Made by a program: the position numbers and the translations under genes. A stretch of DNA of 64,000 bases from Chaetoderma sp. LZ-2023a (Eukaryota > Mollusca > Caudofoveata > Chaetodermatida > Chaetodermatidae), in assembly GCA_034401795.1 (NCBI GenBank), contig CM067374.1:133880300-133944299 (forward strand), in the 5' to 3' direction. This document shows, one piece after another, positions 1 to 64,000 of the stretch (the stretch's first letter is position 1; each line of letters begins with the position of its first letter). The notes beneath the pieces are model-generated. The model was not told where the DNA came from and ran no database searches. It saw nothing but the letters and a program-made list of their open reading frames with translations.

Positions 1-19
1 GATGGATGCGCCCTTAGCC

Positions 20-30
20 AAGATGGCGGC
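20..30 (+). promoter_or_regulatory. YY1-like motif (AAGATGGCGGC) near the 5' part of E1
   Basis: The 11-mer AAGATGGCGGC is a textbook YY1 consensus. It lies upstream of the E1 gag. YY1 sites are known to position transcription start in some retrotransposons; that it does so here is inference from one match. Confidence 0.35.
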
Positions 31-289
31 GCCCATGACTATTGTTTCGCTTGGCTTCGCGTATCTATGCACTCTGTTCATGCCGTTTTTTTAGCTCTCG
101 CTTCATTGTCGAGGGTGTTTGTAGCGATCAGCATTTAATTCTTGGCTGTATTAACGTTAGTTAACTTCCAAGTTGTGTTTATTAAATTTCACTTAAAAGT
201 TTCAAATATTTCCTGCCTAAGGCTTGATTATCATTAATTTAAGAGAAAGTTAATGTTTTCTAAGTAATTCAATTTTACAATCAAGTCAA

Positions 290-2265
290 TTGTGCGTATT
301 GCTTGTCATCATTTGTCATGTGCAGCGTTTTAATTCTTCTCTGTATTCGCTGAAAGCCAACAACCAGGACACGTGCCGGAAGTGCAACAGGTTCATGAAG
401 CGGAAGTATTCAGGCCATCATTGTGTGGCTTGCGCTAAGTGCAAGGTTGGAAGTCCCTGTGATGTGTGCACCAAGTGGTCGTCGGCGATGGTGGTGGAAT
501 TCGATCGTGATCGACATGCGCGCTTGGAGAGGATCGCGAGGGACAAGGCGACCAAGCTGGATCAGGCGTCGCTGAGAGGACTGGAAGGTCGTCTGAATGA
601 TCGCATGGATTCAGCACTGGGCGTATGGGCGGCCCAGTTCAAGGCAATGTTCGAGTCATTGCAGTCCACGGTCCCGACGATGCAGGCTGGTGCAGGGCAA
701 CCTTTAGGTGGTCCGGCTAGTTCTGCGGAGGGACGAGCACCTGTCCCTTCTCTGACCTTGGCTCAAGAGCCGATGGCGGAGGAGGAAGTTCTTCTGATGG
801 AAGATTCCGGCATGCCGGATATCTCGTTGACGGCTATGCCCAGTACATCCCAGGGATCTCCCTCAGGTTTTGTACGGGTCTGCCAAGCGGATGGTGATGT
901 CGACGTTCCGTCGGGCATTTTCCATCCAGATTTCGTGCAACCCGCGTTGTCGGTGGAGCCGTGTTTTGTGGTTCCTAGCGGCATCCAGGCGGCATTAGGA
1001 GTGGCTCCTCTTGGAATGCCGACACCTGCCGTACTGAAAGCGGCCGTGGTCCCGCCTCCCGTGCTGGAGCCGATGGACTGCGGTGAATCCGTGTCCGGCG
1101 ATTCGTTGGACACCGGTGCCGCTGGTAGTCGGGCTATGGACGCGCCTCATGGTGCTAGAAGTGCGGCCCATAGCTCTCAGCATGGATCGTCGGTGGCCTC
1201 ATCCAAGGGAGAGAGGGAAGATGAAAACGGAATCCGCTTTCTGCACCGAAGCTGAATGGGTGCAGGTCCTTGGCTGGATGTCGCGATCCGGTGATGGAAC
1301 GGATGTCAGAGCGAGCAGCTAGCGCTCTGTCGAGTGGCTCTTCGGCCATGCCGACAATCCCTTTGGACACGCAGACTTCCGACATGTTGGAGGTTGCAGC
1401 ATACCATGTGGTTCAGCCAGAGTATGCGCTGCCCAAAGCCCCGAAGGGGATAAGGAGTAGGGTCCGTTTTCCTGAGCAGGCCTACCATCAGTATGCCAGG
1501 GTTCCACGGCTTTCCGTCGGGGAGCGAGAGGCGCTGAATAGGCCGTTGGCTGGAAAATCGAAGGGGCGTTCTTGTCCCTTAGTTTCCCAAGTTAACAAAG
1601 ATCCGTTCAATGAGCTGACGCTCATTGGGGATGCGGCGAGGGCAGCCATGGCTGCGCTCTCGCATGGATGTACCGTCCTGCAGGGTATGCTGGCCTGCGC
1701 GGCGGAAGGTGCACAAGTGCCAGGGGCTGCTCCCGGAGTTATTCGGGACACCATGCGCTTGTTTCAAGATTGCCTGGCCAGGGTGATCACCAGAACATTG
1801 GCAGAGCGACGGAGAATGGTTCTCAATTGTGTAGAACCAGGACCGGAGATGAGGGCTGCATTGTCTTCTGCGCCCTTCATTGGTCCAGGCTTGTTCGGCG
1901 GCTCGGCACGACAAGCCGTATCCAAAGTCGCGTCAATGATTTCTGAACAGGAAGTAGTCGGCAAGTCGTGGAAGTCGACTAAGAGGACACAGCCGCAGCA
2001 GTCCTACAAGCAGCATCGGCAAGAGCAACAGAGTCAGCGCCAAAGATCGCCCTTCCGTCCTTCTGGCCATGATGCCCATCGGCCATCCGGATCTCAAGGA
2101 CCTGGCCGTTCGTCCTCATACAAGCCCTCTAATAAGAGGCCGTATGAGGATGACAGGAAGGGTGGCGGTTCGGGCCGCAGCGGTTACCGTAGGGATAACC
2201 GTGGCGGCGGTTCTGGACCGTCATATTCCAAGAAGCCGCGGGGCGGCTGTGGAAGCCGGTCCTGA
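290..2265 (+). pseudogene. E1 gag-like protein, frameshifted
   Basis: The frame from 290 runs to 1255, then homology moves through another frame (about 1215-1300, ESAFCTEAEWVQVLGW, resembling LATEEDWSDACQWLVS of the other elements) into a third that is open to 2265. The N-terminus carries a Cys/His cluster, DTCRKCNRF...HHCVACAKC...PCDVCTKW. The C-terminal part has AALSHG..LQG and IGPGLFGG, both shared with E2/E3/E7 gag, and ends in an Arg/Gly/Ser-rich basic tail. There is no good ATG at 290, so the real start may come from an upstream spliced exon as in the other elements. Nucleocapsid or RNA binding is the presumed role. Confidence 0.7.
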
Positions 2266-3664
2266 TGGATTTCCGACGGAATCAGTTCTGGTGACGTCAG
2301 AAACGAAGGGAGTCGAGAGTCTTCACCCAGGCGATTTAGCGTTTTCTCGTGCAATCTTGGGCGCCAGCTGTGTGCAGATTCCTGCCGTCGGAGGCAGACT
2401 TCAACTGTTCTCAAGCCAATGGAAACAGGTCGTGCGAGATTGTTTAGTCTGTCAGTGGTTAAGAAACGGCTACGAACCGGACTGGCTCATCCGTCAATCG
2501 TTAGTTCTGTTAACAGCGACTCCAGTATGGACTCCCGTTCCAAGGGAATCCGATCGTCTAGATGCCATTTGCTCAGAAATAGAATCTCTTCATCAGAAGA
2601 ATGCGATTCATCTAGTCCGCAATCAGTCATCCCTAGGCTTCTATTCGATGATGTTCCTCATTCCGAAATGTACCGGAGGATGGAGACCAATTCTCAATCT
2701 CAAACCGTTGAACAAATTTATTCTTTCTCCCAAATTTCAGATGGAGACTGTAGCAGCGGTAATGACAGGGCTGAGAAAAGGCATGTGGGCAGTGTCGATA
2801 GATCTGAAGGATGATTATTTTCATATTCCAATGTCAATTCCTTTTCAGAAATACCTTCGCTTTGTATTCCAAGACAATGTTTGGGAATTCAATGCACTTC
2901 CATTCGGCCTGACGACAGCACCAAGGGTCTTCACCAAAGTGGTTCTTGCCATGACTTCTTATCTTCGCAGGAGAAACATAGCTGTTCATACTTACATAGA
3001 CGACTGGCTGCTAAAGGCGGGGAATCCAGTCACTCTGCGCAACAATCTTCAGGTGGTCGTAGCCTTATTAAATAAAGGATCTAGGATGGATTGTGAATCT
3101 AGAGAAATCAGTATTGACTCCATCCCAGGAGTTTGTTTATCTGGGAATATTTTTCAATCTCAGGGTTGTAGCTTTTCCGGCGGAGAGCAGAGTCAAAAGC
3201 CTGATTGCAGTTTTGGAGTCGGTTTCTCTAGGAGGTTATCTGACGGCGCGCCAATTTCTCAGAATACTGGGTTTACTAGTGTCTCTGGAGAAGGTGGTTC
3301 CTTATGCGGCACTCAGGCGCAGGCCAATTCAGATGTATCTAGTGTCATACTGGTCTCAGAGAACGGATCCGTTATCTCTGAGGATACCAGTAAAAGAACC
3401 ATTGATATTCCACCTTCAGTGGTGGTTATCAGAACAGAATCTCCTGCAAGGTGTTCCTCTACAACCTCCTCAACCACAGATGTCCATCTTCACAGATGCA
3501 TCGACGATGGGTTGGGGAGCAGTATTGGACGATCAGTCAGTGTGTGGGGAATGGGATCGGACCAATGCGCAGAAACATATCAATGTTTTCGAACTATTAG
3601 CGGTGGTATTGGCACTTCGAAAGTTCGAGAAGGACAGACAACTCAACAGTGGTATCTTATTTGA
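2069..3664 (+). pseudogene. E1 reverse transcriptase, N-terminal part, broken by a 1-bp insertion
   Basis: True homology covers roughly 2270-3080. It contains GGWRPILNLKPLNKF, the first catalytic Asp in SIDLKDDYFHIP, LPFGLTTAPRVF, and YIDDWLLKA (Y-I-D-D at 2993-3004). Near 3078 the sequence aaaggatcta carries one extra G relative to the frame needed to continue with LGW, so the open frame after that point to 3664 is a shadow. RT uses the element RNA as template. Confidence 0.8.
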
Positions 3665-3732
3665 ACCGCCAAGGCGGGACGAGATCACCGGAGTTGTGTA
3701 TGATGATTTGGAACCTTCTGCTGTGGTGGTAA
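3081..3732 (+). pseudogene. E1 RT C-terminus and RNase H remnant
   Basis: Continues the RT in a new frame with TPSQEFVYLGIFF, AALRRRPIQMYL and IFTDASTMGWGA, which holds the first RNase H Asp, then FELLAVVLALRKFEK with the Glu. Near 3636 the frame changes again: gacaactcaacagtggta (DNSTVV) and NRQGG follow in a third frame until TAA near 3732. A short deletion between the two parts has therefore destroyed RNase H. Confidence 0.75.
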
Positions 3733-3786
3733 GAGAGGAATGTTATTCTTCGGGCAGCACACATTCCAGGAAGATTCTACATCCTA

Positions 3787-4569
3787 GTGGATGCTCTCAG
3801 TCAAAGGACGGTTTGTCGTCCGATGGAATGGCAGCTCAACCAGTCGGTAGCGGGGGTTATATTCGAACATTGTGGCAAGCCAAATGTGGACCTGTTTGTG
3901 ATGAAACAAAACGCAAAGATGGTCACTTACGTGTCACCGATCCCGGACCCGCTAGCTCTAGCAGTAGACGCACTGGCGATAAGTTGGAAGCGAATGTACG
4001 CGGATTCTCATCCCAAAAGTTCTGGCAAAGATAAGAGAGGGTATGTGCCAAGTGCTACTGATCGCCCCTTATTAGCCAGGCCGATCATGGTTTACGGATC
4101 TGCTGGACCTTCTGGTCCTCAATCCAATCCCTCTTCCAGACAGAAGAGATCTAATCTCTCAGAACAGGGGTCTGTACCTGACTGCATGGATGTTATCAAG
4201 CAGCGTGCAATTAAGGGTGGCTTTTCTGAGCATGCAGCGAAGTTTGTCGCTTCAGCCAGAAGAGGTTCAACCACTAAAACATATAATTATAGAATCAACA
4301 AATTTGCAGAGTGGTGTAAGGGAAGAGATATCGGTCCCTTTTCTGCATCTGTTCAACACGTAGCAGATTTTATCTGTTATTTATACGAAGTTGACAAACT
4401 TGTACCTTCAACCCTAGCAGCATATAAGTCTGCATTAGGTTTAGTCATTCCAAGTCTGCCGATTGAAGGAGTGGAAAATGACACTTTAAATGAAGTTATT
4501 AAAGGAATGAGCAATCTGCGACCTAGACAGCCAATTCCTATGCTCCCTTTGAACCAATTAGGTCTATAG
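3787..4569 (+). pseudogene. E1 DIRS linker region and N-terminal tyrosine recombinase
   Basis: Begins with the linker found after RNase H in these elements (MEWQLNQSVAG, GKPNVDLFVMKQNAKM, VSPIPDPLALAVDALAISW), where many DIRS elements have a Dam-methyltransferase-related domain. After a collapsed stretch it enters the core-binding part of a tyrosine recombinase: RRGSTTKTYNYRINKFAEWC, then CYLYEVDKL and YKSALGLVIPSL. Compared with E3 about 13 codons are missing just before 4551, and the frame shifts there. Confidence 0.75.
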
Positions 4570-5168
4570 ACATTAAACTGTTAACTATTAAATCAGTTTT
4601 CTTGGTTGCAGCAGTGTCGGCGAGAAGGAGAAGCGAAATACATGCGCTTTCTGCCGAACGAGACCGCTTTGTCGTCACGGGTGAAGGTTTAAGACTACTT
4701 CCACATCTTTGTTTCATGGCAACGAATCAGTCACTTAAATATCCAGGACAACCGATCAATTATCCAAGTTTAACTAGACATGACCCAAACTGTTCTGCTT
4801 GGTGTCCTGTCAGATGTCTGAAAATGTATAAGAAACGTACTGAGGAGTGGAGAGATGACCCGAAATCTCTGTGGTTATGTCTCAAAGCTCCTCATTTGCG
4901 CGCCTCGAAAGATACCATTTCTCATTGGATAGTCGACGCTATTCAGATGTTGCACAAAATCGCTACAGGAAAGCAGATTGATCGTGCGAATGCCCATCAG
5001 GTCCGAGCACTAGCAGCAGCATCGGCCCTTTATAAGGGTGTCTCATTAGAAGAGGTGATGTCTGTAGCACAATGGCATGCTGAGTCGTCATTCACTATTT
5101 TCTACCTTCGCGACATCTCCCGCACACTTAATCCTGTAGCCGTCGCCAATTTATCGAATCTGAACTAA
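4551..5168 (+). pseudogene. E1 tyrosine recombinase catalytic domain
   Basis: Carries the catalytic set of tyrosine recombinases: Arg in SARRRSEIHAL, H-x-x-R in AHQVRAL (His 4993-4995, Arg 5002-5004), Trp/His in VAQWHAES and the nucleophilic Tyr in FYLRD (5103-5105). The domain itself has no stop, so catalytic residues are all kept, but it is cut from its N-terminal half by a deletion and frameshift near 4550. The enzyme would join the circular cDNA to the target through a 3'-phosphotyrosine. Confidence 0.85.
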
Positions 5169-5787
5169 TCCACATCCGACCACTATTTCGCACACATCAC
5201 AAGTTCTTCCACTTGCACTGAACAATGGCTATGCACATGACCTGAATACGACCGTGGATTGGGCCGAGCTCCTGTGATGAACAAGAAAAGACCAAGCACT
5301 CAAAATGGTGAGTGTTTACATTAATTAAGTGACTATAAATAATTTACTTACAGTCGAAATACCAGACTGCTTACGTAAATAGTCTGGTATAAGAGTATTC
5401 TTATCCTCTCAAACAGACATTAGACTCATTCCAATTTGAAAACCTAATCGATATACTGATATTTTTTCAAAATTAGAAGTTGTAGTAGCTTCTTTGCACT
5501 CTACTGGACTGCCCTATCTGAGACTCGGGGCTGACACGGATCTGGTGGGTGTTGCATCCCCATTGCCAGCCCTCTGAATTTTGTGTGGACAAAAGAGGGG
5601 GGAGCACGGTCTAGACCATGGAAGTTTAGCACTCTATGAGTCAGATAGCAGAACCCAAGCATATGCCAGGGTTCTAGTCTCTTCACAACCTTCTCTGTTG
5701 GATGGTAGATGAGTGCTGGTTCGAGCCTCACCTCCTCCCACTGGTATTTCCTGGCTGTTGAAATCAGTTTATGAGTTTATCATAAAA
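5169..5787 (+). other. E1 3' untranslated region with a 10-bp hairpin and an intron-like stretch
   Basis: No credible gene. A perfect 10-bp stem (ataccagact / agtctggtat, 5359-5390) with a 12-nt loop stands out. Just before it gtgagt (5308) and a pyrimidine-rich acceptor ending cag (5353) bracket 46 bases that look like a very short intron. Function unknown. Confidence 0.4.
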
Positions 5788-5875
5788 GTACATCTGGTAG
5801 GTATTATTCAAAGTAGAATAAAAAAAGCACACGCTTTTGTTTCTGCGAGAATTCTTAATACTTACCAGATGTACT
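5788..5875 (+). repeat. E1 internal complementary region (ICR)
   Basis: The right half, from aaaaaaagcacacgcttttg to agatgtact, is the reverse complement of the right terminus at 6083-6138. The left half (agtacatctggtaggtatta...) should be the reverse complement of the left end, outside the window. The halves meet at AAT (5817-5819). This is the DIRS ICR, thought to template completion of the circular cDNA. Confidence 0.75.
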
Positions 5876-6082
5876 ATGGCCCTGCCTCAGCCGCCCCGCT
5901 GAGGTGAGGCTGAGCTGCTTTCGCTGTTTGTCAAGGCAAATATAAGACGAATTTGACTGATTGGGAATTGACTCGGTACCTGCGGCTATGGTATTCTCGG
6001 ACACAGTATGGGCAGGACCAGGTGAGTGCGGAGTTTTAATTGTTTATTTTGAGCTAGACTAGATAATAGACATTATCATAAT

Positions 6083-6138
6083 AGTACATCTGGTAAGTAT
6101 TAAGAATTCTCGTAGAAACAAAAGCGGATGCTTTTTTG
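6083..6138 (+). repeat. E1 right terminal inverted repeat end
   Basis: agtacatctggtaagtatta through gcggatgctttttt mirrors the right half of the ICR at 5820-5875 with a few mismatches. It is followed by gATT (ATT at 6139-6141), the triplet predicted by the ICR. Confidence 0.75.
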
Positions 6139-6539
6139 ATTCATGGGCAGCAACAGCACCCAGTCAAATTACTTTCAAAATATTCAACATCCTGCCTATA
6201 TAGTTTTCTGAAAATGATAGTCAGGGAGTTCAGGGATCGATTGATCCCAACATGGGCAAAGCATAGGTGGAGCTTAGCTAAAGATGGGAGGGGCAAAGCT
6301 AAAACTGGATTCCTCCAGTATCTGATATCATAAGCAGATAAACTCACATGTTAGCTCAAGTCAAAACATACAACAACTTACCTGTATACCTAAGTTTAGA
6401 TTCTGAGAAATCGGGTTTCAAAGTCTTAAAGTGATTCTATCAGGCATAGAAAAGTGGGCCGAACTTTGAAGTGGGCGGGGCATAGCTAGAATTATATCAC
6501 TCTTGCTTATATATTTCGCTGTGTTTATCTGCATTTCAG
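6139..6539. other. Anoctamin intron with P1-type repeat
   Basis: 6158-6190 is the right arm of a P1 palindrome (cagtcaaattactttcaaaa). Around it lie the accompanying ttgatcccaacatgggcaaa and gggcggggcatagct phrases of the same dispersed repeat. No gene seen. Confidence 0.5.
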
Positions 6540-6604
6540 CTGCTGTATGAGGTCTGGGCACGGCCTAAGAACTTTTATAAATTCCAACCACTGGACCAAA
6601 TTAG
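6540..6604 (+). CDS. Anoctamin (TMEM16) internal exon a
   Basis: Encodes LLYEVWARPKNFYKFQPLDQI plus two bases of the next codon. Anoctamins are membrane proteins working as calcium-activated chloride channels or lipid scramblases, and this is the conserved stretch just before transmembrane helix 1. The exon is bounded by a good acceptor (gcatttcag) and donor (gtaagc). It joins in phase to 7267-7401, where the split codon becomes Arg. Earlier exons would lie upstream of the window, beyond E1. The family call is strong; which anoctamin paralogue it is cannot be decided from this. Confidence 0.85.
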
Positions 6605-7266
6605 GTAAGCATGGAATGGAGGGATCTGATCTGTCACTCACGTATCTCACACCATAATCAAATACATGTCACATGTTGCTTGACCTCACAATCAACATAA
6701 TGTATACCCGTCATCAAACTGGAAAAGTCTGTCACGAAAGTGTCTGAATTGTAGGTCTTTGGTGAAATTACACATAACTAGAAATCTTGTAGAATAATAT
6801 GAAGCTCATTTGACTGAGAAGTATTGCTGCCATAGTCATTCAAAACAATGTTTATTGAATTGTAAAGTCATGAAAGACATACAATTCATACAATTTTGTG
6901 ACACAGTTTTCAATTTTCAAGACATCAGCATACATATAACATATATATCTGATTATAATGTCAGATACTTGAGTGGCAGATTGGATCCCTCCATTAACAG
7001 ATTAACATCGTTCTCTCTATGGTGTATATTGGAACATATGTGTTACTAGACATGCTAGAAGGGTGAAATCTCGTTGGTTGCGACTTGCAACTTGTATAAG
7101 TTGATGTGTGTATTGGTCTATCAAATTTTTTACATTTCTGAGAATGTCACAACAGTTACTATAGCATGTGGCACTTGTTTGTTCTATGAATGAACAGTTC
7201 AAGTGTTCACTCATTTCGGGCTAGGCTAACCTGTGGTCATATGTACTGCCTTGTTTAATCTTGCAG
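6605..7266. other. Anoctamin intron
   Basis: AT-rich DNA without coding potential. It contains fragments of the dispersed repeat (ggaatggagggatctgat, tgacatcata-like phrases). Confidence 0.5.
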
Positions 7267-7401
7267 ACAATATTATGGTGAGAAGATAGCTATCTACTTC
7301 TGTTGGCTTGGTTACTACACGACAGCGTTAATACCAGCAGCTCTTGTCGGGCTTGTGGCATTTTTCTATGGCATTGTCACACTTGCATCCGATAAAACAA
7401 G
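7267..7401 (+). CDS. Anoctamin exon b, transmembrane helix 1
   Basis: Continues the reading frame of 6540-6604. It encodes QYYGEKIAIYFCWLGYY, then a hydrophobic segment (ALIPAALVGLVAFFYGIV) matching anoctamin helix 1, then TLASDKT. The acceptor is cttgcag and the donor gtatgt; the exon ends two bases into a codon. The YYGEKIAIYF...WLG...LIPAALVG pattern is diagnostic for the family. The next exon of the gene is 22.7 kb downstream because satellite and three nested DIRS elements occupy the intron. Confidence 0.88.
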
Positions 7402-7872
7402 GTATGTAGAAATAGTAATAGTATAAATATTTCAAAGATATGAAGCAGCAACTGAGTTTATAAACCATAATATATTATTTCAACCCCATGTGAATGGATG
7501 AATATAGTTTATCTATGCTTTGCCAATCTGTAGCTAAACTCCACCCATGCTTTGTCCGTGTTGGGATTGATCGAACCATGAGCGCCATGAATCTGAATTT
7601 CCAGAGAACTATACACACTGCCTATGACAGGAAGTGGACGCAGTCAAATTAGTTTCAAAACATTCAACAGAATATTTATTGAATAGTAAAGCCATACAAT
7701 TCGTACAACTTGACGGAATATTAAGTGTTTATGACCAACTGAGATATGCCATTCCTGATGTATTTGATTGTGACCTCAGCCTACCAGAGCCATAATTGAT
7801 TATGACATCATATACTTGACTGACAGACTGGATTCCTCTGTTAAAATATGGTGCGACATAGTGGTTTAAATA
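7402..7872. other. Anoctamin intron with a P1 right arm
   Basis: 7645-7675 is another P1 right arm (cagtcaaattagtttcaaaa) with its usual flank aatgtttattgaatagtaaa. No gene seen. Confidence 0.5.
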
Positions 7873-8282
7873 ATATGTGATGTGTAATGCATGGTGTGTA
7901 ATGTGTATCCATGGTGTGTGATGTGTATCCATGGTGTGTAATGCGTAATGCATGGTGTGTGATGTGTATCCATGGTGTGTAATGTGTAATGCATGGTGTG
8001 TAATGCGTAATGCATGGTGTGTGATGCGTAATGCATGGTGTGTGATGCGTAATGCATGTTGTGGGATGTGTAATGCATGGTGTCTGATGTGTAATGCATG
8101 GTGTGTGATGTGTAATGCATGGTGTGTGATGTGTAATGCATGGTGGTGTGATGTGTAATGCATGGTGTGTGATGTGTAATGCATGGTGTGTGATGTGTAA
8201 TGCAGGGTGTATGATGTGTAATGCAGGGTGTGTGATGTGTAATGCATGGTGTGTGATGCATAATGTATGGTGTGTGATGCAT
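7873..8282 (+). repeat. Satellite array, left part (about 20-bp unit)
   Basis: Tandem copies of gtgtgatgtgtaatgcatgg, mixed with a second monomer in which taatgcatgg is replaced by tatccatgg. The same array continues at 26054, on the far side of E6. The array is therefore older than E6 and was split by it. It is full of spurious ORFs. Confidence 0.9.
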
Positions 8283-8285
8283 ATT

Positions 8286-8306
8286 TCACATCATGAGAAC
8301 ATACTT
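8286..8306 (+). mobile_element. E6 left terminus, cut off by the E2 insertion
   Basis: tcacatcatgagaacatact plus one t is the left end of E6, as predicted by the E6 ICR at 25738-25790. Its continuation cctccctaacactcttgata is found at 22395, after 14 kb of inserted E2 and E3. ATT (8283-8285) precedes it. Confidence 0.85.
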
Positions 8307-8307
8307 T

Positions 8308-8512
8308 TCACATCAAGAGTATACTTACCTCCCTAATACTTTTGATATTGCTAAATATTGGCTTTCACTCAATAAACACTCAGATTAAAACAGTTAGGTG
8401 CCCCTACTGGGCAGGGAGTCAGAGCGTAGTCTGGCGGATGCCAGCCCCACCACCGCGCATGCGCAGACTAGCACTTCCTCTTTGCTAATTTATTGGCTGA
8501 GAGTGTACACAT
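8308..8512 (+). repeat. E2 left inverted terminal repeat
   Basis: Matches the reverse complement of 22168-22391 except at the tips. It holds the NRF-1-like palindrome GCGCATGCGC at 8455-8464. Confidence 0.88.
8455..8464. promoter_or_regulatory. NRF-1-like palindrome in the E2 left terminal repeat
   Basis: GCGCATGCGC, in context accgcgcatgcgcaga, fits the NRF-1 consensus YGCGCAYGCGCR. The same palindrome occurs at 12170, 18897, 22210, 25863, 31668, 48919 and 55424, always within a DIRS terminal repeat. It is probably part of the element promoter; this is inference. Confidence 0.5.
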
Positions 8513-8589
8513 GCTTTTGTGTTAAGAACTTTCTATACTCTTTTCGAAGTTTTTTGAGACTGTTTGTTAGAAGTTTATCCCTGAGAAAG

Positions 8590-8640
8590 ATGGCAGAGAG
8601 AGTAACTTCACCACAGGAGGGCCTTGGACCTTTAAATCAG
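8590..8640 (+). CDS. E2 gag first coding exon (17 codons)
   Basis: ATG opens MAERVTSPQEGLGPLNQ, ending exactly at cag|gtgact. The 17-codon length, the SP.E..GP..Q pattern and the donor recur in E3 (12306), E7 (31804) and E8 (55298, minus strand). Spliced to 9407 it is in phase 0 with gag. This gives an ATG start to gag, whose downstream open frames have none. Confidence 0.7.
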
Positions 8641-9406
8641 GTGACTTCTAGTAAAATTAGCGAGTTTTGTCCCGTTGTAATGTGTTTCCGGGACTCGCGC
8701 TAAACGTGATAAGCGCCTTGATTAGTTGGTTTATTTCAACTAGGTGCTATATAAGACTAATCTCTCTTTGTGTTTATGTCCACAGGTCTGTGTGAAGAAA
8801 TATAATGGACATGACATCAGCAGAGGGTTTGTGTCTCTCCACCATGGTTCCATTTCCTACTAATACTGTTAGGTTATCTAACCAAAAATTCTATGTCCAG
8901 TGAGTTGGAGGCCTATTATAAAGGTCTTCTCACTTTGCCCTCTTGATCCAATTCCTTCCCCTAGAGGTGGAGAGAGTTAAGAGGCGTTCAGTGGTGGAGT
9001 GCTCCAGTTCATCAGGTTGGATGGTTTGTCTAGACAAGGTGTCAGGTATCTAATTATTGATATGAGGTGATGTTAATTATTTAGAGGAAAGGGAGATAAT
9101 TAACTCTATTTGCCATTGTTATCAGTATATATCTGATGCTTGTGTAGTCGAAATGTCCATTCTGCACATGTTCTGGTTAGAGATACAATTCGTCCTTGCA
9201 CTGGGATGTTTGTTGGGGATCGATTTTTTCCTGTCATAGGATTAATGACGTCATAATCAGCCTTGCTCTTTATTAACAATTAAAGTTGTCCGAAGCTGGT
9301 TTTCTGATAAATTATGGTCTTTATGATCATTTTCCTTCTCTTGAGTTGGTGAGTTTTCTAAGCTTAACTAGTTTGCTCATACTCCTCGTCCTTTGGCCTT
9401 TTTCAG
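8641..9406 (+). other. E2 gag intron (766 nt)
   Basis: Starts gtgact and ends ggcctttttcag. It contains a CRE palindrome TGACGTCA (9246-9253) and a Kozak-type ATG (ccaccATGG, near 8840) opening a 19-codon ORF. Predicted from conservation of both splice sites in four copies. Confidence 0.6.
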
Positions 9407-12021
9407 AGACCTGGTTGTGCGTCCTGTGGACGATTTTTGAGGGACAAGTTTGGCCCTCATCTCTGTTTTCAGTGTAGCCCCTGTGGTCCCTTGCTTAATT
9501 GCGAGATATGTAAGCACTGGGGGAGCGAGCTAATGTCCGAATTCTTGTGCTTGCAGGCGAAGGACAAGGTGGAGGAGGAGAAGAAGAAGCTGAAAAAAGA
9601 GGGTGTAAGTAAGAAGGGTAAGAGGAAGGCCTCGTCCGCGGTGGACATGGAGGCCTTCCGGACCGAGATGTTGGGAGAGATGAGGAGGACAATAAAGGAT
9701 TTGGTTCCAGAGTTGCTTCGTGGCATGCTTCCTGGACCAAATCCTTTATTGACCTCATCATCTGCTTCGGAGCAGGTAATCCCCACCTCTGAATCAACGT
9801 TCCTTAGTACGCTTCCGTTGTTTGAAGATTCAGAGGTGGCCCCATTAGAGGGGGCGTTCCACGGCCCTGGCAGCAGGCTTATTGCCGCGCCCAATAGGGA
9901 CCGTGGACGGTCGTCGCTGGAACCCGCGGGCTGCTTATCAGTCCAGGGGTATCCGCACACCGCGGGTGCCAGTACCTCGTATGGCACCTTCCCTGGCCAG
10001 TCCGGGTTAGCTCTCTTTGCTGACCCGGAGTCTAATCTGTCTGGCCAGGAGGATGAGGATTACCTGTTGGGGTCGCCGTCTGAAGACGTGGCCATGGATT
10101 ATGACGTCTGTCCACCCCTCGCGGGGAATACAGGCGCCTTTTTCCATGGTTCTACTCTCCCAGGGGTAGAATCCACGGTTCAGACTGTGGCCCTGGGCGC
10201 TGAAGGCCAGCGGTACCGCATACCTCGGCTTGCCGAGAGTGTCGCTGGTGCTGGCCGGGGCCGTGGTGGGGCGGTATATGCCCCGCGCTCTACCACGGCG
10301 CCTGCTCCTGGTCAAACCAGTGATATTAGCATGCCGGTATTGTCAGGCCCGCATGTTCTCCCTGGCTTGCCAGGGATATCAGCGTACCCGCCGTCAAGCT
10401 CTGTTGCTTGCGCTCAGGAGGAAGACGAAGGCCCCCGTCTTGTAGAGCGCTCGCAGCTAGCCACGGAGGAGGATTGGTCTGACGCTTGCCAGTGGTGGGT
10501 GAGTGTTAGACCAGATCTGCCCGTGGAGCAGTCGGCTAGCCAGCGTGAGCACAGGCCGTGGTTAGCTGGTAAGCCTACTGCTAACGCTATGCCTTCTCTG
10601 CCGCTGGCAGAGCATGTCGTTGACATGTTCGAGGCGGCGGAGACGTCCATTAAGTCGAGTGGACGTCTCGCTAAGGCCCCGCGCGAGGTGGCCAGGCGTT
10701 GCCGCATCGTGCCCCTGGACTACCAGCGGTACGGTGTGGTACCGAAGCCGAGCGTGGATGACCGCACGGCTTTGGGTGAGGATGCGCGGCCAGGCTCCCG
10801 TTCTGACACGGGAGTCTTGTGTTCGAACGCGTTGCGTTCAGCAAATGCCGCGTTGCGTGATGCGGAGGAGAGTGGGAGGGCTTCGATTGCCGCTCTGTCC
10901 CACGTCTCCCAGCTGTTACAAGGGGTAGTAACAGCATCCGCATCGCGCCAGCCAAGTCCGGTCACAGTCCAGCGAGCCATCCAGGATGGCATCAACCTGG
11001 CTCTGGACTGTATGACGCGGGCGGTGACCAGGAGTGTCCGGGCAAGGCGCACTTTTGCCTTGGATAATCTGTGCCCGTCCCAGGACCTCTACAATAGGCT
11101 ACTACGTACGCCTATGACAGGTCCTGGTCTCTTTGGAGGTGAGGGGTGTAGGCACCTCCAGGAGACGGTTACGCTGGTCAATAACCAGAGGGCGCTGCGC
11201 GAGCAGTTTGAGGTGCTTCGTCGTGCCAACGTTCGCGCCGCACCCCCTGCGTATCGTCCCCTGCAGGCTCGAGGTGGTAGTGGCCAGGTCAGAGGCCAAC
11301 CACCATCGCAGCGCCGGCCTCGGCCGCGTGCGATTCGGCCAGCAGCGAGGGGGGCGCAGGCTCCTCAGCCAGGCAGCCGCCCGCGCACCGAGGTGCGCGT
11401 GGTGCTGGTCGTGGCGCGCGAGGATCTGGGCGGGGTAATCGTTCCTGATGGGACGGTTACCGCGGTGAGAACCGCGCCAGTGTTTCTGGCAAAGGAGACA
11501 GTGCCGCTCTTGCACTCCTTATGTCCACCTCTATCCCTAGGTGGACCGGTGGGAGGCCAGTTAGCCGACCACATGCAAGAGTGGGAACAGTTAACTCAGG
11601 ACCGTTTAGTCTTGCGATGGCTTTCAGTCGGGTATCATCCCGATTGGATGACAGGCCCGCCATCGCGACTGTCTCTAGTGCCGATCTGGACTCCAAATCC
11701 GAGAGATCCAGATCAAAGGTTGTGTATCGAGGAAGAAATAAATTCCCTCATACAGAAAGGAGCTATTCAGCCGGCACAGAGGTGTCCGGGCTTCTATTCA
11801 ACCCTGTTCTTAGTAACAAAGAACACCGGAGGGTGGAGACCAATTCTCAACCTCAAGCCATTGAACAAGTTCATAGAGACGCCCAGTTTCAAGATGGAGA
11901 CTGTGCGCTCGGTGTTGGCGGGGTTAGAGAGGGGAATGTGGACAGCGTCGATAGATTTGAAGGACGCTTATTTCCACATCCCCATACACAGGAGTTTCCG
12001 TCGCTTCCTGAGATTTGCATT
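9407..12021 (+). CDS. E2 gag fused to reverse transcriptase, cut by the E3 insertion
   Basis: The frame opens RPGCASCGRFL...HLCFQC.PCGPL.NCEICKHW, a Cys/His cluster. It passes through an acidic central region, AALSHVSQLLQGV, MTGPGLFGGEGCRHLQETV and an Arg/Gly/Gln-rich basic tail. In E3 and E7 gag stops there and RT is in the +1 frame. In E2 ten bases are missing between two tcagcc repeats near 11365, so gag runs directly into RT (GGWRPILNLKPLNKF, SIDLKDAYFHIPI). It breaks off at RFAF, where E3 sits; the coding sequence goes on at 19084. Confidence 0.88.
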
Positions 12022-12227
12022 TCACTTCAAGAGTATACTTACCTCCCTAATACTTTTGATATTGCTAAATATTGGCTTTCACTCAATAAACACTCAGATT
12101 TAAAACAGTTAGGTGCCCCTACTGGGCAGGGAGTCAGAGCGTAGTCTGGCGGATGCCAGCCCCACCACCGCGCATGCGCAGACTAGCACTACCTCTTTGC
12201 TAGATTATTGGCAAAGAGAACACACAT
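12022..12227 (+). repeat. E3 left inverted terminal repeat
   Basis: Begins tcacttcaagagtatactta and is the inverse of 18855-19079. The right copy extends about 36 bases further, an unequal tip typical of DIRS elements. The NRF-1-like palindrome is at 12170-12179. Confidence 0.92.
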
Positions 12228-12305
12228 GTTTTTTGAGTCATAAGCTTTTCTTGCTCTTTAACGTTTTTATTGGTGTTATTTTGGAAGTGATAAGACCTGA
12301 TTTGG

Positions 12306-12356
12306 ATGGTGGGAGGATACACTTCGCCACAGGAGGACGTTGGACCTTTAAATCAG
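12306..12356 (+). CDS. E3 gag first coding exon (17 codons)
   Basis: ATG opens MVGGYTSPQEDVGPLNQ and the exon ends aatcag|gtgact. It is in phase 0 with the gag body at 13128. Length and donor are as in E2, E7 and E8. Confidence 0.7.
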
Positions 12357-13127
12357 GTGACTTCTAGTAAAATTAGCGAGTTTTCTTCCCGGTGTATTGT
12401 GTTTCCGGGACTCGCGTTTACCGTGATAAGCGCCTTAGTTAGTTGGTTTAGGTCAACTCGGTGCTACCTAGGACTAATTTCTCTTTCTGTTTCTGTCCAC
12501 AGGTCTGTATGACGCTAGGTTGTGACGTCACAGTTGCAGAGAGTTAGTTTTCTCTCCACCATGGTTCCATTTCCTACTAACACTGTTAGGTTATCTAACC
12601 AAATGGAAAAAAAAAAAATTATGTCCAGTGAGTTGGAGGCCTGGTATAAAGGTCTTCTCACTTTGCCCTCTTGATCCAATTCCTTCCCCATGAGGTGGAG
12701 AGAGTTAAGAGGCGTGCAGATGGTGGAGTTTTCCGGTTCGTCACGTTGGATGGTTTGTCTATACAAAGTGTCAGGTATCTAGTTATTGATAATGTGGTGA
12801 TGTTAATTATTGTAAACAAACAAAGGGAGATAATTAACATTTTTGCCAGAAAAGAGTTATCTATATGTATCTGATGGTTGTGTAGTCAACTTATACATTC
12901 AGCATACAATTCGTCCTTGCACTTGGATGTTTTGTTGGGATCGAATTTTTCCTGTCACGGGATTAATGACGTCATAATCAGCTGGCTATGTATTTATTAG
13001 CAATTCAAGCGCTATGCTGGTTTTTGATGTATATTGATCTTTATGATCGTTTTCCTTCTCTTTGAGTTGGATTGAGTTTCTAAGCTTAACTAGTTGCTCA
13101 TACTCCTTGTCCTTTGCCCTGTTTCAG
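12357..13127 (+). other. E3 gag intron (771 nt)
   Basis: From gtgact to tttgccctgtttcag. Two CRE palindromes TGACGTCA lie inside (12523-12530, 12967-12974). A Kozak-type ATG near 12560 opens a short ORF beginning MVPFPTNTVRLSNQ, also present in E2 and E7. Confidence 0.6.
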
Positions 13128-15191
13128 GGACCGGGTTGCGCGTCCTGTGGACGTTTTATGCATGTAAAGTTCTGGCCGCATCTGTGTTATCGATGTAGCC
13201 CTTGTGGTCCATTGATTAATTGTGACATATGTAAGCACTGGGGGGGCGAGTTAATGTCCGAATTCTTGTGCTGCTTACAGGCGACGGACAAGGTGGTAGA
13301 GGAGGAGAAGAAGAAGAAGCGGAAACGAGAGGTTGTAAGTAGGAAGGGTAAGGGGAAGGTCTCGTCCGCGGTGGATATGGAGACCTTCCGGACCGAGATG
13401 TTGGGAGAGATGAAGAGGACAATAAAAGATTTGGTTCCAGGGTTGCTTCGTGGCATGCTTCCTGGACCAGATCCTTTATTGTCCTCATCATCGGCTTCGG
13501 AGCAGGTAATCCCCGCCTCTGGATCGATTTTCCTTAGTCCGCTTCCGTTGTCCGACGATTCAGAGGTGGCCCCATTAGAGGGGGCGTTCCACGACCCTGG
13601 CAGCAGGCTTATTGCCGCGCCGATAGGGGACCGTGGACGGTTGTCGCTGGAACCCGCGGGCTGCTTATCAGTCCAGGGGTATCCGCACGCCGCGGTGGCC
13701 AGTACCTCCTATGGCACCGTTCCTGGTCAGCCCGGGTTAGCTCTCTTTGCTGACCCGGGGTCTAATCTTTCTGACCAGGGTGATGAGGATTACCTGCTAG
13801 GGTCGCCGTCTGACGACGTGGACATGGATGAAGACGTTTGTGCACCCCTCGCGGGGAATACAGGCGCTTTTTTCCACGGTATTACTCACCCTGGAGTAAG
13901 GTCCGCGGTTCAGGTGGTGGCCCAGGGCGCTGCTGATGGCCAGCGGTACCGCATACCTCGGCTTGCCGAGAGTGTAGCTGGTGCTGGCCGGGCCCGTGGT
14001 GGGGCTATATATACCCCGCGCTCTACCGCGGTGCCTGCTCCTGGTCAAACCAGTGATATTCTCATGCCGGTGCTGTCAGGCCCGCATGTTTTCCCTGGCT
14101 TGCCAGGTGTATCAGCGTACCCGCCGTCAAGCTCTACTGCTTGCGCTCAGGAGGAAGACGAAGGACCCCGTCTTGTAGAGCGCTCGCAGTTAGCCACGGA
14201 GGAGGATTGGTATGACGCTTGCCAGTGGTTGGTGAGCGTTAGGCCTGATCTGCCCGTGGAGCAGTCGGCTAGCCACCGTGTTCACACGCCGTGGCTAGCT
14301 GGGAAACCAACTGCTAACGCTATGCCTTCTCTGCCGCTGGCGGAGCATGTCGTTGACATGTTCAAGGCGGCGGAGTCGTCCATTAACACGAGTGGACGTC
14401 TCGCGAAGGCCCCTCGCGAGGTGGCCAGGCGTTGTCGCATCGTGCCCCTGGACTACCAGCGGTACGGTGTGGTACCCAAGCCCAGCGTGGATGACCGCGC
14501 GGCTTTGGGTGAGGATACGCGGCCAGGCTCCCGTTCTGACGCGGGGGTCTTGTGCGCGAACGCGTTGCGTTCGGCGAATACCGCGTTGCGTGATGCGGAG
14601 GAGAGTGGGAGGGCTTCGATTGCCGCTCTGTCCCACGTCTCCCAGCTGTTACAGGGGGTAGTAACGGCATCCGCATCGCGCCAGCCAGGCCCGCTCGCGG
14701 TCCAGCGAACCATCCAGGATGGTATTAACCTGGCGCTGGACTGTATGACGCGGGCGGTGACCAGGAGTGTCCGGGCAAGACGCACATTTGCCCTGGACAA
14801 TCTGTGCCCGTCTCAGGACCTGTATAATAGGCTACTCCGTACGCCTATGACGGGTCCTGGTCTTTTTGGTGGTGAGGGATGTCGCCACCTCCAGGAGACG
14901 GTCACCCTGGTGAATAACCAGAGGGCGCTGCGCGAACAGTTTGAGGTGCTGCGTCGTGCTAACGTTCGCGCCGCGGCCCCTGCGTATCGTCCCCTGCAGG
15001 CTCGAGGTGGTGCTGGCCAAGTCAGAGGCCAGCCGCCGTCGCAGCGCCGGCCTCGGCCGCGTGCGATTCGGCCAGCAGTGAGGGGGGCGCAGGCTCCTCA
15101 GCCGCCGTCAGCCAGGCAGCCGCCCGTGCACCGAGGTGCGCGCGGGGCGGGGCGGGTCGCGCGAGGATCTGGGCGTGGTTATCGTTCCTGA
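13128..15191 (+). CDS. E3 gag-like protein, main exon
   Basis: 687 codons, 704 with the first exon. Order: Cys/His cluster (GCASCGRF, HLCYRCSPCGPL, NCDICKHW), a Lys/Glu-rich stretch (about residues 60-85 of the exon), FRTEMLGEMKRTIKDLVPGL, a long acidic Pro/Ser/Gly-rich centre, the conserved ATEEDWYDACQWLVSVRPDL, HVVDMFKAAE, AALSHVSQLLQGV, GPGLFGGEGCRHLQETVTLV, and a basic RGG/Gln-rich tail. No database family was assigned by eye beyond DIRS gag position. It presumably binds RNA and builds particles. No stop or frameshift seen. It ends in GRGYRS and TGA, overlapping the RT frame. Confidence 0.85.
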   Translation, partial: GPGCASCGRFMHVKFWPHLCYRCSPCGPLINCDICKHWGGELMSEFLCCLQATDKVVEEEKKKKRKREVVSRKGKGKVSSAVDMETFRTEMLGEMKRTIKDLVPGLLRGMLPGPDPLLSSSSASEQVIPASGSIFLSPLPLSDDSEVAPLEGAFHDPGSRLIAAPIGDRGRLSLEPAGCLSVQGYPHAAVASTSYGTVPGQPGLALFADPGSNLSDQGDEDYLLGSPSDDVDMDEDVCAPLAGNTGAFFHGITHPGVRSAVQVVAQGAADGQRYRIPRLAESVAGAGRARGGAIYTPRSTAVPAPGQTSDILMPVLSGPHVFPGLPGVSAYPPSSSTACAQEEDEGPRLVERSQLATEEDWYDACQWLVSVRPDLPVEQSASHRVHTPWLAGKPTANAMPSLPLAEHVVDMFKAAESSINTSGRLAKAPREVARRCRIVPLDYQRYGVVPKPSVDDRAALGEDTRPGSRSDAGVLCANALRSANTALRDAEESGRASIAALSHVSQLLQGVVTASASRQPGPLAVQRTIQDGINLALDCMTRAVTRSVRARRTFALDNLCPSQDLYNRLLRTPMTGPGLFGGEGCRHLQETVTLVNNQRALREQFEVLRRANVRAAAPAYRPLQARGGAGQVRGQPPSQRRPRPRAIRPAVRGAQAPQPPSARQPPVHRGARGAGRVARGSGRGYRS

Positions 15192-15224
15192 CAGGGCGCT
15201 TACCGCGGTAAGGACCACGCCGGT

Positions 15225-18161
15225 GTGTATGGCGACGGAGACAGTGCCGCTCTTGCATGCCTTGTGTCCACTGCGGTCCCTAGGTGGACCGGTGGGAGGC
15301 CGGCTAGCCGACCACATGCAAGAGTGGGAACGGTTAACTCAGGACCGTTTAGTCTTGCGATGGCTTTCCGTGGGGTATCATCCAGAGTGGATGACAGGCC
15401 CGCCGTCGCGACTGTCTCTGGTGCCAGTCTGGACTCCCATTCCGAGAGATCCAGATCAAAGGTTGTGTATCGAGGAGGAGATAAATTCCCTCGTACAAAA
15501 AGGAGCTATTCAGCCGGCACAAAGGTGTCCGGGCTTCTATTCAACCCTGTTCTTGGTAACAAAACGCACCGGTGGGTGGAGACCGATTCTCAACCTCAAG
15601 CCATTGAACAAGTTCATCGAGACGCCCAGTTTCAAGATGGAAACGGTGCGCTCGGTGTTGGCGGGGTTGGAGAGGGGGATGTGGACGGCGTCGATAGATT
15701 TGAAGGACGCTTATTTCCACATCCCCATCCACAGGAGTTTCTGTCGCTTCCTGAGATTTGCATTCCAGGGCAGACAGTGGGAATTCAGGGTGTTGCCCTT
15801 CGGAATTTCCACGGCTCCTCGGGTTTTCACCCGTGTGGTTCTTGCGATCACAGCATACCTCCGCAGGAGAAGCATAGCAGTCCACACGTACATAGACGAC
15901 TGGCTGTTGAAAGCGCACACCCGGGAAAGTTTGTCCGCCAATCTGGAGATTGTTTTGAAAATTCTCACAGACTTGGGCTGGATGATCAATTTCCCAAAAT
16001 CAGAGCTGACTCCATCCCAGAAGTTTGTTTACCTGGGGATGTTCTTCGATCTGGAGACAGGATATGTTTATCCTACTCAGGAGAGAGTTCAAATACTCAT
16101 CTCGTTGATTCAGTCAGTGTGCGACAGTCGTCATGTCCTGGCACGGGTTTACTTGAGAATGCTGGGGTTGATGGTTTCGTTGGAACCAGTCATTCCTCAG
16201 GCCGCCTTACGCAGGCGGCCGATCCAGTTGTTTCTCATGACACAATGGACCCAGAGTACAGGTTCGCTGGACTCGAATGTGTCAGTGTTGGCGCCTCTGA
16301 TTCACCACCTGCAATGGTGGTTGAATACAGAGAATCTCTTGCCGGGGGTTTTGCTAACCCCTCCCCACCCTCAGGTGACTGTGTATACAGATGCATCGAT
16401 GGAGGGCTAGGGAGCTTGCCTGGAAGAATCCACGATATCAGGGCTTTGGAATCTGGAACAGTCACAGGAACATATAAATCTACTGGAGCTAAGAGCAGTA
16501 GTCCTGGGCCTGGAACATTTCTTACAGAAAGTTCAGGGCAAGATTGTTCTTATTCGTTCAGACAACTCAACAGTTGTGACTTACATAAACCGCCAGGGCG
16601 GAACGAAGTCGCCCAGTCTCTGTATGATGACATGGAAACTGCTTTGTTGGTGTCTGGATCACCAGATTACCTTGAAAGCAGTTCATATTCCGGGAAGGTT
16701 AAACCTGCTAGCAGACTCATTGAGCCGAAGGATGAGTGTTTTACCCACGGAATGGCAACTAAATCAATGTGTGGCGGATCGTCTGTTCGACCATTGGGGG
16801 AAACCCAACATCGATTTGTTCGCAACGAAGAAGAATGCGAAGATGACGACGTACGTCTCTCCGATTCCGGATCCAAGCGCTTTCGCAACAGATGCGTTAG
16901 CTATCAGCTGGGGGAGAATGTATGCATACGCATTCCCTCCAGCAATCCTGATTCCAAAAATTCTTCAGAAAATCAGACAAGAGGAATGCCAAGTGCTTCT
17001 GATTGCCCCGGATTGGCCAAGCCGATCATGGTATACGGATCTGCTGGACCTTCTGGTCTGCAATCCGGTTCCTCTGCCTCTGATGGACGATATTATCTTC
17101 CAGGGCAAGGCCCTTCACAACAATCCGTCAATGTTCAGATTGACTGCGTGGATGTTGTCAAGGAATCTAGAATTAAGGAGGGCTTTTCTGAGCAAGCAGC
17201 CATGTTTATGCCCAAAGCCAGGAGGGGGTCAACCTCCAGAGCATATAATTATAAAATCAACAGATTTGCAGAATGGTGCTCAAAAAGATGTATTGATCCA
17301 ATGGATTCATCTATTCAAGTAGTAGCTGATTTCCTCTGTCACCTCTATGATGCCTATAGCCTCAAGCCTAACTCTATTGCTGGTTATAAGTCAGCATTAA
17401 TGTCTGTTATTCCTTGCTTGGCTAAGAGGGGAAGTGATGAAGTAAATACATTGAATGTATTAATTAAAGGCATGGGCAATCTAAGACCAAGGAATCCTCC
17501 TGTGATTCCGTCTTGGAGTTTATCGCTAGTGCTTCAAGTACTAGGTGATAAGCCTTTTGAACCACTTAGTTCCATTTCTATGAAACTATTAACACTGAAG
17601 ACTGTGTTTTTAATTGCTGCGGCCTCGGCTAGGCGTAGGAGTGAGATTCATGCCTTATCAGCCGAGGATGACCGTTTTGTGGTTTCAGGGGAAGGCCTTA
17701 AGCTGCTACCTAGGATTAATTTCTTGGCTAAAAATCAGTCGTTGAAATATCCAGGTCAACCTATTATTTTGCCTGCTTTAACTAGATATGATCCTAATTC
17801 TAAAGCATGGTGTCCCGTCCGGGCGCTGCGCCGGTACAAACAACGTACGGCGGCATGGCGCACCGACCAGTCAGCGTTATGGTTGTCATATATTGAACCC
17901 CATGGGAGGGCTTCTAAGGACACCATTTCCAGGTGGATTGTGGAATGCATTCAGTTTTGCCATAAATCCGCCACCGGGAAGCAGGTTGACGTGGCCAAGG
18001 CTCACAGTGTCCGCGGCGTAGTGACATCCACGGCCCTATTTAATGGGGTCCCTGTGGATGATATTATGTCGGTGGCTCAGTGGCACTGTGAGTCAAGTTT
18101 TACAGACCATTATCTCCGTGACACCTCTAATCCTCTCGCCTTGTCGGTTTTGAAAAAATAA
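15225..18161 (+). CDS. E3 tyrosine recombinase, with a long N-terminal frame overlapping RT
   Basis: One frame is open for 978 codons. About the first 660 overlap the RT ORF in another frame and have no recognisable domain. The recombinase begins near 17160 with RRGSTSRAYNYKINRFAEWC and LCHLYDAYSLKPNSIAGYKS, then the catalytic residues: Arg in SARRRSEIHAL, His 18003-18005 and Arg 18012-18014 in AHSVRG, Trp in VAQWHCES, and nucleophile Tyr 18111-18113 in HYLRD. The real start is unknown; splicing, frameshifting or internal initiation are all possible. This is the integrase of the element and appears intact. Confidence 0.9.
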   Translation: MYGDGDSAALACLVSTAVPRWTGGRPASRPHARVGTVNSGPFSLAMAFRGVSSRVDDRPAVATVSGASLDSHSERSRSKVVYRGGDKFPRTKRSYSAGTKVSGLLFNPVLGNKTHRWVETDSQPQAIEQVHRDAQFQDGNGALGVGGVGEGDVDGVDRFEGRLFPHPHPQEFLSLPEICIPGQTVGIQGVALRNFHGSSGFHPCGSCDHSIPPQEKHSSPHVHRRLAVESAHPGKFVRQSGDCFENSHRLGLDDQFPKIRADSIPEVCLPGDVLRSGDRICLSYSGESSNTHLVDSVSVRQSSCPGTGLLENAGVDGFVGTSHSSGRLTQAADPVVSHDTMDPEYRFAGLECVSVGASDSPPAMVVEYRESLAGGFANPSPPSGDCVYRCIDGGLGSLPGRIHDIRALESGTVTGTYKSTGAKSSSPGPGTFLTESSGQDCSYSFRQLNSCDLHKPPGRNEVAQSLYDDMETALLVSGSPDYLESSSYSGKVKPASRLIEPKDECFTHGMATKSMCGGSSVRPLGETQHRFVRNEEECEDDDVRLSDSGSKRFRNRCVSYQLGENVCIRIPSSNPDSKNSSENQTRGMPSASDCPGLAKPIMVYGSAGPSGLQSGSSASDGRYYLPGQGPSQQSVNVQIDCVDVVKESRIKEGFSEQAAMFMPKARRGSTSRAYNYKINRFAEWCSKRCIDPMDSSIQVVADFLCHLYDAYSLKPNSIAGYKSALMSVIPCLAKRGSDEVNTLNVLIKGMGNLRPRNPPVIPSWSLSLVLQVLGDKPFEPLSSISMKLLTLKTVFLIAAASARRRSEIHALSAEDDRFVVSGEGLKLLPRINFLAKNQSLKYPGQPIILPALTRYDPNSKAWCPVRALRRYKQRTAAWRTDQSALWLSYIEPHGRASKDTISRWIVECIQFCHKSATGKQVDVAKAHSVRGVVTSTALFNGVPVDDIMSVAQWHCESSFTDHYLRDTSNPLALSVLKK
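15229..17322 (+). pseudogene. E3 reverse transcriptase - RNase H - DIRS linker, one nonsense codon
   Basis: The start is the first ATG of this frame, downstream of the gag stop; the frame is also open upstream, overlapping gag. RT motifs: GGWRPILNLKPLNKF, SIDLKDAYFHIPI, LPFGISTAPRVF, YIDDWLL (Y-I-D-D at 15889-15900). RNase H residues: Asp in YTDASMEG, Glu in LELRAVVLGLEHF, Asp in RSDNSTVV, Asp in LADSLSRR. At codon 394 the TGG of EGWGACLEE is TAG (16408-16410), so RNase H and the C-terminus are lost; E2 and E7 have TGG. After RNase H comes NIDLFATKKNAK, VSPIPDPSAFATDALAISW and LLIAPDWPSRSW, where DIRS elements often carry a Dam-methyltransferase-related domain. Confidence 0.9.
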
Positions 18162-18710
18162 ATCGGTTTATATTTTTTGAGGTGATTTCCTCATTACTTA
18201 TATATATCACAATTAATTTGTGGAAACACCCACTTTTTTGGGCCTGCATCAGTCTTTACCGATGGGAAGATGATGTCAGCAGCCATTTTCAACAAGGTCA
18301 GTCTTGTTCATGTGTTGTCCATTGTTGATTGTATTGTCACGATTACCCGTTATTAATATGGTGATGGTTTGTGTATTTGTGTGGTTCATTGTTGAGAGTT
18401 ACGAAAATGGAGTTTTTTCGTCTCTGTCCTGTAGTACATGGCACTTGTACGTAGAGAGCGTATAGGACATTGAGGTCAGTCGACTCTTCCTCCCAGGAAG
18501 GAGGGGGGGGGGGGAGCGCATATGACATTCGGTCATCTCTCATACATCGGTGATGTTATCCGATGGTTAGTCAAATCCTGACTGTTTTTTCTTACAGTTT
18601 CAGAAGTTTAAGTGCCTTAAACGCAGAAAAGCGTATAGGGATGAGCTGGTCTTTTGACCTCGCCTCCCTCCCGCCAGATTCACTTTCGAATTCTGGCAAT
18701 ATCAAAAGTA
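18162..18710 (+). other. E3 3' untranslated region, possible intron
   Basis: No gene. An intron-like segment runs from aag|gtcagt (18297) to tttttcttacag (18597) and is paralleled in E2 (21613-21910). A poly-G run lies near 18505. Confidence 0.45.
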
Positions 18711-18795
18711 TTAGGGAGGTAAGTATACTCTTGAAGTGAAATAAACGAAATCTAGGATTTCTTTTTTCACGAGAGAGTTGATACTTACCTCCCTA
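18711..18795 (+). repeat. E3 internal complementary region
   Basis: Reads ttagggaggtaagtatactc...gaagtga (reverse complement of the left end), AAT (18740-18742), then aaacgaaatctaggatttc... (reverse complement of the right end, 19028-19079). It is a faithful copy of the joined ends of a circle with ATT between them. Confidence 0.93.
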
Positions 18796-18854
18796 GATAC
18801 GGACCCGGCCTCTCCACCCCACAGAGGCTCGGTCTTCAGGCTCTTAATAGTTGC

Positions 18855-19079
18855 ATGTGTGTCAGCCAATAATCTAGTCAGAGGAAGTGCTAGTCTGCGC
18901 ATGCGCGGTGGTGGGGCTGGCATCCGCCAGACTACGCTCTGACTCCCTGCCCAGTAGGGGCACCTAACTGTTTTAAATCTGAGTGTTTATTGAGTGAAAG
19001 CCAATATTTAGCAATATCAAAAGTATTAGGGAGGTAAGTATCAACTCTCTCGTGAAAAAAGAAATCCTAGATTTCGTTT
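18855..19079 (+). repeat. E3 right inverted terminal repeat
   Basis: Reverse complement of 12022-12227 with a longer tip ending ctagatttcgttt. The NRF-1-like palindrome is at 18897-18906. It is followed by ATT and the resumed E2 RT. Confidence 0.92.
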
Positions 19080-19083
19080 ATTC

Positions 19084-20640
19084 CAGGGCAGACAGTGGGA
19101 ATTCAGGGTGCTACCCTTCGGAATTTCCACGGCTCCTCGGGTTTTCACCCGTGTGGTTCTTGCGATCACCGCATACCTCCGCAGGAGAAGCATAGCAGTC
19201 CACACGTACATAGACGACTGGCTGTTGAAAGCGCACACCCGGGAAAGTTTATCGGCCAGTCTGGAGATTGTTTTGAAAACTCTCACAGACTTAGGCTGGA
19301 TGATCAATTTCCCAAAATCAGAGCTGATTCCATCCCAGAAGTTTGTTTACCTGGGGATGTTCTTCGATCTAGAGACAGGATATGTTTATCCTACTCAGGA
19401 GAGAGTTCAGAAACTCATCTCATTAATTCAGTCAGTGTGCGACAGTCGTCATGTCCTGGCACGGGTTTACTTGAGAATGCTGGGGTTGATGGTTTCATTG
19501 GAACCAGTCATTCCTCAGGCCGCCTTACGCAGGCGGCCGATCCAGTTATTTCTCATGAAACAATGGACCCAGAGTACAGGTTCGCTGGACTCGAATGTGT
19601 CAGTGTTGGCGCCTCTGATTCATCACCTGCAATGGTGGTTGGACACAGAGAATCTCTTGGTGGGGGTTATGCTAACCCCTCCCCACCCTCAGGTGACTGT
19701 GTATACAGATGCATCGATGGAGGGCTGGGGAGCTTGCCTGGAAGAGTCTACGATATCAGGGCTTTGGAATCTGGAACAGTCAAAGGAACATATAAATCTA
19801 CTGGAGCTAAGAGCAGTAGTCCTGGGCCTGGAACATTTCTTACAGAAAGTTCAGGGCAAGATTGTTCTTATTCGTTCAGACAACTCAACAGTTGTGACTT
19901 ACATAAACCGCCAGGGCGGAACGAAGTCGCCCAGTCTCTGTATGATGACATGGAGACTGCTTTGTTGGTGTCTGGGTCACCAGATTACCTTGAAAGCAGT
20001 TCATATTCCGGGAAGGTTAAATCTGCTAGCAGACTCATTGAGCCGAAGGATGAGTGTTTTACCCACGGAATGGCAACTAAATCAATGTGTGGCGGATCGT
20101 CTGTTCGACCATTGGGGGAAACCCAACATCGATTTGTTCGCAACGAAGAAGAATGCGAAGATGACGACGTACGTCTCTCCGATTCCGGATCCAAGCGCTT
20201 TCGCAACAGATGCGTTAGCTATCAGCTGGGGGAGAATGTATGCATACGCATTCCCTCCAGCAATCCTGATTCCAAAAATTCTTCAGAAAATCAGACAAGA
20301 GGAATGCCAAGTGCTTCTGATCGCCCCGGATTGGCCAAGCCGATCATGGTATACGGATCTGCTGGACCTTCTGGTCTGCAATCCGGTTCCTCTGCCTCTG
20401 ATGGACGATATTATCTTCCAGGGCAAGGCCCTTCACAACAATCCGTCAATGTTCAGATTGACTGCGTGGATGTTGTCAAGGAATCTAGAATTAAGGAGGG
20501 CTTTTCTGAGCAAGCAGCCATGTTTATGGCCAAAGCCAGGAGGGGGTCAACCTCCAGAGCATATAATTATAAAATCAACAGATTTGCAGAATGGTGCTCA
20601 AAAAGATGTATTGATCCAATGGATTCATCTATTCAGGTAG
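19084..20640 (+). CDS. E2 RT C-terminal half, RNase H and linker
   Basis: In frame with the RT segment ending at 12021 once E3 and one ATT are disregarded. Y-I-D-D is at 19207-19218. RNase H residues are all present (YTDASMEGWGA, LELRAVVLGLEHF, RSDNSTVV, LADSLSRR), with TGG where E3 has a stop. The linker DLFATKKNAK...DALAISW follows. The frame ends within the recombinase N-terminus. No lesion is visible, so before E3 arrived E2 probably coded an intact enzyme. Confidence 0.9.
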   Translation, partial: QGRQWEFRVLPFGISTAPRVFTRVVLAITAYLRRRSIAVHTYIDDWLLKAHTRESLSASLEIVLKTLTDLGWMINFPKSELIPSQKFVYLGMFFDLETGYVYPTQERVQKLISLIQSVCDSRHVLARVYLRMLGLMVSLEPVIPQAALRRRPIQLFLMKQWTQSTGSLDSNVSVLAPLIHHLQWWLDTENLLVGVMLTPPHPQVTVYTDASMEGWGACLEESTISGLWNLEQSKEHINLLELRAVVLGLEHFLQKVQGKIVLIRSDNSTVVTYINRQGGTKSPSLCMMTWRLLCWCLGHQITLKAVHIPGRLNLLADSLSRRMSVLPTEWQLNQCVADRLFDHWGKPNIDLFATKKNAKMTTYVSPIPDPSAFATDALAISWGRMYAYAFPPAILIPKILQKIRQEECQVLLIAPDWPSRSWYTDLLDLLVCNPVPLPLMDDIIFQGKALHNNPSMFRLTAWMLSRNLELRRAFLSKQPCLWPKPGGGQPPEHIIIKSTDLQNGAQKDVLIQWIHLFR

Positions 20641-21479
20641 TAGCTGATTTCCTCTGTCACCTCTATGATGCCTATAGCCTCAAGCCTAACTCTATTGCTG
20701 GTTATAAGTCAGCATTAATGTCTGTTATTCCTTGCTTGGCTAAGAGGGGAAGTGATGAAGTAAATACATTAAATGTATTAATTAAAGGCATGGGCAATCT
20801 AAGACCAAGGAATCCACCTGTGATTCCGTCTTGGAGTTTATCGCTAGTGCTTCAAGTACTAGGTGATAAGCCGTTTGAACCACTTAGTTCCATTTCTATG
20901 AAACTATTAACACTGAAGACTGTGTTTTTAATTGCTGCGGCCTCGGCTAGGCGTAGGAGTGAAATTCATGCCTTATCAGCCGAGGATGACCGTTTTGTGG
21001 TTTCAGGGGAAGGCCTTAAGCTGCTACCTAGGATTAATTTCTTGGCTAAAAATCAGTCGTTGAAATATCCAGGTCAACCTATTGTTTTGCCTGCTTTAAC
21101 TAGATATGATCCTAATTCTAAAGCATGGTGTCCCGTCCGGCCGCTTTGCCGGTACAAACAACGTACGGCGGAGTGGCGCACCGACCAGTCGGCGTTATGG
21201 TTGTCTTATATTGAACCCCATGGCAGGGCTTCTAAGGACACCATTTCCAGGTGGATTGTAGAATGCATTCAGTTTTGCCATAAATCCGCCACCGGGAAGC
21301 AGGTTGACGTGGCCAAGGCTCACAGTGTCCGCGGCGTAGTGACATCCACTGCCCTATTTAATGGGGTCCCGGTGGATGATATTATGTCGGTGGCTCAGTG
21401 GCACTGTGAGTCAAGTTTTACAGACCATTATCTCCGTGACACCTCTAATCCTCTCGCCTTGTCGATTTTGAAAAAATAA
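19095..21479 (+). CDS. E2 tyrosine recombinase and overlapping N-terminal frame
   Basis: Same layout as in E3: a frame open through RT-RNase H and then the recombinase from about 20480. Catalytic residues: Arg in SARRRSEIHAL, His 21321-21323, Arg 21330-21332, Trp in AQWHCES, Tyr 21429-21431. The upstream overlapping frame is also open at 11521-12021, before the E3 insertion. Nearly identical to the E3 protein. Confidence 0.9.
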   Translation: MGIQGATLRNFHGSSGFHPCGSCDHRIPPQEKHSSPHVHRRLAVESAHPGKFIGQSGDCFENSHRLRLDDQFPKIRADSIPEVCLPGDVLRSRDRICLSYSGESSETHLINSVSVRQSSCPGTGLLENAGVDGFIGTSHSSGRLTQAADPVISHETMDPEYRFAGLECVSVGASDSSPAMVVGHRESLGGGYANPSPPSGDCVYRCIDGGLGSLPGRVYDIRALESGTVKGTYKSTGAKSSSPGPGTFLTESSGQDCSYSFRQLNSCDLHKPPGRNEVAQSLYDDMETALLVSGSPDYLESSSYSGKVKSASRLIEPKDECFTHGMATKSMCGGSSVRPLGETQHRFVRNEEECEDDDVRLSDSGSKRFRNRCVSYQLGENVCIRIPSSNPDSKNSSENQTRGMPSASDRPGLAKPIMVYGSAGPSGLQSGSSASDGRYYLPGQGPSQQSVNVQIDCVDVVKESRIKEGFSEQAAMFMAKARRGSTSRAYNYKINRFAEWCSKRCIDPMDSSIQVVADFLCHLYDAYSLKPNSIAGYKSALMSVIPCLAKRGSDEVNTLNVLIKGMGNLRPRNPPVIPSWSLSLVLQVLGDKPFEPLSSISMKLLTLKTVFLIAAASARRRSEIHALSAEDDRFVVSGEGLKLLPRINFLAKNQSLKYPGQPIVLPALTRYDPNSKAWCPVRPLCRYKQRTAEWRTDQSALWLSYIEPHGRASKDTISRWIVECIQFCHKSATGKQVDVAKAHSVRGVVTSTALFNGVPVDDIMSVAQWHCESSFTDHYLRDTSNPLALSILKK

Positions 21480-22010
21480 CTTGGCATATATTTTTGATGG
21501 GGTTTCCTCATTGCTTATATATTTCACAATTAATTTATGGAAACAACCACTAATTTGGGACTGCATCGTGCTTCACCAATGGGAAGAGGATGTCAGCAGC
21601 CATTTTCAACAAGGTCAGTCTTGTGTATGTGTTGTCCATTGTTGATTGTCTTGTCACGTTACCCGTTATTAATATGATGATGGTTTTGTGTATTTATGTG
21701 GTTCATTGTTGAGAGTATACGAAAATGGGTTTTTTTCGTCTCTGTCCTGTAGTACATGGCACTTGTACGTAGAGAGCGTATAGGACATTGAGGTCATTCG
21801 ACTCTTCCTCCCAGGAAGGAGGGGGGGAGCGCATATGACATTCGGTCATCTCTCATACATCGGGGGTGTTATCCGATGGTTAGTCAAATCCTGACTGTTT
21901 TTTCATACAGTTTCAGAAGTTTAAGTGCCTTAAACGCAGAAAAGCGTATAGGGATGAGCTGGTCTTTTGACCTCGCCTCCCTCCCGCCGAATTCACTGTC
22001 GAATTCTGGC
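21480..22010 (+). other. E2 3' untranslated region, possible intron
   Basis: No gene. The intron-like stretch from gtcagt (21613) to catacag (21910) and the G-run near 21822 parallel E3. Confidence 0.45.
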
Positions 22011-22017
22011 AATATCA

Positions 22018-22110
22018 AAAGTATTAGGGAGGTAAGTATACTCTTGATGTGAAATAAACGAAATCAAGGATTTCTTTTTTCACGAGAGAGTTGATACTTA
22101 CCTCCCTAGA
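22018..22110 (+). repeat. E2 internal complementary region
   Basis: Contains cttgatgtga AAT aaacgaaatcaagg. This differs from the E3 ICR at just the bases where the ends of E2 differ from those of E3 (left tip tcacatcaag, right tip ccttgatttcgttt), so it belongs to E2. Confidence 0.92.
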
Positions 22111-22167
22111 TACGGACCCGGCCTCTCCACCCCACAGAGGCTCGGTCTTCAGGCTCTTTATAGTTGC

Positions 22168-22391
22168 ATGTGTATCAGCCAATAAATTAGTCAGAGGAAG
22201 TGCTAGTCTGCGCATGCGCGGTGGTGGGGCTGGCATCCGCCAGACTACGCTCTGACTCCCTGCCCAGTAGGGGCACCTAACTGTTTTAATCTGAGTGTTT
22301 ATTGAGTGAAAGCCAATATTTAGCAATATCAAAAGTATTAGGGAGGTAAGTATCAACTCTCTCGTGAAAAAAGAAATCCTTGATTTCGTTT
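22168..22391 (+). repeat. E2 right inverted terminal repeat
   Basis: Inverse of 8308-8512 with the longer right tip. The NRF-1-like palindrome is at 22210-22219. The following triplet is ATA (22392-22394). Confidence 0.9.
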
Positions 22392-22392
22392 A

Positions 22393-22600
22393 TACCTCCC
22401 TAACACTCTTGATATACTAGTATATCGGCTCTAAACTCAATAATATTCAGAATTATAAAAAGTTAGGTGCCCCTAATGAGCAGGGGGATGTACACGTCAT
22501 GCACATGACAGACCCCACCATATTGCGTATGCGCATACTGGTACTTCCGTTTTCTAATATATTGGCTATATGTTAAAAACATTTCCAGTCTCTTTTTTGA
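22393..22600 (+). repeat. E6 left inverted terminal repeat, main part
   Basis: Inverse of the E6 right repeat (about 25840-26030), including ggtgcccctaatgagcaggg. The NRF-1-like site is mutated to gcgtatgcgc (22525-22534). Confidence 0.85.
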
Positions 22601-22634
22601 GAATTTTCAGTAGTTTAAACCATCTTCTCACACT

Positions 22635-22682
22635 ATGACGGATAATAAAGCATCAGAGGAGTCCTCCTCGTCATCCACTAAG
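22635..22682 (+). CDS. E6 gag first exon candidate
   Basis: ATG opens MTDNKASEESSSSSTK and ends aag|gtgata. Position and donor match the spliced leader exon of E2, E3 and E7. The intron and the Cys/His exon that should follow are largely deleted here. Confidence 0.5.
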
Positions 22683-22721
22683 GTGATATTGTTCCATATA
22701 TTAATTAAGATTAATTAATTC

Positions 22722-24386
22722 ATGGGCACCCTACTAGGTCAGACAGGTTTCAGTGATCCAGGGGCGGCTGTCTTGGACCTAGGCTTGATGTTCGCATCGC
22801 CTGGTGATCCAACGGCGCGAGCAGCATCAGGCGGGACCCGACCAGCGGGCCTGAACTCGATCACTCGCGGAGTACCCTCATCATCTGCCCTCGGGCATTC
22901 TCCTGATCAGTCTGGGTTAGTGTTTCTTGCTAACTCAGAGTCTAACTTTCCTGACCAGGAAGATGATGAAGACTACATGCTTGACCCACAGGATGGTCAT
23001 GAAGAAATGGATGCGAGTGTCTACACTCCTCTCATAGGGAGTGCGGCTGCTCACACCTATGGTTCTGTTCCCTCGGGAGCAGGCTTGATTCAGCCTATTG
23101 GCCGATTTGGAGCGGATGGCCGCCCGTATAAGATACCACGTTTAGACGTGGAATCTCATACGGACGATCCGGGCCGCGCTAGTGTGCTTAATTCCCCACA
23201 CATGAGCGCGATCTCGGTGCTCGGCCAGCCTGTGGAGAATGTCATGCCAGCCCGCGCGGGCCCGTATGCATTCCCTGGGCAGCCAGGTTCGTCTATAGCC
23301 TCCTCCACGGCCCTAGCTGCGAATGCCATTGAAGATGACGAGGGCCCGCTGCTCGCCGGCATTTCGCAGGTAGCTACGGACGAAGACTGGTATGACGCGT
23401 GCGCGTGGCTCCTCGCAGTCAGACCAGAGCTCTCCGTGGATGAAACGGCCGCCAGTAACCCTCGGGCATGGTTACAGGCAAAGCCGTTGGCCAACACGAC
23501 TCAGTCTCTGCCGTATGCTGAAAATATCTTAGATATGTTCTCGGCGGCAGAGGAGTCGATTAGACCGACAGGTCGCCTCGCGAAGCCCCCCCCCCTCCCC
23601 CCGCGTGAGGTTGCTAGGCGATGTCGAGTTACTGCTAGTCAGTATGCTCGATGTGGCCTAGTGCCCAGACCGAGCACGGACGACCGCGCCGCTCTGGGAG
23701 AAGATACGCGGCCAGGATCCCGTGCTGACACGGGAGCGCTGTGCTCGGGCGCTATGCGCTCAGCTAATGCCGCCTTGCGTGACACCAATGAGAGCTCGCG
23801 AGCAGCAATCAGTGTGCTGTCGCACGTGTCTCAGCTGCTATCTGGCGTAGTAGCAGCCTCGGTGCACCAACAGCCTTGTCCAGTGACAGTGCAGTGAGCC
23901 ATCCAGGATGGGATCAACCTGGCATTGGACTGGCTGACTAGGTCAGTCACCAAATCGCTGCGGACGAGGCGCACTTTTGCCGTGGCCAATTTGTGCCCAT
24001 CCCAGGAGCTCAAGTCGCGCTTGTTGCAAGCGCCGATGGTGGTCCCTGGTCTTTTTGGAGGTGAGGGTTGTCGGCACCTCCAAGAGACAGTTAATTTGGT
24101 GAACAACCAGTGTGCGCTGCGTGCACAGTTTGAAGTGCTGCGCAGAGAACATGTGCGTGTTCAGCCCTCAGTTGCTCGACAGCAGTACGCTCGTGGCGGT
24201 GCTGGCATTGCCAGAGGCCAGCAGGCCAGTAGGGTTCAGAGACCGCGTCGGCCGCGCCAGCAGCAGCGTGCTGCTGTACGTCAGCCAGCGCCTCAAGTGC
24301 AGCCAGCCAGCCGGCAGCCCGCGCACCGCGGTGCACGTGGTGCTGGGCATGGCACGCGAGGAGCGGCGCATGGTAACTGGGCCTGA
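22722..24386 (+). pseudogene. E6 gag, N-terminus lost, one nonsense codon
   Basis: Starts inside the acidic central part, so the Cys/His cluster is missing. It keeps ATDEDWYDACAWLLAVRPEL, AENILDMFSAAEESI, VLSHVSQLLSGV and VVPGLFGGEGCRHLQETV with a Gln/Arg-rich tail. The frame is interrupted at 23895-23897 by TGA where the other elements have CGA, a typical CpG transition. A CCCCCCCCCTCCCCCC run at about 23586 has added residues. Confidence 0.8.
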
Positions 24387-24393
24387 CTGGCTA

Positions 24394-25243
24394 AAAGAAT
24401 TTCCGGTTACCACAGGTACCACTCTGGTGTTGTCACATGTATCAGAGACACACCCACTTCATAAATTCATGGGCACCCCGTTAACCCATTTGACTTTCCA
24501 CATTCACGAGTGGGAGCTGTTAATTCACGACCGCTTAGTCTTGAAATGGCTTTCTCGCGGATACAGTCCAGAGTGGATAAAAGGTCCGCCATTGCATCTG
24601 TCTCTGGTACCGATCTGGACTCAAATTCCAAGAGATACAGACAAACGGTTGTGCATAGAAGAGGAGATAGAATCTCTAATTCTAAAAGAAGCAATTCAAC
24701 CGGCGCATGATTGCCCGGTCTTCTATTCAACCATGTTTCTTGTGACAAAGAACACCGGGGGTGGGGGGGGGGGTGGGTGGGGAGAGACCAATTCTCAACC
24801 TCAAACCACTGAACAAGTTTATAGATACACCGAGTTTCAAAATGGAAACAATAAGATTGGTGTTGTTGTGGTTAGAGAAGGTTATGTGGACAGCATCAAT
24901 AGATCTCAAAGATGCTTATTTCCACATTCCAATTGCAAGGAGCTTTCGTCGGTCCCTGAGATTTGCTTTTCAGGGACGCCAATGGGAATTCAAAGTTCTT
25001 CCATTCTGCATCTCAACGGCTCCAAGGGTCTTCACTCGAGTGGTATTCGCTATCACAGCATACCTCCGTAGTAGAAATATAGCAGTCCACACTTACATAG
25101 ACGACTGGTTGCTAAAAGCACACAACCCAGAAAGTTTGACAGCAAATCTGGAGATAGTTTTGAAAACTCCCACAGATTTAGGCTGGATAATTAACTTTTA
25201 GAAATCAGAGCTGACTCCATCCCAGAAGTTTGTTTACCTGGGT
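24394..25243 (+). pseudogene. E6 reverse transcriptase, broken and truncated
   Basis: Recognisable from WLKEFPVTTGT through FYSTMFLVTKNTGG. There an expanded G tract (24757-24784) shifts the frame; RPILNLKPLNKF, SIDLKDAYFHIPI and YIDDWLL (25094-25105) follow in the new frame. TAG at 25199-25201 replaces the Pro codon of NFPKSEL, and the gene ends at KFVYLG where the large deletion begins. Confidence 0.85.
24757..24784 (+). repeat. G-rich tract with quadruplex potential
   Basis: ggggg t gggggggggg t ggg t gggg replaces the short ggagggtgg of related elements. Four G runs of three or more on one strand allow a G-quadruplex. It lies at the left boundary of a tandem duplication. Confidence 0.7.
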
Positions 25244-25737
25244 ACCATTCTCTTCATCCGGTGGGGGAAGAGATGAGTTCCGTGCCCAAGACATCAAGAG
25301 GTCAGTATATGTGACCATTTTGTTTTTTTGTCTTGGTGATGGTGTCATATTTTTAATTTTTAATATGGTGATGGTTAATGTCTCTTAATTGTGGTACTTT
25401 CAGGGTTTTTTCGAAAATGAAGCAATTCTTCTTTTTCCAATGTCTAGTAATACTTTTCATCAAGTATTAGAGAACGTGCTAGTCATTTAGAGCAGTGTTT
25501 TTTCCTAACCTTCCTCAGAAAGATGGGGGGGGGGGAGCGCATTTGCCTTTTGATCAATCTCTCTTCATCGGTCGATTATCCGATGCAAAATTCTATTCCT
25601 GTTTGTGTTTCAGACACACTTTCAGATGTTTTTTAAATCTCTTGAAAATTCAAAGAGCTCTAGTCTCTTCGAGGGTGTGCTGGTTTTCAGGACCTTGCCT
25701 CCCTCCCGCCAAATGTAAATTCTGGCTTTTATCAAGA
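25244..25737 (+). other. E6 3' region after the internal deletion
   Basis: Aligns to the 3' untranslated region of E2 and E3 (aagaggtcagtatatgtgac, poly-G then agcgcat). No gene. 25305-25539 is absent from the duplicate copy. Confidence 0.6.
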
Positions 25738-25790
25738 GTGTTAGGGAGGTAAGTATGTTCTCATGATGTGAAATAAGAAAATTTACCGAG
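25738..25790 (+). repeat. E6 internal complementary region, shortened
   Basis: gtgttagggaggtaagtatg...gatgtga is the reverse complement of the E6 left end at 8286; AAT follows, then aagaaaattt, the reverse complement of the right tip. The part beyond is lost compared with E2 and E3. Confidence 0.85.
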
Positions 25791-25839
25791 AGGCCTGGTC
25801 CTTTGGTTAATTGAATAGTTGCTTCTATGTCAGCCAATA

Positions 25840-26053
25840 TTTAGTAGCGGAAGTACCAGTATGCGCATGCGCAGTAGGTGGGGTCTGTCATGTGCATGAT
25901 TGTGTACATCCCCCTGCCCATTAGGGGCACCTAACTGTTTATAATTCTGAATATTATTGAATTTAGAGCCGATATACTAGTATATCAGGAGTATTAGGGA
26001 GGTAAGTAAGTATGTCATCTCACTCGTGAAAAAGAAATTTGATAAATTTTCTT
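25840..26053 (+). repeat. E6 right inverted terminal repeat
   Basis: Inverse of 22393-22600, with an NRF-1-like GCGCATGCGC at 25863-25872, ending gataaattttctt. AAT (26054-26056) is shared with the satellite. Confidence 0.87.
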
Positions 26054-26849
26054 AATGCATGGTGTGTGATGTGTAATGCATGGTGTGTGTGAGATGTGTA
26101 ATGCATTTTGTGTGATGTGTATCCATGGTGTGTGATGTGTGATGCATGGTGTGTGATGTGTAATGCATGGTGTGTAATGTGTATCCATAGTGTGTGATGT
26201 GTAATGCATGGTGTGTGATGCATAATGCATGGTGTGTGATGTGTATCCATGGTGTGTGATGTGTTATCCATGGTGTGCGATGTGTGATGCATGGTGTGTG
26301 ATGTGTATCCATGGTGTGTAATGTGTAATTCCTGGTGTGTGATGCATAATGCATGGTGTGTAATGCGTATCCATGGTGTGTGATGTGTGATGCATGGTGT
26401 GTGATGTGTTATCCATGGTGTGTGATGTGTTATCCATGGTGTGTGATGTGTAATGCATGGTGTGTGATGTGTTATCTGTGGTATGTGATGTGTTTTGCAT
26501 GTTGTGTGATGCGTAATGCATGGTGTGTGATGTGTATCCATGGTGTGTGATGTGTGATGCATGGTGTGTGATGTGTTATCCATGGTGTGTGCGGTGTGAT
26601 GCATGGTGTGTGATGTGTAATGCATGGTGTGTGATGTGTGATGCATGGCATGTGATGTGTATCCATGGTGAGTGATGCATGGTGTGTGATGTGTGATGCA
26701 TGGTGTGTGATGTGTATCCATGGTGTGTGATGTGTTATGCATGGTGTGTGACTTGTGATGCATGGTGTGTGATGTGTGATGCATGGTGTGTGATGCATGG
26801 TGGGTGAAGTGTAATGCATGGTGTGTGATGTGTATCCATGGTGTGTGAT
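26054..26849 (+). repeat. Satellite array, first right-hand block
   Basis: Continuation of the 7873-8282 array after E6. Monomers ending aatgcatgg, gatgcatgg and tatccatgg are interspersed. The order of variant monomers is the same as in 27901-28716, showing block duplication. Confidence 0.9.
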
Positions 26850-26867
26850 GGGGGGGGTGGGGTGGGA

Positions 26868-27900
26868 GACCAATTCTCAACCTCAAACCACTGAACAAGT
26901 TTATAGATACACCGAGTTTCAAAATGGAAACAATAAGATTGGTGTTGTTGGGGTTAGAGAAGGTTATGTGGACAGCATCAATAGATCTCAAAGATGTTTG
27001 TTTCCACATTCCAATTGCAAGGAGCTTTTGTCGGTCCCTGAGATTTGCTTTTCAGGGACGCCAATGGGAATTCAAAGTTCTTCCATTCTGCATCTCAACG
27101 GCTCCAAGGGTCTTCACTCGAGTGGTACTCGCTATCACAGCATACCTCCGTAGTAGAAATATAGCAGTCCACACTTACATAGACGACTGGTTGCTAAAAG
27201 CACACAACCCAGAAAGTTTGACAGCAAATCTGGAGATAGTTTTGAAAACTCCCACAGATTTAGGCTGGATAATTAACTTTTAGAAATCAGAGCTGACTCC
27301 ATCCCAGAAGTTTGTTTACCTGGGTACCATTCTCTTCATCCGGTGGGGGAAGAGATGAGTTCCGTGCCCAAGACATCAAGAGGTCACATTTGCCTTTTGA
27401 TCAATCTCTCTTCATCGGTCGATTATCCGATGCAAAATTCTGTTCCTATTTGTGTTTCAGACACACTTTCAGATGTTTTTTAAATCTCTTGAAAATTCAA
27501 AGAGCTCTAGTCTCTTCGAGGGTGTGCTGGTTTTCAGGACCTTGCCTCCCTCCCGCCAAATGTAAATTCTGGCTTTTATCAAGAGTGTTAGGGAGGTAAG
27601 TATGTTCTCATGATGTGAAATAAGAAAATTTACCGAGAGGCCTGGTCCTTTGGTTAATTGAATAGTTGCTTCTATGTCAGCCAATATTTAGTAGCGGAAG
27701 TACCAGTATGCGCATGCGCAGTAGGTGGGGTCTGTCATGTGCATGATTGTGTACATCCCCCTGCCCATTAGGGGCACCTAACTGCTTATAATTCTGAATA
27801 TTATTGAATTTAGAGCCGATATACTAGTATATCAGGAGTATTAGGGAGGTAAGTAAGTATGTCATCTCACTCGTGAAAAAGAAATTTGATAAATTTTCTT
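26868..27900 (+). mobile_element. Duplicate copy of the E6 3' part
   Basis: Repeats 24785-26053 almost base for base (differences include T/G at the VLLW/VLLG codon and gatgcttat/gatgtttgt), with the same TAG after WIINF and Y-I-D-D at 27176-27187. It lacks the 235 bases corresponding to 25305-25539. It starts at a short G-rich run (26850-26867) in the satellite and has no 5' end of its own, so it arose by duplication, not retrotransposition. Confidence 0.92.
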
Positions 27901-29060
27901 AATGCATGGTGTGTGATGTGTAATGCATGGTGTGTGTGAGATGTGTAATGCATTTTGTGTGATGTGTATCCATGGTGTGTGATGTGTGATGCATGGTGTG
28001 TGATGTGTAATGCATGGTGTGTAATGTGTATCCATAGTGTGTGATGTGTAATGCATGGTGTGTGATGCATAATGCATGGTGTGTGATGTGTATCCATGGT
28101 GTGTGATGTGTTATCCATGGTGTGCGATGTGTGATGCATGGTGTGTGATGTGTATCCATGGTGTGTAATGTGTAATTCATGGTGTGTGATGCATAATGCA
28201 TGGTGTGTAATGCGTATCCATGGTGTGTGATGTGTGATGCATGGTGTGTGATGTGTTATCCATGGTTGTGAAGTGTTATCCATGGTGTGTGATGTGTTAT
28301 CCATGGTGTGTGATGTGTAATGCATGGTGTGTGATGTGTTATCTGTGGTGTGTGATGTGTTTTGCATGTTGTGTGATGCGTAATGCATGGTGTGTGATGT
28401 GTATCCATGGTGTGTGATGTGTGATGCATGGTGTGTGATGTGTTATCCATGGTGTGTGCGGTGTGATGCATGGTGTGTGATGTGTAATGCATGGTGTGTG
28501 ATGTGTGATGCATGGCATGTGATGTGTATCCATGGTGAGTGATGCATGGTGTGTGATGTGTGATGCATGGTGTGTGATGTGTATCCATGGTGTGTGATGT
28601 GTTATGCATGGTGTGTGACGTGTGATGCATGGTGTGTGATGTGTGATGCATGGTGTGTGATGCATGGTGGGTGAAGTGTAATGCATGGTGTGTGATGTGT
28701 ATCCATGGTGTGTGATGTGTGATGCATGGTGTGTGGTGCATATCATCCATGGTGTGTGATGTGTTATGCATGACATGTGATGTGTTATCCATGTCGTGTG
28801 ATGCATGATGTGTCATGTGTAATGTAAGGTGTGTGATTCATGGTGTGTGATGCATGGCATGTGATGTGTTATCCATGGCGTGTGATGCATGACATGTCAT
28901 GTGTAATATAAGGTGTGTGATTTATGGTGTGTGATGCACGGCGTGTGATGTGTGATGCATGGTGTGTGATGTGTGATGCATACCATGTGACGTGTGATGC
29001 ATGGCATGTGACGTGTGATGCATGGCACTTGCTGTGTGATGTGCAATGTGTGATGTATGT
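27901..29060 (+). repeat. Satellite array, second block and degenerating edge
   Basis: 27901-28716 duplicates 26054-26849. Beyond about 28720 the monomers decay (gtgatgcatgacatgtgatg and similar) and fade near 29060. Confidence 0.88.
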
Positions 29061-29102
29061 GGAGGTCATGTTTGACATCTGATCCCCAGCATGGCATGTA
29101 AT

Positions 29103-30016
29103 TACCGTAATTTCTCGACTAAAGGCCGCCCTCGAATATAGGACGCTGTCCCAAATTTGACCAAAATCCGCCCAAAAAACTTAAAATCAAGTATAAGACG
29201 CTGTTAAATTTAGAAAAAATGTACCTTTAAAAAAACGAAAATTGGTATAAAAAATAACCATCATTCAGCGCTTTGTTTAATGCATGATTAAAATTATCAT
29301 GGTGGAAGAGAAATTATTAAATAGGACCGCCTAAATATCGTGTATCTTCAATAAAGATTGTTTATTACATCAAAATCAATCTAATTTTGGCATAAAATAT
29401 GATAGAAACAGATTGTAATGGCTCTTTTGCATTTGGAGGCGCTGTGTGATCTTATGCGCTAACAGGAGTTGGTTATCTGGCTCTTTTGTGATTGGAGGCG
29501 CTGTGTAATCTTAAGCGTTAACGGGAGTTGGTTATCAAACGGGTACGGGAACATTCAGTTCCTATTGTGCAATGATGATATATAGCAATTTCCGAGTCCA
29601 GAATATTTAGATCCGAGTACTCGCTCTAATTAGAATAAAGATCTTTTGCGATTGGAGGCGAATCACGTGATTTATACACATATCTTTTCTCGACGCCATT
29701 TTATGTCAAATTCTGGATTAATTTTGATGTAATAAGTGATATGTATTAAAGAATAAGCAATATTTAGGCGGCCCAATTTAATAATTTCACTTCCGCTTGG
29801 TGTTTTTGGAGTATACATTAAACATAGTCGTCAGGCGGCGCGAATTGTCTAGGGTAACATTTAGTTCAATTTCCGTGGTATAATCTGTGAATTTTTAAGA
29901 AAATTTTTGACCCAAAAATGTGTGGAAGGCATGTTCTCGATTATAGGACACACACCCCTTTCTAGTAGATGTATTTTGACCAAAAAACTGCGTCCTTTAG
30001 TCGAATTTTTACGGTA
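29103..30016. mobile_element. MITE-like DNA element with TA flanks
   Basis: Ends are inverted: taccgtaatttctcgactaa at the left, and the reverse complement of the right end reads taccgtaaaaattcgactaa. TA at each side could be the target duplication, as in Tc1/mariner-type elements. There is no transposase. Inside, a ~60-bp unit (ggctcttttg...gttggttatc) is repeated at 29418 and 29477. A diverged relative lies at 57700-58574. Confidence 0.75.
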
Positions 30017-30144
30017 GGCTTGCACAATTACGTGATTTAATGGAAAATCTCGATTAGTTGTTGAATCGTTAATTTATATGATAAAAAATTAAATAATCGA
30101 ATAATCATGAATAATTTCTCCTGCATAATCATGCTTATTTTCAG

Positions 30145-30332
30145 TCAGGAGATCTGTGATGGCTCTGCTGAGGGCGGCGACATGTCGCGGTCGGGTGATT
30201 TAATTATGTGTCCGATGTGTGATGTGATTTGTCCGTATTGGCGTCTGTCGCTAAGCTGCACTTATGCCAGGTTCACGTACCTCTTTGATAATTACGCTAC
30301 AGTGGCATTTGCTGCCTTCATGGTTATATGGG
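30145..30332 (+). CDS. Anoctamin exon c, extracellular cysteine loop and helix 2 start
   Basis: Completes the split codon as Ser and encodes QEICD, then MCPMCDVICPYWRLSLSC, then LFDNYATVAFAAFMVIWG. The CPxCD...C.YW.L...C cysteines and LFDN.ATV.FA.FM.IW are the anoctamin extracellular loop 1 and the beginning of helix 2. Two AGs are adjacent (tcag|tcag|gag); only the first keeps the frame. The donor is gtaagt and the exon ends one base into a codon. Confidence 0.88.
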
Positions 30333-31164
30333 GTAAGTGTATATAATTATACTGTATAGTTCAGAAATAACTTAACATGTTTCCAAAACAAACTAAAACG
30401 GTGCTGTTGAATGTTTTGAACACCTTGTGTTGGAAGATATTGCTGTCTAGTGCTAAGTTCTCAAAAATAGACTTCTCTTTGTCTGCAAATCTACATTTCT
30501 CAACACCGCTGCTGAAGCCATTTATTGATAACTATGGCTCTGACCATCAATTCTTCCTGCTGAATTTCTGCAGATTACATTTTCAGTGGGGTTTAGCCCC
30601 TCTTGTGGCAACTTAACCTTTTAATTGTCAAATTGGTAAAAAAAAACGACCGCTGCTGTGATGCAGGCTAAGACAATATTTTTTGAAAATTTACCACTGG
30701 AATGACTGGCTCATTAACCCTAGGTAAATTGTCAAAATACTCTTCTTGGTCTGCAATTTGGACACTGGTTAAGCAGAAATTTGAATTTTCGTGACCATTA
30801 CACTTTTGATGAATGTCCATTTGAAGGATAACAGAAATTAATTTTTTGTAAATTTTCATTATAAAGTTACAAAAATTATCTTTGGCTGCAGAAATCAAAA
30901 TTTCCTAGAAAAGTATTGGCAATTAAATGGTTAATAGAAATAAATAGTCTTTTGAGCGCTTTACTGCGTTAGTGAAACACAAGAGGGGTTAACTCTGGAC
31001 CTGTTGAATATTTTGAAAACAATTTGACTGAAAGTTGTTGGTGGTTAAGCGGCTAATCCACCAACAACTTTCAGTCAGATTGTTTTCAAAATATTCATCA
31101 GGTCCAGCGTTATTGCCTATTAAAATTATTGTCAGATAGTTAAATGGCTGATATTTCATTTTAG
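30333..31164. other. Anoctamin intron with P2 and P1 palindromes
   Basis: A decayed P2 arm lies at 30685-30720 (aaatttaccactggaatgac). 30998-31103 is an almost perfect P1-type inverted repeat. No gene seen. Confidence 0.6.
30998..31103. repeat. P1 palindrome, near-perfect 47-bp arms
   Basis: gacctgttgaatattttgaa... pairs with ...ttcaaaatattcatcaggtc around a ~13-nt loop (ttaagcggctaat). It is the longest clean hairpin in the window. Confidence 0.85.
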
Positions 31165-31247
31165 CGACGTTCTTTCACGAGTTTTGGAAGCGTAGGCAAG
31201 CCGAGATTGACTATGACTGGGATGTGGCTAATTTTGAGGCTGAAGAG
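31165..31247 (+). CDS. Anoctamin exon d, helix 2 end and FWKRRQ cytoplasmic stretch
   Basis: Joined to the preceding exon it reads ATFFHEFWKRRQAEIDYDWD then VANFEAEE. The family has FWKR.QA...Y.WD...FE.EE at this place. Acceptor cattttag is followed in phase; the donor gtttgt is weaker than the others. No further + strand exon is visible before the window end, so the remainder of this gene is missing, hidden in the gap, or lies in DNA that has been placed elsewhere. Confidence 0.85.
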
Positions 31248-31331
31248 GTTTGTATAATCCGTTGTATTCTGTCAGTTATATAGTATTTATTATTACCTTG
31301 TCCCATAATATGAATAGTGTATTGTGCTCAT

Positions 31332-31332
<1 letters not shown>

Positions 31333-31392
<60 letters not shown>

Positions 31393-31401
31393 GTGCTCAT
31401 G

Positions 31402-31463
<62 letters not shown>

Positions 31464-31517
31464 ATAATATGAATAGTGTATTGTGCTTATGATGTGTGTG
31501 TGTGTGTGTGTGTGTGT
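31333..31517. repeat. (GT)n microsatellite, three blocks
   Basis: Long GT runs at 31333-31389, 31403-31460 and 31493-31517, separated by a repeated ccataatatgaatagtgtat-type spacer. E7 is inserted at the right edge. Confidence 0.95.
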
Positions 31518-31519
31518 TT

Positions 31520-31725
31520 TCACTTCAAGAGTATACTTACCTCCCTAATACTTTTGATATTGCTAAATATTGGCTTTCACTCAATAAACACTCAGATTTA
31601 AAACAGTTAGGTGCCCCTACTGGGCAGGGAGTCAGAGCGTAGTCTGGCGGATGCCAGCCCCACCACCGCGCATGCGCAGACTAGCACTACCTCTTTGCTA
31701 GATTATTGGCAGAGAGATCACACAT
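31520..31725 (+). repeat. E7 left inverted terminal repeat
   Basis: Same sequence as the E3 left repeat apart from a few changes. The NRF-1-like palindrome is at 31668-31677. Confidence 0.88.
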
Positions 31726-31803
31726 GTCTTTTTGTGCAAAAGCTTTTTCTTATTCTTAAACTGTTTAAGTGGTGTTATTTTGGAGTGATAGTCACTTTTT
31801 TGG

Positions 31804-31854
31804 ATGGCAGGAAGGAACACTTCGCCAAAGGAGGACTTAGGACCTTTAAATCAG
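31804..31854 (+). CDS. E7 gag first coding exon (17 codons)
   Basis: MAGRNTSPKEDLGPLNQ, then gtgact. Phase 0 to the acceptor at 32620. Confidence 0.7.
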
Positions 31855-32620
31855 GTGACTTCTAGTAAAATTAGCGAGTTTTCTTCCCGGTGTATTGTGT
31901 TTCCGGGACTCGCGTTTACCGTGATAAGCGCCTTGGTTAGTTGGTTTATGTCAACTCGGTGCTACCTAAGGCTAATTTCTCTTTCTGTTTATGTCCACAG
32001 GTCTGTATGACGCTAGGTGGTGACGTCACAGCAGCAGAGAGTTAGTTTTCTCTCCACCATGGTTCCATTTCCTACTAATACTGTTAGGTTATCTAACCAA
32101 ATGAAAAATTATGTCCAGTGAGTTGGAGGCCTAGTATAAAGGTCTTCTCACTTTGCCCTCTTGATCCAATTCCTTCCCCATGAGGTGGAGAGAGTTAAGA
32201 GGCGTGCAGATGGTGGAGTTCTCCGGTTCGTCACGTTGGATGGTTTGTCTATACAAAGCGTCAGGTATCTAGTTATTGATAATGTGGTGATGTTAATTAT
32301 AGTAAACAAGCAAAGGGAGATAATTAACATTTTTGCCAGAAAAGAGTTATCTATATGTATCTGATGGTTGTGTAGTCGACGTATCCATTCAGCATACAAT
32401 TCGTCCTTGCACTTGGATGTTTTGTTGGGATCGAATTTTTCCTGTCACGGGATTAATGACGTCATAATCAGCCTGGCTATGTATTTATCAGCAATTCAAG
32501 TCGCTATGCTGGTTTCTGATGTATATTGATCTTTATGATCGTTTTCCTTCTCTTTGAGTTGGTTTGAGTGTCTAAGCTTAACTAGTTTGCTCATACTCCT
32601 TGTCCTTTGCCCTGTTTCAG
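31855..32620 (+). other. E7 gag intron (766 nt)
   Basis: gtgact to ccctgtttcag. CRE palindromes TGACGTCA at 32021-32028 and 32457-32464, and a Kozak-type ATG (ccaccATGG) near 32058. Confidence 0.6.
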
Positions 32621-34666
32621 GGACCGGGTTGCGCGTCCTGTGGACGTTTTCTACATGAAAAGTTCTGGCCTCATCTGTGCTATCAATGTAGCCCTTGTGG
32701 TCCCTTGGTTAATTGTGACATATGTAAGCACTGGGGGGGCGAGTTAATGTCCGAATTCTTGTGCTGCTTACAGGCGACGGACAAGGTGGTAGAGGAGGAG
32801 AAGAAGAAGAAGCGGAAACGAGAGGTTGTAAGTAGGAAGGGTAAGGGGAAGGTCTCGTCCGCGGTGGATATGGAGGCCTTCCGGACCGAGATGTTGGGAG
32901 AGATGAAGAGGACAATAAAGGATTTGGTTCCAGGGTTGCTTCGTGGCATGCTTCCTGGACCAAATCCTTTACTGTCCTCATCATCGGCTTCGGAGCAGGT
33001 AATCCCCGCCTCTGGATCGGTTTTCCTTAGACCGCTTCCGTTGTTCGACGATTCAGAGGTGGCCCCATTAGAGGGGGCGTTCCACGACCCTGGCAGCAGG
33101 CTTATTGCCGCGCCGAGAGGGGACCGTGGACGGTTGTCGCTGGAACCCGCGGGCTGCTTATCAGTCCAGGGGTATCCGCACGCCGCGGTGGCCAGTACCT
33201 CCTATGGCACCGTTCCTGGTCAGCCCGGGTTAGCTCTCTTTGCTGACCCGGGGTCTAATCTTTCTGACCAGGGTGATGAGGATTACCTGCTAGGGTCGCC
33301 GTCTGACGACGTGGACATGGATGAAGACGTTTGTGCACCCCTCGCGGGGAATACAGGCGGCTTCTTCCACGGTTTTACTCACCCTGGAGTAGAGTCCGCA
33401 GCTCAGGTGGTGGCCCAGGGCGCTGCTGATGGCCAGCGGTACCGCATACCTCGGCTTGCCGAGGGTGTTGCTGGTGCTGGCCGGGCCCGTGGTGGGGCGG
33501 TATATACCCCGCGCTCTGCCACGGTGCCTGCTCCTGGTCAAACCAGTGATATTGTCATGCCGGTGCTATCAGGCCCGCATGTTTTCCCTGGCTTGCCAGG
33601 TGTATCAGCGTACCCGCCGTCAAGCTCTGCTGCTTGCGCTCAGGAGGAAGACGAAGGACCCCGTCTTGCTACGGAGGAGGATTGGTCTGACGCTTGCCAG
33701 TGGTTGGTGAGCGTTAGGCCTGATCTGCCCGTGGAGCAGTCGCCTAGCCAGCGTGACCACAGGCCGTGGTTAGCTGGGAAACCGACTGCTAACGCTATGC
33801 CTTCTCTGCCGCTGGCGGAGCATGTCGTTGACATGTTCAAGGCGGCGGAGTCGTCCATTAACTCGAGTGGACGTCTCGCGAAGGCCCCTCGCGAGGTGGC
33901 CAGGCGTTGTCGCATCGTGCCCCTGGATTACCAGCGGTACGGTGTGGTACCCAAGCCCAGCGTGGATGACCGCGCGGCTTTGGGTGAGGATGCGCGGCCA
34001 GGCTCCCGTTCTGACACGGGGGTCTTGTGTTCGAACGCGTTGCGTTCGGCGAATACCGCGTTGCGTGATGCGGAGGAGAGTGGGAGGGCTTCGATTGCCG
34101 CTCTGTCCCACGTCTCCCAGCTGTTACAGGGGGTAGTAACGGCATCCGCATCGCGCCAGCCAAGCCCGGTCACGGTCCAGCGAGCCATCCAGGATGGTAT
34201 TAACCTGGCGCTGGACTGTATGACTCGGGCGGTGACCAGGAGTGTCCGGGCAAGACGCACGTTTGCCCTGGACAATCTGTGCCCGTCTCAGGACCTGTAC
34301 AATAGGCTACTCCGTACGCCTATGACGGGTCCTGGTCTTTTTGGAGGTGAGGGATGTCGCCACCTCCAGGAGACGGTCACCCTGGTGAATAACCAGAGGG
34401 CGCTGCGCGAGCAGTTTGAGGTGCTGCGTCGTGCTAACGTTCGCGCCGCAGCCCCTGCGTATCGTCCCCTGCAGGCTCGAGGTGGTGCTGGCCAAGTCAG
34501 AGGCCAGCCACCGTCGCAGCGTCGGCCTCGGCCGCGTGCGATTCGGCCAGCAGCGAGGGGGGCGCAGGTTCCTCAGGCGCCGTCAGCCAGGCAGCCGCCC
34601 GCGCACCAAGGTGCGCGCGGGGCGGGGCGGGGCGCGCGAGGATCTGGGCGTGGTTATCGGTCCTGA
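32621..34666 (+). CDS. E7 gag-like protein, main exon
   Basis: 681 codons, colinear with E3 gag: GCASCGRF, HLCYQCSPCGPL, NCDICKHW, KRTIKDLVPGL, ATEEDWSDACQWLVSVRPDL, AALSHVSQLLQGV, GPGLFGGEGCRHLQETV, basic tail ending GRGYRS. Six codons (VERSQL in E3) are missing before ATEEDW. No stop or frameshift seen. Confidence 0.87.
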   Translation, partial: GPGCASCGRFLHEKFWPHLCYQCSPCGPLVNCDICKHWGGELMSEFLCCLQATDKVVEEEKKKKRKREVVSRKGKGKVSSAVDMEAFRTEMLGEMKRTIKDLVPGLLRGMLPGPNPLLSSSSASEQVIPASGSVFLRPLPLFDDSEVAPLEGAFHDPGSRLIAAPRGDRGRLSLEPAGCLSVQGYPHAAVASTSYGTVPGQPGLALFADPGSNLSDQGDEDYLLGSPSDDVDMDEDVCAPLAGNTGGFFHGFTHPGVESAAQVVAQGAADGQRYRIPRLAEGVAGAGRARGGAVYTPRSATVPAPGQTSDIVMPVLSGPHVFPGLPGVSAYPPSSSAACAQEEDEGPRLATEEDWSDACQWLVSVRPDLPVEQSPSQRDHRPWLAGKPTANAMPSLPLAEHVVDMFKAAESSINSSGRLAKAPREVARRCRIVPLDYQRYGVVPKPSVDDRAALGEDARPGSRSDTGVLCSNALRSANTALRDAEESGRASIAALSHVSQLLQGVVTASASRQPSPVTVQRAIQDGINLALDCMTRAVTRSVRARRTFALDNLCPSQDLYNRLLRTPMTGPGLFGGEGCRHLQETVTLVNNQRALREQFEVLRRANVRAAAPAYRPLQARGGAGQVRGQPPSQRRPRPRAIRPAARGAQVPQAPSARQPPAHQGARGAGRGARGSGRGYRS

Positions 34667-34700
34667 CAGGACGCTTACCGCGGTAAGAACCACTCCGGTG

Positions 34701-36796
34701 TGTATGGCGACGGAGACAGTGCCGCTCTTGCATGCCTTGTGTCCACCGCGGTCCCTAGGTGGACCGGTGGGAGGCCGGCTAGCCGACCACATGCAAGAGT
34801 GGGAACGGTTAACTCAGGACCGTTTAGTCTTGCGATGGCTTTCCGTCGGGTATCATCCAGAGTGGATGACAGGCCCGCCGTCGCGACTGTCTCTAGTGCC
34901 AGTCTGGACTCCCATTCCGAGAGATCCAGAGCAAAGGTTGTGTATCGAGGAGGAGATAAATTCCCTCGTACAAAAAGGAGCTATTCAGCCGGCACAAAGG
35001 TGTCCGGGCTTCTATTCAACCCTGTTCTTAGTAACAAAACGCACCGGAGGGTGGAGACCGATTCTCAACCTCAAGCCATTGAACAAGTTCATCGAGACGC
35101 CCAGTTTCAAGATGGAAATGGTGCGCTCGGTGTTGGCGGGGTTGGAGAGGGGGATGTGGACGGCGTCGATAGATTTGAAGGACGCTTATTTCCACATCCC
35201 CATCCACGGGAGTTTCTGTCGCTTCCTGAGATTTGCATTCCAGGGCAGACAGTGGGAATTCAGGGTGTTGCCCTTCGGAATTTCCACGGCTCCTCGGTTT
35301 TCACCCGTGTGGTTCTTGCGATCACAGCATACCTCCGCAGGAGAAGCATAGCAGTCCACACGTACATAGACGACTGGCTGTTGAAAGCGCACACCCGGGA
35401 AAGTTTGTCGGCCAATCTGGAGATTGTTTTGAAAACTCTCACAGACTTAGGCTGGATGATCAATTTCCCAAAATCAGAGCTGACTCCATCCCAGAAGTTT
35501 GTTTACCTGGGGATGTTCTTCGATCTAGAGACAGGATATGTTTATCCTACTCAGGAGAGAGTTCAGAAACTCATCTCATTAATTCAGTCAGTGTGCGACA
35601 GTCGTCATGTCCTGGCACGGGTTTACTTGAGAATGCTGGGGTTGATGGTTTCATTGGAACCAGTCATTCCTCAGGCCGCCTTACGCAGGCGGCCGATCCA
35701 GTTATTTCTCATGACACAATGGACCCAGAGTACAGGTTCGCTGGACTCGAATGTGTCAGTGTTGGCGCCTCTCATTCACCACCTGCAATGGTGGTTGAAT
35801 ACAGAGAATCTCTTGCCGGGGGTTTTGCTAACCCCTCCCCACCCTCAGGTGACTGTGTATACAGATGCATCGATGGAGGGCTGGGGAGCTTGCCTGGAAG
35901 AGTCCACGATATCAGGGCTTTGGAATCTGGAACAGTCAAAGGAACATATAAATCTACTGGAGCTAAAAGCAGTAGTCCTGGGCCTGGAACATTTCTTACA
36001 GAAAGTTCAGGGCAAGATTGTTCTTATTCGTTCAGACAACTCAACAGTTGTGACTTACATAAACCGCCAGGGCGGAACGAAGTCGCCCAGTCTCTGTATG
36101 ATGACATGGAAACTGCTTTGTTGGTGTCTGGATCACCAGATTACCTTGAAAGCAGTTCATATTCCGGGAAGGTTAAACCTGCTAGCAGACTCATTGAGCC
36201 GAAGGATGAGTGTTTTACCCACGGAATGGCAACTAAATCAATGTGTGGCGGATCGTCTGTTCGACCATTGGGGGAAACCCAACATCGATTTGTTCGCAAC
36301 GAAGAAGAATGCGAAGATGACGACGTACGTCTCTCCGATTCCGGATCCAAGCGCTTTCGCAACAGATGCGTTAGCTATCAGCTGGGGGAGAATGTATGCA
36401 TACGCATTCCCTCCAGCAATCCTGATTCCAAAAATTCTTCAGAAAATCAGACAAGAGGAATGCCAAGTGCTTCTGATCGCCCCGGATTGGCCAAGCCGAT
36501 CATGGTATACGGATCTGCTGGACCTTCTGGTCTGCAATCCGGTTCCTCTGCCTCTGATGGACGATATTATCTTCCAGGGCAAGGCCCTTCAGAACAATCC
36601 GTCAATGTTCAGATTGACTGCGTGGATGTTGTCAAGGAATCTAGAATTAAGGAGGGCTTTTCTGAGCAAGCAGCCATGTTTATGGCCAAAGCCAGGAGGG
36701 GGTCAACCTCCAGAGCATATAATTATAAAATCAACAGATTTGCAGAATGGTGCTCAAAAAGATGTATTGATCCAATGGATTCATCTATTCAAGTAG
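34701..36796 (+). pseudogene. E7 reverse transcriptase - RNase H - linker with a 1-bp deletion
   Basis: The RT frame runs through GGWRPILNLKPLNKF, SIDLKDAYFHIPI and LPFGISTAPR. At 35296-35297 two Gs stand where E2 and E3 have three (tcctcggttttc versus tcctcgggttttc), so VFTRVVLAITAYLRRR and Y-I-D-D (35363-35374) continue in the next frame. RNase H has TGG at the E3 stop position and all four acidic residues. Without the single-base lesion the ORF would be open to 36796. Confidence 0.9.
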
Positions 36797-36957
36797 TAGC
36801 TGATTTCCTCTGTCACCTCTATGATGCCTATAGCCTCAAGCCTAACTCTATTGCTGGTTATAAATCAGCATTAATGTCTGTTATTCCTTGCTTGGCTAAG
36901 AGGGGAAGTGATGAAGTAAATACATTAAATGTATTAATTAAAGGCATGGGCAATCTA
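35307..36957 (+). pseudogene. E7 tyrosine recombinase ORF, cut by the gap
   Basis: The overlapping recombinase frame is followed to KGMGNL at the gap edge. The N-terminal recombinase part (RRGSTSRAYNYKINRFAEWC, LCHLYDAYSLKPN) is present; the catalytic half is not in the assembly. The first, domain-less part of this frame is displaced by the 1-bp deletion near 35296. Confidence 0.8.
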
Positions 36958-37457
36958 NNNNNNNNNNNNNNNNNNNNNNNNNNNNNNNNNNNNNNNNNNN
37001 NNNNNNNNNNNNNNNNNNNNNNNNNNNNNNNNNNNNNNNNNNNNNNNNNNNNNNNNNNNNNNNNNNNNNNNNNNNNNNNNNNNNNNNNNNNNNNNNNNNN
37101 NNNNNNNNNNNNNNNNNNNNNNNNNNNNNNNNNNNNNNNNNNNNNNNNNNNNNNNNNNNNNNNNNNNNNNNNNNNNNNNNNNNNNNNNNNNNNNNNNNNN
37201 NNNNNNNNNNNNNNNNNNNNNNNNNNNNNNNNNNNNNNNNNNNNNNNNNNNNNNNNNNNNNNNNNNNNNNNNNNNNNNNNNNNNNNNNNNNNNNNNNNNN
37301 NNNNNNNNNNNNNNNNNNNNNNNNNNNNNNNNNNNNNNNNNNNNNNNNNNNNNNNNNNNNNNNNNNNNNNNNNNNNNNNNNNNNNNNNNNNNNNNNNNNN
37401 NNNNNNNNNNNNNNNNNNNNNNNNNNNNNNNNNNNNNNNNNNNNNNNNNNNNNNNNN
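36958..37457. other. Assembly gap, exactly 500 N
   Basis: A round-number run of N, so its size is nominal. The left flank is E7 recombinase, the right flank is unrelated intergenic DNA. Confidence 1.
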
Positions 37458-37721
37458 GTCAAAATTTTACCTGTAGTTTTAAAGTCTTTTCTTGACCATC
37501 CTCAAGACGATTGCAGAGGCTAGGTCTGGCCGGGTTGATAATGGACCTTTCCAGTTTATCCATCCATCATATGACATCATAATCAACTATGTGACATGTA
37601 AGCTGACATTATATTCAATGATGTCATGAATGACGTAGCTAGATTTGTATCAAACGTGTAATTGAAGACGGACTATGCGTTGTTGCACGAATTGTATGTC
37701 TTTACTATTTAATAAACATGC

Positions 37722-37789
37722 TGTTGAATATTTTGAAACTAATTTGACTGGTCAGCGCCTAGTCAAATTAGTTTCAAAATATTGATCAG
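37722..37789. repeat. P1 palindrome
   Basis: gttgaatattttgaaactaa and its inverse around a short loop. The usual flanks follow: a gttgggatcgat-like phrase in inverse form and gggcggggcatcgct. Confidence 0.8.
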
Positions 37790-37997
37790 CTTACCTGTAT
37801 AGTTTTCTGGAAATTGATAGTCAAGGAGTTCAGGGATTGATCGATCCCAACAAGAGTGAGGTGTGGGTGGAGCTAAGCTAAAGATGGGCGGGGCATCGCT
37901 AAAAATTGATTTCTTCATTAAACCATTAAGACAGATAATTAACTCTTTCAACGACAAATCCCTGAAAAAGTAATTTCTTTACGATGTATAGCACTCT

Positions 37998-38083
37998 GTT
38001 GAATGTTTTAAAATTAATATAACTGGAAGCTGTTGCTACCTAACAATGGCTTGCAATGATATTAATTTCAAAATATTCAACAG
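37998..38083. repeat. P1 palindrome, variant
   Basis: gttgaatgttttaaaattaa with the inverse attaatttcaaaatattcaa. Confidence 0.7.
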
Positions 38084-38962
38084 CTTTGCTCTTTATTTGG
38101 AATTGAGATACAGGGGATTTCTCAGTGAAGGGGTTAAAGTTCTTATGCCAGCAGAAGCCATCAAGTCCCACAGACAAATTTGAACTTAAACACCATTGTT
38201 AAACAATTTTGACACAAATATATGTTTTGATAAAGGAATATAAATAGTTTCACACACAGACAACGCAAGGAAACAACAGAATCATACACATTACTTCGAT
38301 AAATAGCAGTAACGGTTGAGCAAAATATCCAACGTTTAACTCTTCTCATCCTGAATACCTAGAGGACACCCGATTCCAATAATGGTAATGAAGAATTTAA
38401 AAAGAATATGCCTGAAAATATAAATTAAAGTTAAACTCTATCTAATAATACAAAGTGTAAATAACTTAATGTTGTATAATAACCTAGTAAATAGATTTAT
38501 TGCACAGCATATATATAAAAGATGGCACAGATTGTCAAGCACCACAGGTTAACTTAACCAAGCAACTACACATGTTTTATGTACTTCTAAGCAAGATGCC
38601 AATCACTAAATAAATATTCCTTTTGGTGGGCCATACCGACAATAAATTGAATTTATTAAGCATAAACATTGAAATAAATAACTTTGAAATTAGAAAAATT
38701 CCTCTTAAAGATGTTAGAAAACACAGGGTTCCATTTCTAGCTATGCCCTGCCCATTTCTAGTTAAACCCCTGCACATTTCAAGCCATACGCCACCCATTT
38801 CTATTTCAGCTCTGGCCACGTTGTATTGGAATTAATTTGAAAGCTTTGAAACCTGAATTCCCAGAATGAAAATTTTGAGGTAACTACACAGGTAAGCAGT
38901 TGAATATTTTGAAACTAATTTGCCTGATTGCAACATCTCCAAATCAAATTAGGTTCAAATTA

Positions 38963-39053
38963 TTTGAATATTTTGAAACTAATTTGATTGGGAGCTGTTG
39001 CTGCCAATTGCAGCAACATCTCCCAGTCAAATTAGTTTCAAAATATTCAACAG
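38963..39053. repeat. P1 palindrome
   Basis: Full copy: ttgaatattttgaaactaat...gggagctgttgctgcc and its inverse. Confidence 0.85.
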
Positions 39054-40394
39054 AATGTTTATTAAATTGTAAATTCATCAAAATTATACAATTTCACTTA
39101 AATTTTTTACCTTTGTGACCAGACTTACATTATTTTGATTGTGACGTCAGTGAACATGTGACGGATGTATTTGATTATGACATCAGATACCCGAGTGACA
39201 GACTGGATTCCTCCATAGAGAAAGAGTTGTAATATATTCTGACATACTGATCAACAAAAAAAAAAATCACATTTTTTAATTAACTTTTTTAAATGATATT
39301 TTAATTAACTTTTTAACCCTTTAAACACTCAAATTTTTCAAGAAAATCTTAATTTTCTCAGAAAATGTCCATTTGTAGACTGTTTTTGAAAATCTACAAG
39401 CACATCACAGAAGCCATTTTTGACTGATATGAGAATTAAAGGGTTAAGAGACAGAGCTTTAGATACACATACATGACATGCGACTTGTACACCTCCCAAA
39501 ATACTAATTTTAATAAATTCATAAAAAATCAAATCAAAACAACAGATCTTAACAGAAAATAAGACTTTACAAAATAATCTAATTGATACTCAAAACAACA
39601 TTTATATTTCATTTGTAGTGACAACAATTTGTTCAAAATATATCCAGATATATAAATATATAGATAGTATATAAATAAATGTAATTTAGCCAAGTATAAA
39701 AATATGAAAGCAACAAAGCAAAAGCGAAATTAAATAATGTTCTGTTATGTCATCTACTGTACAAAGACATGTAAAACTAAAGTCAAAGTACTCACTAAAG
39801 TAAAGCTAAAACAAAGTAAAATAAACAATAACACGGCTAGCCCCACCGCACATTGCACATCGTATACATCATCAACAAAAATAACATCTCTATTCGATCA
39901 AGATTTAGGCCTAGAAAATTTACCTCTGCTTCGTGATTGTCCATTTATAAGGACAAGAAGACTATTTTTTTAGATTTACCATGAGAATGACCGGCTCATA
40001 GCAATGACCCATATTCGCATCCACATTTTTTTTAACCCTTATCGCCGCAGCAAATGTCAAAATGTTAATTGCTATTATCAATATAAATTGAAATGGTTTT
40101 AAATTTGTCAATAAAATTTAATATTTGTATAAAAAATTACAAAACACTAATGTGACGCTATGTTACTACATACATGAATTTATGGTTATAATTAACTGAC
40201 ATGAATTAGGATTTTTATTTTTATTAATAGCAACATTCTGTTTTGATTTATCAGCGACAATTACCGTTGATCAATAAAATTAATACTTCAATAGATTATT
40301 TATAATGAATATAAATTGCTTAACCCTTCAAAGGATAAATTTGTTCAAAAACATCAAAAATATTTGCTTATTAAAGGTACATTTGCCGGTTAAT

Positions 40395-40480
40395 AGGACT
40401 ACTTTTTAAAATCTACCACTGAAATGACTGGCTCGGAAACCGAGCCAGTCATTTCAGTGGTAAATTTTAAAAAATAGTCC
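40395..40480. repeat. P2 palindrome
   Basis: aggactactttttaaaatct...gaaatgactggctcgg pairs with ccgagccagtcatttc...aatagtcct. Arms about 40 bp, loop of a few bases. Confidence 0.85.
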
Positions 40481-41302
40481 TGTATTCGTCTGCAAAGTGA
40501 CATTTCTGAAGACCACATTAGAGGCCGGTTTCGTCCGGCTTCATCCTGAATGGGTTAATCAAATATATATTAAAATCAAATACTATTATATCGTAATAAC
40601 TGATACTAATTGAGACAATTGTTCCCAGGACAAATGCTTTACTAGACAATTTACCTTGACACATGCACAAATAACAAACATGATAATACAAATTTTTTAT
40701 TTTTTTTATTTTTGACAAAATACATCTAATTTGAGGTGACCTCAAGAAAGTAGAATTCGGTCCACTCAAGTCAAGAATGGAACTGAGGAACCTAAGGATT
40801 TCGGCTGAGGACAAAACACAGTGGGCAAAAGCGGAAAAGGACTGATTGCAGCTGTAGGATGTTTCTACAATTGCAGCCGCAGAATACAGTAATCATACAT
40901 ACATCTAACATAAAACAGCGGGATCTGCTCTTATGCTCAGGTTACCATGCCAACCAAAGGAAAACGAATGATATAATCTAATTATTAATCAACTTTCAGC
41001 CCATCCACTGTCATAATTAAAGGTCTAGTAGACTTTAACCTCCTGCAGCATTGCTTGGATAGTAATCAGGAAGTGAACCTTCCAGTTTATCCATCAATCA
41101 TATGACATCATAATCAACTAGATGATGTGTAGGATGATGTCATAATCAATGATGTCATGAATGCTTAGATAAGTCTGTCATGAATGCTTAACCCTTTCAC
41201 TGACAAATCCCTGAAAAAGTTAATTCTTTATGATATAAAACTTATTCTATTGAACATTTTGAAATTATTTTTCCTGGAAGCCATTGCTTCATAATATTTA
41301 AC

Positions 41303-41718
41303 GCAGGGTTCACACAGCTGGCAGGTTTTCTTATTCAAGGACTTTTCAAGGACTTTCAAGACTAAAGAATTTGGTTTCTCAAGGGCTCAGAACCAGGATC
41401 CAGGACAAAGTGGAAATATGACACTGGCGCAAAAATTTCATACAGTTTACCTTTAGAACCTTTCAAATTACAGTTTGAATTTTGGAACTTACTCGGTTCC
41501 AGATAGATTTTGCCAATCAAATTTTCTTAAATCTTTATTTACATAAGTACGTGAACGTTTTGCAAACAGTAAAAATCACATGGAAGGAAATGTTGATTTT
41601 CAAGGCTTTTCAGATGGATGGGTGAAATTCCAGTACTTTTCAAGACAAATTTCAAGTTCAAGGCTTTTCAAGGCAGATGCCAAAATTCAAGGGCCTTTCA
41701 AGTTTGTACGAACCCTGC
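41303..41718. mobile_element. 416-bp MITE with 3-bp target duplication
   Basis: Begins gcagggttcacacagc and ends ...agtttgtacgaaccctgc, giving the inverted tip GCAGGGTTC. It is flanked by AAC on both sides (41300-41302, 41719-41721), a 3-bp duplication as in PIF/Harbinger-type elements. Inside, ttcaagg-type motifs are repeated near both ends. No transposase. It sits in a P1 repeat. Confidence 0.7.
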
Positions 41719-42299
41719 AACAGTTTTCCTGTATCGGTGCCCTGAAAACGAGATACGGGGAATTCATTGGTGAAACGGTTAATTGATGACGGACTAAGCA
41801 TCGTTGTACGAATTGTATGTCTTTACAATTTAATAGGGAATCTGTTGAATATTTTGGCAGCAACAGAACCCAGTTAAATTAGTTTCAAAATTTTCAACAG
41901 CTTACCTGCAGTTTTCTCAAAATTGATAGTCAGGGAGTTCAGGAATCGATCGATCGATCCCAACACAATGAAGCGTAGGTAGAGCATAGCTAAAGATTGG
42001 CGGGGCATAGCAAAAACTGGATTCATCAATTAGTATCATTGCTGGACAACACACCCTCCCCCACCCATCATGACAGTGAATGCTTCAGATCTAGAGTAGC
42101 AGCAGCTGTATTTGGAGAATAACAGCCGGCAAAATAACCATGACAACCAAAATTATATATTACACGTTTGGAGATAACATCCTTTAACTTCTTGTAAACG
42201 CGAGCGCTTGTGTTAGGGTTACCTTGGCAACTGAGAACGAATGAGATAACAATACACTTATGAAACTGCCTAAAACCAAGAAACCATGCAGACCTCTCC

Positions 42300-42440
42300 A
42301 ATATGATGTCATGGAAACATTCCTTTGATGTAATGGAAACATTCCTTTGATGTCATAGAAACATACCTTTGATGTCATGGAAACTTTGCCTCGATGTCGT
42401 AGAGGTGCTCTTTTGCCCTTCATGTCATTAAAACTCACCT
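42300..42440. repeat. Tandem array, about 26-bp unit, ~5 copies
   Basis: Units like gatgtcatggaaacattcct are repeated with drift. Confidence 0.75.
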
Positions 42441-42621
42441 TTAACATCACTGGAATGGAGGGATCCAATCTGTCACTCAAGTATATGACATCATAATTAA
42501 TGGACACTTCCAGTTTTAGCTATACTCCACCCATCCCTAGTTAAGCTACACTCACGCTTCGCCCATGTTGTGATCGATCAATTCCTGACTATTAATTTCT
42601 AGAAAACGATACAGATAAGCT

Positions 42622-42700
42622 GTTGAATATTTTGAAACTAATTTTACTGGGTGCTGTTGCTGCCTATGTCCAGTCAAATTAGTTTCAAAATATTCAACAG
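42622..42700. repeat. P1 palindrome
   Basis: gttgaatattttgaaactaa ... cagtcaaattagtttcaaaa, preceded by the phrase aaacgatacagataagct. Confidence 0.85.
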
Positions 42701-43129
42701 AATGTTTATTAAATAGTAGACATACAGTTCGTACAACAACACTTAGTCCGTCACCAGTTATGCATTCGTGACATACTTATCTACATCCTTCATGATTATG
42801 ATGTCATCCTATACGTCACGTACTTGATTATGGCATCATATGATGGATGGATAACCTGGCAAGGTAAATTCTGTCACTAGTTAGCCGACATCACACGCAG
42901 TCATCCATCATGAAAATCCAAATGATTGACAATTGAATGAATTATGTCTTTGATGGATTTGAAATTTAGTAAACATTCCGTTGAACATTTTGAAACTAAT
43001 TTGACTGGAAGCACAGCAGTTCATTTAAATTAATTTCAAAGCATACGACAGCCTACGTGTATAGGTACCTTAAAATTTAATTTCTAGGAATTCAGGTTTC
43101 AATGTTTCAAATTGATAAACATGAGTAAA

Positions 43130-43388
43130 AAGTGGGTGGAGCGTAGCTAGAAATGGGCGGGGCATAGCTAGAAATGGGCGGTGCATAGCTAGAAATGGGT
43201 GGGGCATAGCTAGAAATGGGTGGAGCGTAGCTAGAAATGGGCGGGGCATAGCTAGAAATGGGCGGGGCATAGCTAGAAATGGGCGGGGCATAGCTAGAAA
43301 TGGGTGGGGCATAGCTAGAAATGGGTGGGGCATAGCTAGAAATGGGTGGGGCATAGCTAGAAATGGGTGGGGCATAGCTAGAAATGGA
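43130..43388. repeat. 21-bp tandem array, about 12 copies
   Basis: Unit gggcggggcatagctagaaat, with gggtgg and gagcgt variants. Single units accompany P1 palindromes elsewhere, so this is an expansion inside that dispersed repeat. The related array at 56914-57040 is on the other strand. Confidence 0.93.
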
Positions 43389-43921
43389 TTCCTCCATTAC
43401 CATCAGAAGTCATACCAATTTTCTTTTGATATCATCAAAAAGACTTTTCATTGACCCTTTGAAATCGAATTTTTCATTTGAAATAAAATTGTTCTCTTGC
43501 TGTTTTAAAATTGTTTAGCCTAATGAGAAAGCTTTCTGAAGTGGTAGCTAAGGACTCTCGCTAAGAACAATAAAACACTCGCCATAGAAGAACGACTGAT
43601 TGCAGCATCAGGATGTGGTCAAACTACTGCAGCCACAGAAAACCATATATCATCATTATCATGCAAGATATTGGTCATCGGGAGCGAAATAAGCCATTAA
43701 ATTAATGTTCTGAAAAGAAGAAAGTCTTGTTCGAGGGCATGTGGGCAACTTAAGGTTTATACATTATGAATGGATTGATAACTGATATGCTGGGTATAAA
43801 ATATGTTGCAGTTCAGACTATAATTTTCTATTTGTATATATAATCAAAAATATACTTCGTGATGGTTACCACTTTTAGGGTCAAGCCGGCCAAAACCAGC
43901 GTCTGCAGTGGTCTTGAGGAA

Positions 43922-44050
43922 TGTCCATTTGCAGACCAAGAGAAGACCATTTTTGAAAATTTACCAATGGAATGACTGGCTCGATAATCGAGCCAGTCAT
44001 TCCAGTGATAAATTTTTTTTAATTGCCTTATCTTGGCCTGCAAATGGACA
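43922..44050. repeat. P2 palindrome, long form
   Basis: Arms extend from tgtccatttgcagaccaaga through aatgactggctcga to the inverse, ending ggcctgcaaatggaca; roughly 60 bp each with gaps. Confidence 0.8.
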
Positions 44051-44395
44051 CACATTGAGGAAAAATGTCAATTTTTGTGAAAAATCGACCATTAAAGGGT
44101 TAAGTAGAAAGATTAATGAAATTTGATTATTATTTTTTTCATAAATAAATGTGTAAAATCTGTAGATGTTTTCCTAATAAATACTGACAAATTCATATAA
44201 AATTTGTAATTTGAATTTAACTGATTGTATATCCAAGTAAAGCTTTATTAACAAATGTCATCTATTAGCAGTAGCACATAGACCTGAGCAGAATTGTAGA
44301 ATTATTATTGCACAGAATTATTATTAAAGGCTACAAATTATTATTGATCTATAATTATGAATTATTATTATTATCATTATCATTATTACTATGAT

Positions 44396-44396
44396 C

Positions 44397-44440
<44 letters not shown>

Positions 44441-44505
44441 GTTTTTATTATGATCTATAAATTATTATTATTATTTTATTTTTATTATTATTATTAAAAA
44501 AGATG
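44396..44505. repeat. (ATT)n microsatellite
   Basis: Runs of attatt with short interruptions. Confidence 0.9.
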
Positions 44506-44720
44506 AATAAGATGCACAGTTTCCTGTTTACATGACCAACATACAAACAGCTTAGAACTGTGTATGAGAAAGAGTGGCCATTAAGAGCACCATATGTTAA
44601 TTAATAGAAGCATCCATTACAAGCTATGCCACGCCCACTTCTGTCACGGCCTGGAATTGATTTGATACTTGAATTAACATAATCTAAATTCTAAAGTAAC
44701 TATACACTGTCAGGTAAGCT

Positions 44721-44789
44721 CTTGAATATCTTGAAATTAATTTGACTGGTGACTGTTTTAAGTTAAATTAATTTCAAAATATTCAACAG
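44721..44789. repeat. P1 palindrome, diverged
   Basis: cttgaatatcttgaaattaa with the inverse ttaatttcaaaatattcaac. Confidence 0.7.
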
Positions 44790-45231
44790 AATGTTTATTA
44801 AATCTTAAATTCATAAGTAAAAAATTTACAATTTGTTCACATTAGTGACAAATTTGTAAATGCTTGCACACACCTGCATCATTTTGCTTGTGACATCAAT
44901 TAACAAGTGACATATTTGACTATAATGTCATATACTTGATTGACGGATCAGATTCCTCTCTGGTAAATCGACTGAGATATTTCCTGTCATGATTTGTACA
45001 TAAGTGTATATTTTGTAAATATACAGTAATTTCGGCTCACATTGAAACGATTTCTATATTACAAGTTTTCATTAACACCGGAAAATAATTAAATCTGCCT
45101 ATGGAAAGTATATATTCCGGATATTTTGAAAAATCTGCTGGCAATTTTATTAGGGACAATAACACAATCTCTGTTAGCACTTTCACTGACAAATTCCTGA
45201 AAAACTAAGTTCTTTATGATATAAAACTTAT

Positions 45232-45314
45232 CCATTTGAATATTTTAAAATTAATTTAACTGGAAGATGTTGCTGCCTAACTTTCAGTTAAATTAATTTC
45301 AAAATATTCAACAG
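45232..45314. repeat. P1 palindrome, variant
   Basis: ttgaatattttaaaattaat ... ttaatttcaaaatattcaac around a gatgttgctgcc loop. Confidence 0.7.
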
Positions 45315-46295
45315 TCTTACTGTATGCCTTGAAAATGAAATATGGGGAATCTATCGGTGAAAGGGTGAAGGCTTAGAGAAGAACTGGACGTGATAGAAAA
45401 CAGAGAACCACACACAAAAAATGTTTTTTAAAGCACAGATTAACCTTGAGCAGTCAAAATACATGTTTAAATCATATTTATAAACTTTTTTAATTAAATA
45501 AAAATTCCTTTATATAGAAAAGAACAATGCAAATAAACAAATATTATCAGTAACTGACCACTGACAGTATTATAAAGCGCATGATCTGATCGCTGACAGT
45601 ATAATTAAGCGTATGATTGGACCGCCAAGGACTGAGATTGTTGTTGAAACAATGTGTAAACACATATGCATACAGGCACGTACTTTACTCTTGGTAAAAT
45701 GAGGAACCGCATTCAGCTAAATTGTTTTCAAAATATTTATTAATGCCTTATACTTAGCTGGGTTTAATCCTGCTTTCATGAGGGTGGTCATAGACCAGCA
45801 AGCAATACATACCTCACTAAATAGCTCAGATTTATTCCTTTTTAGGATTAGACAAGAATTCACTTGAATATTTTCAAATTAGTCCGTTACAACAGCTTCA
45901 AGTAAAATTAATTAGAAAATATTCAACATAATACCTATATGGTTGTTTTGAAGGTCAGACAAAGGGATGCTTAGTGTCAAACAATAAGTGCGTTAAAAAT
46001 TACCTTACATACAAATACCAAAGGATGATGTTATTTTGACTAAACAACTCAACACAACACGATCCTATAAAACACCACATGAAAAAATCAACAAAAAAAG
46101 TTTTAATGGCACATATATGTTATATTAAAAAGAAATGCTCATGTCAACTGTCAGTTTAAAATTTTTTTTTTTTTACAAAAATCTAAACAATGTAAAAGAA
46201 GTATTTCGGCTTATTTCATGTACCGGTGTTGAGAAGTAGGCATATATAGGAGAGGTGCTGAAATATAAGAGTGAATGCGCTATGGTTTCAATTTA

Positions 46296-46335
46296 GGCAG
46301 ACTGACTGACCGACCGACCGACCGACCGACCGACC
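46296..46335. repeat. (GACC)n microsatellite
   Basis: gactgactgaccgaccgacc and so on. Confidence 0.9.
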
Positions 46336-46760
46336 TACCAACTTATACTATGTGTATTGCAACTAAAAATTGATAATAGATGGTGACTTTGTTCCCATTA
46401 TATGCTAATGTCCGTAAAAAAACAACACTGAAAAAAAATTTTTTTTTTAATTTATCATTTTATAGGGTCAGTCGGATGTGTAATTAAAGGATAACTAATC
46501 TGAACACTATTCAGGTGATCTAATATGCCAGTCATAAACTATGCAGGTAATGTTAATCTTTTCACCATGCCGCTAAAGAAAGATATTCAAGCTTTAGTAG
46601 CTAAATGTTAGTACATTTCTACAGCCTATGATGGCTGTCATGATTTACTTTTCAACCAATCAGAAAAATGCTAGCGTGCCTGCCTCGGGATATAGCTCAG
46701 TCATAGAGGCGCCAGCTATAGCTTGGCAGTGTGGTATAAAAGCAATCATACAGATAAGTG

Positions 46761-46850
46761 GTTGAATATTTTGAAACTAATTTGACTGGAAGTTGTTGCT
46801 GCCATAGGCAGTAACAACTTCCAGTCAAATTAGTTTCAAAATATTCAACG
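46761..46850. repeat. P1 palindrome
   Basis: gttgaatattttgaaactaa...ggaagttgttgctgcc with the complete inverse; arms near 40 bp. Confidence 0.87.
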
Positions 46851-47094
46851 AGATGAATATTACATAATAAAGAATGTATTGCATTGGCACTTACATGACA
46901 TCACACACTATCGCTTGAGGAGACAAAATGGTGGCGATCACTGTTCAACATGTACGCGATATTACAAAGCAGATAATTGTGATAGAGAAACGGGAATGTG
47001 ACAGGATTTGAATGATCTGGAATCTATAAACCATAATCTATCGGTGCAGTTTAACATTTGAGATGAGATTAGCATCGCTTTAAATCACAGAGGC

Positions 47095-47095
<1 letters not shown>

Positions 47096-47139
<44 letters not shown>

Positions 47140-47140
47140 T
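47096..47140. repeat. (AAT)n microsatellite
   Basis: About 15 uninterrupted aat units. Confidence 0.95.
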
Positions 47141-47508
47141 AATGCAGATTTGTTTTATACCATTATGGGACATAAGACTGAGCATGGAACACATTTTTAA
47201 TGCATATACACATATTTCAGTCAAATACGACATGTTTACCCTATTTAATAAAAATTGTGTCATATAATGGAACCAGTAAGAACCCTGTCACCCACGAATC
47301 TTAATTTTAGGACAAAACAGTTTCACTGCTGAATATTGTGAAAATACTTTTGCCAGTTTTCAGTCAAATTACTTTCAAACCATTCTACATATTATTTCTT
47401 ACTTTGTAAATTATCTTTGATATTTCTTTTTTTCGGAATTGAAAGGCTAACAGTTTCACCAATGAGTTCCCCATATCTCATTTTGAAAGCAACAGTTACA
47501 ATAAAACC

Positions 47509-47599
47509 GTTGAATATTTTGAAATTAATTTGACTGAAAGCCGGTGATGCCTTAGGCAGAAATGGCGTCCAGTCAAATTAATTTCAAAATATTTAACAG
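47509..47599. repeat. P1 palindrome
   Basis: gttgaatattttgaaattaa...tgactgaaag with the inverse. Confidence 0.8.
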
Positions 47600-48185
47600 A
47601 ATAAGTCTTATATCATTGCAGGTTTTCTTTAGAAATACTCTTCTTTTGGCCTGCAAATCGAGAATCGTCAACACCAGGGTAGAGGCACTGTAATCATTGT
47701 CTAGTTAAAATCTAGCTGTTTTAAAAATAGTACATTTTTACGCCACAAATTGAGCGCAATCAGGACATATTACAAAAACTGGTTATAACGAATTATGATA
47801 ACATTAAGTGAGTTCAATATACATCAATGCATACGATGATGAAAGATGGTTTTACACAACTGAATAAATAAAAACACAAAATACTACGAGAAATTGCAAA
47901 TAAATCTTGTGAATTGAGTTTTGATATCTGTATTAAGCTTATTCAAAATTGGTCAAGAAAATAAGAGATATAAGATATATAAGATAAATATCATTCTGCA
48001 GGTAACGAGGACTATGTTTGAAGATTTACCACTGGAATTTATTTTTATTTATTTTCAAAAATAGTCTTCTCTTGGCCTGCAAATGACATTCCTAAAAAAT
48101 GCTGCAGAGGCTGTTTTGGCTGACTCAACAATTAACCATTTCACCCTCAAATTTGCTCAAGAAAATTTATATTTGGTCTTAGAAA

Positions 48186-48290
48186 ATGTTCATTGCAGAC
48201 CAAGAAACTATTTAGAAAATTTACCGCTGGAATGACTTCCAGTGGTAAATTTTCAAAAAAAGTCTTCTCTTGGTCTGCAAATCGGCATTT
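48186..48290. repeat. P2 palindrome
   Basis: aaaatttaccgctggaatga / cttccagtggtaaattttca, with ctgcaaat arms outside. A half-copy lies at 48025-48075. Confidence 0.75.
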
Positions 48291-48740
48291 CTTATGACCA
48301 GCGCAGAAAGCGATTTTTTGCTGATATGATTGTTATAGAGTTAAAGGCTAAGATTGTCATATATAATATGTTATTATCGAAACTAGCATTTGAATAACCA
48401 TATTTTGGCGGAAATATAGATGAAAAAATCCTATCGCTATGACAAACTAAATGTGTAAAACTAATATAAATAAAAATGTTAATTTAATTATAATGTTCCT
48501 GCTTCAAGTCATTAAGACTTTGTAAAGCCCTTCAGTTGGTAGCATCCGATTACGCAGATACAGTTACTAATGAGTTTACAGTGATGTCTAAGATTGTCTT
48601 TCCCGAATATGCAATATGTACGGAGGGAGCATTTTCTAGTTATGCTCCACCTACTTTGAAACCTGAATTCTCAGAATCCAAATTTCAAGGTAATGCAGGT
48701 AAGCTGTTGAATATTTTGAAACTAATTTAACTGGGAGAAT

Positions 48741-48960
48741 AAACAAAATCACGGATTTATCTTTTCATGAGAGAGTTGATAATTACCTCCTAAACACTCT
48801 ATGATATTCCCAAAATATCCACTTACACTCAATAATCCCCCAGATTTAAAAAAAAGTAAGGTGCCCCTACTGGCCAGAGAGAAAGATGACAGCCGGGCGG
48901 ATGCCGGCCCCCACCTCCGCGCATGCGCCGACTGACACTTCCTTCCCATAATTTATTGGA
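48741..48960 (-). repeat. E8 3' inverted terminal repeat
   Basis: Inverse of 55385-55582. The NRF-1-like GCGCATGCGC is at 48919-48928. Confidence 0.82.
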
Positions 48961-49012
48961 TGACATAAAGCAACTATAACATGCCTGAAGACCGAGCATC
49001 TGTGGGGTGGAG

Positions 49013-49070
49013 AAATCTGTGATTTCATTTCTTTCACTTCAAGAGATACTTACCTCCTAAACACTCTATG
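49013..49070 (-). repeat. E8 internal complementary region, diverged
   Basis: The + strand reads gtgatttcattt CTT tcacttcaagagatactt, the circle-junction layout, with the central triplet changed from ATT. Confidence 0.7.
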
Positions 49071-49630
49071 ACATTGCCAGAATTCATCAGAGAATTTGGC
49101 AGGAGGGAGGTGAGGTCCAAAAAAACCCGCTCTTCCCTAGGCGAGCCAAGCTCCTTATGCGTAAAAGCACTCACATCTGAATTTGTGTATAAAAACACAA
49201 CCAGGAAAGATAAGACCATTGGCTCAAAACCGATGGGTGAGAGTAATGACCGCCGAGTCATATGCGCTACCCCAACCTCCTTTTGGGACAGCAGGAGCTA
49301 TGACTTCAATGTCCTAAACGCTCTCTACGTACTAGTGCTAAAGTACTAAAGGACATCGAATGAAATGCTTCATTTCATAAACTCTCATGAGAGAACCATA
49401 AAATTACACGACCCATCACCATTATAGAAGGGTAATGTGACATAATTATGTAAACAACACAAGACACAAGACTTACTTAGTAAATCTTTGACTTGGACAT
49501 CATTACCTCGGGGAAGAATGAAAACAATACAAAAGTGGTTGTTCTCATAATTAAATGAACTGTTCAAAAACAGTGAGAAAGCCTTATTTAGAAAAAGAAC
49601 ACCTGATTATCCTTTTGTAGAATCGATAAG
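49071..49630 (-). other. E8 3' untranslated region
   Basis: Corresponds to the E3 3' region (tacgtagagagcgt-like phrase near 49320). Open frames here are short and have no homology. Confidence 0.5.
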
Positions 49631-50460
49631 GCGAGGATTGGTGGTGTCACAGAGATAATGGTCGGTAAAGCTCGACTCACAGTGCCACTGGACTACCGAC
49701 AATGTCATCCACCGGAACCCTGTTAAACAGGGCGGTGGAAGCCACTATGCCTCGGACACCGTGAGCCTTGGCCATGGCAACCTGCTTACCAGAGGCAGAT
49801 TTGTGGCAAAACTGGATGCATTCCACAATCCACCGAGAAAAGGTGTCTTTTGACGCTCGGCCGTGGGGCTCAATATAAGACAACCATAATGAACTAGGGT
49901 CCGTCCACCACGCCTGGGTACGATGCTTGTACCGGCTAAGTGTGCAGACTGGACACCATACCTTTGAACTAGAATCAAATCTAGTTAAAGCTAGTATAAC
50001 AATAGGATGACCTGGGTATTTCAATGACTGAATCTTTGCCATGAACTTAACCCTAGGTAGAAGCTTGAGGCCTTCCCCTGTAACCACAAATGGTCTGGCT
50101 CTGCAGAAAAGACGTGAATTTCACTTCTACGCCTTGCAGAGGCTGCAGCAATAAAAAATACTGATTAAGTGTCAACATTTTCATTGAAAATGGAACTTAG
50201 CGGTTCAAAGGGTTTATCAGCTAGAACTTGAAGCGCTAGAGATAAACGCCAAGACAGAATCACTGGAGAATTTCACGGTCTTAGATTACCTACGCCTTTA
50301 ATTAAAGTATTTAATGAACATACTTCATCACTTCCCCTAACAGCCAAGCAAGGGATAGCTGACATTAAAGCTGACCAGAAGCCAGCAATAGAGATAGGCT
50401 TGAGGCTATAGGCATCATACAGGAGACAGAGGAAACAGCTATTACCTGAATAGATGTATC
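49631..50460 (-). pseudogene. E8 tyrosine recombinase, frameshifted
   Basis: Reading downwards: KIIIFAKWC, then a frameshifted middle, then VTGEGLKLLPRVKFMAKIQS, SRWIVECIQFCHKSASGKQ and AHGVRGIVAS. A frameshift in VDDIVG moves WHCES and the catalytic Tyr (49655-49657) out of frame. The RRRSEIH arginines survive near 50120. Confidence 0.8.
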
Positions 50461-52763
50461 CATTGGATTAATACATCTTTCTGAGCACCATTTCGCAAAT
50501 ATGATGATTTTATAATTATATGCGCTGGAGGTTGACCCCCTTCTGGATTTTGCCATAAACATGGCTGCTTGCTCAGAAAAGCCCTCTTTAATTGCGGATT
50601 CCGGAGAAGGTCCAGCAGATCCGTATACCATGATCGGCTTGGCCAATTTGGGGCGATCAGAAGCACTTGGCACTCCTCCTGTCTGATTTTCTGAAGAATT
50701 TTTGGAATCAGGATTGCTGGAGGGAATGCGTATGCATACATTCCCATCCAGCTGATAGCTAACGCATCTGTTGCGAAAGCGCTTGAATCTGGAATCGGAG
50801 AGACGTACGTCATCATCTTCGCATTCTTCTTCGTTGCGAATAAATCTATGTTGGGTTTCCCCCCCGTGGTCGAACAGACGATCCGCCACACATTGATTTA
50901 GTTGCCATTCCGTAGGTAAAACACTCATCCTTCGGCTCAATGAGTCTGCTAACAGATTTAACCTTCCCGGAATATGAACTGCCTTCAAGGTAATCCTGTG
51001 ATCCAGGCACCAACAAAGCAGTTTCCAAGTCATCATACAGAGACTGGGCGACTTCGTTCCGCCCTGGCGGTTTATGTAAGTCACTACTGTTGAGTTGTCT
51101 GATCGAATTAGAACACTCTTGCCCTGAACTTTCTGTAAGAAATGTTCCAGGCCCAGGACTACTGCTCTTAATTCCAGTAGATTGATATATTCCTTTGACT
51201 GTTCCAGATTCCAAAGCCCTGATATCGTGGATTCTTCCAGGCAAGCTCCCCACCCCTCCATCGAGGCATCTGTATACATCGTTAACAGAGGGTGAGGAGG
51301 GGTTAACATTACCCCCGCCATGAGATTCTCTGTCTTCAACCACCATTGAAGGTGATGAATTAGAGGCTCCAACACTGACACGCTTGAGTCCAGTGAACCT
51401 GTACTCTGGGTCCATTGTGTCATGAGAAATAACTGCATCGGCCGCCTGAGGAATGACTGGTTCCAGAGAAACCATCAATCCCAGCATTCTCAGATAAACC
51501 TGTGCCAGGACATGACGACTGTTGTACACTGACTGTGTAACTGAGATGAGTATCTGTACCCTCTCCTGAGTAGGATAAACATATCCTATCTCCAGATCGA
51601 AGAACATTCCCAGGTAAACAAACTTCTGGGATGGAGTCAGCTCTGATTTTTGAAAATTTATTATCCAGCCTAAATCTGAGAGTTTTCAAAACTATCACCA
51701 GATTTGCTGATAAACATTCCTGGTTGTGTGCTTTTAACAGCCAGTCGTCTATGTACGTGTGGACTGCTATGTTTCTCCTGCGGAGGTATGTTGTCATCGC
51801 AAGAACCACCCTGGTGAAGACCCGAGGAGCCGTAGAAATTCTGATGGGTAACACCCTGAATTCCCACTGTCTGCCCTGGAGTGCAAATCTCAGGAAGCGA
51901 CGGAAACCCCTCGCTATTGGAATGTGGAAATAAGCATCCTTCAAATCTATTGAAGCTGTCCACATTCCCTTCTCCAACCCTGCCAACACCGATCTCACAG
52001 TTTCCATCTTGAAACTGGGTGTGTCTATGAACTTGTTCAATGGCTTGAGGTTGAGAATTGGTCTCCACCCTCCAGTGCTTTTCGTTACCAAGAACACGGT
52101 TGAATAGAAGCCCGGGCAATTTTGCGCCGGTTGAATTGCTTCCTTGTGTATGAGGGAATTTATTTCCTCCTCTATACACAACCGCTGATCTGGATCTCTT
52201 GGAATTTGAGTCCAGACCGGCACCAGAGACAGTCGTGATGGTGGACCTGTTATCCAGTCGGGATGATACCCGAGTGAAAGCCATCGCAAGACTAAACGGT
52301 CCTGAGTCAACCGTTCCCACTCTTGCATGTGGTTGGCCAATCGGCCTCCCACTGGTCCACCTAGGGAGAGAGGTGGACATAAGAAGCGCAAGAGTGGCAC
52401 TGTCTCCTGGTGCAGATGCACTGGAGTAGCTCTTACTGTGGTAATCACCCTGTCAGGTACGATTACCATGACCAGATCCTCGCGCACCACGGCCCGCACT
52501 GCGCGCACCATGGTGCGCGGGCGGCTGCCTGGCTGGCTGCGCCGCCCTCGCTGCTGGCCGAAGTGCACGCGGCCGTGGCCGACACTGCGCTGGTGGCTGG
52601 CCTCTGACCTGGCCACCGCCACCTCGAGCCTGCAGGGGATGAGACGCAGGGGGAGCCGCGCGAACGCGCTCTCTACGGAGCACTTCAAATTGCTCCCGTA
52701 ATGCCCTCTGGTTATTGACCAGGGTAACCGTCTCCTGGAGATGCCTACATCCCTCACCTCCAA
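50442..52763 (-). pseudogene. E8 reverse transcriptase - RNase H - linker, frameshifted
   Basis: The N-terminal RT is open from about 52450 (in a frame continuing through the gag tail) down to 51680, with GGWRPILNLKPLNKF, SIDLKDAYFHIPI and YIDDWLLKA. The frame then changes at LRFRLDNKF. RNase H (YTDASMEGWGA, LELRAVVLGLEHF, RSDNSTVV, LADSLSRR) is complete in the frame from 51438. The linker (NIDLFATKKNAK, DALAISW) is in yet another frame. Confidence 0.82.
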
Positions 52764-54465
52764 AAAGACCAGGACCTGTCATAGGCGTACGCAGCAGCCT
52801 ATTATACAAATCCTGGGACGGGCACAAGTTATCAAGAGCAAACGTGCGCCTCGCCCGGACACTCCTGGTTACAGACCGGGTTAAACAGTCCAAAGCCAAG
52901 TTAATTCCATCTTGGATGGCTCTCTGGACAGTCACTGGACTAGGCTGCCGTAATGCGGATGCCGTTACTACCCCTTGTAACAACTGTGAGACATGCGAAA
53001 GCGCTGCAATAGACGCCCTCGAACTCTCTTCCGCATCACGTAACGCGGTGTTAGCCGAACGCAACACGTTCGAACACAGTGCTCCCGTGTCAGACCGGGA
53101 ACCTGGCCGCGTATCTTCACCCAGCGCTGCACGGTCATCCGTGCTTGGCTTCGGTACTACACCGTATAGCTGATATTGATCAGCTGTAATACGGCACCAC
53201 TTTGCCACTTTGCGGGGGAGCCTTCGCTAAACGTCCATGTGCACTAATAGACGTCTCCGCCGTAGTGAACATATCAACAATATGATCAGCTAACGGCAAA
53301 GATGGCATAGCGGTAAAAGTCGGATTACCTGCCAGCCACGGGCGCTGGTCCCGTTGACTGGCTGACTGAACCACGGCAAGATCTGGTCTGACATTAATTA
53401 GCCACTGACAAGCGTCAGACCAGTCTTCCTCCGTGGCCACCTGTGAATGCTCTACAAGACGAGGGCCTTCGTCATCCTCCTGAGCAATCACAGGTGTGTA
53501 TGTGGCTGGAGGAACTGATACGCCTGGCAAGCCAGAAAAAGCATGTGGGCCTGAAAGAACAGGCATGCTAAACTGACTGGCTTGACCAGGAGCAGGAGGA
53601 AAATTTCGCCACACCACGGCCCTGGCCAGCACCTGCTACACCATCAGCAAGCCGAGGTATGCAGTAAAACTGGCCATCAGATCCAGCCCGGGCTACCTTC
53701 TGCGTCGCGAACACTACTCCTGCGTGAGTAGTACCGTGGACAATGTCGCCCGTGTTCCCCGTGAGGGGTGCACGCACGTCAATGTCCATGGCCACGGCGC
53801 CAGAAGGAGAACCCAGCAGATAATCCTCTTCTTCCTGGCCAGAAAGATTAGACTCGAGGTTAGCAAAGAATGCTAATCCGCACTGGCCAGGAGAGGTACC
53901 ATAGGAGGAACTGGTACCTGCAGGGTGCGGATAATCCTGGCCTGATAGGCAGGCAGGTTCCAGCGACACCTGACCACGAACAAAAGCCTGCTGCCAGTGT
54001 TTTTATCGTGGATTTCACCCTCTAGTCGGGCCACCTCTGAATCATGGTCGAAAACTGATAGGTCCCTAAATAGCACCGATTCAGAGGCGGGGATTATCTG
54101 CTCCGGAGCAGATGAAGAGGACAACGAAAGATTTGGACCAGGAAGCATGCCACGAAGCAATTCTGGGACCAAATCTTTAATTGTCCTCTTCATCTCTCCC
54201 ATCATCTCAATACGGAAGGCCTCCATATCCATAGCGGACGAGGCCTTCCTCTTACCCTTCTTACCAGAAGCCTCTTTCTTACTCTTCCTCTCCTCCTCTG
54301 GAGCCTTCTCCCTGGTCTGTAATGAGAGAAATTCAGACATTAGCTCACCCCCCATCTTTTATATATCTCACATTTAAGCAATGGCCCACATGGGCTGCAC
54401 TGGGAGCATAAATGGGGGAAGAACTTGTCAAGGATAAATCTTCCACATGAAGGACAACCAGGCCT
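52453..54465 (-). pseudogene. E8 gag main exon, at least three frameshifts
   Basis: Exon start 54465 follows ctgtgtttcag on the reverse strand. RPGCPSCGRF and HLCSQCSPCGPL keep the Cys/His cluster, but the last pair is damaged (CEIYKRW) and one G is missing in the following G run. Further shifts occur near 53900, 53600 and 53200. Conserved blocks ATEEDWSDACQWLINVRPDL, AALSHVSQLLQGV and MTGPGLFGGEGCRHLQ are still readable. Confidence 0.8.
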
Positions 54466-55247
54466 CTGAAACACAGCAGAGGACGAAGACAATGAGTATT
54501 ACAGATATTGAATTAGAACACAACACGAAATAAACAAGGAGGAAGGGGCCATAAGACCCAAGCTAATAATGATAATAAATCAGCGTTGGACAAAACTTAT
54601 AACTGATAGTAAGGCGCAGGGCTGATTATGACATCATAACTTCAAAAATAAGAAGTTAGATCGATCCGAAACAAAACCTCCAGGTGTAAGGACGAATTGT
54701 AATCATATCCACAACATTCTAACTAGACCGGATAGTTTATACAGACTATACAAACATCAGATAAACAATGATAAATGGCAGAAAGATTTTATAAATATTG
54801 TCAAATATAATTGAAATGCCTCATATCATAACTAGAGTACCTGAGTCTTTAGCATAGACAAACCATCTGATCTGATGAACCGGACGCTCCACCAACCTTA
54901 TGACCTCTTAACTCTCTCCACCTTAGGGGGAAGGAAGTGGATCAAGAGGGCAAAGTGAGAAGACCTTCATCCGAGGCCTCCAACTCACTGGGAAAAGATC
55001 TTTGGTTAGATAACCTTACAATGTTAGTAGGAAATGGAACCTTGGTGGAGAGAAAAACAAACTCTCTGAAGATGTGATGTCCTAACACTCCTAGGTAGAT
55101 ACCTGTGGACATAAACACAAAGAGAGATTAGTATTTCATAGCGCCATTTCGAAATAAACTAGTTATTTTAGGCGCTTATCATGATAAACGCGAGTCCCGG
55201 AAACACATTACACCGGGAAAAACTCGCTAAACTATAATAGAAGTCAC

Positions 55248-55298
55248 CTGATGGCTAGGTCCTGGGCACTCCTCTGGAGTAGTAACACGTTCTGCCAT
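55248..55298 (-). CDS. E8 gag first coding exon (17 codons)
   Basis: On the reverse strand ATG opens MAERVTTPEECPGPSHQ followed by gtgact, with the acceptor 782 nt downstream. Exactly 17 codons as in E2, E3 and E7, although E8 is much more diverged. Confidence 0.65.
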
Positions 55299-55384
55299 AT
55301 TAATCCAGGAGAAATAGAACTTCTACACAGCCAAAACTTTCAGAAATTAAGGAAAAGCCTATGAGCATAGAAAACATGAGTTGT

Positions 55385-55582
55385 CTCTCAGCCAATAAAT
55401 TAGCAAAGAGGAAGTGCTAGTCTGCGCATGCGCGGTGGTGGGGCTGGCATCCGCCGGACTGCACTCTGACTCCCTGCCCAATAGGGGCACCTACCTGTTT
55501 TTATTCTGAGTGTTTATTGAGTGAAAGCCGATATTTAGCAATATCAAAGAGTATTAGGGAGGTAAGTATACTCTTGAAATGA
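55385..55582 (-). repeat. E8 5' inverted terminal repeat
   Basis: Inverse of 48741-48960. NRF-1-like palindrome at 55424-55433. Confidence 0.85.
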
Positions 55583-55844
55583 AAATGATAATTCATACTT
55601 CCATGGATATGATAATTCATACTGCCATGGGTATGATAATTCATACATGTAAACAAGTTTTAAAACTACAATAAATCTTTGATAAAGGTAAAAAAATACC
55701 TATAATGTAAATTAATTATGCGGGAAAACCCTGTATAAATATATTTAATTTATACATTGTTAACGCAGTTTGAGAACTATCTATGGCTGGTCATGTTAGC
55801 GACACACCTAATACTCAAGTCAGTCAAAACAATCCTCTTAAAAA

Positions 55845-55973
55845 TGTACATTTATAGAAGAGAAGAGAATTTTTGAAAATTTACCACCGGAATGACTAGC
55901 TCGATAATCGAGCCAGTCATTCGAGTGGTCAATTTAAAAAAAATAATGTTCTCTTTTCTTACAAATGGACATT
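55845..55973. repeat. P2 palindrome, long form
   Basis: tgtacatttatagaagagaa...aatgactagctcgataatcg and the inverse ...ttacaaatggacatt. Confidence 0.8.
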
Positions 55974-56234
55974 CAGTAAAGGAAAAATTAGAATCTTCTT
56001 GACCAACCTTGATCATTAAATGATTAAACCTGTCACTACCATAGAACTGAGACATGAATAGTCTGTACATTGTAAGGTTTTGAAATTTCTAAGGCAGCAA
56101 CGGCTTCCAGCCACATTAATTTCAACATATTTAACAACTGTCATATACGATTACTGTGAAATGAAGATAACCGAGATTTGGTGTTGAGAGAATTAACTCT
56201 AACACTCAAACTTGTATGAGAAAATTTCAAAGAT

Positions 56235-56390
56235 ATCCATTTACCGACCAGGAGATTATTTTTGAAAATTGACTGTAGGAATGACTGGCTCGAGTCTCGA
56301 CTGGCTGAGCCAGTCATGGCTCGATTCTCGAACCAGTCATTTCAGTGATAAATTTTCAAAAATGGGCCTCTCTTGGTTTGCACATGAACA
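56235..56390. repeat. P2 palindrome with extra central inversion
   Basis: The usual aatgactggctcga / tcgaaccagtcatt arms enclose a second small palindrome (gactggctgagccagtc). Confidence 0.75.
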
Positions 56391-56606
56391 TTTCCCAAGA
56401 CAACTGCAAAGGCCGTTTTTGGCCAGCTTGAGTGTCAAAGGGCAACAAATGCCCATACTGTATACCAGTGGTAATCTGAGGTGAACTTATATCAAACACA
56501 TAGCTTCATTCTAGCACTCATATCCCCGTCCATCACAATCACTACACCGCTTATCATATGTGGTTAAAATGATTCAATTATTACATGTAACTCATTCTTG
56601 GCTATA

Positions 56607-56765
56607 CTAGTCCTGCTTATCAATCTGTATCTTCGATGTCGCTCTTGACGCTTCCAAAATGGCCTGCTCGGCTAAGTGCTTCTCTCGCAGCATTTGTATT
56701 TTGACCGGACGTGGTACGTCGGGCACGAGATAACCAATAAACCAGGTGAAGAAAACAACAGCATT
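56607..56765 (-). CDS. Anoctamin C-terminal exon with stop codon, on the opposite strand
   Basis: On the reverse strand a tttcag acceptor is followed by an open frame beginning NAVVFFTWFIGYLVPDVPRP, then VKIQMLREKHLAEQ, ending IQIDKQD and TAG (56607-56609). Anoctamins end with a last membrane segment, then (I/V)PD(V/I)P.. and a basic R.K.L..(Q/E) region, which this matches. Its orientation is opposite to the four exons at 6540-31247. Upstream exons would lie at higher coordinates; none was found up to 64000. It may belong to a second anoctamin gene or show that the right-hand contig is inverted. Confidence 0.75.
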   Translation of the reverse strand, partial: NAVVFFTWFIGYLVPDVPRPVKIQMLREKHLAEQAILEASRATSKIQIDKQD

Positions 56766-56913
56766 CTGAAACACATATATAGACATACTAATTAGTGAGA
56801 TATATGTTTAATTTTTTTGATGGCCTCTTACCTGAAATGATTTATGACAGGACAATCACAAATGTGGATCTAGTACGCTTTTTCCTTTTAATCCACAGAA
56901 ATATGTTTATAGC

Positions 56914-57040
56914 TAAGCCCCACCCATTTCCAGCTAAGCCCCACCCATTTCCAGCTAAGCCCCACACATTTCCAGCTAAGCCCCACACATTTCCAGCTAA
57001 GCCCCACCTATTTCCAGCTAAGCCCCGCCCATTTCCAGCT
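56914..57040. repeat. 21-bp tandem array, 6 copies, inverse of the 43130 array
   Basis: Unit ccagctaagccccacccattt; its reverse complement aaatgggtggggcttagctgg is close to the 43130-43388 unit. Confidence 0.9.
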
Positions 57041-57418
57041 ATGGTCACGTGTTTGAATAGATTTTAAAACTATAATCCATCAAATTCTCAGAATCTTAAT
57101 TTCAAGGTAACTATACAGGCAAGCTTTTTAATGTTTTGAAACTAATTTGACCTGGATATATATCCTGTCAAGTATCAAACAATTCTCTCAAACTGTAGGA
57201 GTTGCAGCGACAAGATTTTTTGGCATGTGTGACTGCATGTGCAGACGTATTGATGAAAACATAGTAACCCTATCACAAGGGTTATAATGGACTTTTCTAG
57301 TTTTACCTATGCCCCCACACATCTCTAGCCAAGCTCCACCCATGCACCACCCGTCTTGGGATCGATTGATCCCTGAACTCCTTGACTATCAATTTCCAGA
57401 AAACTATACAGGTAAGCT

Positions 57419-57493
57419 GTTGAATATTTTGGGACTATATTGACTGGGTGCTGTTGCTGCCATAGCCCAGTCAAATTAGTTTCAAAATATTGA
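57419..57493. repeat. P1 palindrome
   Basis: gttgaatattttgggactat...tgactgggtgctgttgctgcc with inverse ...cccagtcaaattagtttcaa, preceded by the usual gatccctgaactccttgact. Confidence 0.8.
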
Positions 57494-57699
57494 GCTGAAT
57501 GTTTATTAAATACTTGCCTGCCATATTGCAATCACCAATATTGTGGGCTATATTGTCTGTAATAATTGACGTGTATCATTCTTAAATGATGAAATAAAAC
57601 TCAACTGACAAGTCGCTGTACATGTATTGTCGTAAAACAACATAAAATTACCAAAACCACGTAAGAAATAAAATGAGGTTAGATCCTTCTTAAGTTGGA

Positions 57700-58574
57700 C
57701 GACCAAATTAAAGCTCTTTTGTGATTGGAGGCATTCCACTGAACTTTATCTGGACTGGAAGGAGACCCCACAAATAAAAACAGATTCTGCATTACCTAAT
57801 CAGTAAATGTAATATCTGCAGTATATTTACTTGCAAGATTTTTGTTCACTTGGGCGATTTCGTCCCGGCTGACTTGGTTACATTACATTCTAACCAGTAT
57901 TAATCAGCTATAAGACGAGTTTATGCCGTCACATTCGTAGCTACTCGAAGCTTCCCTCCTATTTATATGGATTGTGCAAGTCTCTAACCGGGTACTACTA
58001 TTAGCGTCTTCGCGCTACTCGGGTAATAACACAGTCGTCCTATAGCAGAAGCTAATACATCACATTTCTATTTTTTCTCGACGCCATTTTATGTCAAACT
58101 TTGGATTAATTTTGATGAAATAAACAGTGTTTATTCAAATATACACAATCTTTAGGCGGTCCCAATTAATAATTTTACTCCCACGATGATGGATATAAGC
58201 TATACATTGAGCATAGGCGGAAGATGGTAAGAATTTCTAGCATGAAAAATTTTTAATGTGTTCTAATTTCGTGTTATTCTTTGTATCATTTTTTTTCATT
58301 TTTTTTCTTGAAATATACCTAAAAGAAGTCGCCGTGCACCCTTTCTCAGAATTTTGGATTCAATGAATTTACAGCCCTTGTCCTATTAGAAACCGCGGTT
58401 ACTAATGAGTGTTTTACGGTACCAATTTTCGTTCGTCAGAAAAATGTTTTGCAATCTTTCGGAACTATGACTGCATGTTATATACCTTTATACGGATTTT
58501 TTTGGCTCATATTTTGTCAAATTTTGCCCGGCGTGTTATCTATTAGTGCACAATATAGACACAAAATTACGGTA
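57700..58574. mobile_element. Diverged copy of the 29103-30016 MITE
   Basis: Shares tcttttgtgattggaggc, cgacgccattttatgtcaaa, tttggattaattttgatg and ataattttact, and ends aaattacggta. The left end is not clear. Confidence 0.6.
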
Positions 58575-58679
58575 GTAAAGACATACAATTTGAATAACAA
58601 CCCTTAGTCCATCTTCATTTAAGCGTTCGCTACATACTTATCTATGTCACTCATTGAATATGACATCATCCCACACATT

Positions 58680-58825
58680 AAACGAAATAACAGATTTCTT
58701 TTTTCATGAGAGAGTAGTTATACTTACCTCCCTAACACTATGATATTTCCTAAATATCGACCATCACTCAATAACCCCAGATTAAAAAAGATAGGTGCCC
58801 TTCTTGGGCAGGTAGCAGACATGAG
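58680..58825 (-). repeat. E9 3' inverted terminal repeat, outer part
   Basis: Matches the E2/E8 right repeats (gagagagt, acttacctccctaacact, aggtgcccttcttgggcagg). It continues after the insertion at about 60110 with gtgagtcagccggatg and an altered NRF-1-like site gcgcatatgcgc (60142-60153). Confidence 0.75.
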
Positions 58826-59385
58826 AGTGGGCATTGACAAAAAAACTGACAATGTCTCCAGACCATATCACCAAATGGGGGGGGGGGGGGGTCTAGGGGC
58901 GCTCCCCTAAAAAATTTGAAATCTAGATTCTCTCAGAGCGCATCTCCTGCATTTCTGGAGGTAAATCTGACGTTTCAGTTGGCTGTGAAATTTTTATTTT
59001 TTTTACTAGATTTTATCCTAAAAACCCACAATTAACACTAAATTTGTATTTATTTAGATGATTTTCAGTTTTATATAACGAAAGTCACTTGTTAGTTCAA
59101 TACTCACGATTTAACTTGTGCACAATTAAATATTTCACAATGCGGATACAAAAGTTTCAGTACTATGATAACAATACTACTTTATAACAACTTTTAACCG
59201 AAACGAATACTGGAAACGATTATGCTAATCTGAGTATTGTGTAAAGTTTTTGTATTATTTATTTATTATTTCCTACAATTCCATAGATGACGCACGCTAA
59301 AAATTAGAATTGATAATCTGTGTAAACTTTCGCGCTTATGGCGATAAATATATAGTTGGAAATTTTAAGACATTAAATTTCCTGT

Positions 59386-59800
59386 GCTGGTTCCCGGTAC
59401 TGCTTTTTGAATTGGTATCTATAGAACAGTTTAGCGTGCGAGTTGCAGGAATTTGCAGTCAGATACACGGAACCACTCATGTTTAACCTCGAACATAGGT
59501 TCACTGCCGACATAACCTAGTTTCTACTGGTTCCCAGTAGTGCATCTGAGATTGTATATAATATACAGCCTATCGGCCTAGTATCATGAATTAACGATTG
59601 GACACACGGAACCAGTTTCGTTTAAAGAAATTGCGCAATTCCTGATGTCGGCTGGCTGCAGAAACACATCTCTACTGGTCCCCGGTACAGTTTTGAGATT
59701 CAATTTGAAATACAGTTTATCAGGGCATTACAAGGAATTAGCGGTCGGGTACAAGGAGCCAGCCGTCTTTCAGGAAGTATGTAATTTATGATGTTTGCCA
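59386..59800. repeat. Diverged tandem repeat, about 143-bp unit, 2.9 copies
   Basis: Units start ctggttcccggtactg (59386), ctggttcccagtagtg (59528) and ctggtccccggtacag (59673). Each contains acagttta/acagcctatcgg, a gaattagcggtcgg-type phrase and acacggaaccag. Confidence 0.75.
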
Positions 59801-59902
59801 GCGCGCATTTAGCGACGATACATCATTTTGTTAGGAATTTTGAGCCGACAAAGCGGAAATAAGGATCTATTCAGGATAGATGTGAAAGATGCCAGTGTAT
59901 AT

Positions 59903-60005
59903 TACATACATCAACACACACCCACCACCACCACCCTCACCCCCCACACACCCTACCCACTCCCCACCCATCCACCCACCCACCCCCTCTACCCCACCCA
60001 CCAAC
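59903..60005. repeat. C/A-rich low-complexity tract
   Basis: caccaccaccctcacccccc and similar. ORFs here are spurious. Confidence 0.9.
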
Positions 60006-60279
60006 CCCCAATATATTCTCATTGAATTTGCATCGATCTCAAGAATGACCCCGGGGAACAAAAATCATGCAATCCAGATCCGCGGAAAAATCTGATGTCT
60101 AAGGTAGACAGGTGAGTCAGCCGGATGTTGGCCACTACCTTGCGCATATGCGCAGACTGTCACTGCCTCAGCTTGACTATCGGCCGACACATGCAACTTA
60201 AAAGCCTGAAGACTGAGCCTCTGTGGGCCAGAGAGGCTGGGTCCATATTAGGGAGGTAAGTATAACTACTCCCATGAAA

Positions 60280-60345
60280 AAAGAAATCCGTGATTTCGTT
60301 TATTTCACTTCAAGAGATATACTTACCTCCCTAACACTCCATGAT
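60280..60345 (-). repeat. E9 internal complementary region
   Basis: The + strand reads tccgtgatttcgttt ATT tcacttcaagagatatac, the junction of right end, ATT and left end. Confidence 0.8.
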
Positions 60346-60925
60346 ATTGCCAGAATTCGTAGGACAATTTGGCGGGCGGGAGGCGAGGTCCAAAGACCAG
60401 CTCATCCCTTGCACGTTTTTGCGCATGAAGCACTAACATCTAAAATTGTGTGACACACAATCAAGCAATGATTTGAACATCGGATAAAAAGAACCCGATG
60501 GTGAGAGTAATGAACGTATGTCAAATGCGCTTCACACACACACACCCCTCGCCCTTTTGGGAAAGGACAAGCTAAGACCTCAATGTCCCATACGCTCTCT
60601 AAGTACTGGTGCTAAGTACTACAAGACACGAGACGAAAGGCTTCATTTCGTATACTCTCAATAAATGAATCACATAATACACAGGTACCATTACATTCCT
60701 GTTAAATAAGGGTAATACATCGTGACAATAAATTATGTAACAACAAAAGGCAGTACTGATCTTATGCATGTAAGCTCTATCCATCCGGTCCACATCAGTG
60801 AAGGAAATATGATACACGAATATGCGGTTGTTTCCCCAATTAAAAAGTCCTGTCTGAAGACAGCAAGTGCAACCTATCTACATATATACACCTGATCATC
60901 TTTTGAATATCGATAAGGCAAGAGG
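60346..60925 (-). other. E9 3' untranslated region
   Basis: Aligns with the E8 and E3 3' regions; no gene. Confidence 0.45.
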
Positions 60926-61860
60926 ATTAGTGGTGTCAGGGAGGTAATGGTCGGTAAAACTTGACTCACAGTTCCACTAAGCTACCGACATAATGTCATA
61001 CCGGCACCCCCTTAAACAGGATGGTGGACACCACTACGCCACGGACACTGTGAGCCTTGGCTAAGTCAACTTGCTTACCAGTGGCGGATTTGTGGCAAAA
61101 TTGAATACATTCCACAATCCACGTAGATATAGTGTCTTTTGATGCCCTGCCATGGGGCTCAATATAAGACAAACATACAACTGGATGGGTCCATCAGCCA
61201 TTCCTGTGTACGTTGTTTGTACCTGTTTAATGCGCAGACTGGACACCATGCTTTTGAATTAGGATCAAACCTAGTCAAAGCTGGTAAAATAATTGGTTGA
61301 CCTGGATATTTCAAAGACTGGTTCTTAGCCATGAAATTTATCCTAGGTAGAAGCCTAAGGCCTTCCCCTGTAACCACAACGGTCTGCCTTGGCGAATCAA
61401 GCATGAATCTCGCTTCTCCGTCTTGCAGAGGACGCAGCAATTAGAAATAGTGTTAAGTGTCAACATTTTCATAGAAATGGCACGTAGTGGTTCAAAGGGT
61501 TTATCTGCTAGCACTTGAAGTACTAGAGATAAACTCCAAGACGGAATCGTTGGTGGATTTCTCGGTCTTAGATTACCCATACCTTTTATTAAAGTGTTCA
61601 ATGAACAGACTTCGTCACTTCCCCTATCAACTAAGCAAGGGATAACTGACATCAAAGCTGACTTGTAGCCAACAATAGAGTTAGGGTTGAGGCTATAGGC
61701 ATCATACAGGTGACAGAGGAAATCGGCTACTACCTGAATAGATGCATCCATTGGATTAACATCTCTGTTTGAGTACCATTCCACAAATTGATTGCGTTTA
61801 AAGTTATATTCTCTGGAGGCTGACCCCCTTCTGGCTTTTGTGAAGGGACTTGTCCTGAAA
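60926..61860 (-). pseudogene. E9 tyrosine recombinase, frameshifted
   Basis: Downwards from about 61800: VQVVADFLCHLYDAYSLNPN, GYKSALMSVIPCL, NLRPRNPPTIPSWSLSLVLQ, VVTGEGLRLLPRINFMAKNQ. Frameshifts lie near 61440 (in the RRRSEIH area) and after 61190. Tyr is at 60944-60946 in HYLPD. Confidence 0.78.
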
Positions 61861-62650
61861 AATAATATTGTCCATCAGAGGCAGAGGAACCGGAATGCAG
61901 ACCAGAAGGTCCAGCAGATCCGTATACCATGATCGGCGTGGCCAATTTGGGGCGATCAGAATCACTTGGCACTCCTCCTGCATGATTTTCTGAAGACCTT
62001 TTGGAATCCGGATTGCTGGTGGGAATGTGTATGCATACATTCCCTCCCAACTGATAGCTAAGGCATTTGTTGCATAAGCGCTTGGATCTGGAATTGGAGA
62101 GACGTACGTTGTCATCTTCGCATTCTTGTTCGTTGCAAACAAATCTATTTTGGGCTTCCCCCAGTGGTCGAACAGATGATCCGCCACACATTGATTTAGT
62201 TGCCATTCCATAGGCAAAACACTCATCCTTCGGCTCAATGAGTCTGCTAACAGATTTAGCCTTCCCGGAACGTGAACTCCCTTCAAGGTGATCATATGAT
62301 CTAGACACCACTAAAGCAGTTTCCAAGTCATCATACAGAGACTGGGCGACTTCATTCCGCCCTGGCGGTTTATGCAAGTCACTACTGTTGAGTTGTCTGA
62401 TCGAACTAGAACACTCTTGTCCTGAACTTTCTTTAAGAAATGTTCCAGGCCCAGAACTACTGCTCGTAATTCCAGTAGATTTATATGTTCCAGTGAGTGA
62501 TCCAGATCCCAAAGCCCAGATACTGTGACTTCTTCCAGGCAAGCCCCCCCCCCCCAATCCCTCCATTGATGCATCTGTGTACATCATTAATTGAGGGTGG
62601 GGTGGGGTGAGCATCACACCTGCCAGGAGATTCTCTCTTCGTCCACCATT
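61804..62650 (-). pseudogene. E9 RNase H and linker
   Basis: 62574-62311 carries LELRAVVLGLEHF, VRSDNSTVVTCINRQGG and LCMMTWKLL, then a stop. The next frame has LNLLADSLSRR, KIDLFATNKNAKM, VSPIPDPSAYATNALAISW and VILIAPNWPRRSW. A C-run near 62543 (ccccccccccaatcc) breaks the link to YTDASMEG. Confidence 0.78.
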
Positions 62651-62979
62651 GAAGTTGGTGAATAAGAGGTTCCAACACTGACACCTCTGAGTCCAGGGAA
62701 CCTATCCTCTGGGGCCACTGTGCCATGAGAAATAACTGGATAGGCCACCTGCGCAAGGCTGCCTGTGGAATAACTGGTTCCAGAGAAACCATCAACCCCA
62801 GCATTCTCAAGTAAACCCGTGTCAGTACATGATGACTGTTGCACACTGACTGTATTACCGAGATGAGTATTTCTACTCTCTCCTGAGTAGGATAAACATA
62901 CCCTATCGCTAGATCGAAGAACATTCCCAGGGAAACAAACTTCTGGGATGGAGTCAGCTCTGATTTCTGAAAGTTTATT

Positions 62980-63700
62980 ATTCAGCCTCAGTCTGTGAGT
63001 TTTCAAAGAGGAGCCTGCGAGACTTTCCTGATTGTGTGCTTTTAACAGCCAATAGTCTATCTAAGTGTGGACTGCTATGCTTCTCCTGCGGAAGTATGCC
63101 GTTATTGCAAGAACCACCCTGGTGAAGACCCGAGGAGCCATGCAAATTCTGAATGGTAAAACTTTGAATTCCCACTGTCGGCCCTGGAACGCGAATCTCA
63201 GGTACTGACGAAAACTCTTCGCAATTGGATTGTGGAAATAAGCATCCTTCAGTTCTAATGATGCTGTCCACATTCCCTTCTCCATCCCTGCCAACACCGT
63301 TTTGACTGTTTCCATCTTGAAACTTGGTGTGTCTATGAACTTGTTCAATGGCTTGAGGTTGAGAATTGGTCTCCACCATCCAGTGCTCTTTGTCACTAGA
63401 AACACGGTTGAACAAAAGCCTGGGAAATTTTGTTCCAGTTGAATTGCTCCTTTTTGTATAAGGGAATTTGTCTCTTCCTCTATACACAACCGTTGATCTG
63501 GATCTCTTGGAATTTGAGTCCAGATCGGAACCAGAGACAGGTGTGATGGTGGGCCTATTGCCCAGTCGGGCCGGTACCCAGCTGAAAGCCATCGCAAGAC
63601 TAAGCAACCACTCCCACCCCTGCTTGTGGAAGGTCAATCGATCTCCCACGGGTCCACCTAGGGAGAGAGATGGACATAAGCAGTGCAAGAGCGGGACTGT
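62980..63700 (-). pseudogene. E9 reverse transcriptase, catalytic box destroyed
   Basis: 63597-63061 reads LCIEEETNSLIQKGAIQ, RPILNLKPLNKF, SLELKDAYFHNPI (Asp of the first RT motif now in ELKD) and LPFRICMAPRVF, then HT followed by a stop where Y of Y-I-D-D should be; the last Asp is Tyr (63050-63062). Confidence 0.8.
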
Positions 63701-64000
63701 CTCTGGTTCCAGCATTGGTTTGGTTCTTGTGGAAATCAGCCCATCAGGCACGATTACCACGACCAGATCCTCACGCGCCATGGCTTGCGCTGCCCGCACC
63801 ACGCGCGCCACGGCCCGCTCCTCGGTGTGTGGCCGGCTGCCCGCACTAGAGGAGCCTGCGACACACACACCCCCCCCCTACTGCAGGCCATGCTGGCATG
63901 GCCGTGGCCTAGGCTGCGCCAGTGACTGGACTCTGCCCTGACCAGCGCCACCTCGGGCCTGCTGTGGATGGTATGCAGGGGGCGCAGTGCGAATGTACGC
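63700..64000 (-). pseudogene. E9 gag C-terminal tail, partial
   Basis: Basic, Arg/Gly/Ala-rich coding with frame changes and a C9 run near 63870. It continues beyond the window. Confidence 0.55.

What the first reader, a model, noticed from the sequence alone, without database searches (positions are those of the whole stretch)
8303..22396. Integration triplets show where strand exchange happened (TTA x ATT gave TTT and ATA)
The E2 ICR predicts ATT between its joined ends. The untouched E6 end predicts TTA at the target (catac-TTA-cctccc). The junctions read TTT on the left and ATA on the right: target base 1 plus circle base 3 on the left, circle base 1 plus target base 3 on the right. So recombination needed only the shared middle T, and both outer mismatches were kept. 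A natural reading of crossover position for a retrotransposon recombinase.
Basis: partly seen in the sequence, partly recalled or inferred. Interest (0 to 1): 0.85.

Follow-up and report, generated by a model that had tools for sequence, protein, structure and literature searches.

The report
Retrotransposon recombinase's exact crossover point mapped
Reading the junctions of dozens of copies of a DIRS retrotransposon in one animal genome shows that its recombinase joins element and target at a single fixed point and needs no matching letters there, a pattern best explained by swapping a single folded DNA strand, much as bacterial integrons do.

Summary
E1 (8306-22392) sits in the left end of another DIRS element, E6, with triplets TTT left and ATA right; its ICR gives ATT and the E6 end gives TTA (99 of 100 listed genomic matches). 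One reciprocal exchange is also right. 'Needed only the shared middle T' is not. In 49 insertions with both ends, left triplets are N-TT (48 of 49) and right triplets A-N-N (49 of 49); the target's middle base is any letter, and 4 of 48 target triplets share no base with ATT. E6 itself, in this window, used AAT. Homologous uninserted sites support blunt joins (15 of 20 without a gap at the join). So the exchange is at one fixed point, A^TT; eight of eight informative elements in a published table fit it. The right extension is a hairpin that covaries between two families (33 pairs, 6 changed on both sides, 0 broken), and the target carries one half-site resembling the element's left end. Best mechanism: a folded single-stranded cDNA circle joined by one strand exchange and finished by replication, as integron attC sites are. 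The exchange point is shown; the single-strand mechanism is inferred.

The parts
8306..22392 (+). E1: DIRS1-like element TTTCAC...GTTTA (interrupted by E2), inserted blunt into the left end of E6
   Evidence: ends and ICR read
8305..8307 (+). left triplet of E1, TTT: base 1 from target, bases 2-3 element
22392..22394 (+). right triplet of E1, ATA: base 1 element, bases 2-3 target
12020..19080 (+). E2: same family, nested in the reverse transcriptase of E1; triplets ATT/ATT, target ATT
22027..22106 (-). E1 internal complementary region; its complement is the circle junction GTTT-ATT-TCAC and folds into a long hairpin
18714..18793 (-). E2 internal complementary region, circle junction GTTT-ATT-TCAC
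22370..22392 (+). right extension of E1 as delimited here (AAAGAAATCCTTGATTTCGTTTA, the part beyond the last base that pairs with the left end): the hairpin that abuts the exchange point
8284..8305 (+). left end of E6 (TTTCACATCATGAGAACATACT), cut off from its body by E1
22393..26054 (+). remainder of E6 up to its right end (CTTA); E6 triplets ATT left, AAT right, target AAT inside a minisatellite
26217..26232 (+). uninserted copy of the E6 target (GATGCATAATGCATGG) in the flanking minisatellite; further copies at 26341, 28064, 28188
48740..55584 (-). C1: related element on the other strand, triplets TTT left, ATT right
58677..58679 (-). right triplet AAT of C2, a further related element on the minus strand; its ICR is at 60251-60331
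17133..18161 (+). E2 tyrosine recombinase (342 aa, open; conserved R168, K200, H291, R294, W317, Y327); Cre-like predicted fold

Best explanation
These are DIRS1-like tyrosine-recombinase retrotransposons. Shown by sequence: the circle junction (read from the ICRs) is joined to the target at one fixed point, GTTTA^TTTCAC, with no need for shared letters and, where an uninserted copy could be compared, mostly blunt; the target carries only a weak one-sided half-site (W^DTYYVY, A at +10) resembling the element's own left end. Inferred: the recombinase makes a single strand exchange and the junction is resolved by replication, because two staggered exchanges would leave two classes of junctions and only one is seen. 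By the usual geometry of tyrosine recombinases (arm 5' of the cut on the cut strand; recalled) the strand exchanged is the antisense one, the polarity of first-strand cDNA (5'-GTGAAA^T). The most likely substrate is a single-stranded cDNA circle, closed over the ICR as splint, whose right extension folds into a hairpin with unpaired bases beside the exchange point, so that a Cre-like recombinase sees a duplex site. It works like integron attC x attI, in a eukaryotic retroelement. Confidence by layer: exchange point about 0.95; single-strand exchange about 0.6; folded single-stranded cDNA as substrate about 0.45.
For: Fixed point: 49 insertions with both ends (43 E1-type, 6 E6-type); left bases 2-3 are TT in 48 of 49, right base 1 is A in 49 of 49. 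Right ends alone: 58 of 58 distinct E1-type rows and 6 of 6 E6-type have A as base 1 (6 of the 58 came in by similarity to the window query). No identity needed: target triplets share 0/1/2/3 bases with ATT in 4/24/12/8 of 48. Blunt: matches across the join were found for 22 of 49 insertions; two (L075, L077) are the locus's own junction, so 20 are real comparisons, 15 of them without a gap near the join in the best match. One-sided target signal: +2 T 37 of 48 (p=1e-10), +10 A 34 of 48 (p=5e-9), +3 to +6 Y,Y,V,Y, -1 A/T 42 of 48; match to the left end 4.56 of 10 at the exchange register against 2.98, sd 0.27, at other registers. Hairpin: circle junction -25.3 kcal/mol, z -8.9; E1 against E6 33 pairs, 6 changed on both sides, 0 one-sided, 0 broken (one representative of each family); right extension alone matched or beaten by 63, 71 and 24 of 5000 shuffles in E1, E6 and L109. 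Independent: 8 of 8 published elements with unequal termini and a 3-base junction fit the point, 6 with a mismatched middle base (Table 3 of PMC3266345). Integron precedent for replicative resolution: passages of PMC8946536. [quoted passage not shown]
Confidence: 0.5

Rival explanations
1. Double-stranded circle, one strand exchanged with a strong strand bias and resolved by replication, without a folded single-stranded substrate (like the strand-biased SE elements of Vibrio).
For: Explains the single exchange point equally well; a strand-biased precedent exists (passages of PMC9345347). Circular intermediates are reported for DIRS-1 (passage of PMC5633606 citing Boesler 2014).
Against: Gives no role to the covarying hairpin with unpaired bases at the exchange point nor to a single-stranded cDNA intermediate (title only).
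Confidence: 0.25
2. Double-stranded circle with two staggered exchanges that tolerate a non-homologous overlap (like Tn916/Tn1549), the heteroduplex being repaired always in the same direction.
For: Tyrosine recombinases that ignore homology exist (Tn1549 structures were among the fold matches; PMC5871717 seen in a search listing only).
Against: About half the insertions should show the exchange at the other edge of the overlap; none of the 58 distinct E1-type right ends did (56 end GTTT-A, one ATTT-A, one GTTC-A).
Confidence: 0.12
3. The published model: recombination between the 3-bp circular junction and an identical 3-bp sequence in the genome.
For: Stated in PMC3266345 (passages and section 10); E2 fits it (ATT throughout), and 18 of 28 elements there have equal termini.
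Against: Only 8 of 48 targets here are ATT; 8 of 28 elements in that paper's table have unequal termini with a 3-base junction.
Confidence: 0.03
4. One reading: exchange around a required shared middle T.
For: E1 (TTA) and E2 (ATT) both have T in the middle, as do 18 of 48 targets.
Against: The middle target base is not T in 30 of 48 insertions; E6 in the same window used AAT.
Confidence: 0.01

Closest known systems
DIRS1-like retrotransposons (DIRS-1 of Dictyostelium; AcaDIRS, LgDIRS of molluscs)
   Same: ITRs, ICR whose complement is the circle junction, right extension, reverse transcriptase/RNase H, tyrosine recombinase, no target duplication; of the 5 mollusc elements in Table 3 of PMC3266345, 4 have ATT termini, and their right extensions are 46-49 by that paper's own definition
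   Different: The accepted 3-bp identity between circle junction and target is not needed; exchange is at one point, N^TT, and the right extension is a hairpin that covaries between families
Integron attC x attI recombination (IntI)
   Same: Single exchange point, folded hairpin site with unpaired bases, cut after AA in 5'-GTGAAA^T (integron 5'-RYYYAA^C, recalled)
   Different: Bacterial; attC has two boxes and variable loops; the recombinase here is nearer to Cre in predicted fold; targets here are scattered, not one attI
Strand-biased circularising elements (SE-6945, SE-6283) of Vibrio
   Same: Tyrosine recombinases exchanging one strand only (passages of PMC9345347)
   Different: Copy-out from DNA, six bases carried from the donor site; no reverse transcription, no ICR
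Tn916/Tn1549 conjugative transposons
   Same: Insertion by a tyrosine recombinase at sites without homology to the circle junction
   Different: They carry short coupling sequences that change with each insertion (recalled); here the ends are constant

Membership tests
DIRS1-like retrotransposons | inverted terminal repeats and an ICR complementary to both ends, overlapping at a 3-bp circular junction | tested here: met
DIRS1-like retrotransposons | reverse transcriptase and RNase H | tested here: met
   Pfam RVT_1 E=5.6e-07 (29.9 bits, cut-off 29.6) in window:34667-36796; RT_RNaseH E=9e-05 there, below its cut-off
DIRS1-like retrotransposons | methyltransferase (Dam-like) domain | tested here: inconclusive
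   weak Pfam Dam match E=0.0043, below its cut-off
DIRS1-like retrotransposons | tyrosine recombinase with R..H..R..Y | tested here: met
DIRS1-like retrotransposons | no target site duplication | tested here: met
   15 of 20 comparisons with uninserted copies run through the join without a gap in the best match; the other 5 are in repetitive or divergent flanks
DIRS1-like retrotransposons | target triplet identical with the circular junction (published model) | tested here: not met
   8 of 48 targets read ATT; this tests the model of integration, not the family's architecture
integron attC sites (works like, not a member) | exchange of one strand only | tested here: inconclusive
   single exchange point: right base 1 is A in 49 of 49; the number of strands cannot be observed from products
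integron attC sites (works like, not a member) | folded hairpin with unpaired bases beside the cut | tested here: met
   E1 and E6 families; different geometry in L109; by prediction only
integron attC sites (works like, not a member) | recombinase of the integron integrase family | tested here: inconclusive

The most novel reading that the evidence does not exclude
DIRS retrotransposons integrate their first-strand cDNA directly as a folded single-stranded circle: the right extension is a recombination hairpin of the attC kind, the tyrosine recombinase makes one strand exchange at GTGAAA^T into a one-sided target half-site, and host replication finishes the job. That would be an integron-type single-strand reaction in eukaryotes and would explain why DIRS elements carry an ICR and a right extension.
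Probability: 0.4. Interest if true: 0.88.

Novelty: new variant of a known kind. Interest (0 to 1): 0.63.

Why it matters
How DIRS elements enter the genome has rested on a drawn model (3-bp identity with the circle junction). Junctions of a very abundant family in one genome give that model a direct test, and it fails. The replacement is concrete: one fixed exchange point, a one-sided target half-site and a hairpin with named pairs. If the single-strand reading holds, the integron trick of recombining folded single strands exists in eukaryotic retroelements, which is testable with a synthetic hairpin and purified recombinase.

Tried and rejected
Shared middle T and 3-bp identity: rejected. 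Long target duplications: L021, L078 and L088 showed direct repeats of 41, 96 and 43 bases between the two flanks, but their flanks are tandem arrays; for L021 and L078 these gave internal uninserted units without a gap, for L088 the match has a gap. A '250-bp mini-element' suspected from paired matches turned out to be an ICR plus right end of a variant; so some of the 10,635 pattern matches are ICRs. An inverted partner half-site on the left side of the target: none stands out. An integron-specific protein likeness: not shown; Cre ranks first. The alignment A1 had two misplaced rows (L074, L096) and was replaced by A2; MAFFT misplaces the middle stem there, so covariation was counted on hand-set blocks of one sequence per family. 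Searches of other collections for more families gave one useful locus, L109, and one distant, unused viral contig. Rows dropped: of 48 E1-type copies fetched, 41 gave both ends (six had no left end found in the stretch fetched; one, L045/L046, had neither, its right-hand match being an ICR); of 9 E6-type pairs 6 did; L067, fetched as a left end, is an ICR; the two window copies make 49. L019 (left triplet TTC) was left out of the 48 used for target counts. In one search the E6 left count of 9 includes one truncated ICR of the window, so 8 are real ends, all N-TT.
Full report

The observation. The E6 site reads TTA in 99 of the 100 listed of 2135 genomic matches, which include ICRs as well as left ends.

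I fetched 48 E1-type copies and 9 E6-type pairs from the same genome (all from one chromosome-sized contig, C1); 41 and 6 gave both ends, and with E1 and E2 of the window there are 49 insertions. All 49 right triplets begin with A and 48 of 49 left triplets end in TT; the rest varies. The target triplet (left base 1 plus right bases 2-3) is ATT in 8 of 48 and shares no base with ATT in 4 of 48; the middle base is A 12, C 2, G 16, T 18. Hence the exchange is between triplet bases 1 and 2, A^TT, and not around a required T. E6 in this window is a plain counterexample: target AAT, with four intact copies of that 16-base target in the flanking minisatellite.

Uninserted sites. Joined flanks were compared with everything fetched. 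Matches across the join were found for 22 of 49; two of these (L075, L077) are the locus's own junction, leaving 20. In 15 the best match runs through the join without a gap, for instance L010 (target ACT, 96% over 100 bases), L078 (TGT, 99%), L021 (TGA, 98%, the best match reading TGG), L037 (AGA, 97%), E2 (ATT, 99%). In five (L025, L031, L049, L082, L088) the best match has a gap nearby; these flanks are repetitive or the matches divergent, and L049 (E6-type) differs by one base in a run. For E1 the best of 105 matches has no gap, while 83 have one, because many are ends of related elements. So insertion is mostly seen to be blunt: nothing duplicated, nothing lost.

Independent check. Table 3 of PMC3266345 (section 10 read) gives start, end and circular junction for 28 DIRS1-like elements. 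Eighteen have equal termini; of the ten others two have a 2-base junction and were set aside; the remaining eight all have start bases 2-3 and end base 1 equal to the circle, and six have a mismatched middle base at the end. The paper states the 3-bp identity model; its own table fits the point exchange better.

What the products imply. Two staggered exchanges leave a heteroduplex, and after replication two junction classes some 6-8 bases apart (general knowledge of tyrosine recombinases, recalled). All 58 distinct E1-type right ends (52 if those brought in by similarity to the window are left out) belong to one class: 56 end GTTT-A, one ATTT-A, one GTTC-A. The search for ends expected an intact end with up to four errors, but 47 of 48 fetched right stretches gave one and the other is an ICR. 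One strand exchange resolved by replication gives exactly one class, as described for integrons (passages of PMC8946536).

Target. Around the exchange the target reads W^DTYYVY, with A at +10; the strongest positions are +2 (T 37 of 48, p=1e-10) and +10 (A 34 of 48, p=5e-9), 24 positions tested. It resembles the element's own left end TTTCACWTCA at that register (4.56 of 10 matches against 2.98, sd 0.27, elsewhere), and no partner half-site stands out on the left. Because these enzymes bind the arm 5' of the cut on the cut strand (recalled), the one-sided motif points to the antisense strand, the polarity of first-strand cDNA.

Hairpin. The complement of the ICR folds strongly as single-stranded DNA (-25.3 kcal/mol, z -8.9). 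Between one representative each of E1 and E6, 33 pairs are kept, 6 by changes on both sides, none one-sided, none broken; four of these six lie in the right extension, which as delimited here is not an inverted repeat of the left end and so has no such reason to be self-complementary. Unpaired bases sit beside the exchange in E1 and E6; three E6-type copies (L058, L060, L066) have a changed inner stem. The extension alone is matched or beaten by 63 (E1), 71 (E6) and 24 (L109) of 5000 shuffles. L109, a contig titled as a mussel symbiont but carrying a DIRS recombinase, has the same junction GTTTA^TTTCAC in its ICR and another hairpin, with other unpaired positions; its insertion flanks are not on the contig. 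This weakens any claim for a fixed geometry.

Verdict. Shown: letters, exchange point, no identity requirement, mostly blunt joins, one-sided target motif, covarying hairpin. Inferred: single strand exchange, antisense strand, folded single-stranded circle. In the library searches made (listings, with passages or sections read in nine papers) I saw no paper that places DIRS integration on a folded single strand or reports the right extension as a hairpin; most subscription papers, among them the main reviews of these elements, are not held there.

Noticed in passing
L109 (5378 bases, ICR at 5227-5312): A contig titled Bathymodiolus brooksi thiotrophic gill symbiont (NZ_CAHJWD020000217.1) encodes a DIRS recombinase with ITR and ICR, most likely mussel host DNA in a symbiont assembly; several proteins from Thiodiazotropha MAGs look alike.
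   Followed up: partly
window 24776-28750: The right part of E6 and the adjoining minisatellite appear duplicated in tandem (start-to-start spacings of 1847 and 2082).
   Followed up: no
genome-wide: The 26-base right-end pattern occurs 10,635 times exactly (5412 forward, 5223 reverse; some are ICRs), so this DIRS family is very abundant.
   Followed up: no
window 31518-37476: A third copy (E3) inserted in a (TG)n run, left triplet TTT; its right part runs into a stretch of N (ending at 37457).
   Followed up: no
L108 (IMG/VR contig): A viral contig encodes a distant tyrosine recombinase (23% identity, E 3e-5 among the candidates).
   Followed up: no
target positions +8 and +10: G at +8 (21 of 48) and A at +10 (34 of 48) lie about one helical turn from the exchange; +8 does not match the element's left end.
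   Followed up: no
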